Assembly (NCBI RefSeq): GCF_012516375.2
Contig: NZ_CP051204.2
Location: 3,348,001-3,412,000, forward strand
Direction: 5' to 3'
Length of the DNA stretch: 64,000 nucleotides
Source: Chitinophaga oryzae
GTDB taxonomy: Bacteria > Bacteroidota > Bacteroidia > Chitinophagales > Chitinophagaceae
The position numbers and the translations under genes are program-made. Of the stretch, positions 1 to 64,000 are shown piece after piece (positions within the stretch are counted from its first letter, which is position 1; every line of letters begins with the position of its first letter). The notes under the pieces are model-generated. The model saw only the letters and a program-made list of their open reading frames with translations, made no database searches and was not told where the DNA came from.

Positions 1-843
1 TATCCGCAGTACCGGGTGAACAGCAGCGATCAGCTGGGGCTGGTGCCGGTAGCTGGCGGCAGCGGTGGCCCGGTTTACCTGAGAGATGTGACCACTATGC
101 AGAAGACAACGTCGCCCGGAGAATACGACCGTATCAACCAGCAACGGTACATCACGATCACTGCCAATATTCATAAAAAAGACATGGGCGCGGCGGTAAA
201 AGCTGTGAAGGGCGCCATTGCCTCGCTGGGAGAGCTGCCGCAGGGCGTCAAAATTATGTTGCGGGGACAGGCGGACCTGCTTACGCAAACTATGAATGAG
301 CTGCAAGCCGGTTTGTTGATAGCCGTGGTAGTGATCTTTTTAATGCTGACCGTCAATTTCCAGTCATTCCGTTTATCGCTGGCGGTATTGTCCGTGGTCC
401 CGGCAGTTATTGCCGGCGCGCTGCTGCTGTTGTGGATCACGGGGCAGTCGCTCAACATACAGTCTTATATGGGTACTATCATGGCGGTAGGCGTGGCCGT
501 AGCCAATGCGATCCTGCTGATCACCAACGGGGAGTTGTACCGTAAGGAGGCCAGGGAGGGTTTTGCTGTCACGGGCGCGGGTAACCGTTTACGGCCTATT
601 TTAATGACCAGCCTCGCCATGATTGCCGGCATGGTGCCTATGGCGATCGGCTTCAGTGAAGGGGGCGATCAGACGGCGCCGCTGGGCATCGCCGTTATCG
701 GCGGACTGGTTTTCTCGACCCTCAGCACGCTCGTTTTCCTCCCGGCTATTTATGGCGGAATGATGGGCAGGAAAGCTTTTCACAGCCCCTCCTTACATCC
801 GGAAGATAAAGAAAGCAGGTACTATAAAACCAATCATGATTAA
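1..843 (+). CDS. RND efflux permease, C-terminal part (cut by window start)
   Basis: This is the last 280 residues of an inner-membrane RND pump subunit, open from the first base. The visible part has the end of a periplasmic porter domain (residues about 1-95) and then about five to six hydrophobic segments, including GVAVANAILLI, the equivalent of the AcrB segment around KNAILIVEF, and PILMTSLAMIAGMVPMA, a strongly conserved C-terminal RND signature. Proton-driven export with an adaptor and an outer-membrane channel is known for the family; the substrate cannot be read from this part. The stop overlaps the first possible start of the adaptor gene that follows, so the two are co-transcribed. 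The permease-before-adaptor order is less common than the reverse. The short hydrophilic tail is normal for the family. Confidence 0.9.
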   Translation, partial: YPQYRVNSSDQLGLVPVAGGSGGPVYLRDVTTMQKTTSPGEYDRINQQRYITITANIHKKDMGAAVKAVKGAIASLGELPQGVKIMLRGQADLLTQTMNELQAGLLIAVVVIFLMLTVNFQSFRLSLAVLSVVPAVIAGALLLLWITGQSLNIQSYMGTIMAVGVAVANAILLITNGELYRKEAREGFAVTGAGNRLRPILMTSLAMIAGMVPMAIGFSEGGDQTAPLGIAVIGGLVFSTLSTLVFLPAIYGGMMGRKAFHSPSLHPEDKESRYYKTNHD

Positions 844-868
844 ACAGATTTTCTATAAACATTATACC

Positions 869-1966
869 ATGAGATTTCCTTCTCCTATCATAGTGTCAGT
901 GTCAGCGGCGATCGTTTTGACGGCCTGTCAGCAGCAGCCGCGCGAAGAAGCTGCCACCAAAAAAGCAGGTAGCGATTCCGTGTCGGTTTTCCTGCTAAAG
1001 AAAGATACCGTTAACAAACAGGTGACTTTTCCTGCCGAGCTGATCCCGCTGGAACGGGCGGAGATGTTTGCCAAAGTAAGCGGATATGTCGGATCACTGA
1101 AAGTGGATATAGGCGATAAGGTGAGCAAGGGGCAGCTGCTGGCTGTGCTGGAAGCGCCCGAAGCGCAGGCCAATTATGCGCAGGCCAATGCAGATGTGCA
1201 GACCGCCCGTTCCCGTTATCTGGGCAGCCTGGATGCTTACCACCGGATTGTCAACGCTGCCAAAGTAGAAGGAACGGTGGCCGCCGGGGAGCTGGAGAAA
1301 GCCAGGAGCGCGATGATGGCCGACAGCGCCGCGCTGAACGCCGCGCGGTCCAGGACTACGGCCTATGGCCAGCTGAAAGACTACCTGATGATCCGTGCAC
1401 CATTCAGCGGTATTGTGACACAAAGGAATGTAGATCCCGGTACGCTGGTCAGCGCAGGAAACAGCAAGCCGCTGCTGGTAGTAGAGAACATCAGCACGCT
1501 TCGTTTGCGCGTTCCAGTTCCCGAAGCATACACCGCCGCCGGAACAGCCACGCCCACGATCGACTTTACCGTAGATGCCCGGCCGGATGTTACCTATCAG
1601 GCAAAGTTGTCCCGTAAGGCGGGTGTTATTAACCTCGCCAACAGAACGGAGACATGGGAGTTTCTTTTTCAGAACGATCAGCAGCAGCTTAAATCAGGGA
1701 TGTTTGCCAACGCCATATTAAAACTGGGCAGGCCTGCGCCCACTTTCCTGGTGCCGGCTTCCGCGGTGGCTACCAACCTCGAGAAACGTTTTGTCATCCG
1801 CCTGAACGGTGGTAAAGCGGAATGGGTGGATGTCCGCAACGGTATCAATCCGGGCGATAAAATGGAGATATTTGGCAGCCTCACCGCAGGTGATACCCTG
1901 CTGGTAAGGGCTACCGATGAAATTAAACCGGGGACGGCGCTGGTGCCAAAATTCCCCAAAAAGTAA
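869..1966 (+). CDS. RND efflux periplasmic adaptor (HlyD/MFP family) lipoprotein
   Basis: This is the membrane-fusion subunit linking the preceding permease to an outer-membrane channel. I start it at the ATG that gives a compact lipoprotein signal with lipobox LTAC. An in-frame ATG 33 bases upstream overlaps the permease stop (ATGATTAA) and is also possible, giving 376 rather than 365 residues. The chain shows the usual order: a biotinyl-lipoyl-like hairpin around KVSGYVGSLKVDIGDKVSKG, an alpha-helical hairpin rich in Ala, Gln and Glu, the returning lipoyl half (IRAPFSGIVTQRNVDPG), a beta-barrel and a membrane-proximal domain. No outer-membrane channel gene follows, so either the channel lies upstream of the window or a shared TolC-type protein is used. 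Confidence 0.9.
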   Translation: MRFPSPIIVSVSAAIVLTACQQQPREEAATKKAGSDSVSVFLLKKDTVNKQVTFPAELIPLERAEMFAKVSGYVGSLKVDIGDKVSKGQLLAVLEAPEAQANYAQANADVQTARSRYLGSLDAYHRIVNAAKVEGTVAAGELEKARSAMMADSAALNAARSRTTAYGQLKDYLMIRAPFSGIVTQRNVDPGTLVSAGNSKPLLVVENISTLRLRVPVPEAYTAAGTATPTIDFTVDARPDVTYQAKLSRKAGVINLANRTETWEFLFQNDQQQLKSGMFANAILKLGRPAPTFLVPASAVATNLEKRFVIRLNGGKAEWVDVRNGINPGDKMEIFGSLTAGDTLLVRATDEIKPGTALVPKFPKK

Positions 1967-2088
1967 TACAGGCCGTCCTGCATTCAGTGATCCCGCATTT
2001 GGATACAAACTATCAGGATTAGACTACAACCGCCTGGCTGCGCCTCCTGATATTTGCGGTAGATTTTCTAATTTTAATACTGAATTGC

Positions 2089-2811
2089 ATGAAGACGGTT
2101 CTGATCACCGGCGCCAATAAAGGCATCGGATTTGAAACAGCCAGGCAGCTGGCGCAGCAGGGCAACTTTGTTTATATCGGCAGCAGAGACATCGCTAACG
2201 GCCGGAAGGCGGCAGACACGCTGAAAGCTGCGGGCATCAATAATGTAGCGGCTATTCAGATAGATGTGACCGATATCGGTTCTATCAGGAGCGCAAAAGA
2301 AACATTGAGCGCACAAAGCGGCGTCCTGGACGTGCTGATCAACAACAGCGGCATTGCCGGCGAACAGCCGCAACAGTTGGCGGATGGCAGCATGGAAAAT
2401 CTGCGTCACCTGTTCGATACAAATTTCTTTGGCGCCGTACAGACCACACAGGTGCTGTTGCCCTTGCTGAAGCGGTCAGCAGCGCCGGCCATTATCAATG
2501 TGTCCAGCGAGGTTGGTTCTTTAACGATGCACTCCGCACCGGACAGACGTGCCAACTGGGGCAACTATTCAGCCTATGGCGCCACAAAGACCGCGCTGAA
2601 TGCGTTTACGGTGATACTGGCCAATGAGCTGCGCGCACAAAATATTACAGTCAACAGCGTTACGCCCGGCTATACTGCTACAGACCTGAATGCGTTCAAA
2701 GGTTTTAAAACAGTGGAAGAGGGGGCAAGGCCCATTGTGCAACTGGCCCTGTCAACCGACAGAAGGATCACCGGTAAGTTCTTCCAGGATGGCGGAGAGG
2801 TGCATTGGTAA
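2089..2811 (+). CDS. SDR family NAD(P)-dependent oxidoreductase
   Basis: This is a classical short-chain dehydrogenase/reductase of 240 residues, the usual family length. The N-terminal Rossmann motif is TGANKGIG at residues 7-14. It is followed by the NNSG version of the NNAG motif, a catalytic Ser in INVSSEVGS and the active-site pair in YSAYGATK. The protein is cytosolic and probably uses NADPH, because SRD follows the second strand. The substrate is unknown; SDRs of this type often reduce carbonyls of small aldehydes or ketones. The ATG directly follows an AT-rich leader of about 120 bases that holds no other gene. An AraC regulator begins 20 bases downstream on the same strand, so the pair probably forms one operon. 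Confidence 0.9.
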   Translation: MKTVLITGANKGIGFETARQLAQQGNFVYIGSRDIANGRKAADTLKAAGINNVAAIQIDVTDIGSIRSAKETLSAQSGVLDVLINNSGIAGEQPQQLADGSMENLRHLFDTNFFGAVQTTQVLLPLLKRSAAPAIINVSSEVGSLTMHSAPDRRANWGNYSAYGATKTALNAFTVILANELRAQNITVNSVTPGYTATDLNAFKGFKTVEEGARPIVQLALSTDRRITGKFFQDGGEVHW

Positions 2812-2831
2812 CCGTTATAAAAAACTGGCAC

Positions 2832-3743
2832 ATGACAAACAATAATATCCGGCGGATAAGAACGCTCAGCGAGTATCATCGTACCCGTAGCCTGCCGGCC
2901 CCGGAACATCCGCTGATAAGCCTGATAGACTACCGTCTGATCAGGCATACCCGCGAGTTCAACGACATCGCCTGGGTATATGACTTTTACATGATCGCCA
3001 TGAAAAAAGGACTGGATGCCAAATTGAAATATGGCCAGCTGCAGTACGATTTTGATGAGGGCACCATGTTCTTTATAGCACCCGGACAGGTATTTCAGAT
3101 AGAAGTCGTACAGGACGCACCCGGTAAATCCGGCTGGATGCTGCTGATACATCCCGATTTCTTCCGCAACCGGCCGTTGGCTCAAGACATCAAAAAATAT
3201 AAATACTTCGGGTATTCTGTCCGGGAAGCGCTGTTTCTTTCTGAAAAGGAAGAAGCAGTGCTCACCGGCATCGTTCAGAATATCCGCCAGGAATACCAGG
3301 GCAACATCGATAAGTTCAGCCAGCAGATCATTATCTCCCAGATTGAAGCGCTGCTTAATTATGCAGAGCGGTTCTACCAGCGGCAGTTCCTGACCCGGGA
3401 AGTTGCCAACCACCAGGTACTGGAAAAGCTGGAAACGTTGCTGGATGAATATTTTGAGCATACGCATAAAGAAGGCCTGCCTACGGTCAACTACCTCGCA
3501 GGGCAGCTGAACCTGACGCCCGATTATCTCAGCTCGCTGCTGAAAGTAGCCACAGGACTAAATACTCAGCAACATATCCATGAAAAACTTATCGAGAAGG
3601 CCAAGGACAAGCTGATCGGGACTACCTTGACCGTCAGCGAAATCGCCTATGAGCTTGGGTTTGAACACTCACAATCTTTCAGTAAACTTTTTAAGGCCAA
3701 GACGAATCTTTCTCCGCTGGCGTTCCGGCAGTCGTTAAAGTGA
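2832..3743 (+). CDS. AraC family transcriptional regulator
   Basis: This is a 303-residue regulator with an N-terminal ligand/cupin-like half (GTMFFIAPGQVFQIE) and a C-terminal double helix-turn-helix domain of AraC type. The domain runs from about residue 215 to the end, with LAGQLNLTPDYLSSLLK as the first and IAYELGFEHSQSFSKLFK as the second HTH, ending in the usual PLAFR. I use the ATG at MTNNNIRR; a longer reading of nine codons starts at GTG and overlaps the SDR stop. It may control the SDR gene in front of it or the iron-uptake genes about 140 bases downstream. The sequence does not decide between these. Confidence 0.88.
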   Translation: MTNNNIRRIRTLSEYHRTRSLPAPEHPLISLIDYRLIRHTREFNDIAWVYDFYMIAMKKGLDAKLKYGQLQYDFDEGTMFFIAPGQVFQIEVVQDAPGKSGWMLLIHPDFFRNRPLAQDIKKYKYFGYSVREALFLSEKEEAVLTGIVQNIRQEYQGNIDKFSQQIIISQIEALLNYAERFYQRQFLTREVANHQVLEKLETLLDEYFEHTHKEGLPTVNYLAGQLNLTPDYLSSLLKVATGLNTQQHIHEKLIEKAKDKLIGTTLTVSEIAYELGFEHSQSFSKLFKAKTNLSPLAFRQSLK

Positions 3744-3884
3744 ACAATGCTGCACTTGAAAAAAATCACGGGTAGGACATACGACCTATTTTTTCGGATT
3801 TGATAAAACTTTTTCCGCATCGGATCTGATGGCCCATTTGCGTTGAACGACCTTTGCTGCTCAAATCATGTAGCAGCGATAATC

Positions 3885-6254
3885 ATGCGTCATCTATCCA
3901 ACCATTTTGTTTTTACTGTATTTTTTATGCTGATGGCGATATCAGCAAATGCCCAACAGACGGGCGCTATCACGGGTTCTGTGCTTTCGGCCGCGGGTCA
4001 GCCGCTGAGCGACGTTGCCGTTACGCTGAAGGGTACCAACAAGGGCGCCTATACGAAAAAAGATGGAAGTTATCTTGTAGATCAGGTGCCTGCCGGCTCC
4101 TATACCATCGTAGCCAGCCTGCTGGGATATACGCGCCAGGAACAGGCTGTCACCGTGACTGCCGGCAAAACAATCACTTTCCGTTTTACACTGGCAGAAG
4201 AAAGCCTCTCCCGCGAAGGGGTGACCGTGACCGGCAAGAGCCAGAGCCGCCAGCTGAAAGAAAGCGGTTATGCGGTGAACGCCATCGACACCAAACGTTT
4301 TGCCAATACCACTTCGGACATCAACAGTGTGCTGAACAGGACGACCGGCGTGAAAGTCCGCGAGCAGGGCGGTATGGGCTCCGAGTTCAACTTTTCGATC
4401 AACGGCCTCTCCGGCAGGGCGGTGCGGTTCTTTATCGACGGGATACCGATGGAGGTCATGGGTTCGTCCATGACGCTCAATAATATTCCGGTCAACCTCG
4501 CCGAGCGGGTGGAGATCTATAAAGGCGTATTGCCGGTGTCCCTTGGCGCCGATGCGCTCGGAGGAGCAGTTAACCTGGTCACCAATCAGAACATTAAAAA
4601 CTACCTCGACGCCAGCTATAGCTTTGGCTCCTTCAATACGCACAGGGCCGCCGTAACGGGACAGGTGACCGGCAAATCCGGTATCGTGGCCCGCGTAAGC
4701 GCGTTCCTGAACTATTCAGACAACAACTACATCATGAAAGCGATGGAGCTGTGGGACGAAGACAAACAACTCTACGTGAAAAGAGATGTGCGCCGTTTCC
4801 ACGACCAGTACCGCTCTTATATGACACAGGCGGAAGTGGGAGTGATGCATAAAAAATGGGCGGACGCCTTCTTTGTCGGTGCAGGCTTCTCCGCCACCGA
4901 CCGCGAAATACAGACCGGCAGCAACCAGGACAACGTATATGGCGCCGCCATGCAGAACGGCCACGCTTTCAACACCACGCTGCGTTACCGCAAAGACCAT
5001 CTCTTCACCGAAGGGCTCAACCTGAGCGTGTTTGCAGCGCATACAGAAGATAAGTATACCATCACCGATACTACCGCGTACCGCTATTTTTGGGACGGCT
5101 CCCGCGTGCCCGGCAACCAGGCCGAAATGGGACCCATCAAACAGCGGACGCATATCAGCCGCCCCAGGAACTTCGCCCGCGCTAACTTCAGCTATATGCT
5201 GAACCCAATGCACGGTTTCAACCTCAACTATACTTTCGACCAGGTAACCAATAAGAATTATAACGAACTGCTGACCGATAAAGACCATAATCCGGGCAGG
5301 ATCGGGAAACACATGGTAGGGCTGGGATATCAGCAAACTTTGCTGGACAGCAGGCTTACCAACACCTTCTTCGGTAAATGGTATGGTATGCAACTGCAGC
5401 AGCCGGAAATGCTTTCCGGCAACGGTACTTATGTTGCTGCCTCAGGTTTCAAATCTTACTTTGGATATGGCCTTGCCAGCCGTTTCAACATCCTGCCGGT
5501 ACTGGGCGTAAAAGCCTCCTATGAAAAAGCTTACCGCCTGCAGGAAGTAGGAGAGTTGTTCGGCAACGGCTATGATCAGATCGGCAATGCCAACCTGAAA
5601 CCGGAATCCAGCAACAACGTGAATGCCGGTGCTTTCCTGACGCTGAAGAAAGGACAGCACCGCTTCTATGCAGAAGGCAACTGGTACTTCCGCGATGCGG
5701 CCGACTTCATCTACGCCGTGGTATATCAATCCAATTCCAGGGTAAGCCGCTATGAAAATACTTCCAAAGTACAGATCAACGGCGTCGAAGGGGAAATACA
5801 ATACGACTTCCGCGATATTTTTCATACTACCGTGAACGTTAGTTACCAGCAGGCGCTGAATAACACGAAGTATGCTCCCGGTACCAACGGCGGTACGGTA
5901 GAAGCTACCTATCGCAACAAGATCCCCAACCAGCCCTGGCTGTTTGGTAACGCGCTGGCCAGCCTTGGCAGGAATAACCTGCTGGGTAAAGACACGCGGC
6001 TGCAGCTCAACTGGGACATGCAGTACGTGCACTGGTTTTACCTGACCTGGGAAGCTTACGGCGCCGCCGCTACGAAAAACAGGGTACCCAACCAGTACAT
6101 CCAAAACCTGGGTCTTACCTACTCGCTGCAAAACGGTAAATACAACATCTCCGCCGAATGCAGGAACTTCACCGACCAGCGGGCGTACGACAATTTCCGC
6201 CTGCAGAAGCCGGGCAGGGCCTATTATGTGAAACTGCGGTACTTCATTAAATAA
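3885..6254 (+). CDS. TonB-dependent outer-membrane receptor (XusA-like position)
   Basis: This is a 789-residue outer-membrane transporter. The ATG chosen gives a clear signal peptide ending in ANAQ; an upstream in-frame TTG would add a poor N-terminus. Domains in order are a CarboxypepD_reg-like beta-sandwich (about 25-110), a TonB plug (about 125-245, with NGLSGRAVRFFIDGIPME and LGADALGGAVNLVT) and a 22-strand barrel ending in YYVKLRYFIK with aromatic strand ends. It imports a ligand using TonB energy. It is followed within 20 bases by a DUF4374 lipoprotein and then by a PepSY membrane protein. That is the order of xusA-xusB-xusC of Bacteroides, which take up iron bound to foreign siderophores. 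A ferric siderophore is thus the likely ligand, inferred from context. Confidence 0.9.
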   Translation: MRHLSNHFVFTVFFMLMAISANAQQTGAITGSVLSAAGQPLSDVAVTLKGTNKGAYTKKDGSYLVDQVPAGSYTIVASLLGYTRQEQAVTVTAGKTITFRFTLAEESLSREGVTVTGKSQSRQLKESGYAVNAIDTKRFANTTSDINSVLNRTTGVKVREQGGMGSEFNFSINGLSGRAVRFFIDGIPMEVMGSSMTLNNIPVNLAERVEIYKGVLPVSLGADALGGAVNLVTNQNIKNYLDASYSFGSFNTHRAAVTGQVTGKSGIVARVSAFLNYSDNNYIMKAMELWDEDKQLYVKRDVRRFHDQYRSYMTQAEVGVMHKKWADAFFVGAGFSATDREIQTGSNQDNVYGAAMQNGHAFNTTLRYRKDHLFTEGLNLSVFAAHTEDKYTITDTTAYRYFWDGSRVPGNQAEMGPIKQRTHISRPRNFARANFSYMLNPMHGFNLNYTFDQVTNKNYNELLTDKDHNPGRIGKHMVGLGYQQTLLDSRLTNTFFGKWYGMQLQQPEMLSGNGTYVAASGFKSYFGYGLASRFNILPVLGVKASYEKAYRLQEVGELFGNGYDQIGNANLKPESSNNVNAGAFLTLKKGQHRFYAEGNWYFRDAADFIYAVVYQSNSRVSRYENTSKVQINGVEGEIQYDFRDIFHTTVNVSYQQALNNTKYAPGTNGGTVEATYRNKIPNQPWLFGNALASLGRNNLLGKDTRLQLNWDMQYVHWFYLTWEAYGAAATKNRVPNQYIQNLGLTYSLQNGKYNISAECRNFTDQRAYDNFRLQKPGRAYYVKLRYFIK

Positions 6255-6272
6255 TCATCAGCTTATTATATC

Positions 6273-7493
6273 ATGTCCATTCTTACCAGAAAATTATTTT
6301 GTGCAGCGGCGTTATTATCTGTTCTGACAGGTTTCAGCGCCTGCGAAAAGTATGACGACGACACCGTTGCCGGCAACCCCGGCAACGGTTCCGACAACTA
6401 TGCCATATGGATGCAGCTGGGCTCCTGGCCTAATACCACCCAATACGTGGTAGGTGCTTCCTCGCTCACCTCCGGCGCCGTAAGCCTGAAAGGCAACGGC
6501 GTGGAAGTGACGTCCAAAGCAGACTATGGTATTATCCCGCATAAAGGCTACTACTATTACCCCAGCACCAGCTCTACTAACGGCCGTTTATCAAAATACT
6601 CGCTGAAAGACAATCAGCTGACTACTATCAAAGAGGTGCCATTTACTTATCAGACAGGTGTCAGCAGCTATACCTGGGTAGACGACGCCACGCTGGTGCT
6701 GATGGGCACCAACGGCCGGGGCAGCAAGCTGCTCTGCTCTGTGGTGGACGCCAATACCCTCGCCATAAAAAATATGGAGCTCCCGGTAAATCCCGTTCCT
6801 GCTGGTTATGCCGGCATGATGTCCCGCAGCCTGGACTATATCAACGGTAAACTCTTCCTGGGTCTGGTGTATACGGCCGACTGGCCCGCGCCGGCTTACC
6901 CCAAAGCCATCGTGGCGATTTTTGATTACCCTTCCATGAAACTGGTAGCGCAACTGGAAGATGGCCGCTCTGTAGGCATGGGACAGGCCAATATGTGGAT
7001 GTCCGGCACAGCGCTGGACAATAACGGCGATTACTATCTGCTTTCCTCACCAGGCTGGCTGTCGTCTTCCCTGCCGTCGGCGGTGTATAAAATATCCGCC
7101 GGCCAGCAGCAATTTGACGCCTCCTACTTCTATAATATGAACCAGGCGCTGGGAGGCCCCGCCTTCTCTATGTACGGCATCGGCAACGGCCGCGCCATCG
7201 TTAAATACAAAGCCGCAGGGGAAGCCAACACCGATGAAGGCCATATCTACGGCTATGCCATCGTAGACCTGGTACGCGCGACGGTAGTGCGTAAACTCAC
7301 GGAACTGCCGCTGGACAAGGGAGAGTCGCTGCAAACCGTGATGGTGGAAGGCAATAATGCCTATATCATGGTCAACGCTGAATCCGGAAAAGATTATGTC
7401 TGGATTTATGACATCGCCAATGGCACCATCAACACCGGACTGGAAATAGCAGGCGGTTACGACTACCTGTTGCGCATAGACAAACTGAAGTAA
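6273..7493 (+). CDS. DUF4374 domain lipoprotein (XusB-like)
   Basis: This is a 406-residue protein with a lipoprotein signal peptide and lipobox FSAC, so the mature protein starts at Cys24 and sits on the outer membrane or cell surface. The rest is beta-rich with repeating WVDDATLVLMG-like and TVMVEGNNAYIMV-like blades, as expected for the propeller of DUF4374 proteins. In Bacteroides the DUF4374 protein XusB binds ferric enterobactin at the surface and passes it to the receptor XusA. The same role is inferred here because the gene sits 18 bases behind a TonB receptor and before a PepSY protein. A perfect hairpin just behind the stop could lower expression of the last gene. Confidence 0.85.
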   Translation: MSILTRKLFCAAALLSVLTGFSACEKYDDDTVAGNPGNGSDNYAIWMQLGSWPNTTQYVVGASSLTSGAVSLKGNGVEVTSKADYGIIPHKGYYYYPSTSSTNGRLSKYSLKDNQLTTIKEVPFTYQTGVSSYTWVDDATLVLMGTNGRGSKLLCSVVDANTLAIKNMELPVNPVPAGYAGMMSRSLDYINGKLFLGLVYTADWPAPAYPKAIVAIFDYPSMKLVAQLEDGRSVGMGQANMWMSGTALDNNGDYYLLSSPGWLSSSLPSAVYKISAGQQQFDASYFYNMNQALGGPAFSMYGIGNGRAIVKYKAAGEANTDEGHIYGYAIVDLVRATVVRKLTELPLDKGESLQTVMVEGNNAYIMVNAESGKDYVWIYDIANGTINTGLEIAGGYDYLLRIDKLK

Positions 7494-7510
7494 CTACCAA
7501 CCGTTAACCA

Positions 7511-7541
7511 CAATACTTTCCCGCTTGCCGGGAAAGTATTG
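7511..7541 (+). terminator. Hairpin between DUF4374 and PepSY genes
   Basis: A perfect 12-base-pair stem, CAATACTTTCCC with GGGAAAGTATTG, encloses a seven-base loop and is followed by TCTTTTG. The stem and short T tract fit an intrinsic or partial terminator. It lies 17 bases behind the DUF4374 stop and 16 bases before the PepSY start, so it may attenuate rather than end the transcript. Confidence 0.65.
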
Positions 7542-7557
7542 TCTTTTGTACTGTATC

Positions 7558-8697
7558 ATGAAATTTTCAAAGATCAACGCATGGTTGCACCTGTGGCTTG
7601 GGCTCATATCGGGAATCATCGTTTTTATCGTTTCCATCACAGGTTGTATACTGGTGTTTGAACATGATCTCAAAGACCTGCTGTATCCCTACCGAAAGGC
7701 AGCCATCACCAATAACGGCGCCATGTTGCCGCCTTCCGCACTGATCTCCGCAGCAGAAAAAGCGATGGGCGGGCTGCGCGCAAGGTCCATCGAATACCGT
7801 CTGCCGGGCAAGACCACGCAGGTCAACTTCCGGTCTGATTCTATCGTTTACGTGGACCCCTATACGGCGGAAGTGGCGGCGGTGGTGGACCATGAAGATT
7901 TTTTTCATGAAGTGGAAGAAGGGCACGTCAATCTGTGGCTGCCCCGCAAAATCGGCTCCCGTATCGTGGTGTATGCCACGCTTGTCTTCACTGTTTTGCT
8001 GATTACCGGCATGGTACTGTGGTGGCCCAAAAAGTGGAACCGGCATAACATCCGCAATGCCTTTGCCATTTTATGGAAGGGGAAATTCAAAAGAGTCAAT
8101 TACGATCTGCATAACGTGCTGGGCTTTTATACGCTGCCGGTAGCGCTGCTCATCGCTTATTCGGGCTTGTACATGGGCTTCGGCTGGCTGTCCCGTTCTG
8201 TGTATACGGTGGCTTCCGGCGGAAAGTCTATGCCGGCCTACTACGAACCGCCTTCTGATACCACGATGGCGGCTGCCGGTTCCCGGTGGGCGGTGCTGGA
8301 CGGTATCTGGCGGCAATGTGTAAACGAACTGGCCGATAAAAAGAGCCCTGCTGTGCTTATTGGCATGCCTCCGGAGAAGGATGCTTCCGTGTACGCCTAT
8401 ACGAATATGGAGGGCGCTTATTACCAGGCGCACTACTTTGATCAGTATACCGGCAAAAAACTGCAGGGCGGTGGCGTAGATGTAATGCCTTTCAGTGAGG
8501 CCAACGGGGGCGATAAACTGCGGCGGTTAAATTATTCGCTGCATGTAGGGTCTATCTGGGGTATTCCGAGTAAGATACTGTTTTTCCTGGGCTCGTTGGT
8601 AGCGGCCAGCTTGCCGGTCACCGGTTTTTATATCTGGTGGGGAAAGAAGAAGAAAAAAAAGAAACCAGCCGTGAACAGGCAGCAACAAACCGCCTGA
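7558..8697 (+). CDS. PepSY-associated membrane protein (XusC-like)
   Basis: This is a 379-residue inner-membrane protein starting MKFSKINAWLHLWLGLISG, the typical beginning of PepSY-associated transmembrane proteins (PepSY_TM). There are four hydrophobic segments: about residues 10-32, 135-157, 190-210 and 335-355. Two large periplasmic loops lie between them, and there is a Lys-rich cytosolic tail (KKKKKKKP). An upstream in-frame TTG is a less likely start, since it lies inside the preceding hairpin. Proteins of this family follow siderophore receptors and are thought to reduce or release siderophore-bound iron in the periplasm or inner membrane. XusC is the Bacteroides example. Histidines in the first helix (WLHLWLG) and after it (FEHDL) could bind haem, but this is inference. 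Confidence 0.85.
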   Translation: MKFSKINAWLHLWLGLISGIIVFIVSITGCILVFEHDLKDLLYPYRKAAITNNGAMLPPSALISAAEKAMGGLRARSIEYRLPGKTTQVNFRSDSIVYVDPYTAEVAAVVDHEDFFHEVEEGHVNLWLPRKIGSRIVVYATLVFTVLLITGMVLWWPKKWNRHNIRNAFAILWKGKFKRVNYDLHNVLGFYTLPVALLIAYSGLYMGFGWLSRSVYTVASGGKSMPAYYEPPSDTTMAAAGSRWAVLDGIWRQCVNELADKKSPAVLIGMPPEKDASVYAYTNMEGAYYQAHYFDQYTGKKLQGGGVDVMPFSEANGGDKLRRLNYSLHVGSIWGIPSKILFFLGSLVAASLPVTGFYIWWGKKKKKKKPAVNRQQQTA

Positions 8698-8705
8698 TGT
8701 TATAA

Positions 8706-8736
8706 CTGTTTGGCGGGATACGTTCCCGCCAAACAG
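8706..8736 (+). terminator. Intrinsic terminator between convergent genes
   Basis: A perfect 13-base-pair stem, CTGTTTGGCGGGA with TCCCGCCAAACAG, has a five-base loop and is followed on the plus strand by CTGTTGTTTTG. It sits between the stop codons of the plus-strand PepSY gene and the minus-strand barrel gene, so it can serve both directions. Confidence 0.75.
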
Positions 8737-8748
8737 CTGTTGTTTTGA

Positions 8749-11184
8749 TTATCCCTTTCCTTGCTCTCTCACGTCGTCATTACTGATTTTCTTTTTCTCC
8801 CGCTGTTCGAACATCGATCCGAATTCCCAGTTGAGCGTAATCTTCAGCGCCTGGTTGTAATACCTGTTCAGCACTCCTGAACGGAAGGATGCCGCGTGTA
8901 TGTATTCTTTTTGCCGGATGGTCTGGTTAAACGGATTGATCGCTGCCAGGGTAACGGTCATCCGGGTGGCTTTGATTTCCTTCTTGGCGGAGAAGCTGTA
9001 GTAGAACCGTGGAGTTTTATGTCCCTGGAGGGTAACGATGCGGGTATCGTATTCGCCGAAGGCCTGCAGGCTGACAGCACCGGGAAGTTTATACAGTGCG
9101 TTAAGATTAAAGTCGGCCGCCCATCCGGTGTTGACGATCATCAGCGCATTGCTTTCGAAGTTGAGATGGTTGATGTTGACATTACTGTTGAGGCTCCAGT
9201 TGGGAGCGGGGCTTACAGAGCCGCTCAGGTTAATTCCGTATTGGGTGTTGCCTGCCAGGTTTTCCTTGCGGGTGGTGGCGATGCCGGCTGCATTGGTGGT
9301 GGTCAGGTCGATGATAGTGTTGTCAGTTTTCTTCAGGAACGCGGCGGCATTGATAAACGTGCCGGCGGGGGACGTCCAGCCGTAGGACAGTTCTCCCTGG
9401 TGCATTGTTTCCGGCCGCAGCTGCGGATTGCCCACGGTGATGTTGCGTGGATCGCTGGCGTTGGCGTTAGGGTTCAGGTCCCAGATATACGGCCGGGTGA
9501 GGCGCTGTGTATAGCTGAGGGTGATGGTCTGCGCTTCATTCAGTTTTTTGCTGATGTTGGCCGTAGGGATGAAGTTGAGGAAATCGTTCGAGAAAGCCGA
9601 GCCGGGTGCATTGAACCTGCCTTTGATGTGCGTGTTTTCCAGCCGGGAGCCGGCTTCTGCGTTCCAGCCGCGGGGTAGTTTCATTTTCAGCAGCAGGTAG
9701 CCGGCGAGGACATCCTGTGAGTAGATGAAATTGTCGGAGCGGTCCTGCTGCGGTACCATGGCGGCCGGCGGCGGTCCGTCTGCTGCCCGTACCTGGTATT
9801 GTTTGTCGGCATGCCGGAAGATGGATTTCAGCCCGCTTTGTAACGTATACCTGCCATCTCTGGTAAGCGGGTGCGTGTAGTCTGCCTGGAAGGTCCATTC
9901 CCGGTTCGTAGTGCGGTTAACGTTATCTTCCCGGTAGCGGATTTTATCGTCGCTGTGTTGCTCGCTGTTGTAAGAGGTATTTTCTTTGGAAGGGGAGAAC
10001 TGCGCCAGCAGGGTAATTTCCTGTCTGTCTCTCTTCAGTCTGCGCGTATAGCCGAGCGCGATATCGGCGCCGGTGAACTTCTCTTTTGATCTTACCTGTT
10101 GCTGGTATTGATCGGTGGTGGTGCCGTCGGGCAGGGTGATGAGCGTATGCTGGCGGCTGTTGTCCGGCCAGTTGCCCAGCCAGCCGTTGACGGACAGGGA
10201 GATTTCGCTGAGGGAGTCCGGCAGGAGGCCGAGCGCCAGTTCCCCGGAGCTGTGCGGCATGATATTATTGCGGCGTGTTTCCTGGCGGATGACCATCGTA
10301 GGCTGACCTTTATCCAGTACGGTCCTTTCCATTTCGGCGGAGGATTTGTCCTGCAGGCGGTGGAGGTGCCCGTGCAGGCTCATGTTCCACTTGTTCCGCG
10401 ACAGGGAGATACGGGGATTGAAGGCCTGTTCCCGGTTGCTGGCCATCGCTTCCAGGTTGCCGCTGAAGCTTTTATTGCCTTTTTTGGTGATGATGTTGAT
10501 CACGCCGGCGGCGCCTTCCGCATCGTACCGGGCGGAGGGGGAGGTGATGATTTCTACCGAGCGGATGATATTGGCCGGCATCATGTTGAGTGCATCGGCC
10601 GGGCTGCGGGCGATTTGTCCGGAGTATTTTCCGTCGATCAGTATTTTGAGCGTGCCGCTGCCCCGCATGGTGACGTTGCCCTGCGGGTCCACGTTCAGCG
10701 CCGGTGCTTTGCGGAGCACGTCGGCTGCGGTGCCGCCGCGGTTGCTGATGTCGCTTTCGGCGTTATAGACCAGCATCCCCGGTTTCTGCTCTATCAGCTG
10801 CCGCCGGGAGATCACCTGTATGCCGCTCAGCTGCACGGTGCTGCCGCTCAGGAAAACAGTGTCCAGCTGATGGGTAGTTTTGTCTTTATCGATCAGCAGC
10901 GGCCGGCTGACGGGGCGGTACCCCACGGAGGAGAGCACCAGCTGGTAGCGGCCGGCTTTGGGCAGCGACATTTTAAAGGCGCCGTTTTCGCCGCTGTAAG
11001 CCGAGGCGGCAGGCGTTTGCTGTTCGTCGGTAATACCGATGGTGACATAGGGAATGACCTGCCGGGAGGCGGAATCCGCCACTACACCACGTACCGTATA
11101 GGCGACGGGGTTAGTCTGCGCAAAAGCGCCGGTTGAAAAAGGGATAACTATCCATAGAAGATATCCTATTGATTTCCTAAACAT
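8749..11184 (-). CDS. TonB-type outer-membrane beta-barrel protein (OMP_b-brl_3 family)
   Basis: This 811-residue outer-membrane protein has a signal peptide ending in AFAQ. A CarboxypepD_reg-like domain (about 25-110) follows, then a plug-like domain (about 130-235, with ILIDGKYSG and YDAEGAAGVINIITKKG) and a long barrel. This order and the ITKKG end of the plug are typical of the Bacteroidota group annotated as outer membrane beta-barrel family protein (OMP_b-brl_3), whose substrates are mostly unknown. The start is the ATG giving MFRKSIGY; an in-frame TTG ten codons upstream is less likely. The last residues (QREKKKISNDDVREQGKG) form a charged tail after the barrel, which is odd because barrels normally end in an aromatic residue. 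The gene stands alone, with terminators on both sides. Confidence 0.85.
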   Translation of the reverse strand: MFRKSIGYLLWIVIPFSTGAFAQTNPVAYTVRGVVADSASRQVIPYVTIGITDEQQTPAASAYSGENGAFKMSLPKAGRYQLVLSSVGYRPVSRPLLIDKDKTTHQLDTVFLSGSTVQLSGIQVISRRQLIEQKPGMLVYNAESDISNRGGTAADVLRKAPALNVDPQGNVTMRGSGTLKILIDGKYSGQIARSPADALNMMPANIIRSVEIITSPSARYDAEGAAGVINIITKKGNKSFSGNLEAMASNREQAFNPRISLSRNKWNMSLHGHLHRLQDKSSAEMERTVLDKGQPTMVIRQETRRNNIMPHSSGELALGLLPDSLSEISLSVNGWLGNWPDNSRQHTLITLPDGTTTDQYQQQVRSKEKFTGADIALGYTRRLKRDRQEITLLAQFSPSKENTSYNSEQHSDDKIRYREDNVNRTTNREWTFQADYTHPLTRDGRYTLQSGLKSIFRHADKQYQVRAADGPPPAAMVPQQDRSDNFIYSQDVLAGYLLLKMKLPRGWNAEAGSRLENTHIKGRFNAPGSAFSNDFLNFIPTANISKKLNEAQTITLSYTQRLTRPYIWDLNPNANASDPRNITVGNPQLRPETMHQGELSYGWTSPAGTFINAAAFLKKTDNTIIDLTTTNAAGIATTRKENLAGNTQYGINLSGSVSPAPNWSLNSNVNINHLNFESNALMIVNTGWAADFNLNALYKLPGAVSLQAFGEYDTRIVTLQGHKTPRFYYSFSAKKEIKATRMTVTLAAINPFNQTIRQKEYIHAASFRSGVLNRYYNQALKITLNWEFGSMFEQREKKKISNDDVREQGKG

Positions 11185-11300
11185 GCTACAGTAACATAAA
11201 TTGGTCAGCTGCAAAGATCAGCAGCGCAGGAAACGGACCGTTTATGTAAAGCGGAGAAAGATTTGCGAAAAAGGGAAATGATGGATGAGCGGTAAGCGGA

Positions 11301-11329
11301 AGGTTTGTAAGCGCCCCGCTTACAAACCT
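11301..11329 (-). terminator. Hairpin behind the S66 peptidase gene
   Basis: A perfect 13-base-pair stem, AGGTTTGTAAGCG with CGCTTACAAACCT, has a loop of only three bases and touches the stop codon of the minus-strand gene. There is no long T tract on the minus strand, so it is a stable 3' hairpin or a weak intrinsic terminator. Confidence 0.55.
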
Positions 11330-12361
11330 CTATTGCACGCCTGATGCCAACAGGGTAAATTTCTTTTCGGTACAGTCTACCTCCGCCAGCACCCCGTAAG
11401 GGAGGGTAAATGAAGGACAGGTATGGCCGAAGTCCATTTGGGTAACCACCACCATGTCTGTTAACCTTTCTTCCCGCAGTACCTGCAGAATGGCGGTTTC
11501 ATATTCCGTCGCATATTGATTATCATAAGGGCGGCCCAGCAGGATGGCCTTCGCTTTCCGGAGGATACCCAGCGCGGCATAGTTTCTCATCCAGTAGCGG
11601 AGGAGTTCCGGGCGGGCCATTTCTTCAGATGTTTCGAAAAACAGAATGCTGTCATTCCAGTGCTCCTCTTCCGGCCACCAGGCCGTGCCCTTCAAAAACT
11701 CCAGCACGTCGAGGCAGCCGCCGATGAGCCGGCCCTGTACCACGCCTTCGCCTTGCAGGAACTTCCATCCGGTGTGGGGTTGCATCTTTCTTTTAACGTC
11801 CTGCAAAGAGGGATCGAACCATTCCAGCCGCTCGGAGGTCCAGCCGCCGCTAGGCAGGATGGGGCGTACGGGTGCGCCGGAGAAGAAAGTCTGCCTGAAA
11901 TCCTCTACCTGGTAGGGATGCATGCCACCATTCTCTGCGAAGCCTACCAGCAGGGAGGTACCATAAAAGGAGGTGAGTCCTGCCTTGAGGCAGAGCAGGT
12001 GCGTGATGGTGCTGTCGGAGAAACCAAGGAATATTTTAGGATTGTTCCTGATAACATCTATATCTACATACTTCAGTGTCCGGATGCTATCTTCCCCGCC
12101 GATATTGGAAATAATGGCTTTAATGGATTTGTCGGCGAAAGCCTCCATGAGATCTTCCGCTCTTGCCTGCGGGTTTTCGTAGATCCATTGCGCGGGCCGG
12201 AGGGCATTTTTTGTTTCGGTAACGGTAAGGCCAAACTGTTGCTGCAATTGTTCTTTGCCTTTCCTGTACCGGTGCGGCAGTTCTCCCGCTCCGCCCCAGG
12301 AGAGGGAAATAGTGGCAACTTTGTCGCCGGCCGCCAGCCGGGCAGGCCTGATTAAGTTCAT
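11330..12361 (-). CDS. S66 family peptidase (LD-carboxypeptidase / MccF-like)
   Basis: This is a 343-residue serine peptidase of family S66. The N-terminal domain has the nucleophile motif GFSDST with Ser115 and the oxyanion region IGGED at about 88-91. The C-terminal domain carries the catalytic Glu in FFETSEE and the His in FGHTCPSFTLPYG. Family members cleave the tetrapeptide of recycled peptidoglycan (LdcA) or inactivate microcin-C-type peptide nucleotides (MccF). GEDSIRTL and the lack of a signal peptide fit a cytosolic MccF-like enzyme slightly better, but the assignment between the two is open. It is monocistronic, read away from the AraC gene that starts 123 bases away on the other strand. 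Confidence 0.88.
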   Translation of the reverse strand: MNLIRPARLAAGDKVATISLSWGGAGELPHRYRKGKEQLQQQFGLTVTETKNALRPAQWIYENPQARAEDLMEAFADKSIKAIISNIGGEDSIRTLKYVDIDVIRNNPKIFLGFSDSTITHLLCLKAGLTSFYGTSLLVGFAENGGMHPYQVEDFRQTFFSGAPVRPILPSGGWTSERLEWFDPSLQDVKRKMQPHTGWKFLQGEGVVQGRLIGGCLDVLEFLKGTAWWPEEEHWNDSILFFETSEEMARPELLRYWMRNYAALGILRKAKAILLGRPYDNQYATEYETAILQVLREERLTDMVVVTQMDFGHTCPSFTLPYGVLAEVDCTEKKFTLLASGVQ

Positions 12362-12484
12362 ATTTTTTTATTTGAGTATTTAGCTATTGAATGCTGCAAG
12401 ATATATTTTTTTGATTATCCGGTCTTTCGTTGATCTTGCCGTTATATGCCGTATATTTACTATCGGTTTACACAGGCCAGGCTT

Positions 12485-13279
12485 ATGAGTATCATTCTTT
12501 CACCCGGACGTTATTTTGGTAAGGAGCAGCAGTTCAACGAAAACGCTTTCTTCAAGCTGAACATCACGGCTTACCAGCCGGATACGCATATTGGCGCGCA
12601 TTACCACGAAAATGCTTACCTGAGTCTTTTGGTGGCGGGCGGTTATCATGAGGTGAGCCGCCGTACCGACGAGGTGTTACCCGGGCAGCTGCTGTTCAGG
12701 CCTGCGGGGTATACGCATGCCAACCATTTCCGGGAAGTGCCGGGCCGTTGCCTGAATATCGAGTTTAAGCCATCGGGGATAGAAGCGCTGACGCTGAAGG
12801 GCTCCCTTCCGCAGCAACTGATGATTTACAAGCCGGGTGTTTTCAATGAACTGTACCAGCTGCTATATGCATTTTTGAAGAAGCCTGCCGACTGTTTGCC
12901 GGAAGAGTATATCGTCAACTGGCTGTCTGCCGTCACAGAGGTGAAGATCGCCAGCCGTCTGCCTTGGCTTACGCAGGCCAGGGAGATCCTGCAAAATGAA
13001 TTTGATACGCATCATACCATTCAGTCTATTGCCAGCAGGGTGTTTGTACATCCGATATACCTGGCGCGGGCTTTCCGTGAGAAGGAAGGAATGACCGTAG
13101 GGGCGTACCAGTTAAAAATGCGGGCAGAGAAAGCGATGGAACTGCTGTTTACCACCCGGCTGCCCGTTACGGACATCGCCTTTTCCGCCGGATTTTCCGA
13201 TACCTCGCACCTGATAAGGGTATTCCGCTCTTTTTACCGTTGCACGCCTCATCAGTTCCGGCGGCAACTGAATGGTTAA
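12485..13279 (+). CDS. AraC family transcriptional regulator with cupin domain
   Basis: This is a 264-residue regulator. The N-terminal cupin half has HIGAHYHENAYLSLLVAG and PGQLLFRPAGYTHANHF, which contain His residues placed as in metal or small-ligand-binding cupins. The C-terminal AraC double HTH spans about 165-264 (IASRVFVHPIYLARAFR and IAFSAGFSDTSHLIRVFR) and ends in TPHQFRRQL. I use the second ATG (MSIILSPG); the first in-frame ATG lies 39 bases upstream and would add PYIYYRFTQARL. It is divergent from the S66 gene and 54 bases before a peptidase gene, so either could be a target. Confidence 0.88.
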   Translation: MSIILSPGRYFGKEQQFNENAFFKLNITAYQPDTHIGAHYHENAYLSLLVAGGYHEVSRRTDEVLPGQLLFRPAGYTHANHFREVPGRCLNIEFKPSGIEALTLKGSLPQQLMIYKPGVFNELYQLLYAFLKKPADCLPEEYIVNWLSAVTEVKIASRLPWLTQAREILQNEFDTHHTIQSIASRVFVHPIYLARAFREKEGMTVGAYQLKMRAEKAMELLFTTRLPVTDIAFSAGFSDTSHLIRVFRSFYRCTPHQFRRQLNG

Positions 13280-13332
13280 TCTGATACTATTTTTTGTCTT
13301 CCCTCCGGCGTTACTTTGTGAAAAAAAAGAAC

Positions 13333-15306
13333 ATGCGCCGACTTATCGCCCTTTTATATTTGTTTTCTCCGTTATGGCTTGCTGCCCAGCAAAAGGTGGA
13401 CTACCAGCTGCAGGTACAGGCCGACCTGGGGAAAAAGACCTTCGCCGTACAGGGTAGCCTTTCGTTTGAAACGACTGCAGCTACCACCGATTCTGTTAAA
13501 ATCATGATCAGCAGGGGAAGGGGCCCGGCTAAACTGCAACTACAGGGGGGCGTTGCCGCCACAATGGATACAAGTCTCAGCTCCTCCGGTGATATTCTCT
13601 ATCACTGGCATTTTAAAAGGCCAGTACCTGCCGGCACCCGCCTGCAGTACACCTACGCCTACGAGCGTGGCGATGCCCCCACTTTTCAATATTATGTCGA
13701 CAGCAGCTTTTGTATGGCCGGCGGTTATGGTTCCGCATGGTACCCGCAGGTGATGGTGCGCGCCAACGACGGCACGGACGATTACATGCGGGGCACCGGT
13801 ACTCTGCGGGTGACAGTGCCGCAGCCGTTGATGGCCGTTATGGCAGCTGCAACCGTCAAAGCCACGAAGGGTGACGGTACACAGACTTACGAGTTTCATT
13901 ACGCGCAGCCTGATATCTTCTCCCTGTATATCGGAAAATATACCCGGCAGGAGTCTTCCGGTAAAATACCGTTTTACACTTACAGCCTGAGTAAGGCGAT
14001 CAACGGAGAAGAGATCTCCCGTAAAGCCTCCTCGGTGCTGGCGTTCCTGACCGGTGAATTCGGGCCGCTGACGATCCCTAACTTTTCTGTGATCGAATTT
14101 CCAGAAGCGGTGTCTGAGCTGACAGGCATTGGCGGCGCCAGCATCCTCGGCGGCGTGGTGATGCCTACCGGGGCGCTGCGGGAGTTCAACTATGCGTTGT
14201 TTGGCCACGAGATAGGGCATCAGTGGTGGGGCAATAAAGTCCTGTCCAAAGGGAGCATGGGGGCTGAGATGATGTCCGAAGCGATGGCCCAGTATGGCTC
14301 GCTGCAGGTAGTGGAGCATTTCGATAGTGCACGCGCCATCCTTTACCGTAAAAAAGGCTACCCCGGCTACCTGTCGGACCAGAGCGGCCTGGGATATCTT
14401 AAAAATGCAGCAGCCGGTAACGATGAGCCGCTGGCCACCCTCAGCAGCAAAAACGGCCATATTCTGGGCGACAGCAAAGGCTTTATGGCGCTGGAACTGC
14501 TGGCCTCCGTAGTAGGAAAGCCGGTGTTTCACAAAGCGCTGCGCACTATCGGGGACAAGTACAGCCATGACGGCATCACCTGGCAGGATTTTTTACAGGA
14601 GATAGCCACCGCACACGGCAGCAGCCTCGATTGGTTTTACCGCCAGTGGTTTGACCGTACCGGCGCGCCGGCCTGGGAGAACAGCTGGAAACAGCAGGGG
14701 AACACACTGCAGCTGACCGTTACCCAGAAAGACAGTTTATACCGGCTGCCGCTGGAAGTGCTGGTAGTATATCGTGGTGGTAAAACTTCTCTACAACATA
14801 TCACCGTAGAAGCGCGTACCAGCCAGGTGCAGCTGCCGGTGAACGGTATCGTGGATTCCGTTCAGATAGATCCTTACTTTAAGGTGCTGCACTGGGACGA
14901 GGCGCTGACACCTATCGCTATGGCCCAGTCGAAAGTAGCGCGGGTATACAACCTGCGCATACAACAGAAACCGGAGGAAGCGCTGGCGCTGGCAAAATCC
15001 TATTTGGCCGAAGGCATCCCCGACGATCAGTACGGCGTGGAGTTTGGCCTGTACTATATGATGGGCCGTATTACCGCCATCCAGAACAAACCGGATGAGG
15101 CGGTCCGCTGGTACCAACATGCGTTGCAGAGTGCCACCCGTTCACGGGAGCTGCTGGCGTATACCTATTACCGTATTGCGCAACTGGCAGCCGCCAAACA
15201 CGATAACGCCCTGCTGGAATGGGCCTGCAACAATGCCGTTACTGCCGATGCCGCCAATCAGAAAATAGATGGCATGGAAACCAAAGTACAACTGCTCAGA
15301 AAATAA
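13333..15306 (+). CDS. Secreted M1-like zinc metallopeptidase with C-terminal TPR-like region
   Basis: This 657-residue protein has a signal peptide ending LAAQ, so it acts in the periplasm or outside. The N-terminal half is a beta-rich M1-type domain. The zinc motif is HEIGH at residues 292-296 with QWWGN behind it, and the third ligand is probably Glu316 in MSEAMAQY. The spacing is HExxH-x19-E, one longer than the usual x18. The GxMEN exopeptidase motif is not evident; the matching place reads GIGGASILGG. This may mean a different substrate or that peptide N-termini are not bound in the usual way. The last 120 residues have repeated Ala/Tyr helices (PDEAVRWYQHAL, YYRIAQLAAAK) resembling TPRs. 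The start is the ATG giving the signal peptide. Confidence 0.85.
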   Translation: MRRLIALLYLFSPLWLAAQQKVDYQLQVQADLGKKTFAVQGSLSFETTAATTDSVKIMISRGRGPAKLQLQGGVAATMDTSLSSSGDILYHWHFKRPVPAGTRLQYTYAYERGDAPTFQYYVDSSFCMAGGYGSAWYPQVMVRANDGTDDYMRGTGTLRVTVPQPLMAVMAAATVKATKGDGTQTYEFHYAQPDIFSLYIGKYTRQESSGKIPFYTYSLSKAINGEEISRKASSVLAFLTGEFGPLTIPNFSVIEFPEAVSELTGIGGASILGGVVMPTGALREFNYALFGHEIGHQWWGNKVLSKGSMGAEMMSEAMAQYGSLQVVEHFDSARAILYRKKGYPGYLSDQSGLGYLKNAAAGNDEPLATLSSKNGHILGDSKGFMALELLASVVGKPVFHKALRTIGDKYSHDGITWQDFLQEIATAHGSSLDWFYRQWFDRTGAPAWENSWKQQGNTLQLTVTQKDSLYRLPLEVLVVYRGGKTSLQHITVEARTSQVQLPVNGIVDSVQIDPYFKVLHWDEALTPIAMAQSKVARVYNLRIQQKPEEALALAKSYLAEGIPDDQYGVEFGLYYMMGRITAIQNKPDEAVRWYQHALQSATRSRELLAYTYYRIAQLAAAKHDNALLEWACNNAVTADAANQKIDGMETKVQLLRK

Positions 15307-15314
15307 TGGCATGC

Positions 15315-15347
15315 CGGCGGGCATCCGCAACACACGGACGCCCGCCG
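15315..15347. terminator. Convergent terminator hairpin
   Basis: The arms CGGCGGGCATCCG and CGGACGCCCGCCG pair at 12 of 13 positions around a seven-base loop and are followed by TTTC. The hairpin lies between the stops of the peptidase (plus) and the methyltransferase (minus), so it can end both transcripts. Confidence 0.65.
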
Positions 15348-15362
15348 TTTCATTGAATAGCT

Positions 15363-16142
15363 TCAGGCTGTTCTGAAACTGAGCTGGTACATCCTGCCAT
15401 GGTCCAGTAGTTTCACTTCCTGTTCCCGCATATTGCCCGGTACCAGTTCCAGCGGCGCCAGCGCCCTCAACGCTTCGCTGCTGCTGTTGTTGAGATAGCC
15501 TTTTAGAGATGGGATACTCCTGTATTGTTTTCGTATATGCGGCGTCGTTTCATCGATGATAACAATACGGCTGCCGCGGCGGGCTACCCGCACCATCTCC
15601 CGGATGGCCCGCACGCGGTTGTCGAAGAAATGCAGCCCCCCTGCATGAAATACACAGTCAAACGTATGGTCTTTGAAGGGGAGATATTCTGCATTGCCCC
15701 TGAAAAGTTGTGCCGTACGGTTCCATTTGGTCATATTGCGGGCGGCCTGCCGCAACATGCCGCCGGAGATGTCCAGTCCGTAGTAATCGCCAAAGCCGGG
15801 GAGGGCTTTGATGTTCCAGCCACTGCCCACGGAGGTCTCCAGTATTTTAAAGCCTGGTTTTACTTCCACGTCGGCCAGCCATTCCCGCCGGAGCTTTTCC
15901 ATGTCTACAAAAAGCGAAACGACCCGTTCAGCGATATCGTTAAAAGGGCTGAGATTATCGTATAGGCGTTGATGTTTTTTATTCATGCCGCCGATCTTTT
16001 CCAGTGCCAGGAAATCGGGGATACCGTTGACCACAGGGATACGGTTGCCCGAAACATCTTCCAGGTGCTGTTCTCCCACCGGATGTAAAGACTGATGGTT
16101 ATATGGGTTAATTAACATTGCTGCCAGTTCCCGGATGTTCAT
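15363..16142 (-). CDS. Class I SAM-dependent methyltransferase with Trm112-like N-terminus
   Basis: This is a protein of about 260 residues. The first 45 residues (INPYNHQSLHPVGEQHLED, then IPVVNGIPDFL) resemble the small Trm112-like domain that often precedes class I methyltransferases, but here without the zinc-binding cysteines. The Rossmann part has motif I ILETSVGSGWN, an acidic residue after strand 2 in YYGLDISGGML, and the later motif FDCVFHAGGLHFF, as in UbiE/Methyltransf_11 enzymes. The substrate is unknown. I start at the ATG giving MNIRELAAML. A longer open frame reaches 51 codons further upstream, but its N-terminus lacks any family features. Confidence 0.85.
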   Translation of the reverse strand: MNIRELAAMLINPYNHQSLHPVGEQHLEDVSGNRIPVVNGIPDFLALEKIGGMNKKHQRLYDNLSPFNDIAERVVSLFVDMEKLRREWLADVEVKPGFKILETSVGSGWNIKALPGFGDYYGLDISGGMLRQAARNMTKWNRTAQLFRGNAEYLPFKDHTFDCVFHAGGLHFFDNRVRAIREMVRVARRGSRIVIIDETTPHIRKQYRSIPSLKGYLNNSSSEALRALAPLELVPGNMREQEVKLLDHGRMYQLSFRTA

Positions 16143-16365
16143 GTCTTTTAATTTGTTCTGCAAAACAATACTATCCCGGGGGGACGGGAAATAGCATCCA
16201 CGCAGGAGGCAGTGTATTGTCGGTGAACGGCAGGTTTTTACCGGCGACGGATGGCCGCTTTCTTTTGTCTGATTCCCTTTTTTTTGCCGGAACAATCAAT
16301 CACTTTTAGGACGACCTGTGACCTCATTGGCTTGTCAGCCTGGAGCATTGAGCACAGATGAAACT

Positions 16366-16890
16366 TTAGTGCTTCCATTTCAGCAGTTCCAGGAAAGGAT
16401 CGCCGGAGATCCCCAGCAGGTGGCAAAAAGCTGCTTCCGTATTATATCCCTGCTCTTTCAGGGAGATGACCTGCCGTCTGAAGTCTTCCCCTTGCTGTTG
16501 CAGGATAGCCGCTTCGATCAGCAGATGGCGGTAGGCCATTTGTTCCTTTACCGGGATGGCCTGGCCAAATACCTCGACCGGCTGTTCGTCTACCGTAAAG
16601 TTAGCCACCACGGCAGGTACCTCCCGGATGGTTATCTCCCGGAGGGCAAAGCCGGGGTAGTGTTGGAATAATTGTCCCAGGTTGTCGATAAACAGCGCTT
16701 TGTTATCAAAACAGCAAATGATATCGATGTCGCTGCCGGCGGTGTGCACCCTTATGGGAATGCTGCCGGCGAAGACGGGGGAGAAGGCGCTCAGGCCGGA
16801 GAGCAGCTGCCGGCGGGTCAGCAGATCGTATACCTGCTGATGGAAGGCCGGTCCGTTTTTCAGATAAGCGATATCGGTAAAATCATGCAT
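16366..16890 (-). CDS. DUF4269 nucleotidyltransferase-like protein
   Basis: This is a protein of about 174 residues matching the DUF4269 pattern. Near residue 50 it has AGSIPIRVHTAGSDIDIICCF, containing a GS...DxD signature of the nucleotidyltransferase fold. VANFTVDEQPVEVFGQAIPV and a helical C-terminus follow. The DxD acids would bind metal and nucleotide, but no activity is established for this family as far as I know. The start giving MHDFTDIAYL fits family members; a frame 12 codons longer exists. It is a single gene with about 220 bases of non-coding sequence between it and the methyltransferase start. Confidence 0.75.
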   Translation of the reverse strand: MHDFTDIAYLKNGPAFHQQVYDLLTRRQLLSGLSAFSPVFAGSIPIRVHTAGSDIDIICCFDNKALFIDNLGQLFQHYPGFALREITIREVPAVVANFTVDEQPVEVFGQAIPVKEQMAYRHLLIEAAILQQQGEDFRRQVISLKEQGYNTEAAFCHLLGISGDPFLELLKWKH

Positions 16891-17030
16891 AAGCGCAAAG
16901 ATAATGGCATCGCAGCGTCGTAACAAGAACGGGCGGTCGTCGTTGCCGGCCTGGCGGATATCTCCATGGAGGCGTTGCCGCTTTTATTCCGTAAAATTGT
17001 ACAGGAAAAAAATAGTTGTCAATTTTCCGG

Positions 17031-17061
17031 TTGTCCGGCGGAAAGGGTAATCCTACTTTTG
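17031..17061 (+). promoter_or_regulatory. ada: Bacteroidota-type promoter for ada
   Basis: TTG and TACTTTTG are separated by 20 bases and match the Bacteroidota -33 and -7 (TAnnTTTG) consensus. The box ends 23 bases before the ada ATG, which allows a short leader. There is room for an Ada binding site upstream, but none was identified. Confidence 0.5.
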
Positions 17062-17084
17062 TCGGGAAATCAATACAATACACC

Positions 17085-18128
17085 ATGCAATTGAGCTTTG
17101 ACAGGATGTACCAGGCTTCGCTGGAGAAAGATGTGGCTTTTGAAGGCGTATTTTTTACGGCGGTCAAAACGACCGGCATTTTCTGCCGGCCTTCTTGTCG
17201 CGCCCGGAAGCCGAAGCCGGAGAACATTGAGTTCTTTCCCACGTCCAAAGAATGCATCCTGAAAGGATACCGGCCTTGTAAGGTATGCCGGCCGCTGGAG
17301 CAGCTGGACCAGACGCCGGACAATATCCGGCAGTTGCTGCAGGACCTGGCTGACGAACCGGGGCGGAAAATAACAGATGCAGACCTGCTGCAGCGGGGCA
17401 TAGCGCCGCACCAGATACGGCGTTGGTTCCTGAAGAACCACGGCATTACTTTTCAGGCTTACCAGCGGATGTTCCGTATCAATACGGCGTTTAAAAAGAT
17501 ACAGCAGGGCGAGTCCGTCAGCGGCGCCGCTTTTGACGCCGGATTTGAATCGCTGAGCGGTTTCGGGGACTCTTTCAGGAACATCTTCGGAGTGTCTCCC
17601 AAAAAAAGCAAAGCACAACGGGTAATTGACCTGAAACGGCTGGAAACGCCGCTGGGCACTATGTACGCCTGTGCCGTAGAAGAAGGGGTGTGCCTGCTGG
17701 AGTTCACTGACCGGAAAATGCTGGAAACAGAATTCCTTTACCTGTCCCGGGTGTTGAACGCTACCATCGTGCAGGGCCACAATCCCCACTTTGCCACGCT
17801 GGAAGCCCAGCTGAAAGCGTATTTCGATGGACGGCGGAAATCCTTTACCGTTCCGTTGTATATGCCGGGATCTGCCTTTCAGCAGTCCGTATGGCGTGTA
17901 TTGCAGGAGGTGCCCTATGGCGTCACCCGCTCTTATAAAGACCAGGCAGTGGCGCTGGGAAAGCCGGAAGCTATCCGCGCAGTGGCCAATGCCAATGGTA
18001 TGAATAAAATCTCTATCCTCGTTCCCTGTCACCGCATCATCGGGGCCGACGGTTCTATGACCGGCTATGGTGGCGGTATCTGGCGCAAACAATGGCTGCT
18101 GGAATTTGAGAAGAACAACGCCCGCTAA
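17085..18128 (+). CDS. ada: Bifunctional Ada: methyl-DNA sensor/activator and O6-alkylguanine transferase
   Basis: This 347-residue protein has the three expected parts. The N-terminal Ada zinc domain has cysteines at 34, 38, 65 and 68 (FCRPSC and CKVC); the first accepts the methyl group from phosphotriesters. An AraC-type HTH follows (about 85-185, RGIAPHQIRRWF and FDAGFESLSGFGDSF). The C-terminal transferase domain has the active-site LVPCHRIIG with Cys315 and the helix-turn-helix part EAIRAVANANG. Methylation of the first domain turns Ada into an activator of alkylation-repair genes. The start is the ATG 24 codons into a longer open frame, since the upstream part covers the promoter. An MFS exporter follows 18 bases later. 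Confidence 0.9.
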   Translation: MQLSFDRMYQASLEKDVAFEGVFFTAVKTTGIFCRPSCRARKPKPENIEFFPTSKECILKGYRPCKVCRPLEQLDQTPDNIRQLLQDLADEPGRKITDADLLQRGIAPHQIRRWFLKNHGITFQAYQRMFRINTAFKKIQQGESVSGAAFDAGFESLSGFGDSFRNIFGVSPKKSKAQRVIDLKRLETPLGTMYACAVEEGVCLLEFTDRKMLETEFLYLSRVLNATIVQGHNPHFATLEAQLKAYFDGRRKSFTVPLYMPGSAFQQSVWRVLQEVPYGVTRSYKDQAVALGKPEAIRAVANANGMNKISILVPCHRIIGADGSMTGYGGGIWRKQWLLEFEKNNAR

Positions 18129-18146
18129 CTTTTTCCTTTTTATTTT

Positions 18147-19544
18147 ATGATTATCACTACTTCCACCATCAACAGGTGGTACGCGCTGCTTATTGTCCTG
18201 ACAGCGCCCCTGTTGTACGTTATCGACATTTTTATCATCAACATCGCCATTCCTGTTATCAAAGGCAGTCTGCATGCCACCGACGGCGAAGTGCAGCTGG
18301 TGATTGCCGCTTACCTGCTGGGCAGCGCCTGTTTCCTGATCACCGGCGGCAGGGCGGGTGATTATCTCGGCAAGAAAAAAGTGTTCTTTCTTGGAATGGG
18401 TTGGTTTACCCTTACCTCCTGTATCTGTGGACTGGCACAGACGCCGTTACAGTTGAATATTGCCCGTTTTTTCCAGGGGGTGAGTTCCGCGTTTATGGTC
18501 ACGCAGTCCATTTCGTTGATACAGGTATTGTTTCCCGTAGCTGAAGAGCGGGCCAAAGCCATCGGCTGGTATGGCATTACGCTGAGCATTGCGGCTATTA
18601 TCGGGCAGATGCTGGGCGGCTACCTGGCGGAGACGCACGGCGTCATTGAAGGGTGGCGGCTGACCTTCTTTATTAACCTGCCGGTAGGTATTGCTGCTAT
18701 GTGGGCGATCCATCGTTACCTGCCGGAAACAGGCAGGACGGTAGGCGTGAAATTCGATTATGCCGGGGCGGTGGTGCTGACAGGGGCGTTGGGCTGCCTC
18801 ATTTACGCCATCACGGAAGGGCGGGAGCAGCATTGGCCGGCATGGAGTTTTGTGCTGCTGGCGTTGTTCGTGGTACTGTCACTGGTATTTGTACGGATAC
18901 AGCAGGTAAGACAGGAAGATAAAAGTGCGCTGATCAATCTTAGGTTGTTTAAACAGCCGGCGTTTAACATCGGGTTGCTGGCGGTGTTGTTTCATTTTAT
19001 GCTGCATACGGCCTACCTGCTGATGATGGCGGTATACCTGCAAAGTGGCCTGGGACTGTCGGCGCTGGCTTGCGGGGCAGGTTTTATCCCGCATGCGTTG
19101 TTGTTTATGCTGTCGTCTGTGGTGGCTTCCCGGTTGCTGGTGAGGTATGGCAGGAAGGTATTACTGGCAGGACTGCTGATGATCTTAATGTCCTTTGTTG
19201 TGCAATTTTCAGGTGTCGATGATGCTGCCGGCACCATCTCGCTGATAGCGTTGTACGGGCTGGGTAATGGGATGGTGTTGCCTTTCCTGCTGAACATCGT
19301 GCTGGATAAAGTGCCGGTGGAAGATGCCGGCGCTGCTTCCGGTATTTTCTCCACTTTTCAGCAGACGGCGTCGGGGCTGGGCATCAGTATTATCGGCGGT
19401 GTGTTTTTCGCTGCGCTGGCATCGGATACACACCCGGACGCCTATACGGAGGCGCTGCAATATGGCTTGGGAGCGGGAATGGCCTGCCTGCTGGTCGTTG
19501 CTGCCATGTTGTATTGCCTGCCGCAAAATCGCACTGACAGTTGA
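18147..19544 (+). CDS. MFS drug exporter, DHA2 (14-helix) type
   Basis: This is a 465-residue membrane protein with about 14 hydrophobic segments. It carries motif A in GGRAGDYLGKKKVFF after the second helix and a motif-C-like stretch GWYGITLSIAAIIGQMLGGYL in the fifth, both typical of drug:H+ antiporters of the EmrB/QacA (DHA2) group. It sits in the cytoplasmic membrane and probably expels hydrophobic or cationic compounds using the proton gradient. It lies directly behind ada on the same strand, so it is probably co-expressed with the alkylation response, which suggests export of an alkylating compound. That link is inference. A hairpin follows the stop. Confidence 0.88.
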   Translation: MIITTSTINRWYALLIVLTAPLLYVIDIFIINIAIPVIKGSLHATDGEVQLVIAAYLLGSACFLITGGRAGDYLGKKKVFFLGMGWFTLTSCICGLAQTPLQLNIARFFQGVSSAFMVTQSISLIQVLFPVAEERAKAIGWYGITLSIAAIIGQMLGGYLAETHGVIEGWRLTFFINLPVGIAAMWAIHRYLPETGRTVGVKFDYAGAVVLTGALGCLIYAITEGREQHWPAWSFVLLALFVVLSLVFVRIQQVRQEDKSALINLRLFKQPAFNIGLLAVLFHFMLHTAYLLMMAVYLQSGLGLSALACGAGFIPHALLFMLSSVVASRLLVRYGRKVLLAGLLMILMSFVVQFSGVDDAAGTISLIALYGLGNGMVLPFLLNIVLDKVPVEDAGAASGIFSTFQQTASGLGISIIGGVFFAALASDTHPDAYTEALQYGLGAGMACLLVVAAMLYCLPQNRTDS

Positions 19545-19564
19545 GCGTAAATAAATTATTTTAT

Positions 19565-19598
19565 TTGATGATCCTGTCTTAAATTACAGGATCATCAA
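19565..19598 (+). terminator. Hairpin behind the MFS gene
   Basis: A perfect 13-base-pair stem, TTGATGATCCTGT with ACAGGATCATCAA, surrounds an eight-base AT loop 20 bases behind the MFS stop. It lacks a T run, so termination is plausible but not certain. The rest of the gap to the next gene (about 220 bases) shows no further gene. Confidence 0.5.
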
Positions 19599-19821
19599 TA
19601 CAACCAAAATAGCTGGACCTTTACTTCCAAACAGTGAATTATAATCCCGTGCAAACATTACCGGCGTGAACAATGGAAAGGGTAATAGTGGCTGTTAACC
19701 TTATTGAGTATTACCATCAGCACTGCTACTGACGGGCCTGTAAGCAGGCTGCGGGAAGTTCTGTGCATTGAAAAATCGTATAAGCAAAGCTGTTAGTCTG
19801 CAACCATCAAATTGCGATCCA

Positions 19822-21147
19822 ATGAAAAAAGCACACCTTATCTTTATGCTCATGGCTGCCATGGCCATTTCGTCCTGCGCTAAAAATATGCAGGACGCCC
19901 TTCCTGCCGATGCCGCTTCCGGTAATGATAAAAAGGCATCGCTTGTTCCTCCCGCTTCCAGTTACGCCGTAGCGCTGGCCGGCAACGGTTTTGTGACCAC
20001 GCTGCCGGCAGGCGGCGCGGAAGTGATCACCGACAACGGCCTGGGTAACTGGACCAACGCCAACAGTGTCACCAGCGCTTATTTCCGGCTGGGGCAAACC
20101 GGCCAGCTGAATGTGGCCGTGCGGATGAAAGTACCTTCCGGCACTAGCACCATCAAAGTGACGATCAACGGTACCGCTTTCAATAAAACGGTTACCGGTA
20201 CCGCCTATACGGACTTCACGATCGGTACGGTGAATGTTACAGGTGTGGGATATGTAAAGGTAGACCTGCAGGGTGTCAATAAAACCGGCAGCTACTTTGG
20301 CGATGTGTCCCATATCATCATCAGTGGCAGCGCCACAGCCAACAACGTAGTGTACGCCAACGACGCCGCGAACTATTACTGGTCCAGGCGCGGTCCTTCC
20401 GTGCACCTGAATTATCCTATTCCTGCCGGAGTGGACGCCGAATGGTTTTATAATGAAGTGACCGTGCCGGCAGGCGAAGACAAGATCGGTTCTTACTTTA
20501 TGAGCAATGGTTTTAACGGCGGTTATTTCGGTATACAGGTGAACAGCGCCACTGAAAGAAGGGTGTTGTTTTCCATCTGGGACCCCGCCATAGGCAAGAC
20601 GACGCTGGTGCGCAAAGGGCCGGGCGTAGTGGACAATGCTTTCGGCGGCGAAGGTACCGGCGGCCAAAGTTACCTGGTATTTAACTGGTCCGTAGGCACC
20701 ACCTACAAGTTCCTGACGCGTATCCTACCGGATGGCGCCGGAGCTACCAATTTCTCTGCGTGGGTATTTACACCGGAAACCGGTACATGGCGTTTTATTG
20801 CCACCTGGAAGCGACCTAATACCAACACCTATCACGCAGGGTTGTATTCTTTCCTCGAAAATTTCAGCGATAAAAACGGGTACCTCGGCCGGAGCGGCCA
20901 GTATAACAATCAGTGGGTACGTTCCACCGCCGGCGTGTGGACGGAGATCACCAGCGCCAAATTTACGGCTGATGCCACCGCTACCAGCGACCAGCGCAGG
21001 GATTATGCCGGCGGCGTAGATAATGCCACCGGGCGGTTCTTCCTGAAAAACGGCGGGTTCTTCGCCGATTATGTAAACTACAATACTACTTTTACGCGCA
21101 CCGCCACAGGGGTAGCGCCAACAGTGAACCTGAACACCTTACCCTGA
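19822..21147 (+). CDS. DUF3472 (with DUF5077-like N-terminus) lipoprotein
   Basis: This 441-residue exported protein has a lipoprotein signal peptide with lipobox ISSC. After a linker comes a beta-sandwich region like DUF5077 (about 50-190, LGQTGQLNVAVRMKVPSGTS). The DUF3472 region follows (about 200-440), with ANYYWSRRGPSVHLNY, EWFYNEVTVP, GGYFGIQVNS and GGFFADYVNY. Both are carbohydrate-associated domains of unknown function, often found in polysaccharide-degrading Bacteroidota, so a surface sugar-binding or sugar-processing role is a guess. The ATG chosen directly precedes the KK n-region of the signal; an upstream TTG would add 18 residues of no signal character. The gene is monocistronic and ends at a good terminator. 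Confidence 0.8.
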   Translation: MKKAHLIFMLMAAMAISSCAKNMQDALPADAASGNDKKASLVPPASSYAVALAGNGFVTTLPAGGAEVITDNGLGNWTNANSVTSAYFRLGQTGQLNVAVRMKVPSGTSTIKVTINGTAFNKTVTGTAYTDFTIGTVNVTGVGYVKVDLQGVNKTGSYFGDVSHIIISGSATANNVVYANDAANYYWSRRGPSVHLNYPIPAGVDAEWFYNEVTVPAGEDKIGSYFMSNGFNGGYFGIQVNSATERRVLFSIWDPAIGKTTLVRKGPGVVDNAFGGEGTGGQSYLVFNWSVGTTYKFLTRILPDGAGATNFSAWVFTPETGTWRFIATWKRPNTNTYHAGLYSFLENFSDKNGYLGRSGQYNNQWVRSTAGVWTEITSAKFTADATATSDQRRDYAGGVDNATGRFFLKNGGFFADYVNYNTTFTRTATGVAPTVNLNTLP

Positions 21148-21169
21148 TTGCCGCCGGCTTTGCTTATTG

Positions 21170-21199
21170 AACGGGCGTCTTAATGGCGCCCGTTTTTTT
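21170..21199 (+). terminator. Rho-independent terminator
   Basis: AACGGGCG pairs with CGCCCGTT around a nine-base loop and runs straight into seven T residues. It ends the DUF3472 transcript; the T run touches the stop codon of the opposing GNAT gene. Confidence 0.85.
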
Positions 21200-21653
21200 A
21201 TGCCGGTAAATCTTTCCGCATACACACGCTGTTGTCTACGCCGATGTACTGGCCGTAGTTGTCCGTGATGGCGTAACCGCTTTTCCGATAGAGCGCGATG
21301 GCTTCGGGCTGTTTTTTGCCTGTTTCCAGTACGCAGGCGTTGTAGCCGAGTTCCTGTGCCCATTTTTCCAGTTCCCGCAGCACTTCACCGGCGAGACCGC
21401 GGCCGCGATAACCGGGATGCACAAACATGCGCTTTACTTCCGCCTGTTGTTCAGAAAACGGCTTGATGGCGCCACAGGCCACCGGCTGGCCGTCGAGGTA
21501 ACCTACCACCACCTGTTTGATGAGATCTGTTTTGTTGAATTGGGCGTAGAAGGCATGGTCGCTGCCGTCGCGGACAGCCAGGTCCTGGTCCAGTAACCGT
21601 ACCAGCGATACGAAGTCAGGATGACCGGAGTCTGTTCTGATAAGTTGTAGCAT
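21198..21653 (-). CDS. GNAT family N-acetyltransferase
   Basis: This 151-residue enzyme has the GNAT fold. Strand 4 with the acetyl-CoA loop is VKRMFVHPGYRGRGLAGEVL (R/QxxGxG/A as RGRGLA), and the later ELGYNACVLETG and AIALYRKSGYA match motif B and the last helix-strand pair. It transfers acetyl from acetyl-CoA to an amine; the acceptor is unknown. I start at MLQLIRTDSG; the frame extends 12 codons upstream without family similarity. It probably shares a transcript with the membrane methyltransferase-like gene ending 49 bases upstream. Confidence 0.88.
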   Translation of the reverse strand: MLQLIRTDSGHPDFVSLVRLLDQDLAVRDGSDHAFYAQFNKTDLIKQVVVGYLDGQPVACGAIKPFSEQQAEVKRMFVHPGYRGRGLAGEVLRELEKWAQELGYNACVLETGKKQPEAIALYRKSGYAITDNYGQYIGVDNSVCMRKDLPA

Positions 21654-21702
21654 AGATAGTTCGTTGAACGGGCCATGAAGATACAACATTTCGTTTCCGC
21701 TG

Positions 21703-22269
21703 TCAAAGGAGGAACGGGATCAGTTTACGTGTCCGTTGCCGGTAGGCCGCGTAGGCGCCGGGGAAAAGTTCGTTGAGCAGCGTTTCTTCCCGGGTGATTT
21801 TCAGGTATAACCCCAGCGCGCAAACGACGGTGACGACGATGGCCGCTCCTCCGCCGGTGACGAGGCTGGTGCCCGTCAACGCCATCAGGAAGCCGGTATA
21901 GATGGGATGCCTTACCACGCGGTATGGCCCTTTGGTGACCAGCTCGTGGTCTCTTTTGGCGGCTACACCGCCGCTCCAGTTAACGCCGAGGAGTAACCGG
22001 GACCAGATACACAGCCCGATACCGGCGATACACAATAAAACGCCTGTCGCCTGCAGCGACCACCACGCCGGCAGCAGGCGGGCGCCTGTCAACAGCGGAA
22101 GGTACAGCCCTGTAAAAATGAGCACGTAGCCGGTGGCGGCCAGCCAGCGCTGGCGGTTCGTTCTGAACTGTATGTTTTCCCTGGTACGGTTCCGGAGGGC
22201 GAGCCAGCAACAGATGAATATGATCCAGCAGCAGAGGGTGATCCAGGTGAAGAGGGCCGGGTTGTTCAT
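21703..22269 (-). CDS. Isoprenylcysteine methyltransferase-like (ICMT/PEMT) membrane protein
   Basis: This membrane protein of about 188 residues has four to five hydrophobic segments. Near its C-terminus is the ICMT/phospholipid-methyltransferase signature: ELVTKGPYRVVRHPIYTGFL, then an EE pair (TREETLLNELFPGAYAAYRQRT). Family members methylate lipids or prenylated cysteines with SAM, and bacterial ones have largely unknown substrates. The start giving MNNPALFTW places the first helix directly at the N-terminus; a frame 25 codons longer exists and begins close to the divergent RHS promoter region. It precedes the GNAT gene on the same strand. Confidence 0.8.
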   Translation of the reverse strand: MNNPALFTWITLCCWIIFICCWLALRNRTRENIQFRTNRQRWLAATGYVLIFTGLYLPLLTGARLLPAWWSLQATGVLLCIAGIGLCIWSRLLLGVNWSGGVAAKRDHELVTKGPYRVVRHPIYTGFLMALTGTSLVTGGGAAIVVTVVCALGLYLKITREETLLNELFPGAYAAYRQRTRKLIPFLL

Positions 22270-22376
22270 GAATATAGGACGGTTTTTTTTCAGACGCTGA
22301 AGGTACAGCGGATGACGGATATACAGGCTATTCATTTTATTCATTTTTGCGATGGTTGTCTATGGAAAAAAGAATA

Positions 22377-22406
22377 ATTGGCATGCGTGAAAAAAGTTTA
22401 TATTTG
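22377..22406 (+). promoter_or_regulatory. Bacteroidota-type promoter for the RHS operon
   Basis: ATTG and a perfect TAnnTTTG box (TATATTTG) lie 18 bases apart in the divergent intergenic region. Transcription would start near 22413, giving a leader of about 180 bases before the first RHS gene. The 327-base gap from 22270 to 22596 shows nothing else that I can support. Confidence 0.55.
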
Positions 22407-22596
22407 GTTAGTTATGTTAACTTTTTCGGATGCAGTGTAGTTGTTTGGTAACCATTTATTAACCACATTTTCTTGTTATGCCTTTGATGGTATCGCTGAT
22501 ATTATCGTTGCTGGATTAGCACATTGTCTGAGGCCGGTCGCTTGTATGTGCCGCGTTTTCGCTGGTGTTATGGAAGTTTACCCTGATCGTATATCT

Positions 22597-25500
22597 ATGA
22601 AGAAAGCTGTTTTCGTTTTCATTGTTGTTTTTTGTGTTGTTGCCCGTCTTGCGGCGCAACAGGCGTCGTTGCCAGTGGATGTGTCCCGGCTGGAGTTCAA
22701 AGCGCGCCAGTCATTGCCGGTAGCGCCTGAGGCGGCGCAGCTGGGGAAATATGGTAACGTGCCTGTGAGTTTATTTACCGGTACTCCGCAGATCAGTATT
22801 CCGCTGTATGCGTTCAAAGGGCAGCAGCTGGAATTGCCTGTAAGCCTCGGTTATAATAACAGCGGGTTTAAGCCGGGAGAAGTGGCCACCTGGGTAGGAA
22901 TGGGCTGGTCTCTGAATGCCGGTGGTGTGATCACGCGAGGGGTGATGGGTAATCCCGACATCCCGGAGAACTATTATAATAACGGCCCGCTGGTAGTGCC
23001 GTCCAGTTCCGATGTATTTGCGTACCAGGATTTCCTGCGACAGATGAAGATGGAAGTGCGCGACCTGCAACCGGATGTTTACTATTATAATTTCGCTGGC
23101 AGAGCGGGGAAATTTATGGTATTGCCGGATAAAAGCATCGTAAAAAAGGAGCGGGATAATCTCACGATTCGTTTTAACTATCCGGATGAGTTTATTATTA
23201 CCGATGAAAACGGAACGGTCTTCCGGTTTGCCGATCCGGAAAGGACGACGATGGACCTCATGGACGATGCCGAGCCGGATGCGCCGCCGCGCAGATATTA
23301 TCAATACAATTCCAGCTGGTACCTGACCAGTATGATGGCCCCAAATGCTATGGAGAGCCTTAATTTTACCTATCAGACAACAGCTGAAGGGGCCATCACG
23401 GAAGAAATCTCCAGGAACAAATCGGTGACACTGAGTATTATCCGGACGCAGGTACAGCCGCCGCAATCGGGATATGAGGAGCAGTTGAGCAGCTTTACCG
23501 CTTCGCCGCCTTTCATTAGGGCCCAGCGTAAATTTTTGACGGGCATCAGCTATCAAAGAAATGGTATCCAGGTGGGAAGCATTCAGCTGGAGTCTGTGGA
23601 AGACCGACCGGATTCGAATTTCCCGCATGACAGGCTGCTGAAAAAAATCAATATTTATGCAACACTGAACGGTGCTGATAAGCTGGTAAAGCAATATAGT
23701 CTTGGCTATGGTTTCTTCCAGAATCCGGGGAATACTTATTCAAAGAAACGGCTTCATCTGGATACACTGGCAGAAGTGGCCCCAGTGGCCCCAGTGGCCG
23801 GTGTGGCGGCGCCTCCGCCATATCTGTTTACCTATTATGAAATGGATAGTAATATGCCTGAAAGGTTTACAGCTTCGTTGGACCACTGGGGATATTATAA
23901 CGCCAGCGGTAATACCAGCCTGGTACCAAATATAACGTTCCCCAATGGCAGGGTGGTAGGTAACGGAGCAAACAGGGAACCTCGTTTCGAAGGGGCTGTT
24001 CAGGGCGTATTGTCGCGGATCACTTATCCAACCGGTGGTTATACTACCTTTACTTACGAGGACCATGAGGCGTTGCTGAGTGATGATTCCTCCTCGCGCA
24101 AAGTCGGCGGCCTCCGGATCCGCGAAATCACGGATTATTCGTATGTCAACAAAAAAGGGACGGTGAAGCGGTATGAATACCTGCAGGAGAACGGCAGAAC
24201 GAGCGGCCGCAGCGACAATAACTTCCCCCGTTACGATGTCACCACAACCATGCACCGCTGGCCGCCGCCGATTGTTAACCCCGGCACAGAGGACCAGGGG
24301 ACGGCAAATTATACCGTTTCTGCTAACGCGGTATATGGAATGGGATCTGTGCAGGGCTCACCCATCGGTTACAACCGCGTTACGGAATACCAGTTCGATT
24401 TTAACAATTCCCAGCCGTTGGGAAAGACCGTCTACCAGTACCATATAGAGAGTATCAACCAGTTTGATGATCACTTGGGTAACGGAGACCTGGAAAAGAA
24501 ATCGGTATACGACAATAAAGGAAACCTGCTCAGTGAACTGACCAATACGTATGTTTATCAGATCATTGGAAACGTTCCGCAGACAAGGGTGAAGGTGAAG
24601 GATGCGCAGGACAATCTTATCCAGTGGTGCAAGAAACAGGATGCGAACGGTCTGTTCACCTATGAGGGAAGGGGTACGTGGAAGTCCATGAGCGACTGTA
24701 TAGATACTCGCACCTACTATAAGATCCTGTATGCCGATGGTTATGCCATCTGGGCACAGCAAAAGCAACTGGTGCAGCAGCAGGAAAAGACGTATGACCA
24801 GTTGACCGGTGCTTACCTCACCAGTGTGCGGAAAATGGTCTATGGCAGTGATAAACATACTTTTCCTACGCAGATCACAGATCAAACGACCAATAACGAA
24901 GAGCTGGTGACAGTGAAGAAATATGCCGGTGACTACACGGGCGTTAATGGCTCCACGGCCGGTATTTTGGCGTTGGTCAATGCAGGAATGCCCGGAACAG
25001 AGATCGAGCGTATCCAGTATCGCCAGAATGCCGGCGGCGCCAATAAAAAGCTTATCAGCGGACTTCTGACGTACTATGACAATTACCTGCCGGTACAGAC
25101 TTTCCGGCTGGAGGCTGCCAATGCGCCCGGTACGTGGACGACTTCTTCCTGGAGCGGTAACAACCTGGTGACGGACAGCCGTTACAAGCCATTGGCCACC
25201 TTCAGATATTCCTTTGGCCAGGTGGTAGAGCAAAGTAAAGACAAAGATGCTGTGCAATCCTTTGTAAGGGACTACCCTGACCGCTATCCAACGATGGCGG
25301 CCATGAATGCGGGTATCAATGAAATTGCCTATACCGGATTTGAAACAGACGGGCTGTATGGGGGAAGCTGGGTAAATACCGGTGGCCTGTTCGATGCTAC
25401 CCTGGCCCACACGGGAAAGCGGTCGCTGAAATTTCCTGCGTCCGCGTCTGTTCAGTGTACACTGGGAAGCGCCGTGGCCAGGCCGATGATCGTCAGTTAC

Positions 25501-26442
25501 TGGTCCAGAGGGGGAGCGTTGACCGTTACGCAAAATAGCGCTACCAGTATACCGTTGTCGGCAACAGGTATTACCCGTAATGGCTGGACGCTTTACCTGC
25601 ATCGCCTCTCCGGCACCACATCGGTGGTACGGCTGGGTGGCGCGAATGTTTGGGTGGATGATATAAGGATATACCCCGCTGATGCACAGGTGACCTCCTA
25701 CAGCTACGAACCGGGCGTGGGCATTACCAGCACGACCTCCCCGGATAATATCACCACCTTTTATGAATACGACGGGTTGAACCGGCTGATGAATATCCGG
25801 GATGACAAAGGCAATATCCTTCAGAATTTTGTGTATAACTACGGGCCGGGCGCTCCTATGACGCCGGGGACTCCCACGCTCTTTTACAACGTGGAGGCGT
25901 CCCGGGCGTTTGTAAAGAATGACTGTACACAGGGGGAGCCCACTACAGTAACATACGCAGTGAAATATGGCAGCTATATATCGGCAGTAAGCCAGGCTGA
26001 TGCGGATGCCAAGGCCACGGCCGAAATCAATGCCAAAGGGCAGGCTTACGCCAACGCACAAGGGAAATGTTTATTCTACAACGTATACCGCTATCAGAAT
26101 TTCTTTAAAAATGACTGTGCGCCGGACATCGGTAAAATCTATAAGTATGAAGTGCCAGCCCGCAAATGGTCCAGTCCCGTGAGCCAGGCAGCCGCCGATC
26201 AGCTGGCGCAGGATGATATTGATGCCAACGGGCAGGCTGCCGCCAACAAATACGGGTCCTGCGCCTGCTCGGGCGAAGGGAAGAAGTTTATCAACGGTGT
26301 ATGTGAGACGGGGACTATGTACTACCTGTCGAGCGTGCCGGAGAACGGGCAATACCGCTGTACCTATGAGTATCAGTTCAGCGACGGAACTACCAGCGGA
26401 ACTTATACCAAATTGTCACCCACTAACTGTGTTAATCCCTGA
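22597..26442 (+). CDS. Large exported SpvB/RHS-type protein with C-terminal DUF5977 repeats
   Basis: This 1281-residue exported protein has signal peptide [22 protein letters not shown]. The long middle is built of YD-like beta repeats. An N-terminal part ([25 protein letters not shown], seen here in pieces of less than 20 residues: [23 protein letters not shown]) resembles the start of SpvB/TcB-type shells. The RHS-like stretch [20 protein letters not shown] is near residue 1050. The last 230 residues hold two DUF5977 repeats ([12 protein letters not shown] and [12 protein letters not shown], each ending ANGQAxAN..G.C) and a Cys-rich end. It lies four bases before an RHS protein with a toxin-like tip, so the pair may form a two-part shell. 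A tandem VAPVAPVAG stretch near residue 395 is unusual. The start is the ATG of the signal peptide; an open frame continues upstream. Confidence 0.8.
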
Positions 26443-26446
26443 TACT

Positions 26447-29400
26447 ATGAAGCGCATATATACGATCACACAGGTATTGTTTTTATTGCTGATGACCCGT
26501 AGTGCAGCGGCGCAGCTGAGTACCGGGCATAACTTCATCAGTAAGACGGCTGTCAACGTGCCAGGTGTGAGCACGCAGGCGCAGGTAAACGCGCTGCCCG
26601 CTGAAAGCGGTAACAGGACCGTCACTTATTTTGATGGTCTTGGCCGGCAGGTGCAGGCAATTGTTCTGCAGGGCAGCCCGGATAAAAAGGACATTATTAC
26701 GCCAACAGAATATGACAATTATGGGCGGACGGTGAAAACGATCCTGCCGTATACTGATATGACGGGCGCCGGGTCGGGCAGTTTTCGGACAGGCGCTTTT
26801 GCCGACCAGCTGAATTTCTATAGTCCGGCAAATACAACGCTGGCGGACATTGCAAAAGATGACCGGCCTTTTGGACAGCAGGTGCCGGAGCTTTCGCCGT
26901 TGAGCAGGCCATTGCAGCAGGGTGCGCCAGGGCGTAGCTGGCAGCCTGGCGGAGGGCATACGCAGCAACAAGTGTATGCCGTTAATACCGCTGCGGACGA
27001 TGTAAAACGCTGGACGATCGGCCCCAGCGCGGGTGGAGACCCGGTTGTGGCCAGTTATCCGGCCGGCGACCTCTTTAAAAATGTTACCATTGATGAGCAG
27101 GGAAAACAGGCCATTACTTTTACAGACAGGGAAGGGAAGGTGGTGCTGAAAAGAGCACAGCTGGCTGTGACTCCTGTGAACCCGCATACTGACTGGTTGT
27201 GTACCTATTATGTGTATGACGATTATAACAACCAGCGTTATGTCATCCCGCCGAAGGCGGTAACAGCACTGGCGGCGGGAGGCTGGACCTTTACCGGTCA
27301 TCCGGATATCGCTGCCGAACTCTGTTTTATCTACGAGTACGATGAGCGGCAGCGGATGATCACTAAAAAAGTACCCGGCGCCGCAGTAACGGAGATGGTC
27401 TACGATGTGCGGGACCGGCTGGTTTTTACCCGTGACGGCAATCTGACGGCACAGGGAAAGTGGATGGTCACTTTTTATGATGGTCAGAACAGGCCTGTGA
27501 TGACAGCGCTGTATACCTCCACTGCCACACGGGCCACCTTGCAGGCTTCCATGAATACTATTTCCGGGACACAAAGCAGTATTACCCGCTCTTTTCCCGG
27601 ACCGGACAACCTCGTGATAGCGTCTTATGATAACAGTGACGCCTACAGGGCCCGCAGCAGTGTGACACTGGAAGATGGTTTTGATACCGGTACCGGTGCA
27701 GATATGGTGGCGGAAACCGATCCTGCACTGACGGCAGGGACACAGACTATAACGGTTAATAATCCGTTGCCTGGTATTCCCGCAGCATCGCTGCAGCCGT
27801 TGATATACACCTTTTATGACGATTACAGTTATACTGGTGCTTTAGCGTCTGAAACCGGTGATTTGTCCCGGGTGAATGCCGGTGGCGGCGCCAATGCAGA
27901 CCCCGCGTCGGTTCCTGCGGCTGTGGTGACGGGCAAGGTGACAGGGATGAAGAAATTGATACTCGGGACAGATCAATATCTTACAACGACCAATTATTAT
28001 GATGAGAAAGGACGTATCATACAGGTAGTGTCTGAAAACAACAATAACGGTCGTGATGTGTCCAGTACGTTGTACGATTTCTCTGGTAAGGTATTGGGGG
28101 CTTATGTCAGGCAGCGTAACCCGCGAAGCGGCACCACGCCCGATGTTCGCATACGTACCGTCCAAACTTACGATCATGCCGGCCGCCTGCTGACGGTTGC
28201 CAAGCAGCTCAATGATGCCGGTACACTGAAAGTGATTGCCACTAACCGGTACAATGCTATCGGACAGCTGACGGATAAAACGCTGGGCGACAACCTCGAT
28301 AATATCCACTATGATTATAATATCCGCGGATGGCAGCTGGGCGCGAACAGAAGTTACCTAAAAAACAATACGGGCGGCTATTTTGGGTATGAGTTGGGGT
28401 ATGATCAGCCGGCATCCGTGATCGATGGTACTGCTTATGCCACACCCGCATTTAACGGCAACATCTCGGGAACGATATGGCGGAGCAGGAACGATGGCAT
28501 CTCCCGAAAATATGATTTTGGTTATGATGCGGTCAACCGGCTGACACTGGCGGACTTTAACCAGCAGAATGCCGGTAGTACCAGCTGGACGCGCAACCTG
28601 GTGGACTTTTCAGTCAGCGGCCTGCAATATGATGAAAACGGCAATATCCTTTTTATGAAACAGCAGGGTTTGTCCAGTGGTGCGCAAGTGATTGTGGACG
28701 ACCTCAAATACGGTTATGTGGCCAACAGCAACAAGCTTCGTTTTGTGACCGACCGGGCGAACAACCCTAACAGTACCTTGGGTGACTTTAAAGAGCCGGC
28801 GTCCAATGAAACACAGGACTATAGCTACGACGCCAACGGTAACCTCACGCAGGACAATAACAAAGGGATTACCGGCATACAGTATAATCATCTGAACCTG
28901 CCGCAGCAGATCACTATTGCCGGGAAAGGAACGATTTCCTATCAGTATGATGCGGCCGGCGTCAAGCTGCGGAAGACGGTTGTGGACAATACGCAGGCGC
29001 CTTCGCAGACCACCGTGACCGACTATGCCATTGCCGGGGAGTTTAAAAACGATACGCTGCAGTTCCTCGGTCATGAAGAAGGGCGTATCCGTACGGTGCT
29101 GAAAGTGAATCAGCCGGTAGCCTACGTCTATGATTATTTTGAAAAAGACCATCTGGGCAACGTCAGGATCGTGCTGACAGAACAAACGGACCTGTCGATG
29201 TACACAGCTACCATGGAAAACGCCCGCGCAACGCAGGAGACGGCCTTGTTCAGCAATGTCACCGAAACCCGTGCCGCCAAACCTGCCGGTTACCCGCCCG
29301 ATGAAGCTGCCGGCGAGAATGCGTCCGTTGCGAAACTGAACGCCAAAACCGGCGGTCATAAAATAGGTCCGTCGCTGGTGCTGAAGGTGATGGCCGGCGA

Positions 29401-30838
29401 CACTATTCAGATAGGCGTCAAAGCGTTTTATAAATCCCAGGCGCCGGCGGATAAGAATACCCCGCCACCGATGGAGGATATGATCGCCAGCCTGGCGCTG
29501 GCATTTCAGGGTACCGCTGCAGGGCAAGGGCAGCATGGCTTTGATGCCGCGAACAACACTACGCCGTTCACGGCCGATTTCTACAATCACGAATATCAGC
29601 GGCTGAAAACCAAAGACGCGGACCAGCAAAAGCCGGATAATCCGCGCGCTTATCTCAATTTTGTATTGTTTGATGAACAGTTTAACTTAGTTGACAATAA
29701 CAGCGGGGTGAAGCAGGTGAAGAAGGAGCCTGACCAGCTGCAGACGCTGGCGACGGATAAAATGCCGGTGTCTAAAAGTGGTTTCCTGTATGTGTACACC
29801 AGCAATGAAACCCCGCAGGACGTGTTCTTTGATAACCTTGTCGTGACGCAGGCGACCGGGCCGCTGCTGGAAGTGACGCATTATTATCCGTTTGGGTTGA
29901 CGATGGCGGGGATAAGTTCGAATGCGTTGAAGGGGAGCAACTACGCTGAAAACCGCCTGAAATACAATGGAAAAGAACTACAGTCGAAAGAGTTCGGAGA
30001 TGGATCAGGACTTGAGTTGTATGACTATGGAGCAAGGATGCAAGATCCGCAAATCGGGCGATGGTGGGTAATAGATCCATTAGCGGATAAAATGCGGAGA
30101 TGGTCACCGTATACTTATGCCTTTGATAATCCGATAAGATTTATAGACGCGGATGGAATGATACCTGGTGATTATTACAACCTTGAAAATAAGAAAATAG
30201 GTTCGGATGGTATTAATGATAAAAAAATATATGCAGTCAGCACTATAAAAGATGAAGCTGCAATTTCAGTGAGTATGAGGGAAAACGGCAAAGTGAATAA
30301 AGAAGGATTAACATCAGCTGTTGAGTTACCTGGTGCGACTGTACGAGGTGCTATGCAGCAATCGCTTGCGGATGCAGGATCACCTTCTTTTCACGAAGAA
30401 GGCGGTTTTTTTGGAAAGAGAGAAGATGGGTCAGATTTTGTGGTAAGGGCAAAGGCTGGAGAAAATGCTGATCCATCAAAAGACCCATATGCTTCAATAA
30501 ACACCATGCAGGCGGCAAATAAAAATGATTTGAACAATATTGGGCTTGAATTATCAGGAGATTGGCATACGCATCCTGATGGAGTTGTAGTAAACAAAGA
30601 AATAGTTGGTAATACAGAATTTACAAAGACATCTTCCTTTGGGAATCCTCCGTCGAATTTAATGCATAATGGAGAGAATATTGGAGATTTGCCGAATGCA
30701 AGAGCTAATGTAGAAGGATTTACAGGTAATCATTATGTTTTGGCTCAAGGGAATAAGACGGTTTATATATACAATGGTGGTGGTACAGTAGCAACATTTA
30801 CATTTGATCAATTTTTTAGTATTGGCATAAAGAAATAG
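26447..30838 (+). CDS. DUF6443/RHS-repeat polymorphic toxin-like protein with JAB/MPN-like tip
   Basis: This 1463-residue exported protein has a signal ending SAAAQ. It starts with a DUF6443-like region (about 40-170, [12 protein letters not shown]). YD repeats follow ([41 protein letters not shown]), then the RHS-associated core near residues 1140-1240 ([47 protein letters not shown], here in parts). Behind the core the last about 220 residues change character. The DNA becomes AT-rich and the protein carries GDWHTHPDG, an HxH pair as in JAB/MPN metallo-isopeptidases, and ends [17 protein letters not shown]. The SxxD part of the JAMM motif is not in the standard place. The layout fits a polymorphic toxin: constant shell, variable effector tip, immunity gene four bases behind. 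Confidence 0.82.
30150..30838 (+). other. AT-rich variable effector tip of the RHS protein
   Basis: This marks the part of the RHS gene behind the core motif, where base composition drops sharply from GC-rich to AT-rich. The drop continues through the next gene. HTHP lies about 90 residues before the stop. Such a break behind the RHS core is how toxin tips are exchanged in polymorphic toxins. Activity as a metallopeptidase or deubiquitinase-like enzyme is a guess from the HxH motif. Confidence 0.6.
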
Positions 30839-30842
30839 AATT

Positions 30843-31310
30843 ATGGAAAAGTTATGGGGATTAATATTTTTTTTAGTTGTTACCCCTTGTTGGGCATTTG
30901 GACAAAAAGCGGATAATACAGAGGCGAAGGATAGTACAAATTTGTATTATCAAGCGTTTAGTAATTATTGTGCTCAACTTTCATCTGAAAATGTACAAAC
31001 ACTGTTATTGGAAGAAAATAATATAACGACAGAAAGTATTCCCCGGCGAATAGGGGCTCATAATATAGAGGTGCTTGACGTTTTTGGCGTACAAAATAAG
31101 TTGAAAGAAAAGAAATCAATAATACTCATCAGGATAGTTCCACTACGGATTAAAAATGGTAATTTTTTTATAAATATCATTCCGTTTAATGTAGTAAGCA
31201 CATCGTCAGGAATAAATTATATTAATAGTGGAGGAAGTATAGTTGAGTTTTTATATGATTGTTCAAGTAAGAAATTTAATATTTTAGGAGTCAAAACCAA
31301 TGGTATATAA
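30843..31310 (+). CDS. Putative immunity protein, exported, paired with the RHS tip
   Basis: This 155-residue protein is not recognised by family. It starts with a clear signal peptide (MEKLWGLIFFLVVTPCWAFGQ), so it is exported to the periplasm. The mature part is alpha then beta: an N-terminal helical stretch (NLYYQAFSNYCAQL), then beta strands (SIILIRIVPLRIKNGNFFINIIPFN, here split as SIILIRIVPLR and FFINIIPFN). Only four bases separate it from the RHS stop, and it shares the AT-rich composition of the RHS tip but not of the RHS body. Position, size and composition are those of an immunity gene. The signal peptide would mean that protection is needed in the periplasm. An insertion sequence begins 17 bases behind the stop. 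Confidence 0.6.
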   Translation: MEKLWGLIFFLVVTPCWAFGQKADNTEAKDSTNLYYQAFSNYCAQLSSENVQTLLLEENNITTESIPRRIGAHNIEVLDVFGVQNKLKEKKSIILIRIVPLRIKNGNFFINIIPFNVVSTSSGINYINSGGSIVEFLYDCSSKKFNILGVKTNGI

Positions 31311-31326
31311 GAATGGTAACCGCAGA

Positions 31327-31379
31327 GTGACCTTGTACCGAAAAATCGGGCAGTTTAAAATTAGAGAAAATGGGCAATT
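31327..31379. repeat. 53-bp inverted repeat, left copy (IS end remnant)
   Basis: This 53-base segment is the exact reverse complement of 32543-32595. It begins GTGACCTTGTACCG and ends GGGCAATT. It lies directly outside the real left end of the IS, whose own end (from TGAGCTTGTACCC) is only a degenerate match. It is therefore an extra copy of the right end in opposite orientation, not the usual terminal repeat. Confidence 0.8.
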
Positions 31380-31409
31380 GAGCTTGTACCCAATTCTGGA
31401 CACGGTAAA

Positions 31410-32195
31410 TTAGAGATTTTGGGCGTTTTTATGTCTTTCAACGACCTCGTTCGGCGTTAGGTTATTAAGCGAACTGTGGGGGCGAAAATTGTTATACTCC
31501 CAGCGCCAATGTTCGATTTTCTCCTGGGCATCCTCAAGGGATAAGAACCAGTTCACATTCAGACACTCATCCCGGAAGCTACCATTGAACGATTCGATAA
31601 AAGCATTATCAGTGGGCTTTCCGGGCCGGGAGAAATCCAAAGTTACGTTATTTTCATAAGCCCATTTGTCAAAATCTTTGCTGATAAATTCACTCCCGTT
31701 ATCAACCTGGATTCGCCGGGGAATGATATTTTTTTGACGTTTTAAATCTTCCAGAATTTTCACCACATCGATGCCTTTTATCGATTGCCCAACCCCGATT
31801 GTCAGGCATTCGCGACTAAAATTATCCACTAAAGTTAAGGTCCTGAATTTCCGTCCGTCAAACAGCTGATCTGCCACAAAATCCATCGAACAGCACTGGT
31901 ATATTCCAGTTAAGCCAGGCCGTTCCAACCGATGTGCTGCTGCTTTACTTCTGCGTGGACGCTTACTTCTGAGATTAAGCCCCTCTTCCTTGTAGATACG
32001 ATGTACGCGCTTACGATTGTCTTTCCAGCCTTCTCTACGCAACAGTATATGAATCCGGTTATAACCATATCTTACCCGGGTCGCGGCAATCTCCCTGATT
32101 CGCTGTCTGACCGGCAAATCACTCTTCCGTTTCGATTTGTAATACCACTTCGAACGGGCATACTTCACCACCGAGCACGCACGCTTTACAGCCAC
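31410..32195 (-). CDS. IS3-family transposase orfB (rve integrase domain)
   Basis: This is the catalytic half of the transposase. An N-terminal HTH_21-like region ([19 protein letters not shown]) is followed by an rve integrase core. The DDE acids are in [17 protein letters not shown] and [13 protein letters not shown], and the C-terminal [14 protein letters not shown] is typical. The 261 residues counted start at the first Met, but the frame is open upstream to the A8G slippery site inside the end of orfA. The working protein is therefore most likely an orfA-orfB fusion made by -1 frameshifting. The stop codon lies within the left terminal repeat. All catalytic acids are present, so the enzyme is probably functional. 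Confidence 0.9.
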
Positions 32196-32245
32196 CTTAT
32201 AACTGGATATCAGGTACTGCGCATGTTTCTTTATCTGAATACGCG

Positions 32246-32512
32246 TTAAACACTTTTTTTTAGCACATCCTGTAACATTTGCTTGTCCAGGCTTAGATCT
32301 GCGACAATCTGTTTCAGCTTGAAGTTTTCCTCCTCCAGCTGACGCAATCTCTTAAGCTCGGTGATGCCAAGCCCTCCGTACTTCTTTTTCCAGTTGTAGA
32401 AGGTAGCTTCACTCACTCCCATCTTTCGACAAACCTCTTGTACCGCTACCCCTGTTTCTGCCTGCTTCAGCGCAAAAACGATCTGTGCCTCCGTAAATTT
32501 GGATTTTTTCAT
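32246..32512 (-). CDS. IS3-family transposase orfA (HTH_Tnp_1)
   Basis: This is an 88-residue DNA-binding half starting [17 protein letters not shown]. It has the [30 protein letters not shown] and a Leu-zipper-like helix ([18 protein letters not shown]) that joins transposase subunits. Near its end the coding strand has eight A residues followed by G (32253-32261), an IS3-type slippery site. A -1 shift there enters the orfB frame and joins it as [17 protein letters not shown]. The gene is intact. Confidence 0.88.
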
Positions 32513-32542
32513 GGCAATTACCTCCTTTTTAAAGTTATCAAT

Positions 32543-32595
32543 AATTGCCCATTTTCTCTAATTTTAAACTGCCCGATTTTTCGGTACAAGGTCAC
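32543..32595. repeat. 53-bp inverted repeat, right copy (IS right end)
   Basis: This is the right terminal region of the first IS and the perfect reverse complement of 31327-31379. It also supplies the last ten codons and stop of the truncated orfB of the second IS, showing that the first element interrupts the second. Confidence 0.8.
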
Positions 32596-33424
32596 CTTCA
32601 TCTTTTTGAAGAGTAGGAAATGTGTTGGTTTTTTGATGCCGACATAGAAAATCTATTGGCGATCTGTAACCCAGTGCCTTGTGTGGTCTTTGGTTGTTGT
32701 ACACCCACATCCAGGCGTTTGAAAGTATTTGAGCTTCCCCCAGGCGGGTAAAACAAAATGCATCCAATACTTCCTCGCGGTAGCTTCTATTGAAGCGCTC
32801 CATATAACCATTCTGGAAAGGTTTACCCTTCTGGATGAATTTGAGTTCGACACATCGGATCTCAGCCCATTGAGAGAGTGCTTCAGCAACAAACTCCGGC
32901 CCATTATCGACTCTGATCTTTAACGGTTGTCCACGCCAGGCAATCAATTGGTCCAGCTGCCTGATAATACGCTTGCTGGTTAAGCTGGTATCAATAGTGA
33001 TGTTTAGAGCCTCTCTGTTATAGTCATCGATGATATTAAATGATCTGAAAGTAACACCATTGCTTAGTGTGTCATGCATAAAATCCATGGACCAGGTTAT
33101 ATTAGGTCTGAGAGGCTGTAGCAATGGCTCCATTATTCTTGCTGGTAGGCGTTTTTTATGCTTACGCCTCATATTGAGTCCCATCTCTGTATAGACCCTG
33201 TATACCCGCTTGTGATTCCATTTGTGGTTCAGATTACGCAGATAATGGTGCATCATCCAGAATCCCCAGCGATTATGCAATTGCGACAATTCAGATAATT
33301 TCTCCCGAATATCTTCGTCACCGTCTGGCAATGGTTTATAATAGTAAACAGAAGGATGGATTTGAAACAATCTTAACGCCTGCCGGATACTCATTTTATG
33401 GCTATCACGGGCATAATCCACCAA
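32564..33424 (-). CDS. IS3-family transposase orfB of the second element, chimeric 3' end
   Basis: This is the integrase half of an IS3-type transposase. It has HTH_21-like SIRQALRLFQIHPSVYYYK and an rve core with acids in SMDFMHDTL, RVDNGPEFV and YMERFNRSYREEV. The C-terminal RPHKALGYRSPIDFL matches the family, but the last residues GDLVPKNRAV come from the terminal repeat of the first IS, so the natural end is replaced. The frame starts without an ATG because this part is normally made by -1 frameshifting from orfA at an A7G site (33450-33457). Since orfA is broken upstream, an active full transposase is unlikely. Confidence 0.82.
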   Translation of the reverse strand: MVDYARDSHKMSIRQALRLFQIHPSVYYYKPLPDGDEDIREKLSELSQLHNRWGFWMMHHYLRNLNHKWNHKRVYRVYTEMGLNMRRKHKKRLPARIMEPLLQPLRPNITWSMDFMHDTLSNGVTFRSFNIIDDYNREALNITIDTSLTSKRIIRQLDQLIAWRGQPLKIRVDNGPEFVAEALSQWAEIRCVELKFIQKGKPFQNGYMERFNRSYREEVLDAFCFTRLGEAQILSNAWMWVYNNQRPHKALGYRSPIDFLCRHQKTNTFPTLQKDEGDLVPKNRAV

Positions 33425-33785
33425 CTCACGCTTATCTGCAGGCGTTAGAGCTTTTTTTCTATGACATCTTTCATTACGGTGATCTGAAAGGCTTGTTCCG
33501 CTACTATTTTTTTGTACTGGGCAAGTTCCGACTCCAGATCCTTCAGTTTCTTTAACTGATTGACTTCAAGCCGGAGTATTTCGACTTCCACTGATAAAAT
33601 GTCGCCTGGCTTATTCCATGATCACGACAGATGTCGGCTACCGATTTGCCTGATTCCTGGCCATTTAGAATCCCAATAATCTGGCTTTCTGTAAATTTTG
33701 ATTTTTTCATACCCATTAAATTTAACGATTATTCGATATTTTTAACCGTTACGTTTTAATGGGAAGCTTTCAGAACCGCCCCCTT
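32596..33785 (-). mobile_element. Second IS3-family element, broken remnant
   Basis: This is a remnant of another, different IS3-family element, carrying orfA and orfB on the minus strand. Its outer right end lies near 33770-33790 (TTTTAATGGGAAGC followed by the G-rich-complement stretch ACCGCCCCC). No matching left end is seen either beside the first IS or left of it at 31310-31327. The left end therefore appears lost, probably in a deletion made by the first IS. orfA is frameshifted. The exact right boundary is uncertain and no target duplication was found. Confidence 0.65.
33445..33710 (-). pseudogene. Frameshifted orfA of the second IS3-family element
   Basis: The reading frame starts [21 protein letters not shown] and carries an HTH (SVADICRDHGISQATFYQWKSKYSGL). 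It hits a stop at 33552 after only 52 residues. The expected continuation EVNQLKKLKDLESELAQ, with the usual coiled-coil helix and the end VIEKKL, is present in another frame. The whole span is 266 bases, one short of the 267 needed for an 88-residue orfA. One base is therefore missing near GGCTTGAAGTC, and TTGGAAG would restore it. The element is inactive unless rescued in trans. Confidence 0.75.
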
Positions 33786-33989
33786 TCGGAGCTGAGATTA
33801 TATTTTGATTTTAAATTATTGATAATCAGGTAGATATACATATTGTGTCGTGACGCTTCCGTCTTGCTGATTTGGTCACCTGCAAGGCTTTTTTATATCT
33901 GGTGATGTTGTGTACCTGATTGTACAGGAATTCCCTTATTTTTGACGCCTGACTTAAAAGAATAAATAGCTCCACAAGAGTTTATAAAT

Positions 33990-34556
33990 ATGTATAAAAA
34001 TTTAGAAATAAATTTCCAGGAGCAATATTTTGACATTGAAGCACCGATCATTCCAGGCGTAAGTCTGGGTGGCATACAGCAGGGGATGCAGGTAAAAGGC
34101 CTGGAGAAGATGTTTCGTACGGACCAGTACTTTGCCCGTGACAAGAAGATCAGCCTCGTGACAACACCTTCCTTGCGATATATAGAATACTGGTATATGG
34201 GTGGTATTATCCGCCTGAAAGTGGACATCTACGATGGGCGGATTACCAATATCATCGCCACGAAAGGCTATCAGGGTACGGTTAACGGCGTGCTTCGTGT
34301 AGGTATGACCGTACGTGAAGTCCTGCAGGTGGATGCGGGCTTTACCTGTTATTCTCCTCCCGGCGGATTGATGAGCCCTAATTTCCTGGGTATCTGCCTG
34401 TATTTTACACCAAACTTCGACGCAGAGACCGACAGCCTGTCGGACTATATGGACCATAAGATCCTGGGCATTGGCCTGATCAATGAATTTAATGCGGAGG
34501 GTGACGATGTGTATGTAATGTTATATGGTTTGAACCATCCCCGGTTTAACGGTTAG
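33990..34556 (+). CDS. Hypothetical protein, possible orphan immunity gene
   Basis: This is a 188-residue protein that I do not recognise. It has no signal peptide and is beta-rich, with repeated Gly turns (PGVSLGGIQQGMQ, GVLRVGMTVREVL, GICLYFTPNF). The GxxLGxI/GMxVxxV pattern is reminiscent of small intracellular immunity-type proteins that gather behind RHS toxins. Its position 2.7 kb downstream of the RHS tip, across the insertion sequences, would fit an orphan immunity gene separated from its toxin. This is a weak inference. A TAnnTTTG box (TATTTTTG at 33937-33944) lies 45 bases upstream, but without a well-spaced -33 element. Codon use is closer to the GC-rich neighbours than to the AT-rich tip. 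The last four bases overlap the convergent GNAT gene. Confidence 0.5.
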   Translation: MYKNLEINFQEQYFDIEAPIIPGVSLGGIQQGMQVKGLEKMFRTDQYFARDKKISLVTTPSLRYIEYWYMGGIIRLKVDIYDGRITNIIATKGYQGTVNGVLRVGMTVREVLQVDAGFTCYSPPGGLMSPNFLGICLYFTPNFDAETDSLSDYMDHKILGIGLINEFNAEGDDVYVMLYGLNHPRFNG

Positions 34557-35017
34557 TTTTTCAGTTCCATATCATACCGGTCCAGTCCCGGACCGTAGAA
34601 ATCAGGCGTGACTTTCGTCACGGCGAATCCCATTTTCCCAAAGAAAGGGGCGGAGTGTTGTGTGGTATCCAGCTGGATGGCGCAGGAGGGGCATACTTCC
34701 CTGATGGCGTTTATCCTGTGCAGCAGCAGTTTTTTGCCCCATCCCTGTAGATGGTATTGCTGATGGAGCAGTCCCCACGTCATGACCGCGGTGGTTTTGT
34801 CGGCACGGATATAATAACCGCCGCAACCGATGATCTTCTCCGCTGTTTCGATGACGAAATAACATTCGTTTTTATCCGATAGGTCGCGTTTCCCCTGTTC
34901 TTCCAGCCATTCGCCGAAGTCTTTCAGTTCTTCCGGAGCGAAGAACCTGGGCATATTGCTGCGGAAAGCTTCCAGGCAGGCGGATTTATCGGCGGTGGTG
35001 TATGGTCTGATGGTCAT
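34553..35017 (-). CDS. GNAT family N-acetyltransferase
   Basis: This is a protein of about 154 residues with the GNAT pattern. It has TIRPYTTADKSACLEAFRSN at the start and strands ECYFVIETAEKIIGCGGYYI in the middle. The acetyl-CoA loop lies around QYHLQGWGKKLLLHRI (QxxGxGK/A type, with W in place of one small residue), and a final PFFGKMGF sits before the last strands. Acceptor unknown. The start giving MTIRPYTTAD is typical for the family; the open frame extends 22 codons further into the neighbouring gene. It converges with the hypothetical gene on the plus strand and lies 17 bases behind the small gene 35035-35646. Confidence 0.82.
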   Translation of the reverse strand: MTIRPYTTADKSACLEAFRSNMPRFFAPEELKDFGEWLEEQGKRDLSDKNECYFVIETAEKIIGCGGYYIRADKTTAVMTWGLLHQQYHLQGWGKKLLLHRINAIREVCPSCAIQLDTTQHSAPFFGKMGFAVTKVTPDFYGPGLDRYDMELKN

Positions 35018-35034
35018 GCAGTGAAGATAGGCAA

Positions 35035-35646
35035 TTATGCCGTGATCTGTTCCGTGGCTACCTGATGTAAGATTTCCCGGCATCGGGCTCCGAAAACAGC
35101 TTCTTCTTCGGGTGTATTGGCTGGTGTGTGGAGGAGGTCGTGGAGTTGTTGCTGTAAGGTGTCGCTTATTTTTCCGCTTCCATAGAGCCAGGATTTTTCC
35201 TGTTCGAAATTGTCCAGATAGTGTTGGGTTGTACGCTCTTTTAACGCTTCTGCTGTAAATTCCAGTCGGATGACTTCCTGTCTGCCTTTGGTGAGGATGA
35301 TAGAAGAATATTCTGTGCTGCCGTGGGCAATGCCATATTCATCCGGTTCGATTAACACCTTTCCCTGTTCGACGAAGCGGGTGTAGAGGGTTTTGTTGGG
35401 GGAGGTTTCGATGACGAGTTTGGGTTTTTCTTCATTGATGAGTAAGGTTCGTCGCTGCTCTGTGAAGCAGACCATTCGGCGCAAGGAAATTTCTTTGTGT
35501 CGTTTGTCCTGAAAGAGAATACCAACATCTTCAAAATGTATGAAATGTGGCTTTGTGAAAGGTTTGATGTAACTACAGTAGTAAAATGGGACTGTATTTT
35601 CCAAGGTATGTACTTTAGGGTTTGTTTCGGCAATTCTTAATATCAT
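35035..35646 (-). CDS. Hypothetical protein resembling an AraC sensor half without DNA-binding domain
   Basis: This is a 203-residue cytosolic protein of no recognised family. The N-terminal two thirds are beta-rich. The end (SDTLQQQLHDLLHTPANTPEEEAVFGARCREILHQV) looks like the helical linker that in Bacteroidota AraC regulators precedes the HTH, but the frame stops before any HTH. It could be an HTH-less AraC-like sensor, or simply a small unrelated protein. It is divergent from the AraC gene at 35822 with 175 bases between, a typical place for a partner or target. Confidence 0.45.
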   Translation of the reverse strand: MILRIAETNPKVHTLENTVPFYYCSYIKPFTKPHFIHFEDVGILFQDKRHKEISLRRMVCFTEQRRTLLINEEKPKLVIETSPNKTLYTRFVEQGKVLIEPDEYGIAHGSTEYSSIILTKGRQEVIRLEFTAEALKERTTQHYLDNFEQEKSWLYGSGKISDTLQQQLHDLLHTPANTPEEEAVFGARCREILHQVATEQITA

Positions 35647-35821
35647 GTTGTATTCTTTTAGAAAAGGATGAAAAAATAACTAACAAGTTATGATTCCAAA
35701 CTGCTGATGTGACCGCAGCAATAAAAACTTAACATTGGATGGAATGCTTTTCTGTAAAGAGTTTGGAGTTAGTTATTTTGCGTTACCTGTAATACATTAG
35801 CAGTGTTTTTTTCTAATTTGT

Positions 35822-36844
35822 ATGATCTACTTATTTGGTCGACCGCCTAAAACCACTTTTGAGATGTCCCTCTTCCAAACCATGGAGTTTGTTATAGCAA
35901 ATGCGCCCAGTATTCATGTCGTTCCCTGTGTGACGATTCCGGAGGCTTATATGCAGTATACACAAGGGTTTGCTGAACCGTATTTATTTACATCTTCCAA
36001 AATAGATATTCTCGTGCAGCGCTATGAGGCGAGCGGCACTTCTGTTATTAATATTGTTTTTATTGCTCATGAGAAATCGATTGTAGAGACGCAGGTTAAA
36101 AGTGCGTTCCATGTCTGTTCCTGTATGCTGCAGGGTTCGACGGAGGTGCTTGTGAGAAGTTTAGGGAAAGTGTTGCTGTATCAGGGGCAGTTTAACATTT
36201 TTGAAGTAAAACCGGAAAAGCTGTTGTTGTACTTTGAACCGGGAGTGTATGAGTGGCAGGGTATTACCTTTTCAAAGAAACAAATCAGCGATCTGGCGGG
36301 GTTGTCGCCTATGCTGAACAAGTGGCTGTCTATTATCGACGGGGCGAAGTTTGATGCTGTCAGCAAACATTCCGGCATCATACAGGAGGAGCTGGGGAAC
36401 CGCATACGGGAACTAAAGAAGGCAGTTGTGTCCAAAAAGCTAAAGGGTCTGTGGATGCAGCATAAAATATTCGAAGTGCTGATGTGGGTGGTGAGCTATT
36501 TCGAAGGAGAGCAGTCATCAGACGTGGGGAATAACGAGTTTATGCTGTTTGCCGGTATTAAGTCCTATATAGACCAGAACCTGGATATTCCCCATACCAT
36601 TGCGGAGCTAGCCCATATGTATAATATCAGTGAATCAAAGATCAAAAAGGGTTTTTCCAAATACTATCAGATCCCCATCAGTAAATACCTGATCAAACAA
36701 CGGATGGAAACCGCGGAGCGGCTGGTGCGGGAATCGGGTCTGAGTATGAATAAAATAGCCTACATGCTGGGATATGGCTATCCGGCCAACTTCACCAGGG
36801 AGTATAAAAAGTATCATGGAAAACTGCCGGGATCTACCCGTTAA
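35822..36844 (+). CDS. AraC family transcriptional regulator
   Basis: This is a 340-residue regulator. The first 150 residues are a beta-rich sensor (VINIVFIAHEKSI, GKVLLYQGQFNIFEV). A helical linker at about 150-235 contains LSPMLNKWLSII, the LxxLxxxL pattern common in Bacteroidota AraC proteins. The C-terminal AraC HTH pair runs from about 245 to 335 (IAELAHMYNISESKIKKGF and IAYMLGYGYPANFTREYKKYHG). It lies between a small divergent gene and the kinase/peptide cluster, 381 bases upstream of the kinase start. It is a reasonable candidate regulator for that cluster, though this rests only on position. Confidence 0.85.
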   Translation: MIYLFGRPPKTTFEMSLFQTMEFVIANAPSIHVVPCVTIPEAYMQYTQGFAEPYLFTSSKIDILVQRYEASGTSVINIVFIAHEKSIVETQVKSAFHVCSCMLQGSTEVLVRSLGKVLLYQGQFNIFEVKPEKLLLYFEPGVYEWQGITFSKKQISDLAGLSPMLNKWLSIIDGAKFDAVSKHSGIIQEELGNRIRELKKAVVSKKLKGLWMQHKIFEVLMWVVSYFEGEQSSDVGNNEFMLFAGIKSYIDQNLDIPHTIAELAHMYNISESKIKKGFSKYYQIPISKYLIKQRMETAERLVRESGLSMNKIAYMLGYGYPANFTREYKKYHGKLPGSTR

Positions 36845-37225
36845 CCTCCCAATGTTAACTTTTTCGAAAAAACTAAAATGATAAGGTACCATTCCCAAAA
36901 TGAATATTTTGTTATTTTTTTATTAAGGAACTTTATATTGTTGACGTTGTCATCAGGAAAATCAGAAAGCCCGAAAAGAAGAACCTAACAACTTTATCAA
37001 AATAACCGATCATTTTTCCTGGAGAGTTATCATTAAAGACGAAATCGAATAATCTGTAAAAAAAATGCAGCGAATAAAATGTGTGGAGGCTTCCTGGTTC
37101 CTCGCAGCCTTGCTATGCCAATGGATGCTATAAGTAATCCCGAATAGTGATGTGTATACATTGTGCCCGTATTGGTATGCCACCTTTTGTCTGGCAAAGG
37201 CTTCGCATTGCATAAAATAATACAT
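36845..37225 (+). other. 381-bp AT-rich intergenic region before the kinase cluster
   Basis: No gene is supported here. The region is AT-rich, with T runs around 36908-36925. A 22-codon open frame at 37065-37133 (MQRIKCVEASWF and so on) has no relation to the peptides downstream and is probably chance. A promoter for the kinase operon is expected here, but I see no convincing -33/-7 pair. Confidence 0.4.
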
Positions 37226-38623
37226 ATGATAAACGAATTGAAGGAAACACACAACCAGAATGTAGATCAGCAAAATGGTTTCCACCACCTGCTTGATGAA
37301 ATGGGAATACCTTATCAGGAAAATGAAAATTTTCTGACAGTGGGTAATTTATCCTATCAGAATGGATGGGTGATTTTTTTGTCGGTTAATTCTCACGAGC
37401 TAGGAGATTTGATAAAAAATGTTGCTCCTGTCTTGTATGAATTGAAGGTGGCTTTTAGTTGTGTGAAGAGTGAAAATATCGCCGAGAAAGTGAATGATTT
37501 TTGGTATGGTGCTGATGAAGTGGGCCGGCTGTTTACCGTATACTCTAATGATGAAGATATTACCAGACAAGCTTTGAAGAAATTGACAATGCTGACGAAG
37601 TGTTACAGTGGACCTCAGGTTAATAACGCGATAAGGGTAGAACGCGTATTATATGTGACTTATATAACATTTCAGCAGGAAGAAGGTAGCGAGACAGAGA
37701 AAAAGCAGTGGAAGTTTTCACTAAGTGCTCCACCGGTGAAAAAAATACCATTTAAAATTAATGCTGCGTATAAATATTGGCGACGTAAACGCATCTTAAA
37801 AAGGAGATATGTTCCACTGGAGATGATTGCCCGATCTTCTAAAGGAGATCTTCTAAAGGCTATTGATATGAAAGGATTTCGCTTTGGGTGGTGTTTTATT
37901 AAAGAAGGTAAGAGCCATGTTTTTGTAGATAAGCATGGCCGGGACATCAAAGATCGCTTTAAATGGCAGCGACAGTTACTGCAGGCATTACAAAATGACG
38001 TGGCGGTTCCCAAGTTCATCGATTACTTTGAACAGGGCGAGGAATGTTATCTCGTCATGGAATATTTGGAAGGGATAGATTTGAATACAAAGATCTATGC
38101 AGCGCACAAAGAAAAGAAATGGGATGAATGGGAGGAGGAAAGCCGGCGGGAATTCATCGGGTATTATCTACAGGTTTTAGAAATCCTTGAAAAAATGCAT
38201 CAAAAAGGGTATGTACATCGTGATGCGACTGCAAATAATTTTATAATTCTCCCTTCCAAAGAATTATATACAATTGATCTTGAGTTAAGCTATAATTTGA
38301 ATACCAGGCAGCCTGATGTTCCTTTCACACTTGGTTCATTTGGTTATGTATCTCCTCAGCAGGCAAATGTTGAAGTTCCCACTGTAAAAGAAGACATTTA
38401 TGCGATGGGATCTTTATTGATACATGTGATCGTTGGCAGGCATCCTCGTAATTTTATTACCCTTGAACACGAGGTAGATATTGAAGGGCTAAGGTCGTTA
38501 ATTACTTCAGGCCCCGTTCTTGATTTAATTTTAAAGTGTTTGGAAAATGAGCCTGAGAAGCGCCCGGAACTGAATGAAATCAAACAGGTAATCCGAAAAG
38601 TTTTTACAATTGATATTTTATGA
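37226..38623 (+). CDS. LanKC-like protein: degenerate lyase-like domain plus Ser/Thr kinase, no cyclase
   Basis: This is a 465-residue cytosolic protein, starting at the ATG giving MINELKETHN; a GTG 63 bases upstream is less likely. Residues about 1-170 follow the N-terminal domain of class III lanthipeptide synthetases: NGWVIFLSVNS for GWKxHVSA, VAFSCVKS for VAFKVLRS, VGRLFTVYSNDED for GKFITIYP, then a GP turn. The K-x-H and K positions are V49, F51 and S78, so lyase activity is probably lost. Residues about 195-465 are a kinase with WCFIKEGK (Lys226), VMEYLEG, HRDATANN (Asp333, Asn338), IDLE (Asp351), GSFGYVSPQQ and DIYAMG. The chain ends behind the kinase, where a full LanKC would continue with a zinc-binding LanC domain. 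The stop overlaps the MauE start (ATGA), and three small exported peptides follow. Phosphorylation of those peptides is the suggested job. Confidence 0.75.
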   Translation: MINELKETHNQNVDQQNGFHHLLDEMGIPYQENENFLTVGNLSYQNGWVIFLSVNSHELGDLIKNVAPVLYELKVAFSCVKSENIAEKVNDFWYGADEVGRLFTVYSNDEDITRQALKKLTMLTKCYSGPQVNNAIRVERVLYVTYITFQQEEGSETEKKQWKFSLSAPPVKKIPFKINAAYKYWRRKRILKRRYVPLEMIARSSKGDLLKAIDMKGFRFGWCFIKEGKSHVFVDKHGRDIKDRFKWQRQLLQALQNDVAVPKFIDYFEQGEECYLVMEYLEGIDLNTKIYAAHKEKKWDEWEEESRREFIGYYLQVLEILEKMHQKGYVHRDATANNFIILPSKELYTIDLELSYNLNTRQPDVPFTLGSFGYVSPQQANVEVPTVKEDIYAMGSLLIHVIVGRHPRNFITLEHEVDIEGLRSLITSGPVLDLILKCLENEPEKRPELNEIKQVIRKVFTIDIL

Positions 38624-39048
38624 AAAGGACTTATGTAACTGATTTTGCAATTACTTTATACGTGATTCTGTTTTCTTACACATCAGGGAGCAAATTTCTT
38701 GATATAGATCAATTTGCCCGTGATATGGAAAAACAGCCATTTAATCACATAGTAACGGAGGGGTTAACCTGGGGAGTTCCTATTATTGAATCACTGATTG
38801 TATTAGCATTGATTTTTCCCCGCTACCGGATTGCGGGATTAAAGGCTGCCACAGGATTGATGCTTCTTTTTACAGTTTATGTATTGTTGGTGATATTAAG
38901 GATGTTTGATAAGGTCCCCTGCAGTTGTGGGGGAGTTATAAGGAGCCTGAACTGGGAGCAACATCTTGTGTTTAACCTGTTTTTCGTTGCCTTGGGGCTG
39001 TTCGGTTTGGGTATTCAATTAAAGAAGCCGGTCTTGAAATTTAACTAA
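38620..39048 (+). CDS. MauE/DoxX-like redox-associated membrane protein
   Basis: This is a 142-residue inner-membrane protein with four hydrophobic segments. It carries the CSCGG motif in DKVPCSCGGVIRSLNW, followed by the last helix, which is the hallmark of Bacteroidota MauE-like proteins. MauE helps disulfide formation in methylamine dehydrogenase, and related DoxX/DsbD-like proteins pass electrons across the membrane. The start overlaps the kinase stop by four bases (ATGA), so translation is coupled. The three peptides downstream have a conserved Cys pair, and a TlpA thioredoxin is encoded just beyond them. Redox treatment of the peptides is therefore the natural hypothesis. This is inference. 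Confidence 0.8.
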   Translation: MKRTYVTDFAITLYVILFSYTSGSKFLDIDQFARDMEKQPFNHIVTEGLTWGVPIIESLIVLALIFPRYRIAGLKAATGLMLLFTVYVLLVILRMFDKVPCSCGGVIRSLNWEQHLVFNLFFVALGLFGLGIQLKKPVLKFN

Positions 39049-39124
39049 AATACTAATGCGCATAGTACAGGTAAGCCACCTGTATAAAAATGGTTCTCAA
39101 TTAATAACCTTTAAAATCAGAAAC

Positions 39125-39373
39125 ATGAAAAAGTTACAAGTTGCTTTCGCCGCACTGGCTGCTGTTGCGGGCGTTGGTGGAGCTTATGCTTCTACTCATT
39201 CCAATGATGCAGCACGCACCGGAACCATATTCAACTGGTATACAGTTAATGGTCAGTACAGATTGACCGGTACTACAGCGACTGCAAGGTTCCAGTCTTG
39301 TAAGTTGCCTGGTACAGTTATTTGTTTGAAAGGTACAGCTGGTTCAAAAAAAGCTACCTTATTCAAACCCTGA
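39125..39373 (+). CDS. Small exported peptide 1, candidate substrate of the kinase
   Basis: This is an 82-residue peptide. The start MKKLQVAFAALAAVAGVGGAYA is a good Sec-type signal with cleavage after AYA. The mature part (about 60 residues) holds the block TIFNWYTVNGQYRLTGTTATA, here in two parts (TIFNWYTVNGQY and LTGTTATARF), and then CKLPGTVIC with C-x7-C. The tail is rich in Lys and Gly. It is rich in Thr, the target of Ser/Thr kinases. Similar small proteins near MauE and TlpA genes in Bacteroidota are filed under DUF6520; I think this peptide belongs or is close to that group, but cannot confirm it. The upstream open frame to 39056 is not needed. A long perfect hairpin follows the stop. 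Confidence 0.75.
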   Translation: MKKLQVAFAALAAVAGVGGAYASTHSNDAARTGTIFNWYTVNGQYRLTGTTATARFQSCKLPGTVICLKGTAGSKKATLFKP

Positions 39374-39388
39374 TCTTTGTTCTTAGAT

Positions 39389-39425
39389 AAAGTAAGGAGA
39401 TAGTGTTGAACTATCTCCTTACTTT
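39389..39425 (+). terminator. 16-bp perfect hairpin behind peptide gene 1
   Basis: AAAGTAAGGAGATAGT and ACTATCTCCTTACTTT pair at all 16 positions around the loop GTTGA. The hairpin lies between peptide genes 1 and 2. It has no T run, so it may stabilise or partly end the transcript, giving more of peptide 1 than of later products. Confidence 0.6.
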
Positions 39426-39451
39426 GTCATACCGGTTATAAACATTATTTT

Positions 39452-39706
39452 ATGAGCAGATTAGCGAATATGATCTCAGTTTTAGCCACTTTTGTTGGAA
39501 TTGGTGGGGCATATGCCGGTTATAATTCAACTTTTAGTACAAAACGAATTACTATTTATAACTGGTATACAGTTAATGGCCAGTATAGGCTTACTGGCAC
39601 TACAGCGACCGCAAGGTTCATGGAGTGTCCGTTAAAGGGATTTGCTCCTTGTTTAATAGGGACGATTGGTACATGGAGGCGTATAACTTTGGGACGCCCT
39701 TCCTGA
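39452..39706 (+). CDS. Small exported peptide 2, paralogue of peptide 1
   Basis: This is an 84-residue peptide with signal-like start MSRLANMISVLATFVGIGGAYA, where GxGGAYA is shared by all three paralogues. The mature part has the same block (TIYNWYTVNGQYRLTGT, then TATARF) and a Cys pair CPLKGFAPC with identical C-x7-C spacing. The signal's n-region is less basic than in peptide 1. The tail (TWRRITLGRPS) differs from peptide 1, so the paralogues have separated beyond the loop. No separate promoter was seen; the gene lies 26 bases behind the hairpin. Confidence 0.72.
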   Translation: MSRLANMISVLATFVGIGGAYAGYNSTFSTKRITIYNWYTVNGQYRLTGTTATARFMECPLKGFAPCLIGTIGTWRRITLGRPS

Positions 39707-39842
39707 AAATAGAAAGTCGTTATATTGCTTCCCGGGTGTTTTGATTGCGGGGTGTTTAATATGTACCTGGGTGTTCTGATGCATTGGCGCTAATTGTTGT
39801 AAAACTGTTTTTGTTCTTATAAGGTATAATATTGTTAATAGG

Positions 39843-40094
39843 ATGGATTTGAAATTATTTTTTTCGGTATTGGCTGCTATTCTTGGTATAGGAGGTGCCT
39901 ATGCGACTAGTCATTCCAGCGGCTCTGCACGTGTTGGTACCATTTTTAACTGGTATACAGTTAATGGTCAGTTTGTCTTTACGGGTACAGTATCTGCTGC
40001 GATGTTTATGGTATGTCCTCTGACAGGGAACTGTGTCTGTATGAAGGGTACCGCTGGAGCAAAAAGAATAACTTTTTTTCACCCTTGTCATTAA
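39843..40094 (+). CDS. Small exported peptide 3, paralogue with extra cysteines
   Basis: This is an 83-residue peptide starting MDLKLFFSVLAAILGIGGAYA. The core block is TIFNWYTVNGQFVFTGT. The Cys loop is CPLTGNCVC, which keeps the C-x7-C frame but adds an inner Cys, and a fourth Cys sits near the C-terminus (HPCH). A 136-base gap before it holds two short repeats (GGGTGTTTTGATTGC and GGGTGTTCTGATGC) but no gene. Its own terminator follows directly. Loss of the TATAR stretch and gain of cysteines suggest diversifying selection or a different product. Confidence 0.72.
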   Translation: MDLKLFFSVLAAILGIGGAYATSHSSGSARVGTIFNWYTVNGQFVFTGTVSAAMFMVCPLTGNCVCMKGTAGAKRITFFHPCH

Positions 40095-40129
40095 AGATGA
40101 GATGGTGAGGGTAGCCATCTCATCTTTTT
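40093..40129 (+). terminator. Terminator of the peptide operon
   Basis: AAAGATGAGATGG pairs perfectly with CCATCTCATCTTT around a nine-base loop and runs into TTTTT. It begins at the stop codon of peptide 3 and closes the kinase-MauE-peptide operon. The converging TlpA gene ends 31 bases beyond. Confidence 0.75.
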
Positions 40130-40159
40130 GGTTTGGTAACTAAGGTCGTCAATGAAAGA

Positions 40160-41413
40160 CTAATTGATGTTTTCGAGAAATATTATTTCTCTTTTTCGTT
40201 TCTCGATATTGATATCAAGGCCATATCTGTTTAGCTCTTTTTTTATTTTCTGAAGCTCTTTTGTACGAGGTATTGTAACTGTGATTCTTCCGTTGTAATC
40301 TGTTTCATTCAGTACTTCATGTTCTAGGTTGTTGTACAATCCGTTGTTAATAACAAAGTCAATCCCAATATTTTTTATGATAATTTTATCCACTGTTATG
40401 TCGAGATTATTGGCTGGAGTTTCATCTTTTGAGATGAAATCACTTCTGTTTTCTAATCTCGATAGTATATAGCAGGGCATTTCTACTTGTTTGACTTTAC
40501 TTTGCAGTGAGAAGTAATTGTCAAGCGAATTGTGCATAATTTTTCTTGCTTTTGAGATGGAGGTATCCCGTATTATTAATTCATAGCTATAAGGCAACTT
40601 TAATTCAGGTGTTTTTTTTGCCTGATTTTCCGACCATGATTTCCCGTTAAAGAAGACCTTGTCAGGCCCCGATATGTCATAGGCTACTTTGTATAAGATG
40701 TCCAGCATACAGTTAAGACATAGTGCTTTGACGGTGTTGTTTTCTTTTGCATATTGTACGCCCCAGGACACATTGGATATTTTGGGGTCATATTCACTAA
40801 TATATGAGTAAAAGAGTTGGCCTTTGCTATTGTTGAATTCCCGGTCAATTAGAAATAGAGGGAGGCGACGTTGTTCTGGTGTCAACTCTTTTTTTTCAGA
40901 AAGCGAAAGTGAAGCTCCGTTAAGAAAGGCAACCAGGTTTTGAGTTGTTAATTCCTCGTTTGAGGTGATAGCCTGTACCACTTTGTTGCGATCAATCCAA
41001 ATTTCATGAGGCTCTTTTGTGTGTGGAAACATAAGCATTAAGCTATCTGAGCGTTTTAAGTCGGTGATGATAGGGAATTTTCGAAACACCGGATTTTTTT
41101 TTGTAAATGCAAGCACTGCGTTTCTGTTTTCGAATGTTGCAAGTAGTATATTGAACTTGCGGGGATTGGCCTTCTGCAGGGAGTCAAGATGAGGGACTAA
41201 CTCCATACATGGTGCGCAGCCTATAAACCAGAAATCGATTATCAGGGGTTTGTCGTTAAAAGTAGAAAGAAGTACATTCTCCTTGCTGTAATTAACGACG
41301 TTTCGTAGGAGGATGTCTTGATACGGCTTTCCTATTTCTATTTTTTGTCCGATGCTTGATTCTGTTGAAGCAATGAATGTTATTAGCAATATTATTTTTT
41401 TTGCTATTTTCAT
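40160..41413 (-). CDS. TlpA-type thioredoxin with C-terminal DUF3738-like domain
   Basis: This 417-residue exported protein has a signal peptide ending SIGQ. A thioredoxin-like domain (about 25-165) has the active site WFIGCAPCMEL, so CxxC is intact. The C-terminal region (about 300-417) resembles DUF3738 (LDITVDKIIIKNIGIDF and ELQKIKKELNRYGLDI). TlpA/ResA proteins reduce or exchange disulfides in the periplasm. Bacteroidota members often follow SusC/SusD genes, as here, 30 bases behind the SusD stop. Its closeness to the Cys-containing peptides and the MauE gene suggests a shared redox role. Two extra cysteines (LCLNCML) sit near residue 240. AT-rich like its neighbours. Confidence 0.82.
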   Translation of the reverse strand: MKIAKKIILLITFIASTESSIGQKIEIGKPYQDILLRNVVNYSKENVLLSTFNDKPLIIDFWFIGCAPCMELVPHLDSLQKANPRKFNILLATFENRNAVLAFTKKNPVFRKFPIITDLKRSDSLMLMFPHTKEPHEIWIDRNKVVQAITSNEELTTQNLVAFLNGASLSLSEKKELTPEQRRLPLFLIDREFNNSKGQLFYSYISEYDPKISNVSWGVQYAKENNTVKALCLNCMLDILYKVAYDISGPDKVFFNGKSWSENQAKKTPELKLPYSYELIIRDTSISKARKIMHNSLDNYFSLQSKVKQVEMPCYILSRLENRSDFISKDETPANNLDITVDKIIIKNIGIDFVINNGLYNNLEHEVLNETDYNGRITVTIPRTKELQKIKKELNRYGLDINIEKRKREIIFLENIN

Positions 41414-41443
41414 ATTATGGATTATTGTATAAGTTGTAGTTGA

Positions 41444-42847
41444 TTAATTATAGCCATTGTTTTGTGTGAGCTGAGGATTGAGTATCATTTCTCCCCTTGG
41501 AATTGGAAATAGTGTGTCTGTATCATTCCACTGCGCTTTAATGGGTTTTAGCGTGGCGATTGCAAGTTTATTTCTCTTCAAATCATACCACCTATGTCCC
41601 CATTCTGCAAATAATTCGATCCTCCTTTCATGTTGCAAATATGCAAGAGCTTGTTCATGGGATATATTGGTGGGCCTGTTTTGTAGAATTTCCGAGTTGG
41701 TGCCTCGGGCACGGCTTCTGATCGTGTTTAGGTCGGTGATGCCATCGGAGATCTTACCTTGCCTGATCCTGGCCTCGGATCTGATGAGATACTGTTCAGC
41801 CAATCGAAACATTGTGTAATACTCACTGATGGTGTTGTTGGGCCTTGCTGGAACTTTATATTTGAAAGGAAAGCTGTAGGTTTTGCCGTTTAATGTCCGG
41901 GTACTTGTCCAGGAGTCCCGTCGTGGGTCTTCTGTTTCAAAAGCCTGCCAGAGCCGATCGGTGATCAGATAAGCGGGTGTTCCCTTGGGTGAAAAGGGAA
42001 CAAAGTTGTTCCCTTCAAGTGTATTTATAGTGTTACCATAAGGCATTATTTGCCAAATAGCTTCACTACTATTCATAAGGAATACCTTATTTAAGTCTGT
42101 GACAAGAGAGTATTTTTTTGATTCAATTACCGCATTTGCCTCTGCCTCTGCTGCAGCCCAATTGCCCATATAAAGGTAGACTCTGGCAAGTAGTGCGCTA
42201 GCGGTAAAAAGATTGGGGCGTACCGGATTATCACTTGGGTAGTCTTCTTTTAATTGCTGTTTAGCACTGGTAAGGTCCTCAATAATTAGGTGATATATTT
42301 GATTAGTTGCCGTTCTTGGCAGATTTGCTGATGTATGATAGTCGGTTCCAGTGACAAGTGGTACGTCGCCAAATAGCTGTATGAGATTGAAGTATAGAAG
42401 GCTTCGTATAACCTTGGATTCTCCCAGGAGCTGATTTTTGACGCTGGGAGATAGTGTGTGGCTCGCCGAAATGCCTTCAATGCAGGCGTTTGCCTGATAG
42501 ATATATTGATAGGCCGGTTGCCAGAAATTAGTTTGTACGGTGGGGTTAGTGGTAGCAATGGAATTGGTCTCGAATTCCTTTATATCCGAACTGTTAAATG
42601 TATATTGTAGCTCGTCGGCGGCGAGACCGGTATAAACGGTAACTCCTCCCGCACACAGACTTGTGCTGGAGGAGAACTGAGAATATATGCCTACTACGGC
42701 TGATGTTGCATTTGCATCACTGCTGAAAGTGACGTCAGTTGTCAGTTTATTAGTTGGTATGCCAACATCCACGAATTTACTGCAACTTATAGATGTTGTT
42801 AGGAAGATAAAAAAAAGAATATGTTGAGTTGTTTGTGTTGTTTTCAT
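41444..42847 (-). CDS. RagB/SusD family outer-membrane lipoprotein
   Basis: This 467-residue lipoprotein has lipobox SISC at residues 19-22. It has the SusD layout: an alpha-helical TPR scaffold (TASALLARVYLYMGNWAAAEAEAN in parts), the insert that forms the ligand face, and the C-terminal ERRIELFAEWGHRWYDLKR signature near residue 420. SusD proteins sit on the cell surface as lids of SusC transporters and bind the ligand. The ligand here is not readable from sequence. It is 26 bases behind SusC in the same operon. It is shorter than many sugar-binding SusD proteins, and the operon has no glycoside hydrolase, so a non-sugar ligand such as a peptide is possible. Confidence 0.9.
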   Translation of the reverse strand: MKTTQTTQHILFFIFLTTSISCSKFVDVGIPTNKLTTDVTFSSDANATSAVVGIYSQFSSSTSLCAGGVTVYTGLAADELQYTFNSSDIKEFETNSIATTNPTVQTNFWQPAYQYIYQANACIEGISASHTLSPSVKNQLLGESKVIRSLLYFNLIQLFGDVPLVTGTDYHTSANLPRTATNQIYHLIIEDLTSAKQQLKEDYPSDNPVRPNLFTASALLARVYLYMGNWAAAEAEANAVIESKKYSLVTDLNKVFLMNSSEAIWQIMPYGNTINTLEGNNFVPFSPKGTPAYLITDRLWQAFETEDPRRDSWTSTRTLNGKTYSFPFKYKVPARPNNTISEYYTMFRLAEQYLIRSEARIRQGKISDGITDLNTIRSRARGTNSEILQNRPTNISHEQALAYLQHERRIELFAEWGHRWYDLKRNKLAIATLKPIKAQWNDTDTLFPIPRGEMILNPQLTQNNGYN

Positions 42848-42873
42848 GTTAGAGTATTTAGCAGTGAAGAATT

Positions 42874-45800
42874 TTATAAGGCCACTTGAATTCCACCCGT
42901 AATTGTTCTCATTGTTGGTATATTAAAGATACTTTGTGTTTCGGGGTCACCAATGTAGTTGGTGATAGTGAAAAGGTTAGCAGCTTGCAAAAATAATTTG
43001 CAATCCTTTACGGATACTTTTTTCAGATAATATTGGGGAAGAGAGTAAGTAATGGAGATGTTTTTAATTCTGACAAAGGATGCATCACTATATGTGCCGC
43101 TGGACAACCGATAAAGCAAGGCTTTTGCGTATGCATCACTATACGTAATGCTGGTGAATTTTTCGAAGGGAGCTATGTCTCCTGTATTTTGCCACCGGTC
43201 CAGTACAGCAGTTGGTTGGTTATACATCATCCCGGGATAGTAGTTCGAAAAGAGATCTGCCCGGTAATTCTTTCCCACCTGTTTTCTAAAGGAAACTAAA
43301 ATGTTTAACTGGAAATTCTTGTACCGTATTTCTGTTCCGATTCCTCCGTAGTAGCTGGGATTTATTTGAGCAACCGTCTGGAGATCTTTAATGTTGATGG
43401 AGCCATCATTGTTGAGATCCTCAAAAGTAAACAACCCTGTTTTGGGATCAACGCCCAGTTGCTTGTAGGCGCGGATGATATTGATTGATTTTCCAACTTC
43501 ATATTGATTGGCGTAGCCGGAAATGCTGAGTCCTGGAAAGCTCTCTAATCTGTTGGATGGAATTGTTATATTACCATTAACACTCCACTTTAGATCCCTC
43601 TTGTTGATCATTTTGACTGTAAGGTCCAGCTCTGTTCCCTTGTTGATTATAACTGCAGGTAGATTCTCAAGAATGCTATAAAACCCGGTCTGTCCCGGAA
43701 GCGGAGCATTTACAAGTTGATTATCACTCCTGTTTTTATATATATTGGCCGACAACAATATTTTATCCTTCCAAAGGCCAAGGTCTATGGAGATTTCCAG
43801 CTTTTTGTTTCGTTCCCAGGAGAAGTTGGGATTGAACAGAATGTCCGGTCTGAGCGCTGGAGTACCCTGATATGGAGGTACTCCCATTGAGCTCCAGCTG
43901 GGAAGGTATTGATAGTCGCCTATTTGGTCGTTACCGGTTACTCCGTAACTGCCTCTTAGTTTTCCATAACTAAGTACAGATGACAACGGCGAAATAAATT
44001 TCTCATTGCTAAAGATCCATGCTACTCCTGCTGATCCAAAATTAGAGAATCTCTTTCCCGGGCCAAAGCGAGACGAGCCGTCTCTTCTGCCCGTTAAATT
44101 AATTATGTATTTGTCAGAATAGATATAGTTTAACCTGCCAAAAACTGCCTGATATCTATATTTGACATCATTTGACGTCTTATAGGAGATGTTGGGAGCA
44201 GCGGCCAATGACCCCAGTAAGTTGTCGGAAGTATATCCGGTAGCCATAATAAATAGAAAGTCTCTTTTATTATCTTGTAACGTACTACCGACCAGTGCAT
44301 CTAATTTTCCTTTCAAGAGAGAGGTGGTATAGTTGATCTGCGGCTCAATAATCCAGCTTTTTATGTTACCATTTGAAAATGTAGATGTTCCTGTTGGGTT
44401 ATCGACGGGGTCTTGTGATAAAATAGGGCTTGTCTGAGTTTCTTTGGTGTTTATGATATTAAATCCTGCGTTTACCGCAACGGTGAGGTTGGGGAGCAGT
44501 TTGTAATTCAGATTTAGCCGGGTTAAATAATTGTTGGAATTAACGGTGTACTTTTTCTCTAAATCACCCAGCGGATTATGAAACGGGATACCTTTTTCCT
44601 GCCAGTTTAATTGCCCCGTGGAATCATAGAGAGAAGGGATGTTGGGAGGTGAGAGAATACTAAATCCACTAGCTGCTGGCAGAGTATTGTTATCGAAACT
44701 TGAGATCGCGGCGAGAGAAATAGTCAGTTTTCTGTTGAGAGAGGTATGGCTCAGGTTGAAGTTCAATGATGGCCTGCTGTCCGCGCCATCAGCAGGAAAT
44801 ACAGATGTTTCTCGATGAAGGGTTCCGCTGACCAGAAATTGCGTAGAAGCATTCCCACCTGACAGGGACAAGGTAGCATTATATACTTTAGCGGTACCTC
44901 CTAACAGAAGTTTCTGGATATCTGTGTATCTGGTGGTGTCCCAGATCATCAGATCCGGGGCATATCCGATACTGCCGGGAATTGCACTCGGAGTGATGCC
45001 GTCGTTTTTGAAAGCTTCTTTTCGAATAGCGATGTACTGTTGTGTGTTCAACATATCTAAACTCCTGGTAACCTTGCTCAGACCTCCGTTAACTATTGCC
45101 TGGAAGGAAGTTAGTCCCGGTTTTCCTCTTTTAGTAGTAATCAGCACTACGCCATTCGCTCCCCGGCTGCCGTATATGGCTGTTGCATCAGCATCTTTGA
45201 GCACCTCGATACTCTCTATGTCTGCCGGGTTAATCATGCTAAACGGGCTTAGCCCCGCTCCGTTTCCGTTAGTTAGCAGTGAGCTTACGTTGTTGAGGTT
45301 GTTGTTGTTGGGCGCAAATGGGATACCGTCTATGATATAGAGAGGCTCAGTCCCGTTTATGAGTGAATTCTGACCTCTGATCTGGACTTTCACCGAAGCG
45401 CCGGGAGCGCCGCTGCTTTGTGTGACCAGCATACCCGGTACGCGTCCTTCCAGGGTGGCGAGCGGGTTGGAAATCGGCTGCCGGCCGATCTCTTCCGCCG
45501 TTACTTTACTGATAGAGCCAGTGTTCAGTCTGCGGGAGGTAACACCATAGGCCATTACGACAGCCTCGTCCAGTTTGTTGTTAGCAATGTCCATCTGAAT
45601 ATGAAGGGGGCTATTGCCGGAAGCACTGATCTGCTGTGGTACATAACCTGTGTAGGTAATCAATAACACTGCTCCGTGTGGGACGTTGTTTAGAGTAAAT
45701 GCGCCTTTTTCATTGCTGATGGTTCCTTTTCGTGTAGCCTTTATGTATATAAACGCGCCAGGGAGTGGTGTGCCGTTAATGTCTCTTACTTCACCTGTTA

Positions 45801-46197
45801 CAATACGGCCGGCAGCGGAATCGGGGGGAAGCAAATTAGCGGAAGCTTCCGTTTTCTCCGGTTTTAATACTACCGTTTTCATTCTGAATTCCCATGTAAT
45901 GCCACGCGGCGACAGCAGGTTTTTAAAAACACTACTGAGGGCTGTTTCTTTTACGTTGATACTTACACGGTACGAATCCTGTACCTGGTTGGTATTGTAC
46001 ATGAATACGAGGCCGGTTTGCCTTTCAATTCCCTTAAATACCTGGTTTAACGGAGCATCCCTGAATGACAGCGTTACCTTTATGTCTCCCTGGCTGCCAG
46101 CCATAGCGGAAAAGGAGATGCACAGGATGCAGCCGTAAAGCATCAGTACCAGTAGCTTGCGGAGACTGTCGCCGCGCAAGGAGTGAGTAATGTTCAT
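42874..46197 (-). CDS. SusC/RagA family TonB-linked outer-membrane transporter with STN domain
   Basis: This 1107-residue transporter has in order a signal peptide (ends SAMAG), an STN domain (about 40-115, VTLSFRDAPLNQVFKGIE) and a CarboxypepD_reg-like domain (about 130-215). A plug follows (about 220-345, LNTGSISKVTAEEI, GRVPGMLVTQSSGAPG and ESIEVLKDADATAIYGSRGANGV in parts), then the SusC-type barrel. The STN domain signals through a FecR-type anti-sigma, and a sigma/FecR pair lies divergently 500 bases away, so ligand-dependent self-induction is likely. SusD and TlpA follow in the operon. A (CAA)8 run sits in the leader, 28-51 bases before the start. No carbohydrate enzymes are nearby, which sets this apart from polysaccharide loci. 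Confidence 0.92.
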   Translation of the reverse strand: MNITHSLRGDSLRKLLVLMLYGCILCISFSAMAGSQGDIKVTLSFRDAPLNQVFKGIERQTGLVFMYNTNQVQDSYRVSINVKETALSSVFKNLLSPRGITWEFRMKTVVLKPEKTEASANLLPPDSAAGRIVTGEVRDINGTPLPGAFIYIKATRKGTISNEKGAFTLNNVPHGAVLLITYTGYVPQQISASGNSPLHIQMDIANNKLDEAVVMAYGVTSRRLNTGSISKVTAEEIGRQPISNPLATLEGRVPGMLVTQSSGAPGASVKVQIRGQNSLINGTEPLYIIDGIPFAPNNNNLNNVSSLLTNGNGAGLSPFSMINPADIESIEVLKDADATAIYGSRGANGVVLITTKRGKPGLTSFQAIVNGGLSKVTRSLDMLNTQQYIAIRKEAFKNDGITPSAIPGSIGYAPDLMIWDTTRYTDIQKLLLGGTAKVYNATLSLSGGNASTQFLVSGTLHRETSVFPADGADSRPSLNFNLSHTSLNRKLTISLAAISSFDNNTLPAASGFSILSPPNIPSLYDSTGQLNWQEKGIPFHNPLGDLEKKYTVNSNNYLTRLNLNYKLLPNLTVAVNAGFNIINTKETQTSPILSQDPVDNPTGTSTFSNGNIKSWIIEPQINYTTSLLKGKLDALVGSTLQDNKRDFLFIMATGYTSDNLLGSLAAAPNISYKTSNDVKYRYQAVFGRLNYIYSDKYIINLTGRRDGSSRFGPGKRFSNFGSAGVAWIFSNEKFISPLSSVLSYGKLRGSYGVTGNDQIGDYQYLPSWSSMGVPPYQGTPALRPDILFNPNFSWERNKKLEISIDLGLWKDKILLSANIYKNRSDNQLVNAPLPGQTGFYSILENLPAVIINKGTELDLTVKMINKRDLKWSVNGNITIPSNRLESFPGLSISGYANQYEVGKSINIIRAYKQLGVDPKTGLFTFEDLNNDGSINIKDLQTVAQINPSYYGGIGTEIRYKNFQLNILVSFRKQVGKNYRADLFSNYYPGMMYNQPTAVLDRWQNTGDIAPFEKFTSITYSDAYAKALLYRLSSGTYSDASFVRIKNISITYSLPQYYLKKVSVKDCKLFLQAANLFTITNYIGDPETQSIFNIPTMRTITGGIQVAL

Positions 46198-46224
46198 GAC
46201 AATGTGTTGATAGGTTTGGATAAG

Positions 46225-46248
46225 TTGTTGTTGTTGTTGTTGTTGTTG
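46225..46248 (-). repeat. (CAA)8 microsatellite in the susC leader
   Basis: Eight TTG triplets on the plus strand read as (CAA)8 in the mRNA leader of the SusC gene, ending 28 bases before its ATG. A change in repeat number would alter the distance between promoter or leader elements and the start codon without shifting any reading frame. Confidence 0.85.
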
Positions 46249-46705
46249 AATGAATGTTAAAATGAGGTATCCCCATTATGAAGACAACATTTAAATTATT
46301 CAGGGCTAACAGCGGGGTGGATTTTTCATATTAACTTAATGTTATGCAGGTTACAGAAAAATAACATATAGAATTTTTATAATTGAGATGAGACTCCGTT
46401 ATTTGCATATCAAATTTTCATAACAACCGCTTAACAATTTAATTTTTGTCCATTCTGCAGTAACCACCATCAATCTCTTATTTTCATGTAACAAATAGAA
46501 GCATAGCATTAACAGTATGCTGCCTTACGTTACATCGGCTGTATAACGGAAACATAGGCCTCCGTCAAGCATAGACATTGGCGCATGGCTTTAAGCAATC
46601 TTCTCATAGTTGCGCCATTGACTTTGGTGAGTCATCCCTGTTTATCCCTTTGAAATGGTGTTTAGCAGTCTTTGTTCGTACAGCATACCTTACCGAACGC
46701 AAGTC
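46249..46705. other. AT-rich divergent control region between susC and the sigma gene
   Basis: About 460 bases without a supported gene, AT-rich. It must hold the promoters of the SusC operon and of the sigma/FecR operon. I found no exact TAnnTTTG box; the SusC promoter may be read by the adjacent ECF sigma. The open frame before the sigma ATG (from 46655) is not needed. Confidence 0.5.
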
Positions 46706-47257
46706 ATGAACAGATTTGGAAATGATATGATACTATGGCAGCAGCTGAAGGAGCATGATCCCGAAGCCTTTGCCCATATTTATATCACCTATCGGAAATG
46801 GTTGATGGTAGTGGCCTATGGGATACTGCAGGATGATACGGAAGCACAGGATGTGGTACAGAAATTTTATGTCGACCTCTGGCAAATGGACTGGGGGAAA
46901 ACCGGCACATTATCCGGCCCGATCAGGAACTTTCTTTTCATCAGTATCAGAAACCGCTGTCTGAACCAGGTCCGGGCAAATGAAATTAAACGGAAACGCG
47001 CTACCGCCATTCAGCTTTCGGGGGAATATGAACCACCTGTCAACATTCTGGAGACCAAAGAACTGCAACAACAGCTGTCGCATGCAATGTCTAAGCTGCC
47101 CGCCGTACGTTCCAGGGTTTTTAAACTCGGATATTTATATCAGTATTCCCGGCAACAGATAGCCCGCCATCTTGGTATTAGCGAGGCCACCGTTAAAACA
47201 CATATGGCGCTCGCATTGAAGGACTTGCGCAATCTGCTGAAAAATAGTGTATATTAA
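46706..47257 (+). CDS. ECF-type RNA polymerase sigma factor (FecI-like)
   Basis: This is a 183-residue sigma factor. Region 2 covers about 20-85 (DPEAFAHIYITYRKWL, DTEAQDVVQKFYVDLW). Region 4 (about 115-180, LPAVRSRVFKLGYLYQYSRQQIARHLGISEATVKTHM in parts) has the HTH SRQQIARHLGISEATVKTH. It is the group of sigma factors paired with FecR in Bacteroidota. The start used is the ATG giving MNRFGND; an earlier ATG adds 17 residues, and a later one (MILWQQL) is also possible. A FecR gene follows 41 bases downstream, and the SusC gene diverges from it. Activation of the SusC operon when SusC is loaded with ligand is the standard model, inferred here. Confidence 0.9.
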   Translation: MNRFGNDMILWQQLKEHDPEAFAHIYITYRKWLMVVAYGILQDDTEAQDVVQKFYVDLWQMDWGKTGTLSGPIRNFLFISIRNRCLNQVRANEIKRKRATAIQLSGEYEPPVNILETKELQQQLSHAMSKLPAVRSRVFKLGYLYQYSRQQIARHLGISEATVKTHMALALKDLRNLLKNSVY

Positions 47258-47298
47258 TATTAGCCCGTCCAACTTAGAAATGTGTCTTTATTAGCGTA

Positions 47299-48453
47299 AT
47301 GAGAAGTAATCCGGAAATACAAAGGCTGATAACAGAAAAGCTCGGAGGCATTATCAGCGCCGCCGATGAGGCCTATCTTGACCATCTGATCGAAACCGAC
47401 CATCAGGTGGCTGTTATGTGGCAGCAAACTAAAAGTTTATACCGTCAGGAAGATCTGGACAATAACTTCCGACGTTTTGATGACCTCCCATGGCAGGAGA
47501 TGCCATTTCAATCGGAAGTGGATGCTGCGCTTCAACAAAGGAAAAATCAGCCCGCCAGGGAAATACGTCGGCTACAGCCGTTGATATCGGCCGCCGCTAT
47601 TGCCTTCCTGATATTGACGATCACAGGAGGATGGCTATTCCGTTCCCGTACTGCGGCACCTGAATCTTTATCGCTGCTTAATTCTTCGACCGGTGTCCAA
47701 TTGTTGCTGGGCGATGGTCAGAGGCTGAACTTGTCTAAAGACAGTGGAATCCTCCACATTGGTACCACACAGGCCGTCAATACTAATAATACGCTTTCAC
47801 TGCCCGAAAGTACCATTCAGAACAAGCATGGTAATGAAAACTTAACATTAGCCGTCCCCATTGGGCAATACTACACCATAAAGCTTTCGGATGGGACCGT
47901 AGTGGCACTGAATGCTGCTTCTACACTAAGGTTCCCCGTACCTTTCTCCACGGACGCTCGTGAGGTATATCTTTCCGGAGAGGCGTTTCTTACCGTTGCC
48001 AAAGATGCGGCGCGCCCCTTCCTGGTACATACCGCACAAGGTACTGTACAGGTGCTGGGCACATCCTTTAATGTGAATACCTATGATAGCGGTAGCGTAA
48101 AAGTATCTTTAGTGGAGGGCGCGGTGAAAATGAACGACGTGCCGCTCAAACCCGGTCAGCAAGCCATAGCAACAAACAATGGCATCCGCATCCAACCCTT
48201 CGACGAACCCGAGGAACTCTCCTGGCGCCGGGGCGTCTTCTACTTCTCCAATACCACCCTGGCCGATATCACCCGCATACTGCCCCGCTGGTTCGGTATA
48301 CCCGTGATCATGGACAATACCCGCATCGCCGGGGAAACCTTTACCGGCAGCCTGGAACGCAACCAGCCCATCACGGTATTCCTCGATAACCTGAAATCAA
48401 CGACAACAGTAGATTACTACTTCGATAAAAAAGGCAGCCTGCATTTCAAATAA
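47299..48453 (+). CDS. FecR family anti-sigma protein
   Basis: This is a 384-residue inner-membrane protein. It has a short cytosolic N-terminus that binds sigma, one membrane helix at about 95-115 (SAAAIAFLILTITGGWLF), a periplasmic FecR domain (about 190-285, with YYTIKLSDGTVVALNAAS and GTSFNVNTYDSGSVKVSLVEGAV in parts) and a C-terminal DUF4974/STN-like domain (FYFSNTTLADITRILPRWF). It holds the ECF sigma inactive until the STN domain of SusC signals. The ATG follows 41 bases after the sigma stop. The gene ends four bases before the end of the opposing response regulator gene, without room for a terminator between them. Confidence 0.9.
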   Translation: MRSNPEIQRLITEKLGGIISAADEAYLDHLIETDHQVAVMWQQTKSLYRQEDLDNNFRRFDDLPWQEMPFQSEVDAALQQRKNQPAREIRRLQPLISAAAIAFLILTITGGWLFRSRTAAPESLSLLNSSTGVQLLLGDGQRLNLSKDSGILHIGTTQAVNTNNTLSLPESTIQNKHGNENLTLAVPIGQYYTIKLSDGTVVALNAASTLRFPVPFSTDAREVYLSGEAFLTVAKDAARPFLVHTAQGTVQVLGTSFNVNTYDSGSVKVSLVEGAVKMNDVPLKPGQQAIATNNGIRIQPFDEPEELSWRRGVFYFSNTTLADITRILPRWFGIPVIMDNTRIAGETFTGSLERNQPITVFLDNLKSTTTVDYYFDKKGSLHFK

Positions 48454-48457
48454 CAGA

Positions 48458-49216
48458 TCATTTATCCAGCCACTGTTTAAACAGCGGCACTTTCTCTTTG
48501 CTGACCAGCACTTCCCGCTCAGGATCGCGCTTCAGCCGTATCTGTAATTTGCCGGCAAAAGAATGGAGTATACGGTCTATACTATGTACGCCGATGATAT
48601 GCTGCCGGTTGGCACGGAAAAACTGTACGGGGTTCAGCTGCTCTTCCAGCTCATCCATCGTCTGGGTCACCACCACATGCGATTTGTCTTTTAACACGAG
48701 GTGTGTCACATTGGCGGCGTAAAAAACGAAGTCCACATCTTCTACCAGCACGGTGCGGTAGCCATCCCGGAAAGGGAGCATAAAACGCGTCCGGTAGGTC
48801 ACTTCTTTCTGCCTGAAAAACTCCAGCAGCTGCTGCACCATATCGGTCGGCCCCGCCTGCGCCGGCTCTTTTTTGATCTTGTCCAGCGCCTGCCGCAGGT
48901 CTTCTTTCTCTATAGGTTTCAACAGGTAGTCAATACTATTTACCTTAAAGGCACGGATAGCGTATTCATCGTAGGCAGTGGTGAAGATAACGGGGCATTC
49001 GAGAGATACCTGCTGAAAGATATCGAACGACAGGCCGTCGGCCAGCCGTATGTCCATCAGCACCACATCGGGATGGGAATGTTCCCTGAACCAGGCCACG
49101 CTGCCGGTGACTGTATCCAGCATCGCATCTACCACCGCATCGGGACAGATATCCAGTACCAGGTTCTTTAAGCGGGTGGCATTGGGCTTTTCGTCTTCAA
49201 CGATCACAATTTTCAT
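48458..49216 (-). CDS. LytTR family response regulator
   Basis: This is a 252-residue regulator with an N-terminal receiver (about 1-120). The acidic pair sits in VEDEK, the phosphorylation site is Asp55 (LMDIRLADG), the Thr/Ser is in FTTAYDEYA and the Lys in YLLKPIEKEDL. A C-terminal LytTR DNA-binding domain follows (about 145-250, PVQFFRANRQHIIGVHSI). The sensor kinase gene lies nine bases upstream on the same strand. Both follow a complete RND efflux operon by 66 bases, so the pair may regulate the pump. It is of LytR/AlgR type, not OmpR type. Confidence 0.9.
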   Translation of the reverse strand: MKIVIVEDEKPNATRLKNLVLDICPDAVVDAMLDTVTGSVAWFREHSHPDVVLMDIRLADGLSFDIFQQVSLECPVIFTTAYDEYAIRAFKVNSIDYLLKPIEKEDLRQALDKIKKEPAQAGPTDMVQQLLEFFRQKEVTYRTRFMLPFRDGYRTVLVEDVDFVFYAANVTHLVLKDKSHVVVTQTMDELEEQLNPVQFFRANRQHIIGVHSIDRILHSFAGKLQIRLKRDPEREVLVSKEKVPLFKQWLDK

Positions 49217-49225
49217 ACAAGTAAT

Positions 49226-50329
49226 TTAAAAGTCCAGTAATGGCAGCGTCACCATAAACATCCCGTTTTCTTCCCGGATATCAGGGGTCCGGTCGGAGAG
49301 CAGGGCATAACGGTTGCGGATATTTTCCAGGCCCAGTTTGGTTGACGGGATCACATTGGGGATACGCTGTGTATTATTGCTGACAGTTAGTTTTCCTTCT
49401 TCGCTTTGATAAATATGAATGTGCAACGGGTGTTCGCCGGTAGCCACATTATGTTTGATGGCATTCTCTATCAGCAGCTGCAGCGTGATAGGAGGGATGC
49501 CCCGGCCGGAGAGCTCGTCCGGCACATCTATGCGGATGTCTACGTTGTCGCCGTGACGGATCCGGATCAGGTAGATATAAGCTTTTATAAAACGTAGTTC
49601 TTCTTTCAGCGTGATAATGTCATTCGGCAGATTCACGATCATATACCGGTACACACGCGACAGGTTTTCCAGGAAAGACAACGCCGTATTTTTATCCTCT
49701 TCAATCAGCGCCGACAACGTACTGAAATTGTTAAACATAAAATGCGGGTCCAGTTGTAGCTTGAGCGACTGTAACTGCGACTGCATCGCTATCTGCCGTA
49801 GCTCGGACGCTTTGAGCTCCAGCTCGGATGCCTCCAGCATAGACGTTTTCCAGCGTTGCAGGAAATAGTTGCCTGTATGCACGGCACTGATCAGGATAGA
49901 CAGCATCACACATACGAAGACAAACTGCCACTCATCCAGCTTTTCCGGGATGGTCACCGGCTCGTTCTCCCGGGGACCGAAGATCAGCGACAGCACCACG
50001 TAAAATATACTCAGCAGGATGCCCACGGAAATAATCTGCCCAAAAAGCTGGGCCACAAAACGCCGGATAGGCCACTGCTCCCAGGGAATCCACCGGTCCA
50101 TCCAGCGGGCGGTGATCAGGCTGACCTCTGTAATCAGCCAGCAGAAAATCATCATGATGGTGATCTCTATCACCCACTCTTTCCTACTCTGCTTGAACAT
50201 CCTCACCCAGGATTCGCTGTAGGGATTTACCAGGTAGGACAACAGGTAGTACAGGAGAAATATCATCGGAATAATAAATATCCGGTAATACCTGTTGAAC
50301 ATCTTCTCTGCCATGTTATTCTTGGTCAT
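49226..50329 (-). CDS. LytS-type sensor histidine kinase
   Basis: This is a 367-residue membrane kinase with four hydrophobic segments in the first 170 residues (FIIPMIFLLYYLLSYLV and three more). The His_kinase domain has the phosphorylated His in LQLDPHFMFNNFSTLSAL, and the HATPase end has PITLQLLIENAIKHN and KLGLENIRNRYALL, which hold the N box and G box. Only short loops face the periplasm, so it probably senses the membrane or an internal signal. Together with the LytTR regulator next to it, it forms a two-component system of a kind common in Bacteroidota. The start could be the ATG five codons later (MAEKMFNRY). Confidence 0.9.
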   Translation of the reverse strand: MTKNNMAEKMFNRYYRIFIIPMIFLLYYLLSYLVNPYSESWVRMFKQSRKEWVIEITIMMIFCWLITEVSLITARWMDRWIPWEQWPIRRFVAQLFGQIISVGILLSIFYVVLSLIFGPRENEPVTIPEKLDEWQFVFVCVMLSILISAVHTGNYFLQRWKTSMLEASELELKASELRQIAMQSQLQSLKLQLDPHFMFNNFSTLSALIEEDKNTALSFLENLSRVYRYMIVNLPNDIITLKEELRFIKAYIYLIRIRHGDNVDIRIDVPDELSGRGIPPITLQLLIENAIKHNVATGEHPLHIHIYQSEEGKLTVSNNTQRIPNVIPSTKLGLENIRNRYALLSDRTPDIREENGMFMVTLPLLDF

Positions 50330-50394
50330 TGCTTGTTTTTAGTGCTTCAACCGGCCCTAAATATAAAATAATCAGGCTTATCATGTTGTTACAA

Positions 50395-51813
50395 CTATTT
50401 CCAGCCGCCGCCCAGGGAGCGGTAAAGCTCCACCACGGCACCCTGTTGGGCGCGCTGTACGGAAGCAAGGTCCAGTTCACTTTGCAGCACGTTGCTTTGT
50501 GCCGTGATCACTTCCAGGTAGGTGGCCATGCCACTTTGAAACAGTAAGCCGGCATTTTTGGTGGCGCTTTGCAGCTTGTCCACCCGCAGCTGCGTCATCT
50601 CCTGTTGCACTTTGAGCTTGTCCAGCTTCACGAGAGCGTCCGATACTTCTCCTACAGCTGTCAGTACCGATCTCCGGAAGTCGATAGCTGATTTTTCCCA
50701 TTCGATTTTAGCTATTTCCCAATCTGTCTTTAACTTCTTTCGCTGGAAGATGGGCTGCGTAATGCTGCCGGCTACTGTTTCAAAAAGGCTGCCTGGTATG
50801 CTGAACCAGTTGCTGGCCTTAAACGTATTAAGACCCGCGGTGGCGGTAATATTAAGGGCGGGGTACATGCTGGCCTGTGCGATGCCCGCTTTGGCGTTAG
50901 CTACTTTTACGGCCATCTCGGCGGCATGTACATCGGGGCGCTGACTGAGCAGACTGGCGGGCACGCCGGCCTGCAGGGGACTGCCTGTTACTATGGATGA
51001 AGGCCGGTTGCTCCGGGCAATGCTGGCAGGCAGCGTGCCGGTGAGAATGCTCAGCGCGTTTTCCTGGAGCTTGATCTGCTGTTCCAGTTGGGGTAACAGG
51101 GCGGCAGCCACCTGCCGTTGTGCGGCGGTTTGCTCTATAGCGAGATTGTTGATCATCCCGGACTGATATTGCAGCTGCATCATGGACAGCGTGCTGTCGT
51201 TGAGCGCCAGGTTCCTGGCGGCGATAGCATGCTGCTGGTCAAGCATCAGCAGGTTGTAATAGCCCTGCGCCACTTCACTGACAATACGGGTCTGTACCGC
51301 GCGGGCAGCTTCGGTGCTCTGCAGGTAGCCGGCGAGGGCGGCCTCTTTCAGCCGGCTGATTTTCCCCCAGGCCACCACTTCCCAGCTCAGGCTCACGTTG
51401 GCGTTATAATCGTCCATGTAACGGGTGCCCATAAACTGGTCGGCCATTGAGCCGTTCAAACTGTTTTTCGACGGGTAACTGCGGTTGGCCTGTATCTGCA
51501 GGTTGATGTCGGGCAGATTGCCCAGCCGTGAGGTTTTGACCGTCTGCGCTGCGATCTCCGTATTTTTCAGGGCGGTCTGTATATCGAAATTATGCGCGAT
51601 AGCGCTGTCGATCAGGGCTTGCAGCACCGGATCGGTGAAAAAAGTCTTCCACGACAGCTGGCCGATATTGCTGCTGTCGGCCGGCACAGCAGCGTCCCGG
51701 TACTTTTCGGGCAGCGCGGTGGCCGGTCTGGTGAACTCTTTGCCCACCCTGCAGGCCATTACCGTGCTGGTGAGCACGGCCATGGCGAACAACAGTGATT
51801 TATTGATAGTCAT
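50395..51813 (-). CDS. Outer-membrane efflux channel lipoprotein (OprM/NodT family)
   Basis: This 472-residue TolC-like protein has a lipoprotein signal and lipobox VMAC. It has two OEP repeats with the long coiled helices and the beta-barrel segments. NodT-type features are visible in YNANVSLSWEVVAWGKISRLKEAA (in parts) and LLSQRPDVHAAEMAVKVANAKAGIAQASMYPAL (in parts). It forms the exit duct for the RND pump encoded directly upstream, with 25 bases between. The order adaptor, permease, channel is the standard RND operon order. It ends in SLGGGWK, the normal end of the family. Confidence 0.92.
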   Translation of the reverse strand: MTINKSLLFAMAVLTSTVMACRVGKEFTRPATALPEKYRDAAVPADSSNIGQLSWKTFFTDPVLQALIDSAIAHNFDIQTALKNTEIAAQTVKTSRLGNLPDINLQIQANRSYPSKNSLNGSMADQFMGTRYMDDYNANVSLSWEVVAWGKISRLKEAALAGYLQSTEAARAVQTRIVSEVAQGYYNLLMLDQQHAIAARNLALNDSTLSMMQLQYQSGMINNLAIEQTAAQRQVAAALLPQLEQQIKLQENALSILTGTLPASIARSNRPSSIVTGSPLQAGVPASLLSQRPDVHAAEMAVKVANAKAGIAQASMYPALNITATAGLNTFKASNWFSIPGSLFETVAGSITQPIFQRKKLKTDWEIAKIEWEKSAIDFRRSVLTAVGEVSDALVKLDKLKVQQEMTQLRVDKLQSATKNAGLLFQSGMATYLEVITAQSNVLQSELDLASVQRAQQGAVVELYRSLGGGWK

Positions 51814-51838
51814 TGTAATACTATTTTTTAGAAAGTGT

Positions 51839-54800
51839 TTATACTGCTACAGGTTCTTTGATGACTACCGGCTTGTGAACGGTAACTTTTTCCTGCAGGT
51901 ACTGGAACACGATAAACAATACCGGGATAATGAACACACCGAGGATAACACCGGACAACATACCGCCGGCGGTACCGATACTGATGGAATGGTTGCCCAG
52001 CGCCGACGGCCCTTTTACGATCGTCAGCGGCATCAGGCCGGCCACAAAAGCGAGCGATGTCATGATGATCGGACGCAGACGCAGCTTGGCTGCCTCCAGG
52101 GCGGCCGACAGGAGCGTTTTGCCCGCACGGCGCCGCTGTACGGCAAATTCCACGATCAGGATAGCGTTCTTGGCCAGCAGCCCTATCAGCATCACCAGTC
52201 CCACCTGCACATAGATGTTATTGTCGATACCGGCCATATTGATGGCGAGGAACACGCCCAGGATACCGGTAGGGATGGACAACAGTACGGCCAGCGGCAG
52301 CAGGTAACTTTCATATTGCGCTGCCAGCAGGAAATACACAAACACCAGCGCCAGTACGAAGATGAACACCATCTGGTTGCCGGCCGTTTTTTCTTCCTTG
52401 CTTAAACCGGTCCACTCATAGCTGAAACCTGTCGGCAGTTTGGTGGCCGCCAGCCGCTCCACGGCCTTGATGGCGTCGCCGGTGCTGAAGCCCGGTTTGG
52501 GAATAGCGTTGATGGTAATGGAGTTGAACAGGTTGTAACGGTTCATCATCTCCGGGCCATACACTTTTTTTAGTGTGATAATACTGTTCACCGGCACCAT
52601 CTGCCCCTGGTCATTCTTCACAAAGATGCCTTCCAGGCTGGTAGGGTTGCCGCGGGCTTCCGGTTCGGCCTGCACCATCACGCGATAGTATTTGCCGAAG
52701 CGGTTAAAATCGTTGGCCTGGTTACTGCCGTAGTAGGTCTGCATAGTCGCCATCAGATCACTCACGCTCACGCCCAGCTGCTTCGCTTTCACGGCATCCA
52801 CCATGATCTCGTACTGCGGGAAGTCCGCCTTGAACATGGTAAAGGCAACGCCTATCTCGGGTGTCTGCATCATCTCACCGATGAACTTATTGGCGGTTTC
52901 GCTGAACTTTTCCACCGGGCCGCCGGTACGGTCCTGCAGTACCAGCTCCAGGCCGCTGAAGGAACCGAAGCCGGGCACTGTCGGGAAGGTAAACACACTG
53001 AAGGCGCCTTCCTTGATGGCGGCCAGCTGCTCGGTAAGCACATATACGATGTCGTCGATGTTGCTGGTGTCGCCACGTTCTTTGATCGGTTTCAGTTTTA
53101 CAAAGCCCATAGCATAAGCCGGGCTGGCGCCGTTACTCAGGATGTTATAACCGGAGATGCTGGTCTCGGATTCCACGAAAGGCATTTTTTGCAGGATACT
53201 GTCTGCACGGTGCAACACCTGGGTGGTCCTGTCCAGGCCCGCTCCAGGAGGGAGGGACAGGGAGTAGGCCACGAAGCTGCCGTCCTCATTGGGGATAAAG
53301 CCCTTGGGCGTTACCTGCATGAGCCATACGGTGACAGCGGTCACGATAGCGAGTAAACCAAGTCCCACCCATTTATAGGAGATCAGCCATTTAACGGCAC
53401 GGCCGTATTTGTTGGTGAGCGCTGTAAAACCACTGTTGAACGCGGTAAAGAAACGGCCGGCAAAGCCTTTGGGAGCTGCGGCCTTTCCATCGTGGCTGCC
53501 TTCGCCGGCGTGGGTGTTCTTCAGGAAGAGGGCGCACAATGCAGGGCTGAGCGTCAGCGCGTTCAGCGCCGAGATCAGGATGGCGATGGCCAGCGTAAAC
53601 GCAAACTGCCGGTAAAACACGCCCGTCGGGCCTTCCATGAAGCCTACCGGGAGGAACACGGCCGCCATCACCAGCGTGATAGACACGATGGCGCCGGTGA
53701 TCTCGCCCATGGCCGACATGGTGGCGGCTTTGGCGGGCAGGTGCGATCGCTCCATCTTGCTGTGCACGGCTTCCACCACCACAATGGCGTCATCCACCAC
53801 GATACCGATGGCCAGCACCAGCGCAAAGAGCGTCAGCATGTTGATGGAAAAGCCCATCATCTGCAGGAAAAAGAACGTACCTACCAGCGACACCGGCACG
53901 GCGATGGCCGGGATCAGCGTGGAACGGAAGTCCTGCAGGAACAGGAACACGATCACGAATACCAGGATGAAAGCTTCTATCAGCGTGGACTTCACCTGTT
54001 TGATAGAGATGTCCAGCTGCTCTTTGGTGCTCATGGTCACGTTGTAACGTATCCCTTTGGGGAACAGTTTGGACGCGTTGTCCATCACTTCGCCGATAGC
54101 GGTCTGGATGGCGTTGGCGTTAGATCCGTTGGTCTGGAAGATGGCCATGGTCACGGCGTCTTTACCATTCACACGGTTGTCGGTGGTGTAGTTGGCCGAT
54201 CCCAGCTCGATACGGGCGAGATCTTTCAGGTACAACACAGACCCGTCGGGCGCTACGCGGATCACAATTTTTTCATACTGTTCGGGGAGATTGAATTTCC
54301 CTTTATAGTTGATCACGAAAGACAAGGGCTCGTTGGTGCCTTCCCCGAATTTACCGGGAGCGGCTTCCAGGCTCTGGTCGCGGATAGCGTTCATTACCTC
54401 GGCGGGGGTGACATTATAGGCGGACAACTGTTCAGGCTTCAGCCACACCCGCATGGAGTAGTCTTTGGCGCCGAAGACCTGCGCCTGGCCTACGCCCGGG
54501 ATACGTTTGATCTCCGGTATCACGTTGATCTTAGCGTAGTTCTGAAGGAAAGCCTCGTCATATTTTTTGTTGTCGTCGCTCACCAGGTCCAGGATCATGA
54601 TCATCCCGTTCTGTTGTTTGGTGGTGGTAACGCCGGCTTGTATTACCTCGGAAGGCAGCTGGCTGGTTACCTGCGACACGCGGTTCTGTACGTTCACCGC
54701 TGCCTGGTCGGGGTCGGTGCCGAGTTTGAAGAAAACGGTGACCATGCCCGTACCGTCGTTGCTGGCGGTGGACTGTATATAGGTCATGTTTTCCACGCCG

Positions 54801-55009
54801 TTGATGGCTTCTTCCAGTGGCGTTACCACCGAACGCAGTACGGTGGCGGCGTTGCCGCCGGGGAAAGTGGCGCTGACCATTACGCTTGGCGGCGCAATGT
54901 CGGGGAATTGGGTCACCGGCAGACGGGTAAGTCCTACGATGCCCAGGATAACCAGGATCACCGATATCACGGTGGCGAGTACTGGTCGTTGAATGATTTT
55001 ATTCAGCAT
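51839..55009 (-). CDS. RND multidrug efflux permease (HAE1/AcrB family)
   Basis: This inner-membrane transporter of about 1056 residues has the AcrB layout. The first helix begins MLNKIIQRPVLATVISVILV. Two periplasmic porter regions follow, and helix 4 carries the proton-relay acids in GIVVDDAIVVVEAV. The C-terminal helices include GLLAKNAILIVEFAVQ and PIIMTSLAFVAGLMPL. It exports hydrophobic or amphiphilic compounds by proton antiport. The start is the ATG beginning the first helix; a longer frame overlaps the adaptor stop. It stands between adaptor and channel genes in a complete tripartite operon. Confidence 0.95.
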   Translation of the reverse strand: MLNKIIQRPVLATVISVILVILGIVGLTRLPVTQFPDIAPPSVMVSATFPGGNAATVLRSVVTPLEEAINGVENMTYIQSTASNDGTGMVTVFFKLGTDPDQAAVNVQNRVSQVTSQLPSEVIQAGVTTTKQQNGMIMILDLVSDDNKKYDEAFLQNYAKINVIPEIKRIPGVGQAQVFGAKDYSMRVWLKPEQLSAYNVTPAEVMNAIRDQSLEAAPGKFGEGTNEPLSFVINYKGKFNLPEQYEKIVIRVAPDGSVLYLKDLARIELGSANYTTDNRVNGKDAVTMAIFQTNGSNANAIQTAIGEVMDNASKLFPKGIRYNVTMSTKEQLDISIKQVKSTLIEAFILVFVIVFLFLQDFRSTLIPAIAVPVSLVGTFFFLQMMGFSINMLTLFALVLAIGIVVDDAIVVVEAVHSKMERSHLPAKAATMSAMGEITGAIVSITLVMAAVFLPVGFMEGPTGVFYRQFAFTLAIAILISALNALTLSPALCALFLKNTHAGEGSHDGKAAAPKGFAGRFFTAFNSGFTALTNKYGRAVKWLISYKWVGLGLLAIVTAVTVWLMQVTPKGFIPNEDGSFVAYSLSLPPGAGLDRTTQVLHRADSILQKMPFVESETSISGYNILSNGASPAYAMGFVKLKPIKERGDTSNIDDIVYVLTEQLAAIKEGAFSVFTFPTVPGFGSFSGLELVLQDRTGGPVEKFSETANKFIGEMMQTPEIGVAFTMFKADFPQYEIMVDAVKAKQLGVSVSDLMATMQTYYGSNQANDFNRFGKYYRVMVQAEPEARGNPTSLEGIFVKNDQGQMVPVNSIITLKKVYGPEMMNRYNLFNSITINAIPKPGFSTGDAIKAVERLAATKLPTGFSYEWTGLSKEEKTAGNQMVFIFVLALVFVYFLLAAQYESYLLPLAVLLSIPTGILGVFLAINMAGIDNNIYVQVGLVMLIGLLAKNAILIVEFAVQRRRAGKTLLSAALEAAKLRLRPIIMTSLAFVAGLMPLTIVKGPSALGNHSISIGTAGGMLSGVILGVFIIPVLFIVFQYLQEKVTVHKPVVIKEPVAV

Positions 55010-55028
55010 GGCTTGTATTACTTTGGAT

Positions 55029-56228
55029 TTATTTTCCCGCTGCAGGGGCATCGGTAGCTTTAGTGCCGGCGGCAGGTTTCACCACAGCGCCCTCCATCAG
55101 GGTCTCGATGCCGGCGGTCACGATCTTATCGCCTTTCTTCACGCCGTCGCGGACGATGAAGTTCTCCCCGCTGCGGCCTGCGAGGTCGAGAATACGGCGT
55201 ACTACTTTGTTGCTGTCGGCCACCTGGTACACAAACACTTTGTCCTGCATTTCCAGTGTGGCCGCCTGCGGTACCTGTATTACTCCGCTAAAGAGCTGTT
55301 CTACCCTTACTTTGCCGGTATTGCCGGAACGCAGCAGGGAAGCGGGGTTGGGGAAGGTGGCACGCAGACTGATAGCGGCGGTGGTCCTGTTGAACTGACC
55401 GTCTACCATCTCAATACGCCCTTTCTGGCTGTAGGTCTCCCCGTTGGAAAGGATCAGCGTTACCGGGCGCAGCTGTTTCAGCTGTTGCTGTAAAGTAACG
55501 CCGGAAGCGCCTTTGCTGAAGTTCATGAAATCGTTTTCACTCATGGAGAAATACGCATATACTTCGCTGATGTCAGACAGGGTGGTGAGTGGGGCGGCAT
55601 CGCCTTTACCAACGAGGTTGCCTATACGCTTAGGGATACGGCCAATGTAACCGCTCACCGGCGCTTTTACCAGGGTAAAGCCTACGTTGATACGGGAAGA
55701 AGCTACCGCCGCTTTTGCCTGTTCTACGTTGGCTTTGGCGGTCTGAAGGGTGGCGAGTGCTGTTTTTAACTGCATTTCGGCCATCACTTTATTATCTACC
55801 AGCGGTTTAACTTTGTCAACCTCCAGCTGGGCCGCATTCAGCGCAGATTCCATGGCATGCAGACTGGCGATGTCTTTGTTGAGCTGTTCGCGGTAGGTCT
55901 GGTCATTGATCTGGAACAGCGGTTGGCCGGCTTTTACAAAGCTGCCTTCATCCACAAAGATTTTATCGAGATAACCATCCACCTGCGGACGGATATCGAC
56001 GTTCACCTTACCTTCCAGCAGGGCGGAATAATCGCTGGTGGTCATCGCAGTGGTGGAATCCAGTGTCAGCACCGGCAGTTCGGGCACAGGAGCCTCCATT
56101 CCGGCAGTTTCAGCGCCGGCTTTATTACCACAGCTGCTGAGGGCAGCCGGCAACAGGCAGGCGATGATCAGCCCCGGGATCAGTCGTCTGCTTCCTTTGT
56201 TGCTTTGTTGGTGTGTCATTGCCATCAT
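55029..56228 (-). CDS. RND efflux periplasmic adaptor (HlyD/AcrA family) lipoprotein
   Basis: This 399-residue adaptor has lipoprotein signal and lipobox LSSC. The order is lipoyl half (VDIRPQVDGYLDKIFVDEGSFVKAGQPLFQI in parts), a long helical hairpin, the second lipoyl half (VKAPVSGYIGRIPKRIGNLV), beta-barrel and membrane-proximal domain. It is the first gene of the AcrAB-OprM-like operon on the minus strand. Start codons at 56228, 56225 and 56219 are all possible; the last (MTHQQSNKG) gives the tidiest signal. An Ala-rich tail (AAGTKATDAPAAGK) is typical for the family. Confidence 0.92.
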   Translation of the reverse strand: MMAMTHQQSNKGSRRLIPGLIIACLLPAALSSCGNKAGAETAGMEAPVPELPVLTLDSTTAMTTSDYSALLEGKVNVDIRPQVDGYLDKIFVDEGSFVKAGQPLFQINDQTYREQLNKDIASLHAMESALNAAQLEVDKVKPLVDNKVMAEMQLKTALATLQTAKANVEQAKAAVASSRINVGFTLVKAPVSGYIGRIPKRIGNLVGKGDAAPLTTLSDISEVYAYFSMSENDFMNFSKGASGVTLQQQLKQLRPVTLILSNGETYSQKGRIEMVDGQFNRTTAAISLRATFPNPASLLRSGNTGKVRVEQLFSGVIQVPQAATLEMQDKVFVYQVADSNKVVRRILDLAGRSGENFIVRDGVKKGDKIVTAGIETLMEGAVVKPAAGTKATDAPAAGK

Positions 56229-56364
56229 TTTTTCTTTATAAAGAGCAAATGTGGCCGATTACGGGAGATCTCCTGCCGACAATCGGGGTGAACCGGAAAA
56301 AATGGGCGATGAACCGGAAAATGGGGGGAATGAAAAAAAGCTTTCCAGATAAGTTTATTGAGGG

Positions 56365-56844
56365 TTAGTCCATCCGGAGCCATTGGGGGATATAGCGGGC
56401 GATAACGGCTTTGCCGGTATAGTGAAACAGGATGCGCTGTAATATCTCAAGGCAAATGATGAGGCACACTGTAAACATTATAGCCATGACGCAGATGAAG
56501 TGGGAGGACAGACGATGTGGTCCGAACAGGTTAGCCGGAGGAGTGGAAGACAAATGCCATATGCCGGCCATCATCAGATAGGTGAAGGCTATGGCGACAA
56601 GTGATTTTAATAATCGGAGAAGAAAGGTGTCGGAAGTAACTGTCAGTATCTCCATGGTGTTTACTGCGAGCAGGCTGACGGGTAGCAAGAGCAGTAAAGT
56701 TTCAACCTGTAACTGAATTCTCTGCCGGTAAACGCCAAAAGCTCCACTGCCAAGCCAGGAGGCAGGAATGATCGTTGTCAACCAGTAAATTCCGGTAAAC
56801 AAAACTGCTATCGCTATATAAGGTAACAACCGGCGTAAAGTCAT
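56365..56844 (-). CDS. Small four-helix membrane protein, unknown function
   Basis: This is a 159-residue membrane protein with four predicted helices and short loops. I do not recognise the family. Its start overlaps the AraC stop by four bases (ATGA), so its synthesis is coupled to that of the regulator. The helix layout and the cytosolic Arg-rich ends (TLRRLLPYI, RYIPQWLRMD) would fit a small sensor or modulator. This is inference. It lies 137 bases before the adaptor of the RND operon on the same strand. Confidence 0.6.
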   Translation of the reverse strand: MTLRRLLPYIAIAVLFTGIYWLTTIIPASWLGSGAFGVYRQRIQLQVETLLLLLPVSLLAVNTMEILTVTSDTFLLRLLKSLVAIAFTYLMMAGIWHLSSTPPANLFGPHRLSSHFICVMAIMFTVCLIICLEILQRILFHYTGKAVIARYIPQWLRMD

Positions 56845-57815
56845 CTCGCTTTATTCGGTGAACAGCCAAACTTCTTTTTAAATGCGGTACTGAAATGCTG
56901 GATAGAGGAATATCCCAGCATATCGGCGATTTCGCCGACGGTCTTATGCTGGTCCAGCAGGTAGGTACGGGCCAGTTCCAGCCGCTGTTCGGCTACGAAG
57001 CTGAAGGCGGTGGTGTTGAACAGTTCCTTAAAGCCGTGTTTCAGTTTGTATTCGTTGAGCCCTGCCAGTTTGGCCAGCGCGGAGAGGGTAGGAGGGTTCT
57101 CCAGGTTTTGCGCCAGATGCTCGCGTGCAAAGTACAGCCGGTCGCGGTCATAAGGTGTACGTACGACGGGGTTTTTCCGGTGGTGGTGCTGGTGATAGGA
57201 CGCTGCCTGTAACACCAGCATTTCGATGGCTTTGGAAAAAAGAAACATCTTTTTGATGCCGCCCTGGTAATCGCAATGGTTAATGGAATAGATGGCCTGT
57301 TGCATGGGGAGGCTGATCGGCATCGATTGTGCGGACAGTATGCCGGGTTTTCCGCTCAGCACCTTGTCGGCAAACCGTTGCAATGCGTCGTCGGAATGTT
57401 CGGTGAGCTGCACGAAAGTATCCTTGGTGAATTGCAGGATGAAAGCGGAAGCTTCCAGTTCCTGGATATTCAGCACGCCCCGCTCCCCGTTATTGAACAA
57501 CATGTTGTGCGTGTTGCTGGTAAAATGGACCGGCACTTTCCCTTCCAGCGGCTCCATGACCAGGTGTCCTTTCATCAGGAAGTGCAGGTGGACCAGGTCC
57601 GCTTCGGTCTGCCAGCTCATCTGGCTGCGGCTGTGATATTCCCAGTCACTTTTGATCATGCGGATACCATCAAACTGCCAGTTGCACATCTTTCCCCGTC
57701 CGAAGGGGAGAGATACTTCGGTGGCGCCTTCATGCAATTGCGGTGCATTAATATCCGGTCTTGTGTCGTCGGCCCTGGAGGTGGCATTGCCGGAATCATC
57801 CCATTCAAGCGGCAT
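56841..57815 (-). CDS. AraC family transcriptional regulator (PchR-like)
   Basis: This is a 324-residue regulator. The N-terminal half is a beta-rich sensor with DLVHLHFLMKGHLVMEP and HNMLFNNGERGVLNI, as in PchR-type proteins. The C-terminal AraC HTH pair (LSALAKLAGLNEYKLKHGFKEL and IADMLGYSSIQHFSTAFKKKFG, in parts) ends GCSPNKAR. PchR-type regulators often respond to siderophores or other exported small molecules; here the effector is unknown. It lies upstream of the RND efflux operon on the same strand and is coupled to a small membrane protein, so it may control the pump. Confidence 0.85.
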   Translation of the reverse strand: MPLEWDDSGNATSRADDTRPDINAPQLHEGATEVSLPFGRGKMCNWQFDGIRMIKSDWEYHSRSQMSWQTEADLVHLHFLMKGHLVMEPLEGKVPVHFTSNTHNMLFNNGERGVLNIQELEASAFILQFTKDTFVQLTEHSDDALQRFADKVLSGKPGILSAQSMPISLPMQQAIYSINHCDYQGGIKKMFLFSKAIEMLVLQAASYHQHHHRKNPVVRTPYDRDRLYFAREHLAQNLENPPTLSALAKLAGLNEYKLKHGFKELFNTTAFSFVAEQRLELARTYLLDQHKTVGEIADMLGYSSIQHFSTAFKKKFGCSPNKAR

Positions 57816-57923
57816 GGTACTTTTTTTACAAATCTAATTCCTTTTTATATAAATAAGGCTCCTTTTAATGTAAATGGAAAAGGCGGGCGGGGCAGACCTT
57901 TGCAGGTATAAAATTTAGCTAAG

Positions 57924-58394
57924 ATGAACACCTATTTATTGAGTTTACTGACGCACATTATCGGGCTGGCCATGGTGGCAGGCATTGTACTGGCAGGATT
58001 TCTGGCAAATCGCCGTTTCTGGAAAATTTATGCTACTGACAGAACAAGAGCGGTGGCTATCCTCGACCTGACGGCCCGTTTTCCTGTAGCAATGGGTATT
58101 GGCATGTTGCTGTTGTTGGTATCGGGTACTATTATGATGGCTCAGGTGCACGGCGTCTATGGAGAACAGCTCTGGTTCAGGATTAAGATGGTCATGTTTC
58201 TGCTGGTGATCGTCAACGGGATAATGGGAAGAAGGCTGGGGCTGAAGATGAAGCCGGTATTACAGTCCGCCGCTTCCAATGAAAATATCGGTATTTCGCT
58301 GGAGCCGCTGAAAGCGCGGCTGAACCTGTTCTATATCCTGCAGCTGTTATTGTTGCTGGCGATCTTCTCCTGCGGTGTGCTGAAATTCACCTGA
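57924..58394 (+). CDS. Small four-helix membrane protein, CopD-like in layout
   Basis: This is a 156-residue inner-membrane protein with four hydrophobic segments and no known signature that I can name. The helices contain LLTHIIGLAMVAGIVLAG and a basic stretch after the first (NRRFWKIYATDRTRA). The His in the first helix and the layout recall CopD/DUF2214-like membrane proteins, but that is a weak match. It stands alone on the plus strand between the AraC gene and the metal-efflux region. The haem-binding gene ends 12 bases beyond its stop on the other strand. Confidence 0.55.
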   Translation: MNTYLLSLLTHIIGLAMVAGIVLAGFLANRRFWKIYATDRTRAVAILDLTARFPVAMGIGMLLLLVSGTIMMAQVHGVYGEQLWFRIKMVMFLLVIVNGIMGRRLGLKMKPVLQSAASNENIGISLEPLKARLNLFYILQLLLLLAIFSCGVLKFT

Positions 58395-58406
58395 GTGTCA
58401 GGGGCG

Positions 58407-58853
58407 TTACTTTGCCATGGCGCTATCTATCCAGGCAATAACGGCCTGTTGTTGTGCAGGCGTCCATATAGCCTCCCGGTGTATGAGCGTATAGGATGAC
58501 AGTGGCATTTCGCCTTCGGCAATCTGTTCTTTCATCTCCTTAAGTTTATGCGCCTGGCGTTTGGGCGTATATTTACCATACTCATGAAAGTTCAGTTCTC
58601 TTTTACCTTCCTGTACATGGTTGTCGAGCCACCAGGCCACCGGCTGGATTTCCGCATACCATGGATAGTTCGTGTAGTTACTGTGACAGTCGTAACAGGC
58701 TTGTTGTAGGAGAGTATGAATGCTGTCCGGTATGGAGATTACCTTGCTGATGTCAGCTGTTTGATCATTCCCCTGGTTTTTAACAGGCCGGAAAAGCTGT
58801 ATACCGGCGAAAATGAGCAACAATGCACCCGCGATCAATTTGCCTTTTTTCAT
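58407..58853 (-). CDS. Haem-binding domain protein (Haem_bd), cytochrome c-like
   Basis: This is a 148-residue exported protein with an N-terminal hydrophobic anchor (KLIAGALLLIFAGIQLF) and one c-type haem site, ACYDCHSNYTNYPWYAEIQP (CxxCH at about 53-57). This is the pattern of the Bacteroidota Haem_bd family (PF14376). The family is often fused to or near cytochrome peroxidases. It stays attached to the inner membrane and carries electrons in the periplasm. It is separated from the metal-efflux operon by a GC-rich hairpin, so it may have its own transcript. Confidence 0.82.
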   Translation of the reverse strand: MKKGKLIAGALLLIFAGIQLFRPVKNQGNDQTADISKVISIPDSIHTLLQQACYDCHSNYTNYPWYAEIQPVAWWLDNHVQEGKRELNFHEYGKYTPKRQAHKLKEMKEQIAEGEMPLSSYTLIHREAIWTPAQQQAVIAWIDSAMAK

Positions 58854-58861
58854 AGCTATTT

Positions 58862-58887
58862 ATCCCGGGGCAAAAAAGCCCCGGGAT
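58862..58887 (-). terminator. GC-rich hairpin behind the metal-efflux operon
   Basis: ATCCCGGGGC pairs perfectly with GCCCCGGGAT around a six-base loop, which is T6 on the minus strand. It lies about 30 bases behind the stop of the last DUF3347 gene and just before the haem-binding gene. The stem is strong but lacks a following T run. Confidence 0.55.
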
Positions 58888-58918
58888 GGTTCAAATATAA
58901 AGAAATAAGCTGACTTGT

Positions 58919-59557
58919 TTATGGTTTTCCTGTGTCGATCATTTCCTTTACCGACCCGCAGTCAGCCATTTTAGTTCCCATATAAGGGTTCTTTACGGTG
59001 ACGGATTCGCTGAGCCAGTAGGCGCCCTTATTCTGATCGTACATGGGACAATGCGTGCGGTATAGCGGTTGGCCGCCCCCGAAAGCTTTTACCAGTTCAT
59101 ACATATCATCGCTCATCATCACGAAATGCTCCCGCTGGTGAGCGATATTGCCCACGTTTTTGCGGATATGATCGGCATGTTCTTTCAGATCTTCTTCGTT
59201 GTTGTCATAGATTTTCTTCTGATCTGCCGTTAAGCGGGAAGCGTCCACCTGTGCCAGTGCGGCGCTCATGGATTGTCCGGCTTTGCCCGCGGCGGCATCG
59301 TCGTCAGCGGCGAGGCTGTTTTTCAGTTGCAGGTAACCGTCCACCAGGCCTTTCATGGCTGTGGCGATGGCCGGGTCCACATCGGTGAACTGCGGCTGTA
59401 CGGTGGTGACATCTGCAGCGGCGGCCGGTGCTGCATCGTGATGATGTGCGGCGGCGGTGCTGTCGGTATGGCTGCCCTCATGGCTGGCAGGCTGGTTGTT
59501 GCAGGCGGCGAAGGCCAGTGTGGTGACAGTCAGGGTGGTGATGATGATCGTCTTCAT
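58919..59557 (-). CDS. DUF3347 protein 1, periplasmic metal-resistance partner
   Basis: This 212-residue exported protein has a signal peptide with a lipobox-like LAFAAC. A His-rich linker (GSHTDSTAAAHHHDAAPAAAA) follows, then DUF3347 (about 70-160: AMKGLVDGYLQLKNSLAADD, MSAALAQVDASRL). The C-terminal segment has the pattern HCPMYDQNKGAYWLSES, NPYMGTKMADCG, with Met, Cys and His residues suited to binding copper or silver. It lies at the end of a CusABC-like efflux operon. A metal chaperone role in the periplasm is the likely job, known only by association. It shares this layout with its neighbour. Confidence 0.82.
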   Translation of the reverse strand: MKTIIITTLTVTTLAFAACNNQPASHEGSHTDSTAAAHHHDAAPAAAADVTTVQPQFTDVDPAIATAMKGLVDGYLQLKNSLAADDDAAAGKAGQSMSAALAQVDASRLTADQKKIYDNNEEDLKEHADHIRKNVGNIAHQREHFVMMSDDMYELVKAFGGGQPLYRTHCPMYDQNKGAYWLSESVTVKNPYMGTKMADCGSVKEMIDTGKP

Positions 59558-59573
59558 GCGTATACGTTAGGTG

Positions 59574-60128
59574 TTATTGAATCGTTTCTTTTACTTCTCC
59601 GCAGGTGAGCATCTGGTCGCCGAAGTAGGGGTTCTGAATGCCTTTTTCGGTGCTAAGCCAGTAGCCGCCTTTGTCATTGAGCGCCATCGGGCAGAAGTCA
59701 ACGTACAGGGTGCCGCTGCTCACGCCCGATTTTTTCACCAGTGCGATCAGGTCGTTGCTGAGCGATGCATAGGCGGTACGCTGCGCTTCAATATCTGCTG
59801 CGGCTACGATGGCGGCGGCGGTGCTGGCGGTTTGTGCGCCGCCGGTGAGGTCTTTGGCGCCCACCTCGATGGCGTTGGCGGCGATGCGGGCAGCGCCGGC
59901 GTCCCCTTTCACGAGGGCTTCGGACAGCTGCTGGTATTGCTGGTATACGGCGTTGAGCTGATCATCTTTCAGCTGCAGGGCCGCTGGCTGTGCTGTGGCA
60001 GCGGCAGCCGGTTCCGGCTGATGCTGATGGGACGAATCGGCATTGCTGCCGGTGGAAGCGCTGTTACCGCAGGCGGCCAGCAGGAGAGCGGAGAGTACGG
60101 GTATGCCCGCTTTTACGAATGATGTCAT
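59574..60128 (-). CDS. DUF3347 protein 2, paralogue of the next gene
   Basis: This is a 184-residue exported protein with lipobox LAAC and the same plan as its downstream paralogue. It has a short His/Gln linker (DSSHQHQPEPAA), a helical DUF3347 domain (AVYQQYQQLSEALVKGDAGAARIAAN in parts) and the C-terminal segment FCPMALNDKGGYWLSTE, NPYFGDQMLTCGEV with Met, Cys and acidic residues. The linker is shorter and has fewer His residues. The two genes are 16 bases apart and look like an old tandem duplication. It follows the CusB-like adaptor by 33 bases. Confidence 0.82.
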   Translation of the reverse strand: MTSFVKAGIPVLSALLLAACGNSASTGSNADSSHQHQPEPAAAATAQPAALQLKDDQLNAVYQQYQQLSEALVKGDAGAARIAANAIEVGAKDLTGGAQTASTAAAIVAAADIEAQRTAYASLSNDLIALVKKSGVSSGTLYVDFCPMALNDKGGYWLSTEKGIQNPYFGDQMLTCGEVKETIQ

Positions 60129-60161
60129 GCTGATGATTTTTTATGATTAACAGTTGATTGT

Positions 60162-61385
60162 TTAATGTTGATGACCGGCTGCCGCTGCCAGCGGGTCTGC
60201 CCCTTTTTTCAGGATATATTCGCTGTACAGCAGGTAGGCGCCGGTGACCACTACTTTATCGCCTGCGGCGAGACCGTCTGCGATTTCTACGGCGTCGTAA
60301 TTCTCCATGCCGGTGGTGACCATGCGCGGCTCAAATTTGCCTTTGCTCTTTTCGATCCATACGTGGGTGCCTTTGCCATCACGGATAACGGCATCTACCG
60401 GTAACGTCAGTATGTCGTTTTTACTTTTGACGGGCAGCAGGATGCTGGCCTGTTGTCCGGGCTGCCAGCGGTTGTCCGGGTTGGGGATAGTGCCGCGCAG
60501 CTGCATCAGCTGGCTGCCGCTCTGCAGGGCCGGGTTGATGAACTGCACCGTCATCTGCTGCGGTTCCTGCTCCCAGCCGGCCACCATCACTTTTACGGTC
60601 TGTCCTGGTTTAACGGCTTCGGCTTCTGCGGGATACAGGTCCGCTTCCACCCATAACTGCTGATACCCTTCCAGGCGCATCACAGGGCCACCTTCGGCCA
60701 CATACTGTCCTTCGGTGACTGACAGCTCGGAGACGATGCCGCTCTGGGTGGCAGGATAAGTTACATAAGGATTTACTTTCCCGGATTGCAGCAGCTGCTG
60801 AATAGCGGCATCCGACTGGTCGTACAGCGTCAGCTTCTGGCGGGCGCCTTTTTCGATCTGCGCAAAGCGGGCGTCCTCGGGGAACTGCCGTGCCTGTGCG
60901 GCTGCCAGCAGGTATTCCTGCTGTAGGGCTGCCAGTTGCTCGGAGTAGATGCGGTACAGCGGTTGTCCTTTGGTGACTTTCACGCCTGTCTCCCGTACGT
61001 AGAGCACTTCCACGCGTCCCGGTACGCGGCTGGAGATAACGTTGGTCTTCTCCGGATCGATGGCCAGCCGGCCGTTCAGCTGTTTGAAGCCGGCCAGGTT
61101 ACCCGCGCCGATGGTCATGGTGGTGATATTGGCAAGGGCTATCTGGCTGTTGTCCAGCGTGAGGGAATGGTCTTTGTTGTTCTTGTCGAACGGTACCAGG
61201 TCCATAGCGCAGATAGGGCAGGTGCCGGGTTTGTTCTGCACGATCTGCGGGTGCATGGGGCAGGTAAACGTTTGTTGCGGACCTGTCTGTGCAGCGGGCT
61301 TGCCGGTCTCCTTGCAGGCGGCCAGCAATACGGCAGGCGCCACGGTTACCAGCATTATGTTGCGTAAGAAATGTTTTCTTTCCAT
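60162..61385 (-). CDS. CusB-like metal efflux adaptor with heavy-metal-binding domain
   Basis: This 407-residue adaptor has lipobox LAAC. The N-terminus carries a heavy-metal-binding domain, FTCPMHPQIVQNKPGTCPICAMDL (in parts: TCPMHPQI, GTCPICAMDLVPF), where Cys and Met residues bind copper or silver. CusB-like adaptor parts follow, with lipoyl halves (ISSRVPGRVEVLYV, AEGGPVMRLEGY) and beta-barrel. CusB proteins link the CusA permease to the CusC channel and also hand over metal. It is the second adaptor in this operon, three bases behind the first. It lacks the usual G in PICGMD, having A instead. Confidence 0.88.
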   Translation of the reverse strand: MERKHFLRNIMLVTVAPAVLLAACKETGKPAAQTGPQQTFTCPMHPQIVQNKPGTCPICAMDLVPFDKNNKDHSLTLDNSQIALANITTMTIGAGNLAGFKQLNGRLAIDPEKTNVISSRVPGRVEVLYVRETGVKVTKGQPLYRIYSEQLAALQQEYLLAAAQARQFPEDARFAQIEKGARQKLTLYDQSDAAIQQLLQSGKVNPYVTYPATQSGIVSELSVTEGQYVAEGGPVMRLEGYQQLWVEADLYPAEAEAVKPGQTVKVMVAGWEQEPQQMTVQFINPALQSGSQLMQLRGTIPNPDNRWQPGQQASILLPVKSKNDILTLPVDAVIRDGKGTHVWIEKSKGKFEPRMVTTGMENYDAVEIADGLAAGDKVVVTGAYLLYSEYILKKGADPLAAAAGHQH

Positions 61386-61388
61386 AAT

Positions 61389-62600
61389 CTAAGGTTGTGT
61401 TTTGATAAAACTTTCGCTGTCCACCAGGTAGGCGGCATTGGAAGCCACTTCCCAGTCGCCGATAGCTGTCGTTACCTGTACTATGCCACCTACGGCGGCG
61501 CCGGTTTCTACAGCCACGGGCGTAAAGGCGCCGTTGGTTTTACGGAATACGAGCGACTGGTTGCCGGAGCGGTACACGGCTTTGGCCGGCAGCCACCAGC
61601 CTTCGCGGTACACCAGCGGTATGCTGGCGGTGAGCAGCTGTCCGGCGCGGAAATGGTGCGCGCCCAGGTACACCCTTACCAGCGTGAAGTTCTGGCCGTT
61701 GCGGTATACCGGCTCTATCAGCCCGATGCTGCCGGGCTGCATAGCGTTTTTATCATGCACCGGGTAAAACAGCAGACGTTGCTGCGGTTTTATCTTCGCT
61801 GCCAGCGCAACTGGGAACGCGAATTCCGCCACGAGGTTGTCTGCCTGGTAGATGGTGAAGAGCGACTGCCCTGCGCTTACATATTGCCCTTCGCGCAGCA
61901 TTACGGGCGTATTGGCCGGCGCTGCGGGCGTAGCGGCTGCAGGAGCGCTGGCGCCACCACCGCCGCCCATGTTGCCCATACCGTCGCCTGCAGGCGCTGC
62001 TGCCGTGCTGGTGGGAGCCATGGCGGCCGGTGCTGCGGCGCTGCCCTGTTCCAGGATATAGCCGTTGGCGTTACTATATACCGGGATACGGTAAAGGATA
62101 CGCCCCGTCTTCAGCACCTGTTCTACCTGCCCGGACTGCATGCCCAGCAGCTGCAAACGCTGCCTGGCGGCGTCCAGCAACGGGCCGCCCTGCCTGGCCA
62201 CGAGCAACAGCTCCCGCTGTGCAGCAGCCAGCTCGGGAGAATAAATCTCCATGATCAGCTGCCCTTTGCTGACCGGCTGGTAGTTGTATTTGATCAGCAG
62301 CCTTTCGATGCGGCCGCCTACACGACTGGCGATGCTGGTCTGCCGGCGGGTATCATAGGTAATGACACCGCTCACCTCGGAAGTATGGATGCGGGTGCCG
62401 CTGCTGGCTTTGATCACCGGGATGGTGGCGATCACGCGGGCATTGACCGGCTGCGTCAGCGCGGTAATGCTGCTGTCCGGCGTTTGTGCGTGCCCGGTAG
62501 CATGTGTCTGCGCCGGCTTACGCTGGCAGGCGGCGAGCGTCAGCAACGCGACGGCTGTCACAGACAGGATATTGATATTAACGATATAGCTGTTTCTCAT
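61389..62600 (-). CDS. CusB-like efflux adaptor, first of two
   Basis: This 403-residue adaptor has lipobox LAAC. Lipoyl-like halves (TSIASRVGGRIERLLIKYNYQPVSKGQLIMEI in parts) and a helical hairpin flank a Gly/Ala-rich insert (GGGGGASAPAAATPAAP), a low-complexity linker not typical of CusB. The later domains contain FPVALAAKIKPQQRLLF and YREGWWLPAKAVYRSG. The stop of the TolC gene overlaps its start by 23 bases. With the following adaptor it may form mixed hexamers or serve separate pumps. Confidence 0.85.
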   Translation of the reverse strand: MRNSYIVNINILSVTAVALLTLAACQRKPAQTHATGHAQTPDSSITALTQPVNARVIATIPVIKASSGTRIHTSEVSGVITYDTRRQTSIASRVGGRIERLLIKYNYQPVSKGQLIMEIYSPELAAAQRELLLVARQGGPLLDAARQRLQLLGMQSGQVEQVLKTGRILYRIPVYSNANGYILEQGSAAAPAAMAPTSTAAAPAGDGMGNMGGGGGASAPAAATPAAPANTPVMLREGQYVSAGQSLFTIYQADNLVAEFAFPVALAAKIKPQQRLLFYPVHDKNAMQPGSIGLIEPVYRNGQNFTLVRVYLGAHHFRAGQLLTASIPLVYREGWWLPAKAVYRSGNQSLVFRKTNGAFTPVAVETGAAVGGIVQVTTAIGDWEVASNAAYLVDSESFIKTQP

Positions 62601-63897
62601 AATCCACGATCATTTCATAGAGTTTCAGTTTTTCGTCCAGAATATTGGACTGCATCATGGTCAGCGCTTCCCAGGCGTCGATGACAGCGGAGAGCGACTG
62701 TTTGTTTTCCTGGTAGTTCAGGAAGCCGGCATCCAGCGTCTGGCGCAGGGAAGGCACGATCTTGTCTTCCATGGCGGTGATGCGCTGCTGCATGGACCGG
62801 ATCTCGTACTGCATGCCGTACAGCATACCCTGTGTCTCCTGTAACATGGCAGCTTTCTCTTTTTCCATGGCCGCTACGCTGTATTCCATGGACTTGATGC
62901 CTGACTTGTACATTTTGGAAGCCCACGGCACAATAGGGATGCTCACCATGCCCATAGCGCTGAAAGCCTTTGGCATCATGCTGCCCAGCGGCTGCATATG
63001 GTCGAAGCGTATCCTGAAATCCGGCTTCTTGTCCCGCTTCATGGCTTCGACGTTGAGCTGCATGGAGCGGATGCTTTCATTCATCTTCACCACGTCCTGC
63101 CGCACGGCTGCCAGGGAGGCGGTATCGTAAGACGATGCCTGTTCAAAGACAGGCTGAAAAGTGGTATCGATATCGAAAGACTGGTTACCGGGCGCGTTCA
63201 TGAGGCTGTTGAGCCAGGAGCGCGCTTTGGCGATGGTGCCTTCCTGCATGCGGATCATGTTGCGGTTGTCTTCCAGCTTGGCGGCGGTTTTGTACACGCC
63301 GCTGAGCTGTGACTGGTTGTAGGGAAACCGCACCTCTTCGATCTTTTGCATGGTCTGCATGATTTTTTCATTTTCCTGCAGTACGCGGATTTTCTGCTGC
63401 GCTACGATCCAGGTATAGTACAGGCGTTTGGCCTGCGCCTTCAGTTCGTTGAGCGTAATGCCGCGGGTAGCCATTTCCACGTTGCCTTGTGAAGCGATGT
63501 AGCGTTTCTTTGCGGACAGTTTGGCCGGATTGGGAATGTCCTGTTCCAGCTGCAGCATCAGGCTGCCTTTGTCGCGGTCGTCCATCAGCGTCTGGCCGGG
63601 ATAGGGCGTCATAAAGGTGCCGGCGCCCACCATGGGGGCCATCCAGGCGGTGGCTGCCTCGGCGCTGTGGCGGTAGCTTTCCGCTTTCAGGCCGTAGGAT
63701 TGCAGCAGCACGTTGTTACTGTCTATTTTCTCCAGGATGCTTTGCAGCGACAATACCGGCGCGTGTTGCGCAGTGGCGGCAGATGTCACCAAAGACATCA
63801 CCAGCATAAAAAAACCGGTTACGATCTTTGCGCCTTTGCTGCTTCGCGCCTTTGCGTGCAAATCCTTTGCGTGCTTATATTTAGTGATGTACTTCAT
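62578..63897 (-). CDS. TolC family outer-membrane channel (CusC-like)
   Basis: This 439-residue protein has TolC/OEP repeats: long helices such as LYYTWIVAQQKIRVLQENEK, Met-rich segments (MAPMVGAGTFMTPY, MLYGMQYEIRSMQQRI) and a beta segment. The Met content suits copper or silver efflux. The start (MKYITKYKH) gives an odd N-terminus: a 25-residue Lys/Ala stretch (KDLHAKARSSKGAKI) before the signal helix FFMLVMSLVTSAATAQ. The preceding DNA is repetitive (GCAAAGG units), so the real start may be nearer the helix, although no ATG offers a full signal. Its start overlaps the end of the permease gene by 17 bases. Confidence 0.85.
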   Translation of the reverse strand: MKYITKYKHAKDLHAKARSSKGAKIVTGFFMLVMSLVTSAATAQHAPVLSLQSILEKIDSNNVLLQSYGLKAESYRHSAEAATAWMAPMVGAGTFMTPYPGQTLMDDRDKGSLMLQLEQDIPNPAKLSAKKRYIASQGNVEMATRGITLNELKAQAKRLYYTWIVAQQKIRVLQENEKIMQTMQKIEEVRFPYNQSQLSGVYKTAAKLEDNRNMIRMQEGTIAKARSWLNSLMNAPGNQSFDIDTTFQPVFEQASSYDTASLAAVRQDVVKMNESIRSMQLNVEAMKRDKKPDFRIRFDHMQPLGSMMPKAFSAMGMVSIPIVPWASKMYKSGIKSMEYSVAAMEKEKAAMLQETQGMLYGMQYEIRSMQQRITAMEDKIVPSLRQTLDAGFLNYQENKQSLSAVIDAWEALTMMQSNILDEKLKLYEMIVDYEKQLYR

Positions 63898-64000
63898 GGA
63901 TCTCCAGTTTTCCGTGCTTACGCAATTCATATTCTTTTGTCATGAGGAAGATCAGCGGTGTCACCAGCAGGATATGCGTGGAGGAGGTGAGCACGCCGCC
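63881..64000 (-). CDS. CusA/CzcA-type RND permease, C-terminal end (cut by window end)
   Basis: The frame is open from the window edge and gives 39 residues before the stop: GGVLTSSTHILLVTPLIFLM in the last helix, then a charged tail ending LEIHEVHH. The final helix with its GG and TPLIF pattern and the location before TolC, adaptors and DUF3347 genes identify the end of the heavy-metal RND pump that this operon serves. Too short for further detail. The His-rich end could touch metal but is not conserved in the family as far as I know. Confidence 0.7.
   Translation of the reverse strand, partial: GGVLTSSTHILLVTPLIFLMTKEYELRKHGKLEIHEVHH

Follow-up and report, generated by a model that had tools for sequence, protein, structure and literature searches.

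A cyclase-less LanKC relative linked to MauE and exported-type two-cysteine peptides in Chitinophaga oryzae

A LanKC relative in a conserved gene block

The window analyzed here is a stretch of 64,000 nt from Chitinophaga oryzae (GCF_012516375.2, NZ_CP051204.2, positions 3,348,001-3,412,000), and all coordinates below are window positions. The features of the locus are as follows.

35822..36844, + strand: AraC-type regulator, first in the conserved block (PF12833, 58.5 bits; 8/8 close loci)
37226..38623, + strand: cyclase-less LanKC relative of 465 aa, pseudo-lyase plus Ser/Thr kinase (HMMs, residue table, Foldseek)
37277..37720, + strand: RamC_N domain with lyase fold, approximate extent residues 18-165 (the PF25816 match covers residues 45-161)
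37784..38608, + strand: kinase domain, about residues 187-461 (Pkinase match, residue table)
38620..39048, + strand: MauE-family membrane protein, 142 aa (PF07291, 98.8 bits, cut-off 27)
39125..39373, + strand: exported-type two-Cys peptide 1, 82 aa (sequence pattern, homology)
39452..39706, + strand: exported-type two-Cys peptide 2, 84 aa (sequence pattern, alignment)
39843..40094, + strand: exported-type peptide 3, 83 aa, with an additional Cys (sequence pattern, alignment)
40093..40127, + strand: terminator-like hairpin of 14 pairs (such sites in the region equal those in shuffles)
40160..41413, - strand: thioredoxin-like (TlpA-type) protein with C-x2-C (PF00578, 24.4 bits, below the cut-off of 26; 8/8 close loci)
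41444..42847, - strand: SusD-like lipoprotein (PF14322 and PF07980; 8/8 close loci)
42874..46197, - strand: SusC/TonB-dependent receptor with STN domain (PF07715, PF07660; 8/8 close loci)
46655..47257, + strand: sigma-70 factor, FecI-like by position (PF08281, 50.5 bits)
47299..48453, + strand: FecR anti-sigma factor (PF04773, 78.7 bits)

Gene order is identical at all eight close loci, the window included, a recurrence which argues that the locus is more than a chance assembly; the conserved block extends into the TlpA-like, SusD and SusC genes, and in the window the sigma factor and FecR lie beyond SusC. The preliminary description had closed the peptide genes with a terminator, and a hairpin is indeed present at 40093-40127, but the region contains 3 such sites against a shuffle mean of 3.1. 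Rfam has no match at the ultraconserved 5′ end, where the fold is ordinary (z 0.97), and an Rfam match to mir-2160 inside mauE (31.9 bits, gathering 70) is taken as chance.

The 465-residue open reading frame begins at the ATG at 37226 and matches both PF25816 (53.8 bits, cut-off 27), in agreement with the LanKC N-terminal similarity proposed earlier, and Pkinase (71.5 bits, cut-off 31.7). It had also been described as a lyase and kinase protein ending where LanC would start, and its alignment with the LanL model, which covers positions 20-455 out of 851, bears this out; the protein ends at residue 465 and PF05147 has no match in it. Scores for the complete synthetase models fall below their cut-offs, with 132.3 bits against 575 for NF038151 (class III) and 179.3 against 650 for NF038150 (class IV LanL), the latter being the best NCBIfam model. 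The fold is that of a lyase joined to a kinase, and the 15 top Foldseek matches of the enzyme in the PDB are class III synthetases (LanKC); on Z score by itself, CuvL is on a par with ordinary kinases, PknB among them (26.7 over 247 residues), the lyase part being barely covered outside the CuvL row. We considered whether the enzyme might be a truncated LanKC pseudogene and rejected this, because the frame is intact in the 8 close loci, its end is shared by 16 close homologues, and related pairs show low dN/dS; these pairs were drawn from the second and third groups and not from the window's own.

Relatives of the enzyme and the loss of the cyclase

We compared 60 relative regions, of which 32 are cyclase-less, 10 full-length and 18 kinase-LanC fusions. 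With the window the cyclase-less set numbers 33, with intact frames of up to about 520 aa; the 10 full-length regions contain 11 proteins (12 with L012), and the 18 fusion regions correspond to 20 proteins when those in L052 and L061 are included. Partial, split and odd-length rows and the remaining full-length rows were left out of this set, as was L099, a kinase-LanC fusion, from the full-length counts. Six loci from a separate listing were also examined for residues, and L008-L011, which coincide with four of the loci L043-L048, were counted once.

The preliminary description tied the enzyme to a MauE-type membrane protein and to exported peptides with two Cys, and this neighborhood is indeed conserved. 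MauE stands alongside the enzyme in 30 of the 33 cyclase-less loci, and exported C-x4-12-C peptides lie downstream in 30/33, compared with 21 of 240 background tiles; kinase, MauE and peptides are found together in 30/33. At 8 of 8 loci of the close group the kinase is accompanied by peptides of the window's own type, so the genome-survey result named beforehand as a refutation does not arise there.

The absence of LanC from the window also stands, since the six LANC_like matches of the genome all lie elsewhere. These six raise the alternative of a split lanthipeptide system, in which lyase and cyclase would act in trans from other genome sites, and L052 and L061 could be read in the same way, as in each of them a kinase-LanC fusion lies some 1.7 kb from a cyclase-less enzyme. 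We consider this scarcely probable: the window enzyme is the sole RamC_N match in the genome at E 0.001, where no HopA1 lyase is found either, the nearest LANC_like match is more than 500 kb from the locus, and L052 and L061 are two of the three loci that have neither MauE nor downstream peptides. The LanKC relation is clear, and the earlier view that this system is outside the standard lanthipeptide pathway is upheld.

In the best tree the cyclase was lost twice, and a single loss appears in 0% of 200 bootstrap trees; a single loss is nonetheless compatible with the sequences (p-AU 0.329).

The lyase and kinase active sites

Judged from its sequence, the window enzyme is a protein that has kept the lyase fold and lost the active site. 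The residue table shows ThurKC K65, H67, K94, D152 and R163 replaced by V, F, S, A and T respectively. Among the cyclase-less proteins H67 is kept in 2 of 36 and R163 and D152 in none (0/36 each); the full-length, LanC-bearing relatives keep H67 in 13/15, R163 in 14/15 and D152 in 11/15. The preliminary description had implied that phosphorylation is coupled to elimination, a proposal that fails here, as the lyase catalytic residues are gone from the window enzyme and from nearly all of the cyclase-less relatives examined. A mass shift of -18 Da is thus unexpected; the shift one would predict is +80 Da.

It could be argued that the rearranged lyase site still dehydrates Ser and Thr to give linear peptides with dehydroamino acids. 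The RamC_N fold is retained and in relatives, the only proteins for which dN/dS bears on this, it is under purifying selection; 31 of the 33 cyclase-less enzymes have Lys or Arg at the position equivalent to K117; and K65 is missing from full-length relatives as well, which suggests that the family tolerates active-site changes. The replacement of H67, K94, D152 and R163 together in the window protein, and the complete absence of R163 and D152 from the cyclase-less enzymes, nevertheless make dehydration distinctly improbable. A dead lyase alone does not, however, predict a phosphopeptide: the K94A lyase mutant of ThurKC is reported to leave its peptide without any modification, and no turnover is reported for K65A or R163A (PMC10604976).

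The kinase half has been maintained. K226, D333, N338 and D351 of the window kinase are invariant across 16 close homologues, and the beta-3 Lys, catalytic Asp, Asn and metal Asp are kept in 32-33 of the 33 cyclase-less enzymes. This conservation weighs against a non-catalytic role, which we regard as very unlikely, in which a pseudokinase or chaperone would bind the leader and hold the peptides until export. The features that favor such a role are the alpha-C Glu, which is Gln in the window kinase and in every examined Chitinophagaceae row except L058 (Asp), and the loss of the catalytic Asp in the cyclase-less L058, where Asn replaces it and the locus is devoid of MauE and peptides; the alpha-C Gln is, however, also common to full-length enzymes that keep the lyase.

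Exported peptides, a proposed role and known systems

As first described, the MauE gene is ATGA-coupled to the kinase, its start at 38620 overlapping the kinase stop codon, and alignment recovers the GxGGAYA, TI(F/Y)NWYTVNGQ and C-x7-C elements common to the three peptides. Homology places the start of peptide 1 at 39125 instead of 39056. Thr50, Thr71 and Thr78 of this peptide are near-invariant; at the Thr71 position the third group has Thr in 1 of 8 peptides and Ser in 1 of 8. By its pattern the leader appears to be signal-type, with an A/S-x-A end kept across the peptide groups, and a double-glycine leader was rejected because the GG varies between groups and this end does not. Signal-type leaders are unusual on the substrate of a cytosolic kinase. 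In more distant cyclase-less relatives the two-Cys peptides are of other kinds, and at 3 of 33 loci no such peptide follows the enzyme.

Window peptides 1-3 fall below the DUF6520 (PF20130) gathering score of 25.4, with 17.1 bits, no match and 14.9 bits respectively, and their close relative P0095 lies above it (25.7 bits); at E 0.001 the model is silent in the C. oryzae genome and in control genomes alike, so this silence is no sign of the family's absence. DUF6520 peptides in other Bacteroidia have MauE nearby at 11 of 13 loci and a kinase within 1.5 kb at 0 of 13, so that the kinase looks like an add-on to the peptide/MauE pair. The same loci lend something to the idea that the kinase acts on another protein, such as a regulator or envelope protein, and that the peptides only receive a disulfide from MauE and the TlpA-like protein. 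We think this unlikely in view of the joint occurrence of kinase, MauE and peptides noted above, the presence of two-Cys peptides downstream of 7 of 12 full-length relatives too, and the reported use of precursor peptides as substrates by known LanKC kinases (PMC10604976).

With the kinase kept, the cyclase and lyase residues lost, and exported peptides and a redox protein adjoining, the enzyme probably tags its peptides with phosphate in place of lanthionine rings. The fuller scheme, in which a LanKC-derived peptide kinase with a dead lyase as scaffold or leader dock yields phosphorylated, disulfide-bonded exported peptides, has in our estimation about an even chance of being right. An ancestral three-domain synthetase (lyase-kinase-LanC) would have lost its cyclase and lyase active site and persisted as a kinase devoted to peptides, with the inactive lyase domain serving as a structural scaffold and probably forming part of the groove for the N-terminal helix of the precursor. 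The cytosolic kinase would phosphorylate Thr or Ser of the small precursors, the leading candidate sites being Thr50, Thr71 and Thr78 in peptide 1; export would proceed via the signal-type N-terminus with its A-x-A end, and MauE and the TlpA-like protein would set the C-x6-8-C disulfide. The product may then act beyond the cytoplasm; the SusC/SusD receptor is a conceivable partner, and the neighboring sigma/FecR pair would report on that receptor.

In this lineage of lanthipeptide synthetases two of three activities were lost together and the linkage of kinase and exported peptides persisted, so that the phosphorylated peptide, ordinarily a transient stage, becomes a candidate final product. 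More tentatively, the locus may represent a new kind of ribosomal product, in which LanKC-derived peptide kinases and a MauE/TlpA disulfide module act on Sec-type exported peptides; the resulting peptide, with both phosphate and disulfide, would be linked to a SusCD receptor under FecI/FecR control and lie beyond the reach of genome mining that requires LanC. The RODEO survey assigns clusters to class III/IV only if the LanC-like-domain protein matches the kinase model as well (PMC7268733), a rule that cyclase-less loci escape. Among the matches listed, open-access PMC titles and abstract openings contain no description of a cyclase-less, lyase-dead LanKC, which is weak evidence of absence; the word DUF6520 was not found in the open-access PMC literature searched, and the locus links a modification enzyme to this unstudied peptide family.

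Like the class III LanKC enzymes (ThurKC, CuvL, SalKC, PneKC), the window enzyme has a RamC_N fold followed by a Ser/Thr kinase, but it has no LanC domain, has lost the lyase catalytic residues, and is paired with MauE and peptides with signal-type leaders. It resembles class IV LanL/VenL over lyase and kinase, the region of its best NCBIfam score, but remains far under the cut-off with the cyclase wholly absent, and its equivalents of the reported VenL Lys51 and His53 (PMC2843593) are lost. DUF6520 loci share small exported-type peptides adjoining MauE in Bacteroidia, but differ in having no kinase within 1.5 kb at 13/13, and the window peptides are under the Pfam cut-off. A further likeness to the proposed product is with the phosphorylated lasso peptides made with ThcoK, where a ribosomal precursor is reported to be phosphorylated and to stay so (PMC8498205), although that system employs an HPr-kinase homologue in place of a LanKC-type kinase, a C-terminal Ser, and lasso topology.

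The kinase gene and its surroundings

The Chitinophaga oryzae genome, a single 8.36-Mb contig, encodes a 465-residue protein in which Pfam recognizes RamC_N (53.8 bits against a cut-off of 27, residues 45-161) and a protein kinase domain (71.5 bits, residues 249-454). Among NCBIfam models LanL fits best, at 179 bits over positions 20-455 of its 851, followed by LanKC at 132 bits; both scores are far below cut-off. The MauE gene (98.8 bits), with its start placed on the kinase stop codon, is followed by three peptides of 82, 84 and 83 residues. Convergent to these are genes for a thioredoxin-like protein, SusD and a SusC receptor with an STN domain (Pfam), past which lie a sigma factor and FecR; none of 16 window proteins scanned with Pfam matches an ABC exporter or peptidase.

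31410-33424: IS-type transposases, at the edge of a low-G+C block
33990-34556 and 35035-35646: two proteins that neither Pfam nor PHROG matches at E 0.001
36895-36942: stretch of about 48 nt preceding the kinase gene, near-identical in the eight close loci
37226-38623, + strand: kinase ORF
37226-37300: strongly conserved 5' end of the kinase gene, 75 nt
40093-40127: hairpin closing the peptide run

G+C content is about 39-46% across the block against about 50-57% in its flanks (window 30001-46000). Upstream of the AraC gene, four close loci (L008-L011) have relatives of the two proteins without matches in the corresponding position, and the near-identical 48-nt block may be a promoter or regulator site. 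In bins of 15 nt, the 75-nt start of the kinase gene is 96-100% identical among seven loci, and 89-100% at third codon positions; these kinases are otherwise about 50-55% identical, identity falling sharply past about nt 77. The sequence is single-copy in the genome and occurs only at these kinase starts (7 of 79 genomes), with no Rfam match or special fold.

Distribution and gene neighbourhood

A protein search limited to 0.55-1.75 times the query length, which shuts out full-length LanKC enzymes (850-920 aa), found 16 close entries at 49-100% identity, one of them the window's own; each has RamC_N and kinase domains and lacks LanC. Seventeen entries come next, 16 kinase-LanC fusions without RamC_N and one lone kinase, and further down two RamC_N-kinase proteins at 26% precede general kinases. 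The named close relatives are Chitinophaga. A family profile at E 0.001 matches 63 of 79 genomes of the genus in several architectures, namely cyclase-less (about 436-515 aa), full-length lyase-kinase-LanC (about 850-920) and a lyase-free kinase-LanC form (about 700-790). Across the taxonomic family, 32 of 394 genomes have a match at E 1e-20.

All eight close loci contain AraC, kinase, MauE, at least two peptides, TlpA-like, SusD and SusC genes. In 30 of 33 cyclase-less loci MauE is no more than 700 nt away on the kinase's strand, and 30 have an exported-type ORF with C-x4-12-C in the 3.2 kb downstream; because this filter was designed once the peptides were already known, the count is fairly read as a contrast with the background rate in the C. 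oryzae genome, 21 of 240 tiles. Corresponding values for MauE and peptides are 0/19 and 2/19 at kinase-LanC loci (0/20 and 3/20 on adding the fusion L099), and 5/12 and 7/12 at full-length loci, L099 left out. Fifteen of the 16 kinase contigs from the protein search also bear a peptide, as judged from contigs of equal length, the exception being a 2.6 kb contig.

The three cyclase-less loci without MauE (L052, L058, L061) likewise lack downstream peptides, and two adjoin a kinase-LanC fusion. At these two, L052 (5184-10531) and L061 (6972-12223), the fusion has no lyase and is convergent with the lyase-kinase at a distance of about 1.7 kb, and a Thr-rich two-Cys peptide of exported type is encoded upstream; the two enzymes may form a split or co-opted pair. 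In L058 (4764-6176) the catalytic Asp is Asn, suggesting a possible pseudokinase. At five Chitinophaga loci (L075, L077, L079, L080, L101) a full-length enzyme adjoins MauE and small exported-type peptides, with TlpA-like and SusCD genes mostly present too; these peptides are candidates for LanKC lanthipeptides whose leaders are of signal type.

Lyase and kinase residues

Residue positions were carried over by alignment from the class III synthetase ThurKC, with numbers and mutant effects from excerpts of PMC10604976. At ThurKC K65/H67/K94/K108/K117/D152/R163/R191 the window protein has V/F/S/F/R/A/T/W. Of the 33 cyclase-less proteins, two (L063, L069) retain H67 and none retains K65, D152 or R163, and 12 full-length proteins keep H67 in 10, D152 in 8 and R163 in 11; in six loci from other genera H67, D152 and R163 are all lost in 3/3 cyclase-less and all present in 3/3 full-length proteins. 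K65 alone is uninformative, since 15 full-length enzymes also lack it. Judged by these residues, the lyase is dead. The kinase catalytic residues are kept in 33, 32, 33 and 33 of the 33, and the alpha-C Glu is Gln throughout, full-length enzymes included, except in L058 (Asp).

Peptide phosphorylation is putative. Because the kinase residues are intact, the lyase is dead by sequence, the cyclase is missing and searches of the genome found neither a second RamC_N nor a HopA1 lyase, the simplest product would be a phosphopeptide, which MauE and the TlpA-like protein would oxidise after export. A dead lyase would have reason to be kept, as the ThurKC leader helix sits in a groove built by the kinase and lyase domains, and helps switch the kinase to its active state (PMC10604976, excerpts). 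The ThurKC lyase mutants may be argued both ways: phosphorylated intermediates remained with H67A and R191A, the peptide stayed unmodified with K94A, and K65A and R163A gave no turnover (same excerpts).

The peptides and known systems

A peptide profile search gave 47 proteins, from Chitinophaga wherever the organism is named, two being annotated DUF6520 (PF20130). Among 46 aligned peptides A20-Y21-A22, Trp38 and Thr71 are invariant, Thr50 is present in 45 and Thr78 in 40, and 44 have exactly two post-leader Cys, 6-8 apart. The third group keeps both Cys in 8 of 8, with Thr (7) or Ser (1) at the Thr50 position, but only one Thr and one Ser among the eight at that of Thr71. The DUF6520 model gives weak scores to peptides from several groups, those at full-length loci among them, and one of 13 scanned (P0095) passes its cut-off. 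It matches in 11 of 295 Bacteroidia genomes (8 above cut-off), and of 13 such loci (10 above cut-off) MauE lies within 1.5 kb in 11 and a kinase in none, so we infer that peptide and MauE are probably the older module, to which the LanKC-type enzyme was added in Chitinophagaceae.

The 465-residue enzyme derives from LanKC yet is not a LanKC member, because two defining LanKC features do not hold for it. As excerpted, the RODEO survey (PMC7268733) needs a LanC-like domain for class III/IV assignment, and assigns most LanKC and LanL to Actinobacteria and Firmicutes; it also reports class I LanC to be numerous in Bacteroidetes. Among the literature matches listed there is no description of a cyclase-less LanKC. 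Lasso peptides retaining phosphate are already known, according to excerpts of PMC8498205, but their kinase is an HPr-kinase homologue, whereas the one described here is derived from LanKC.
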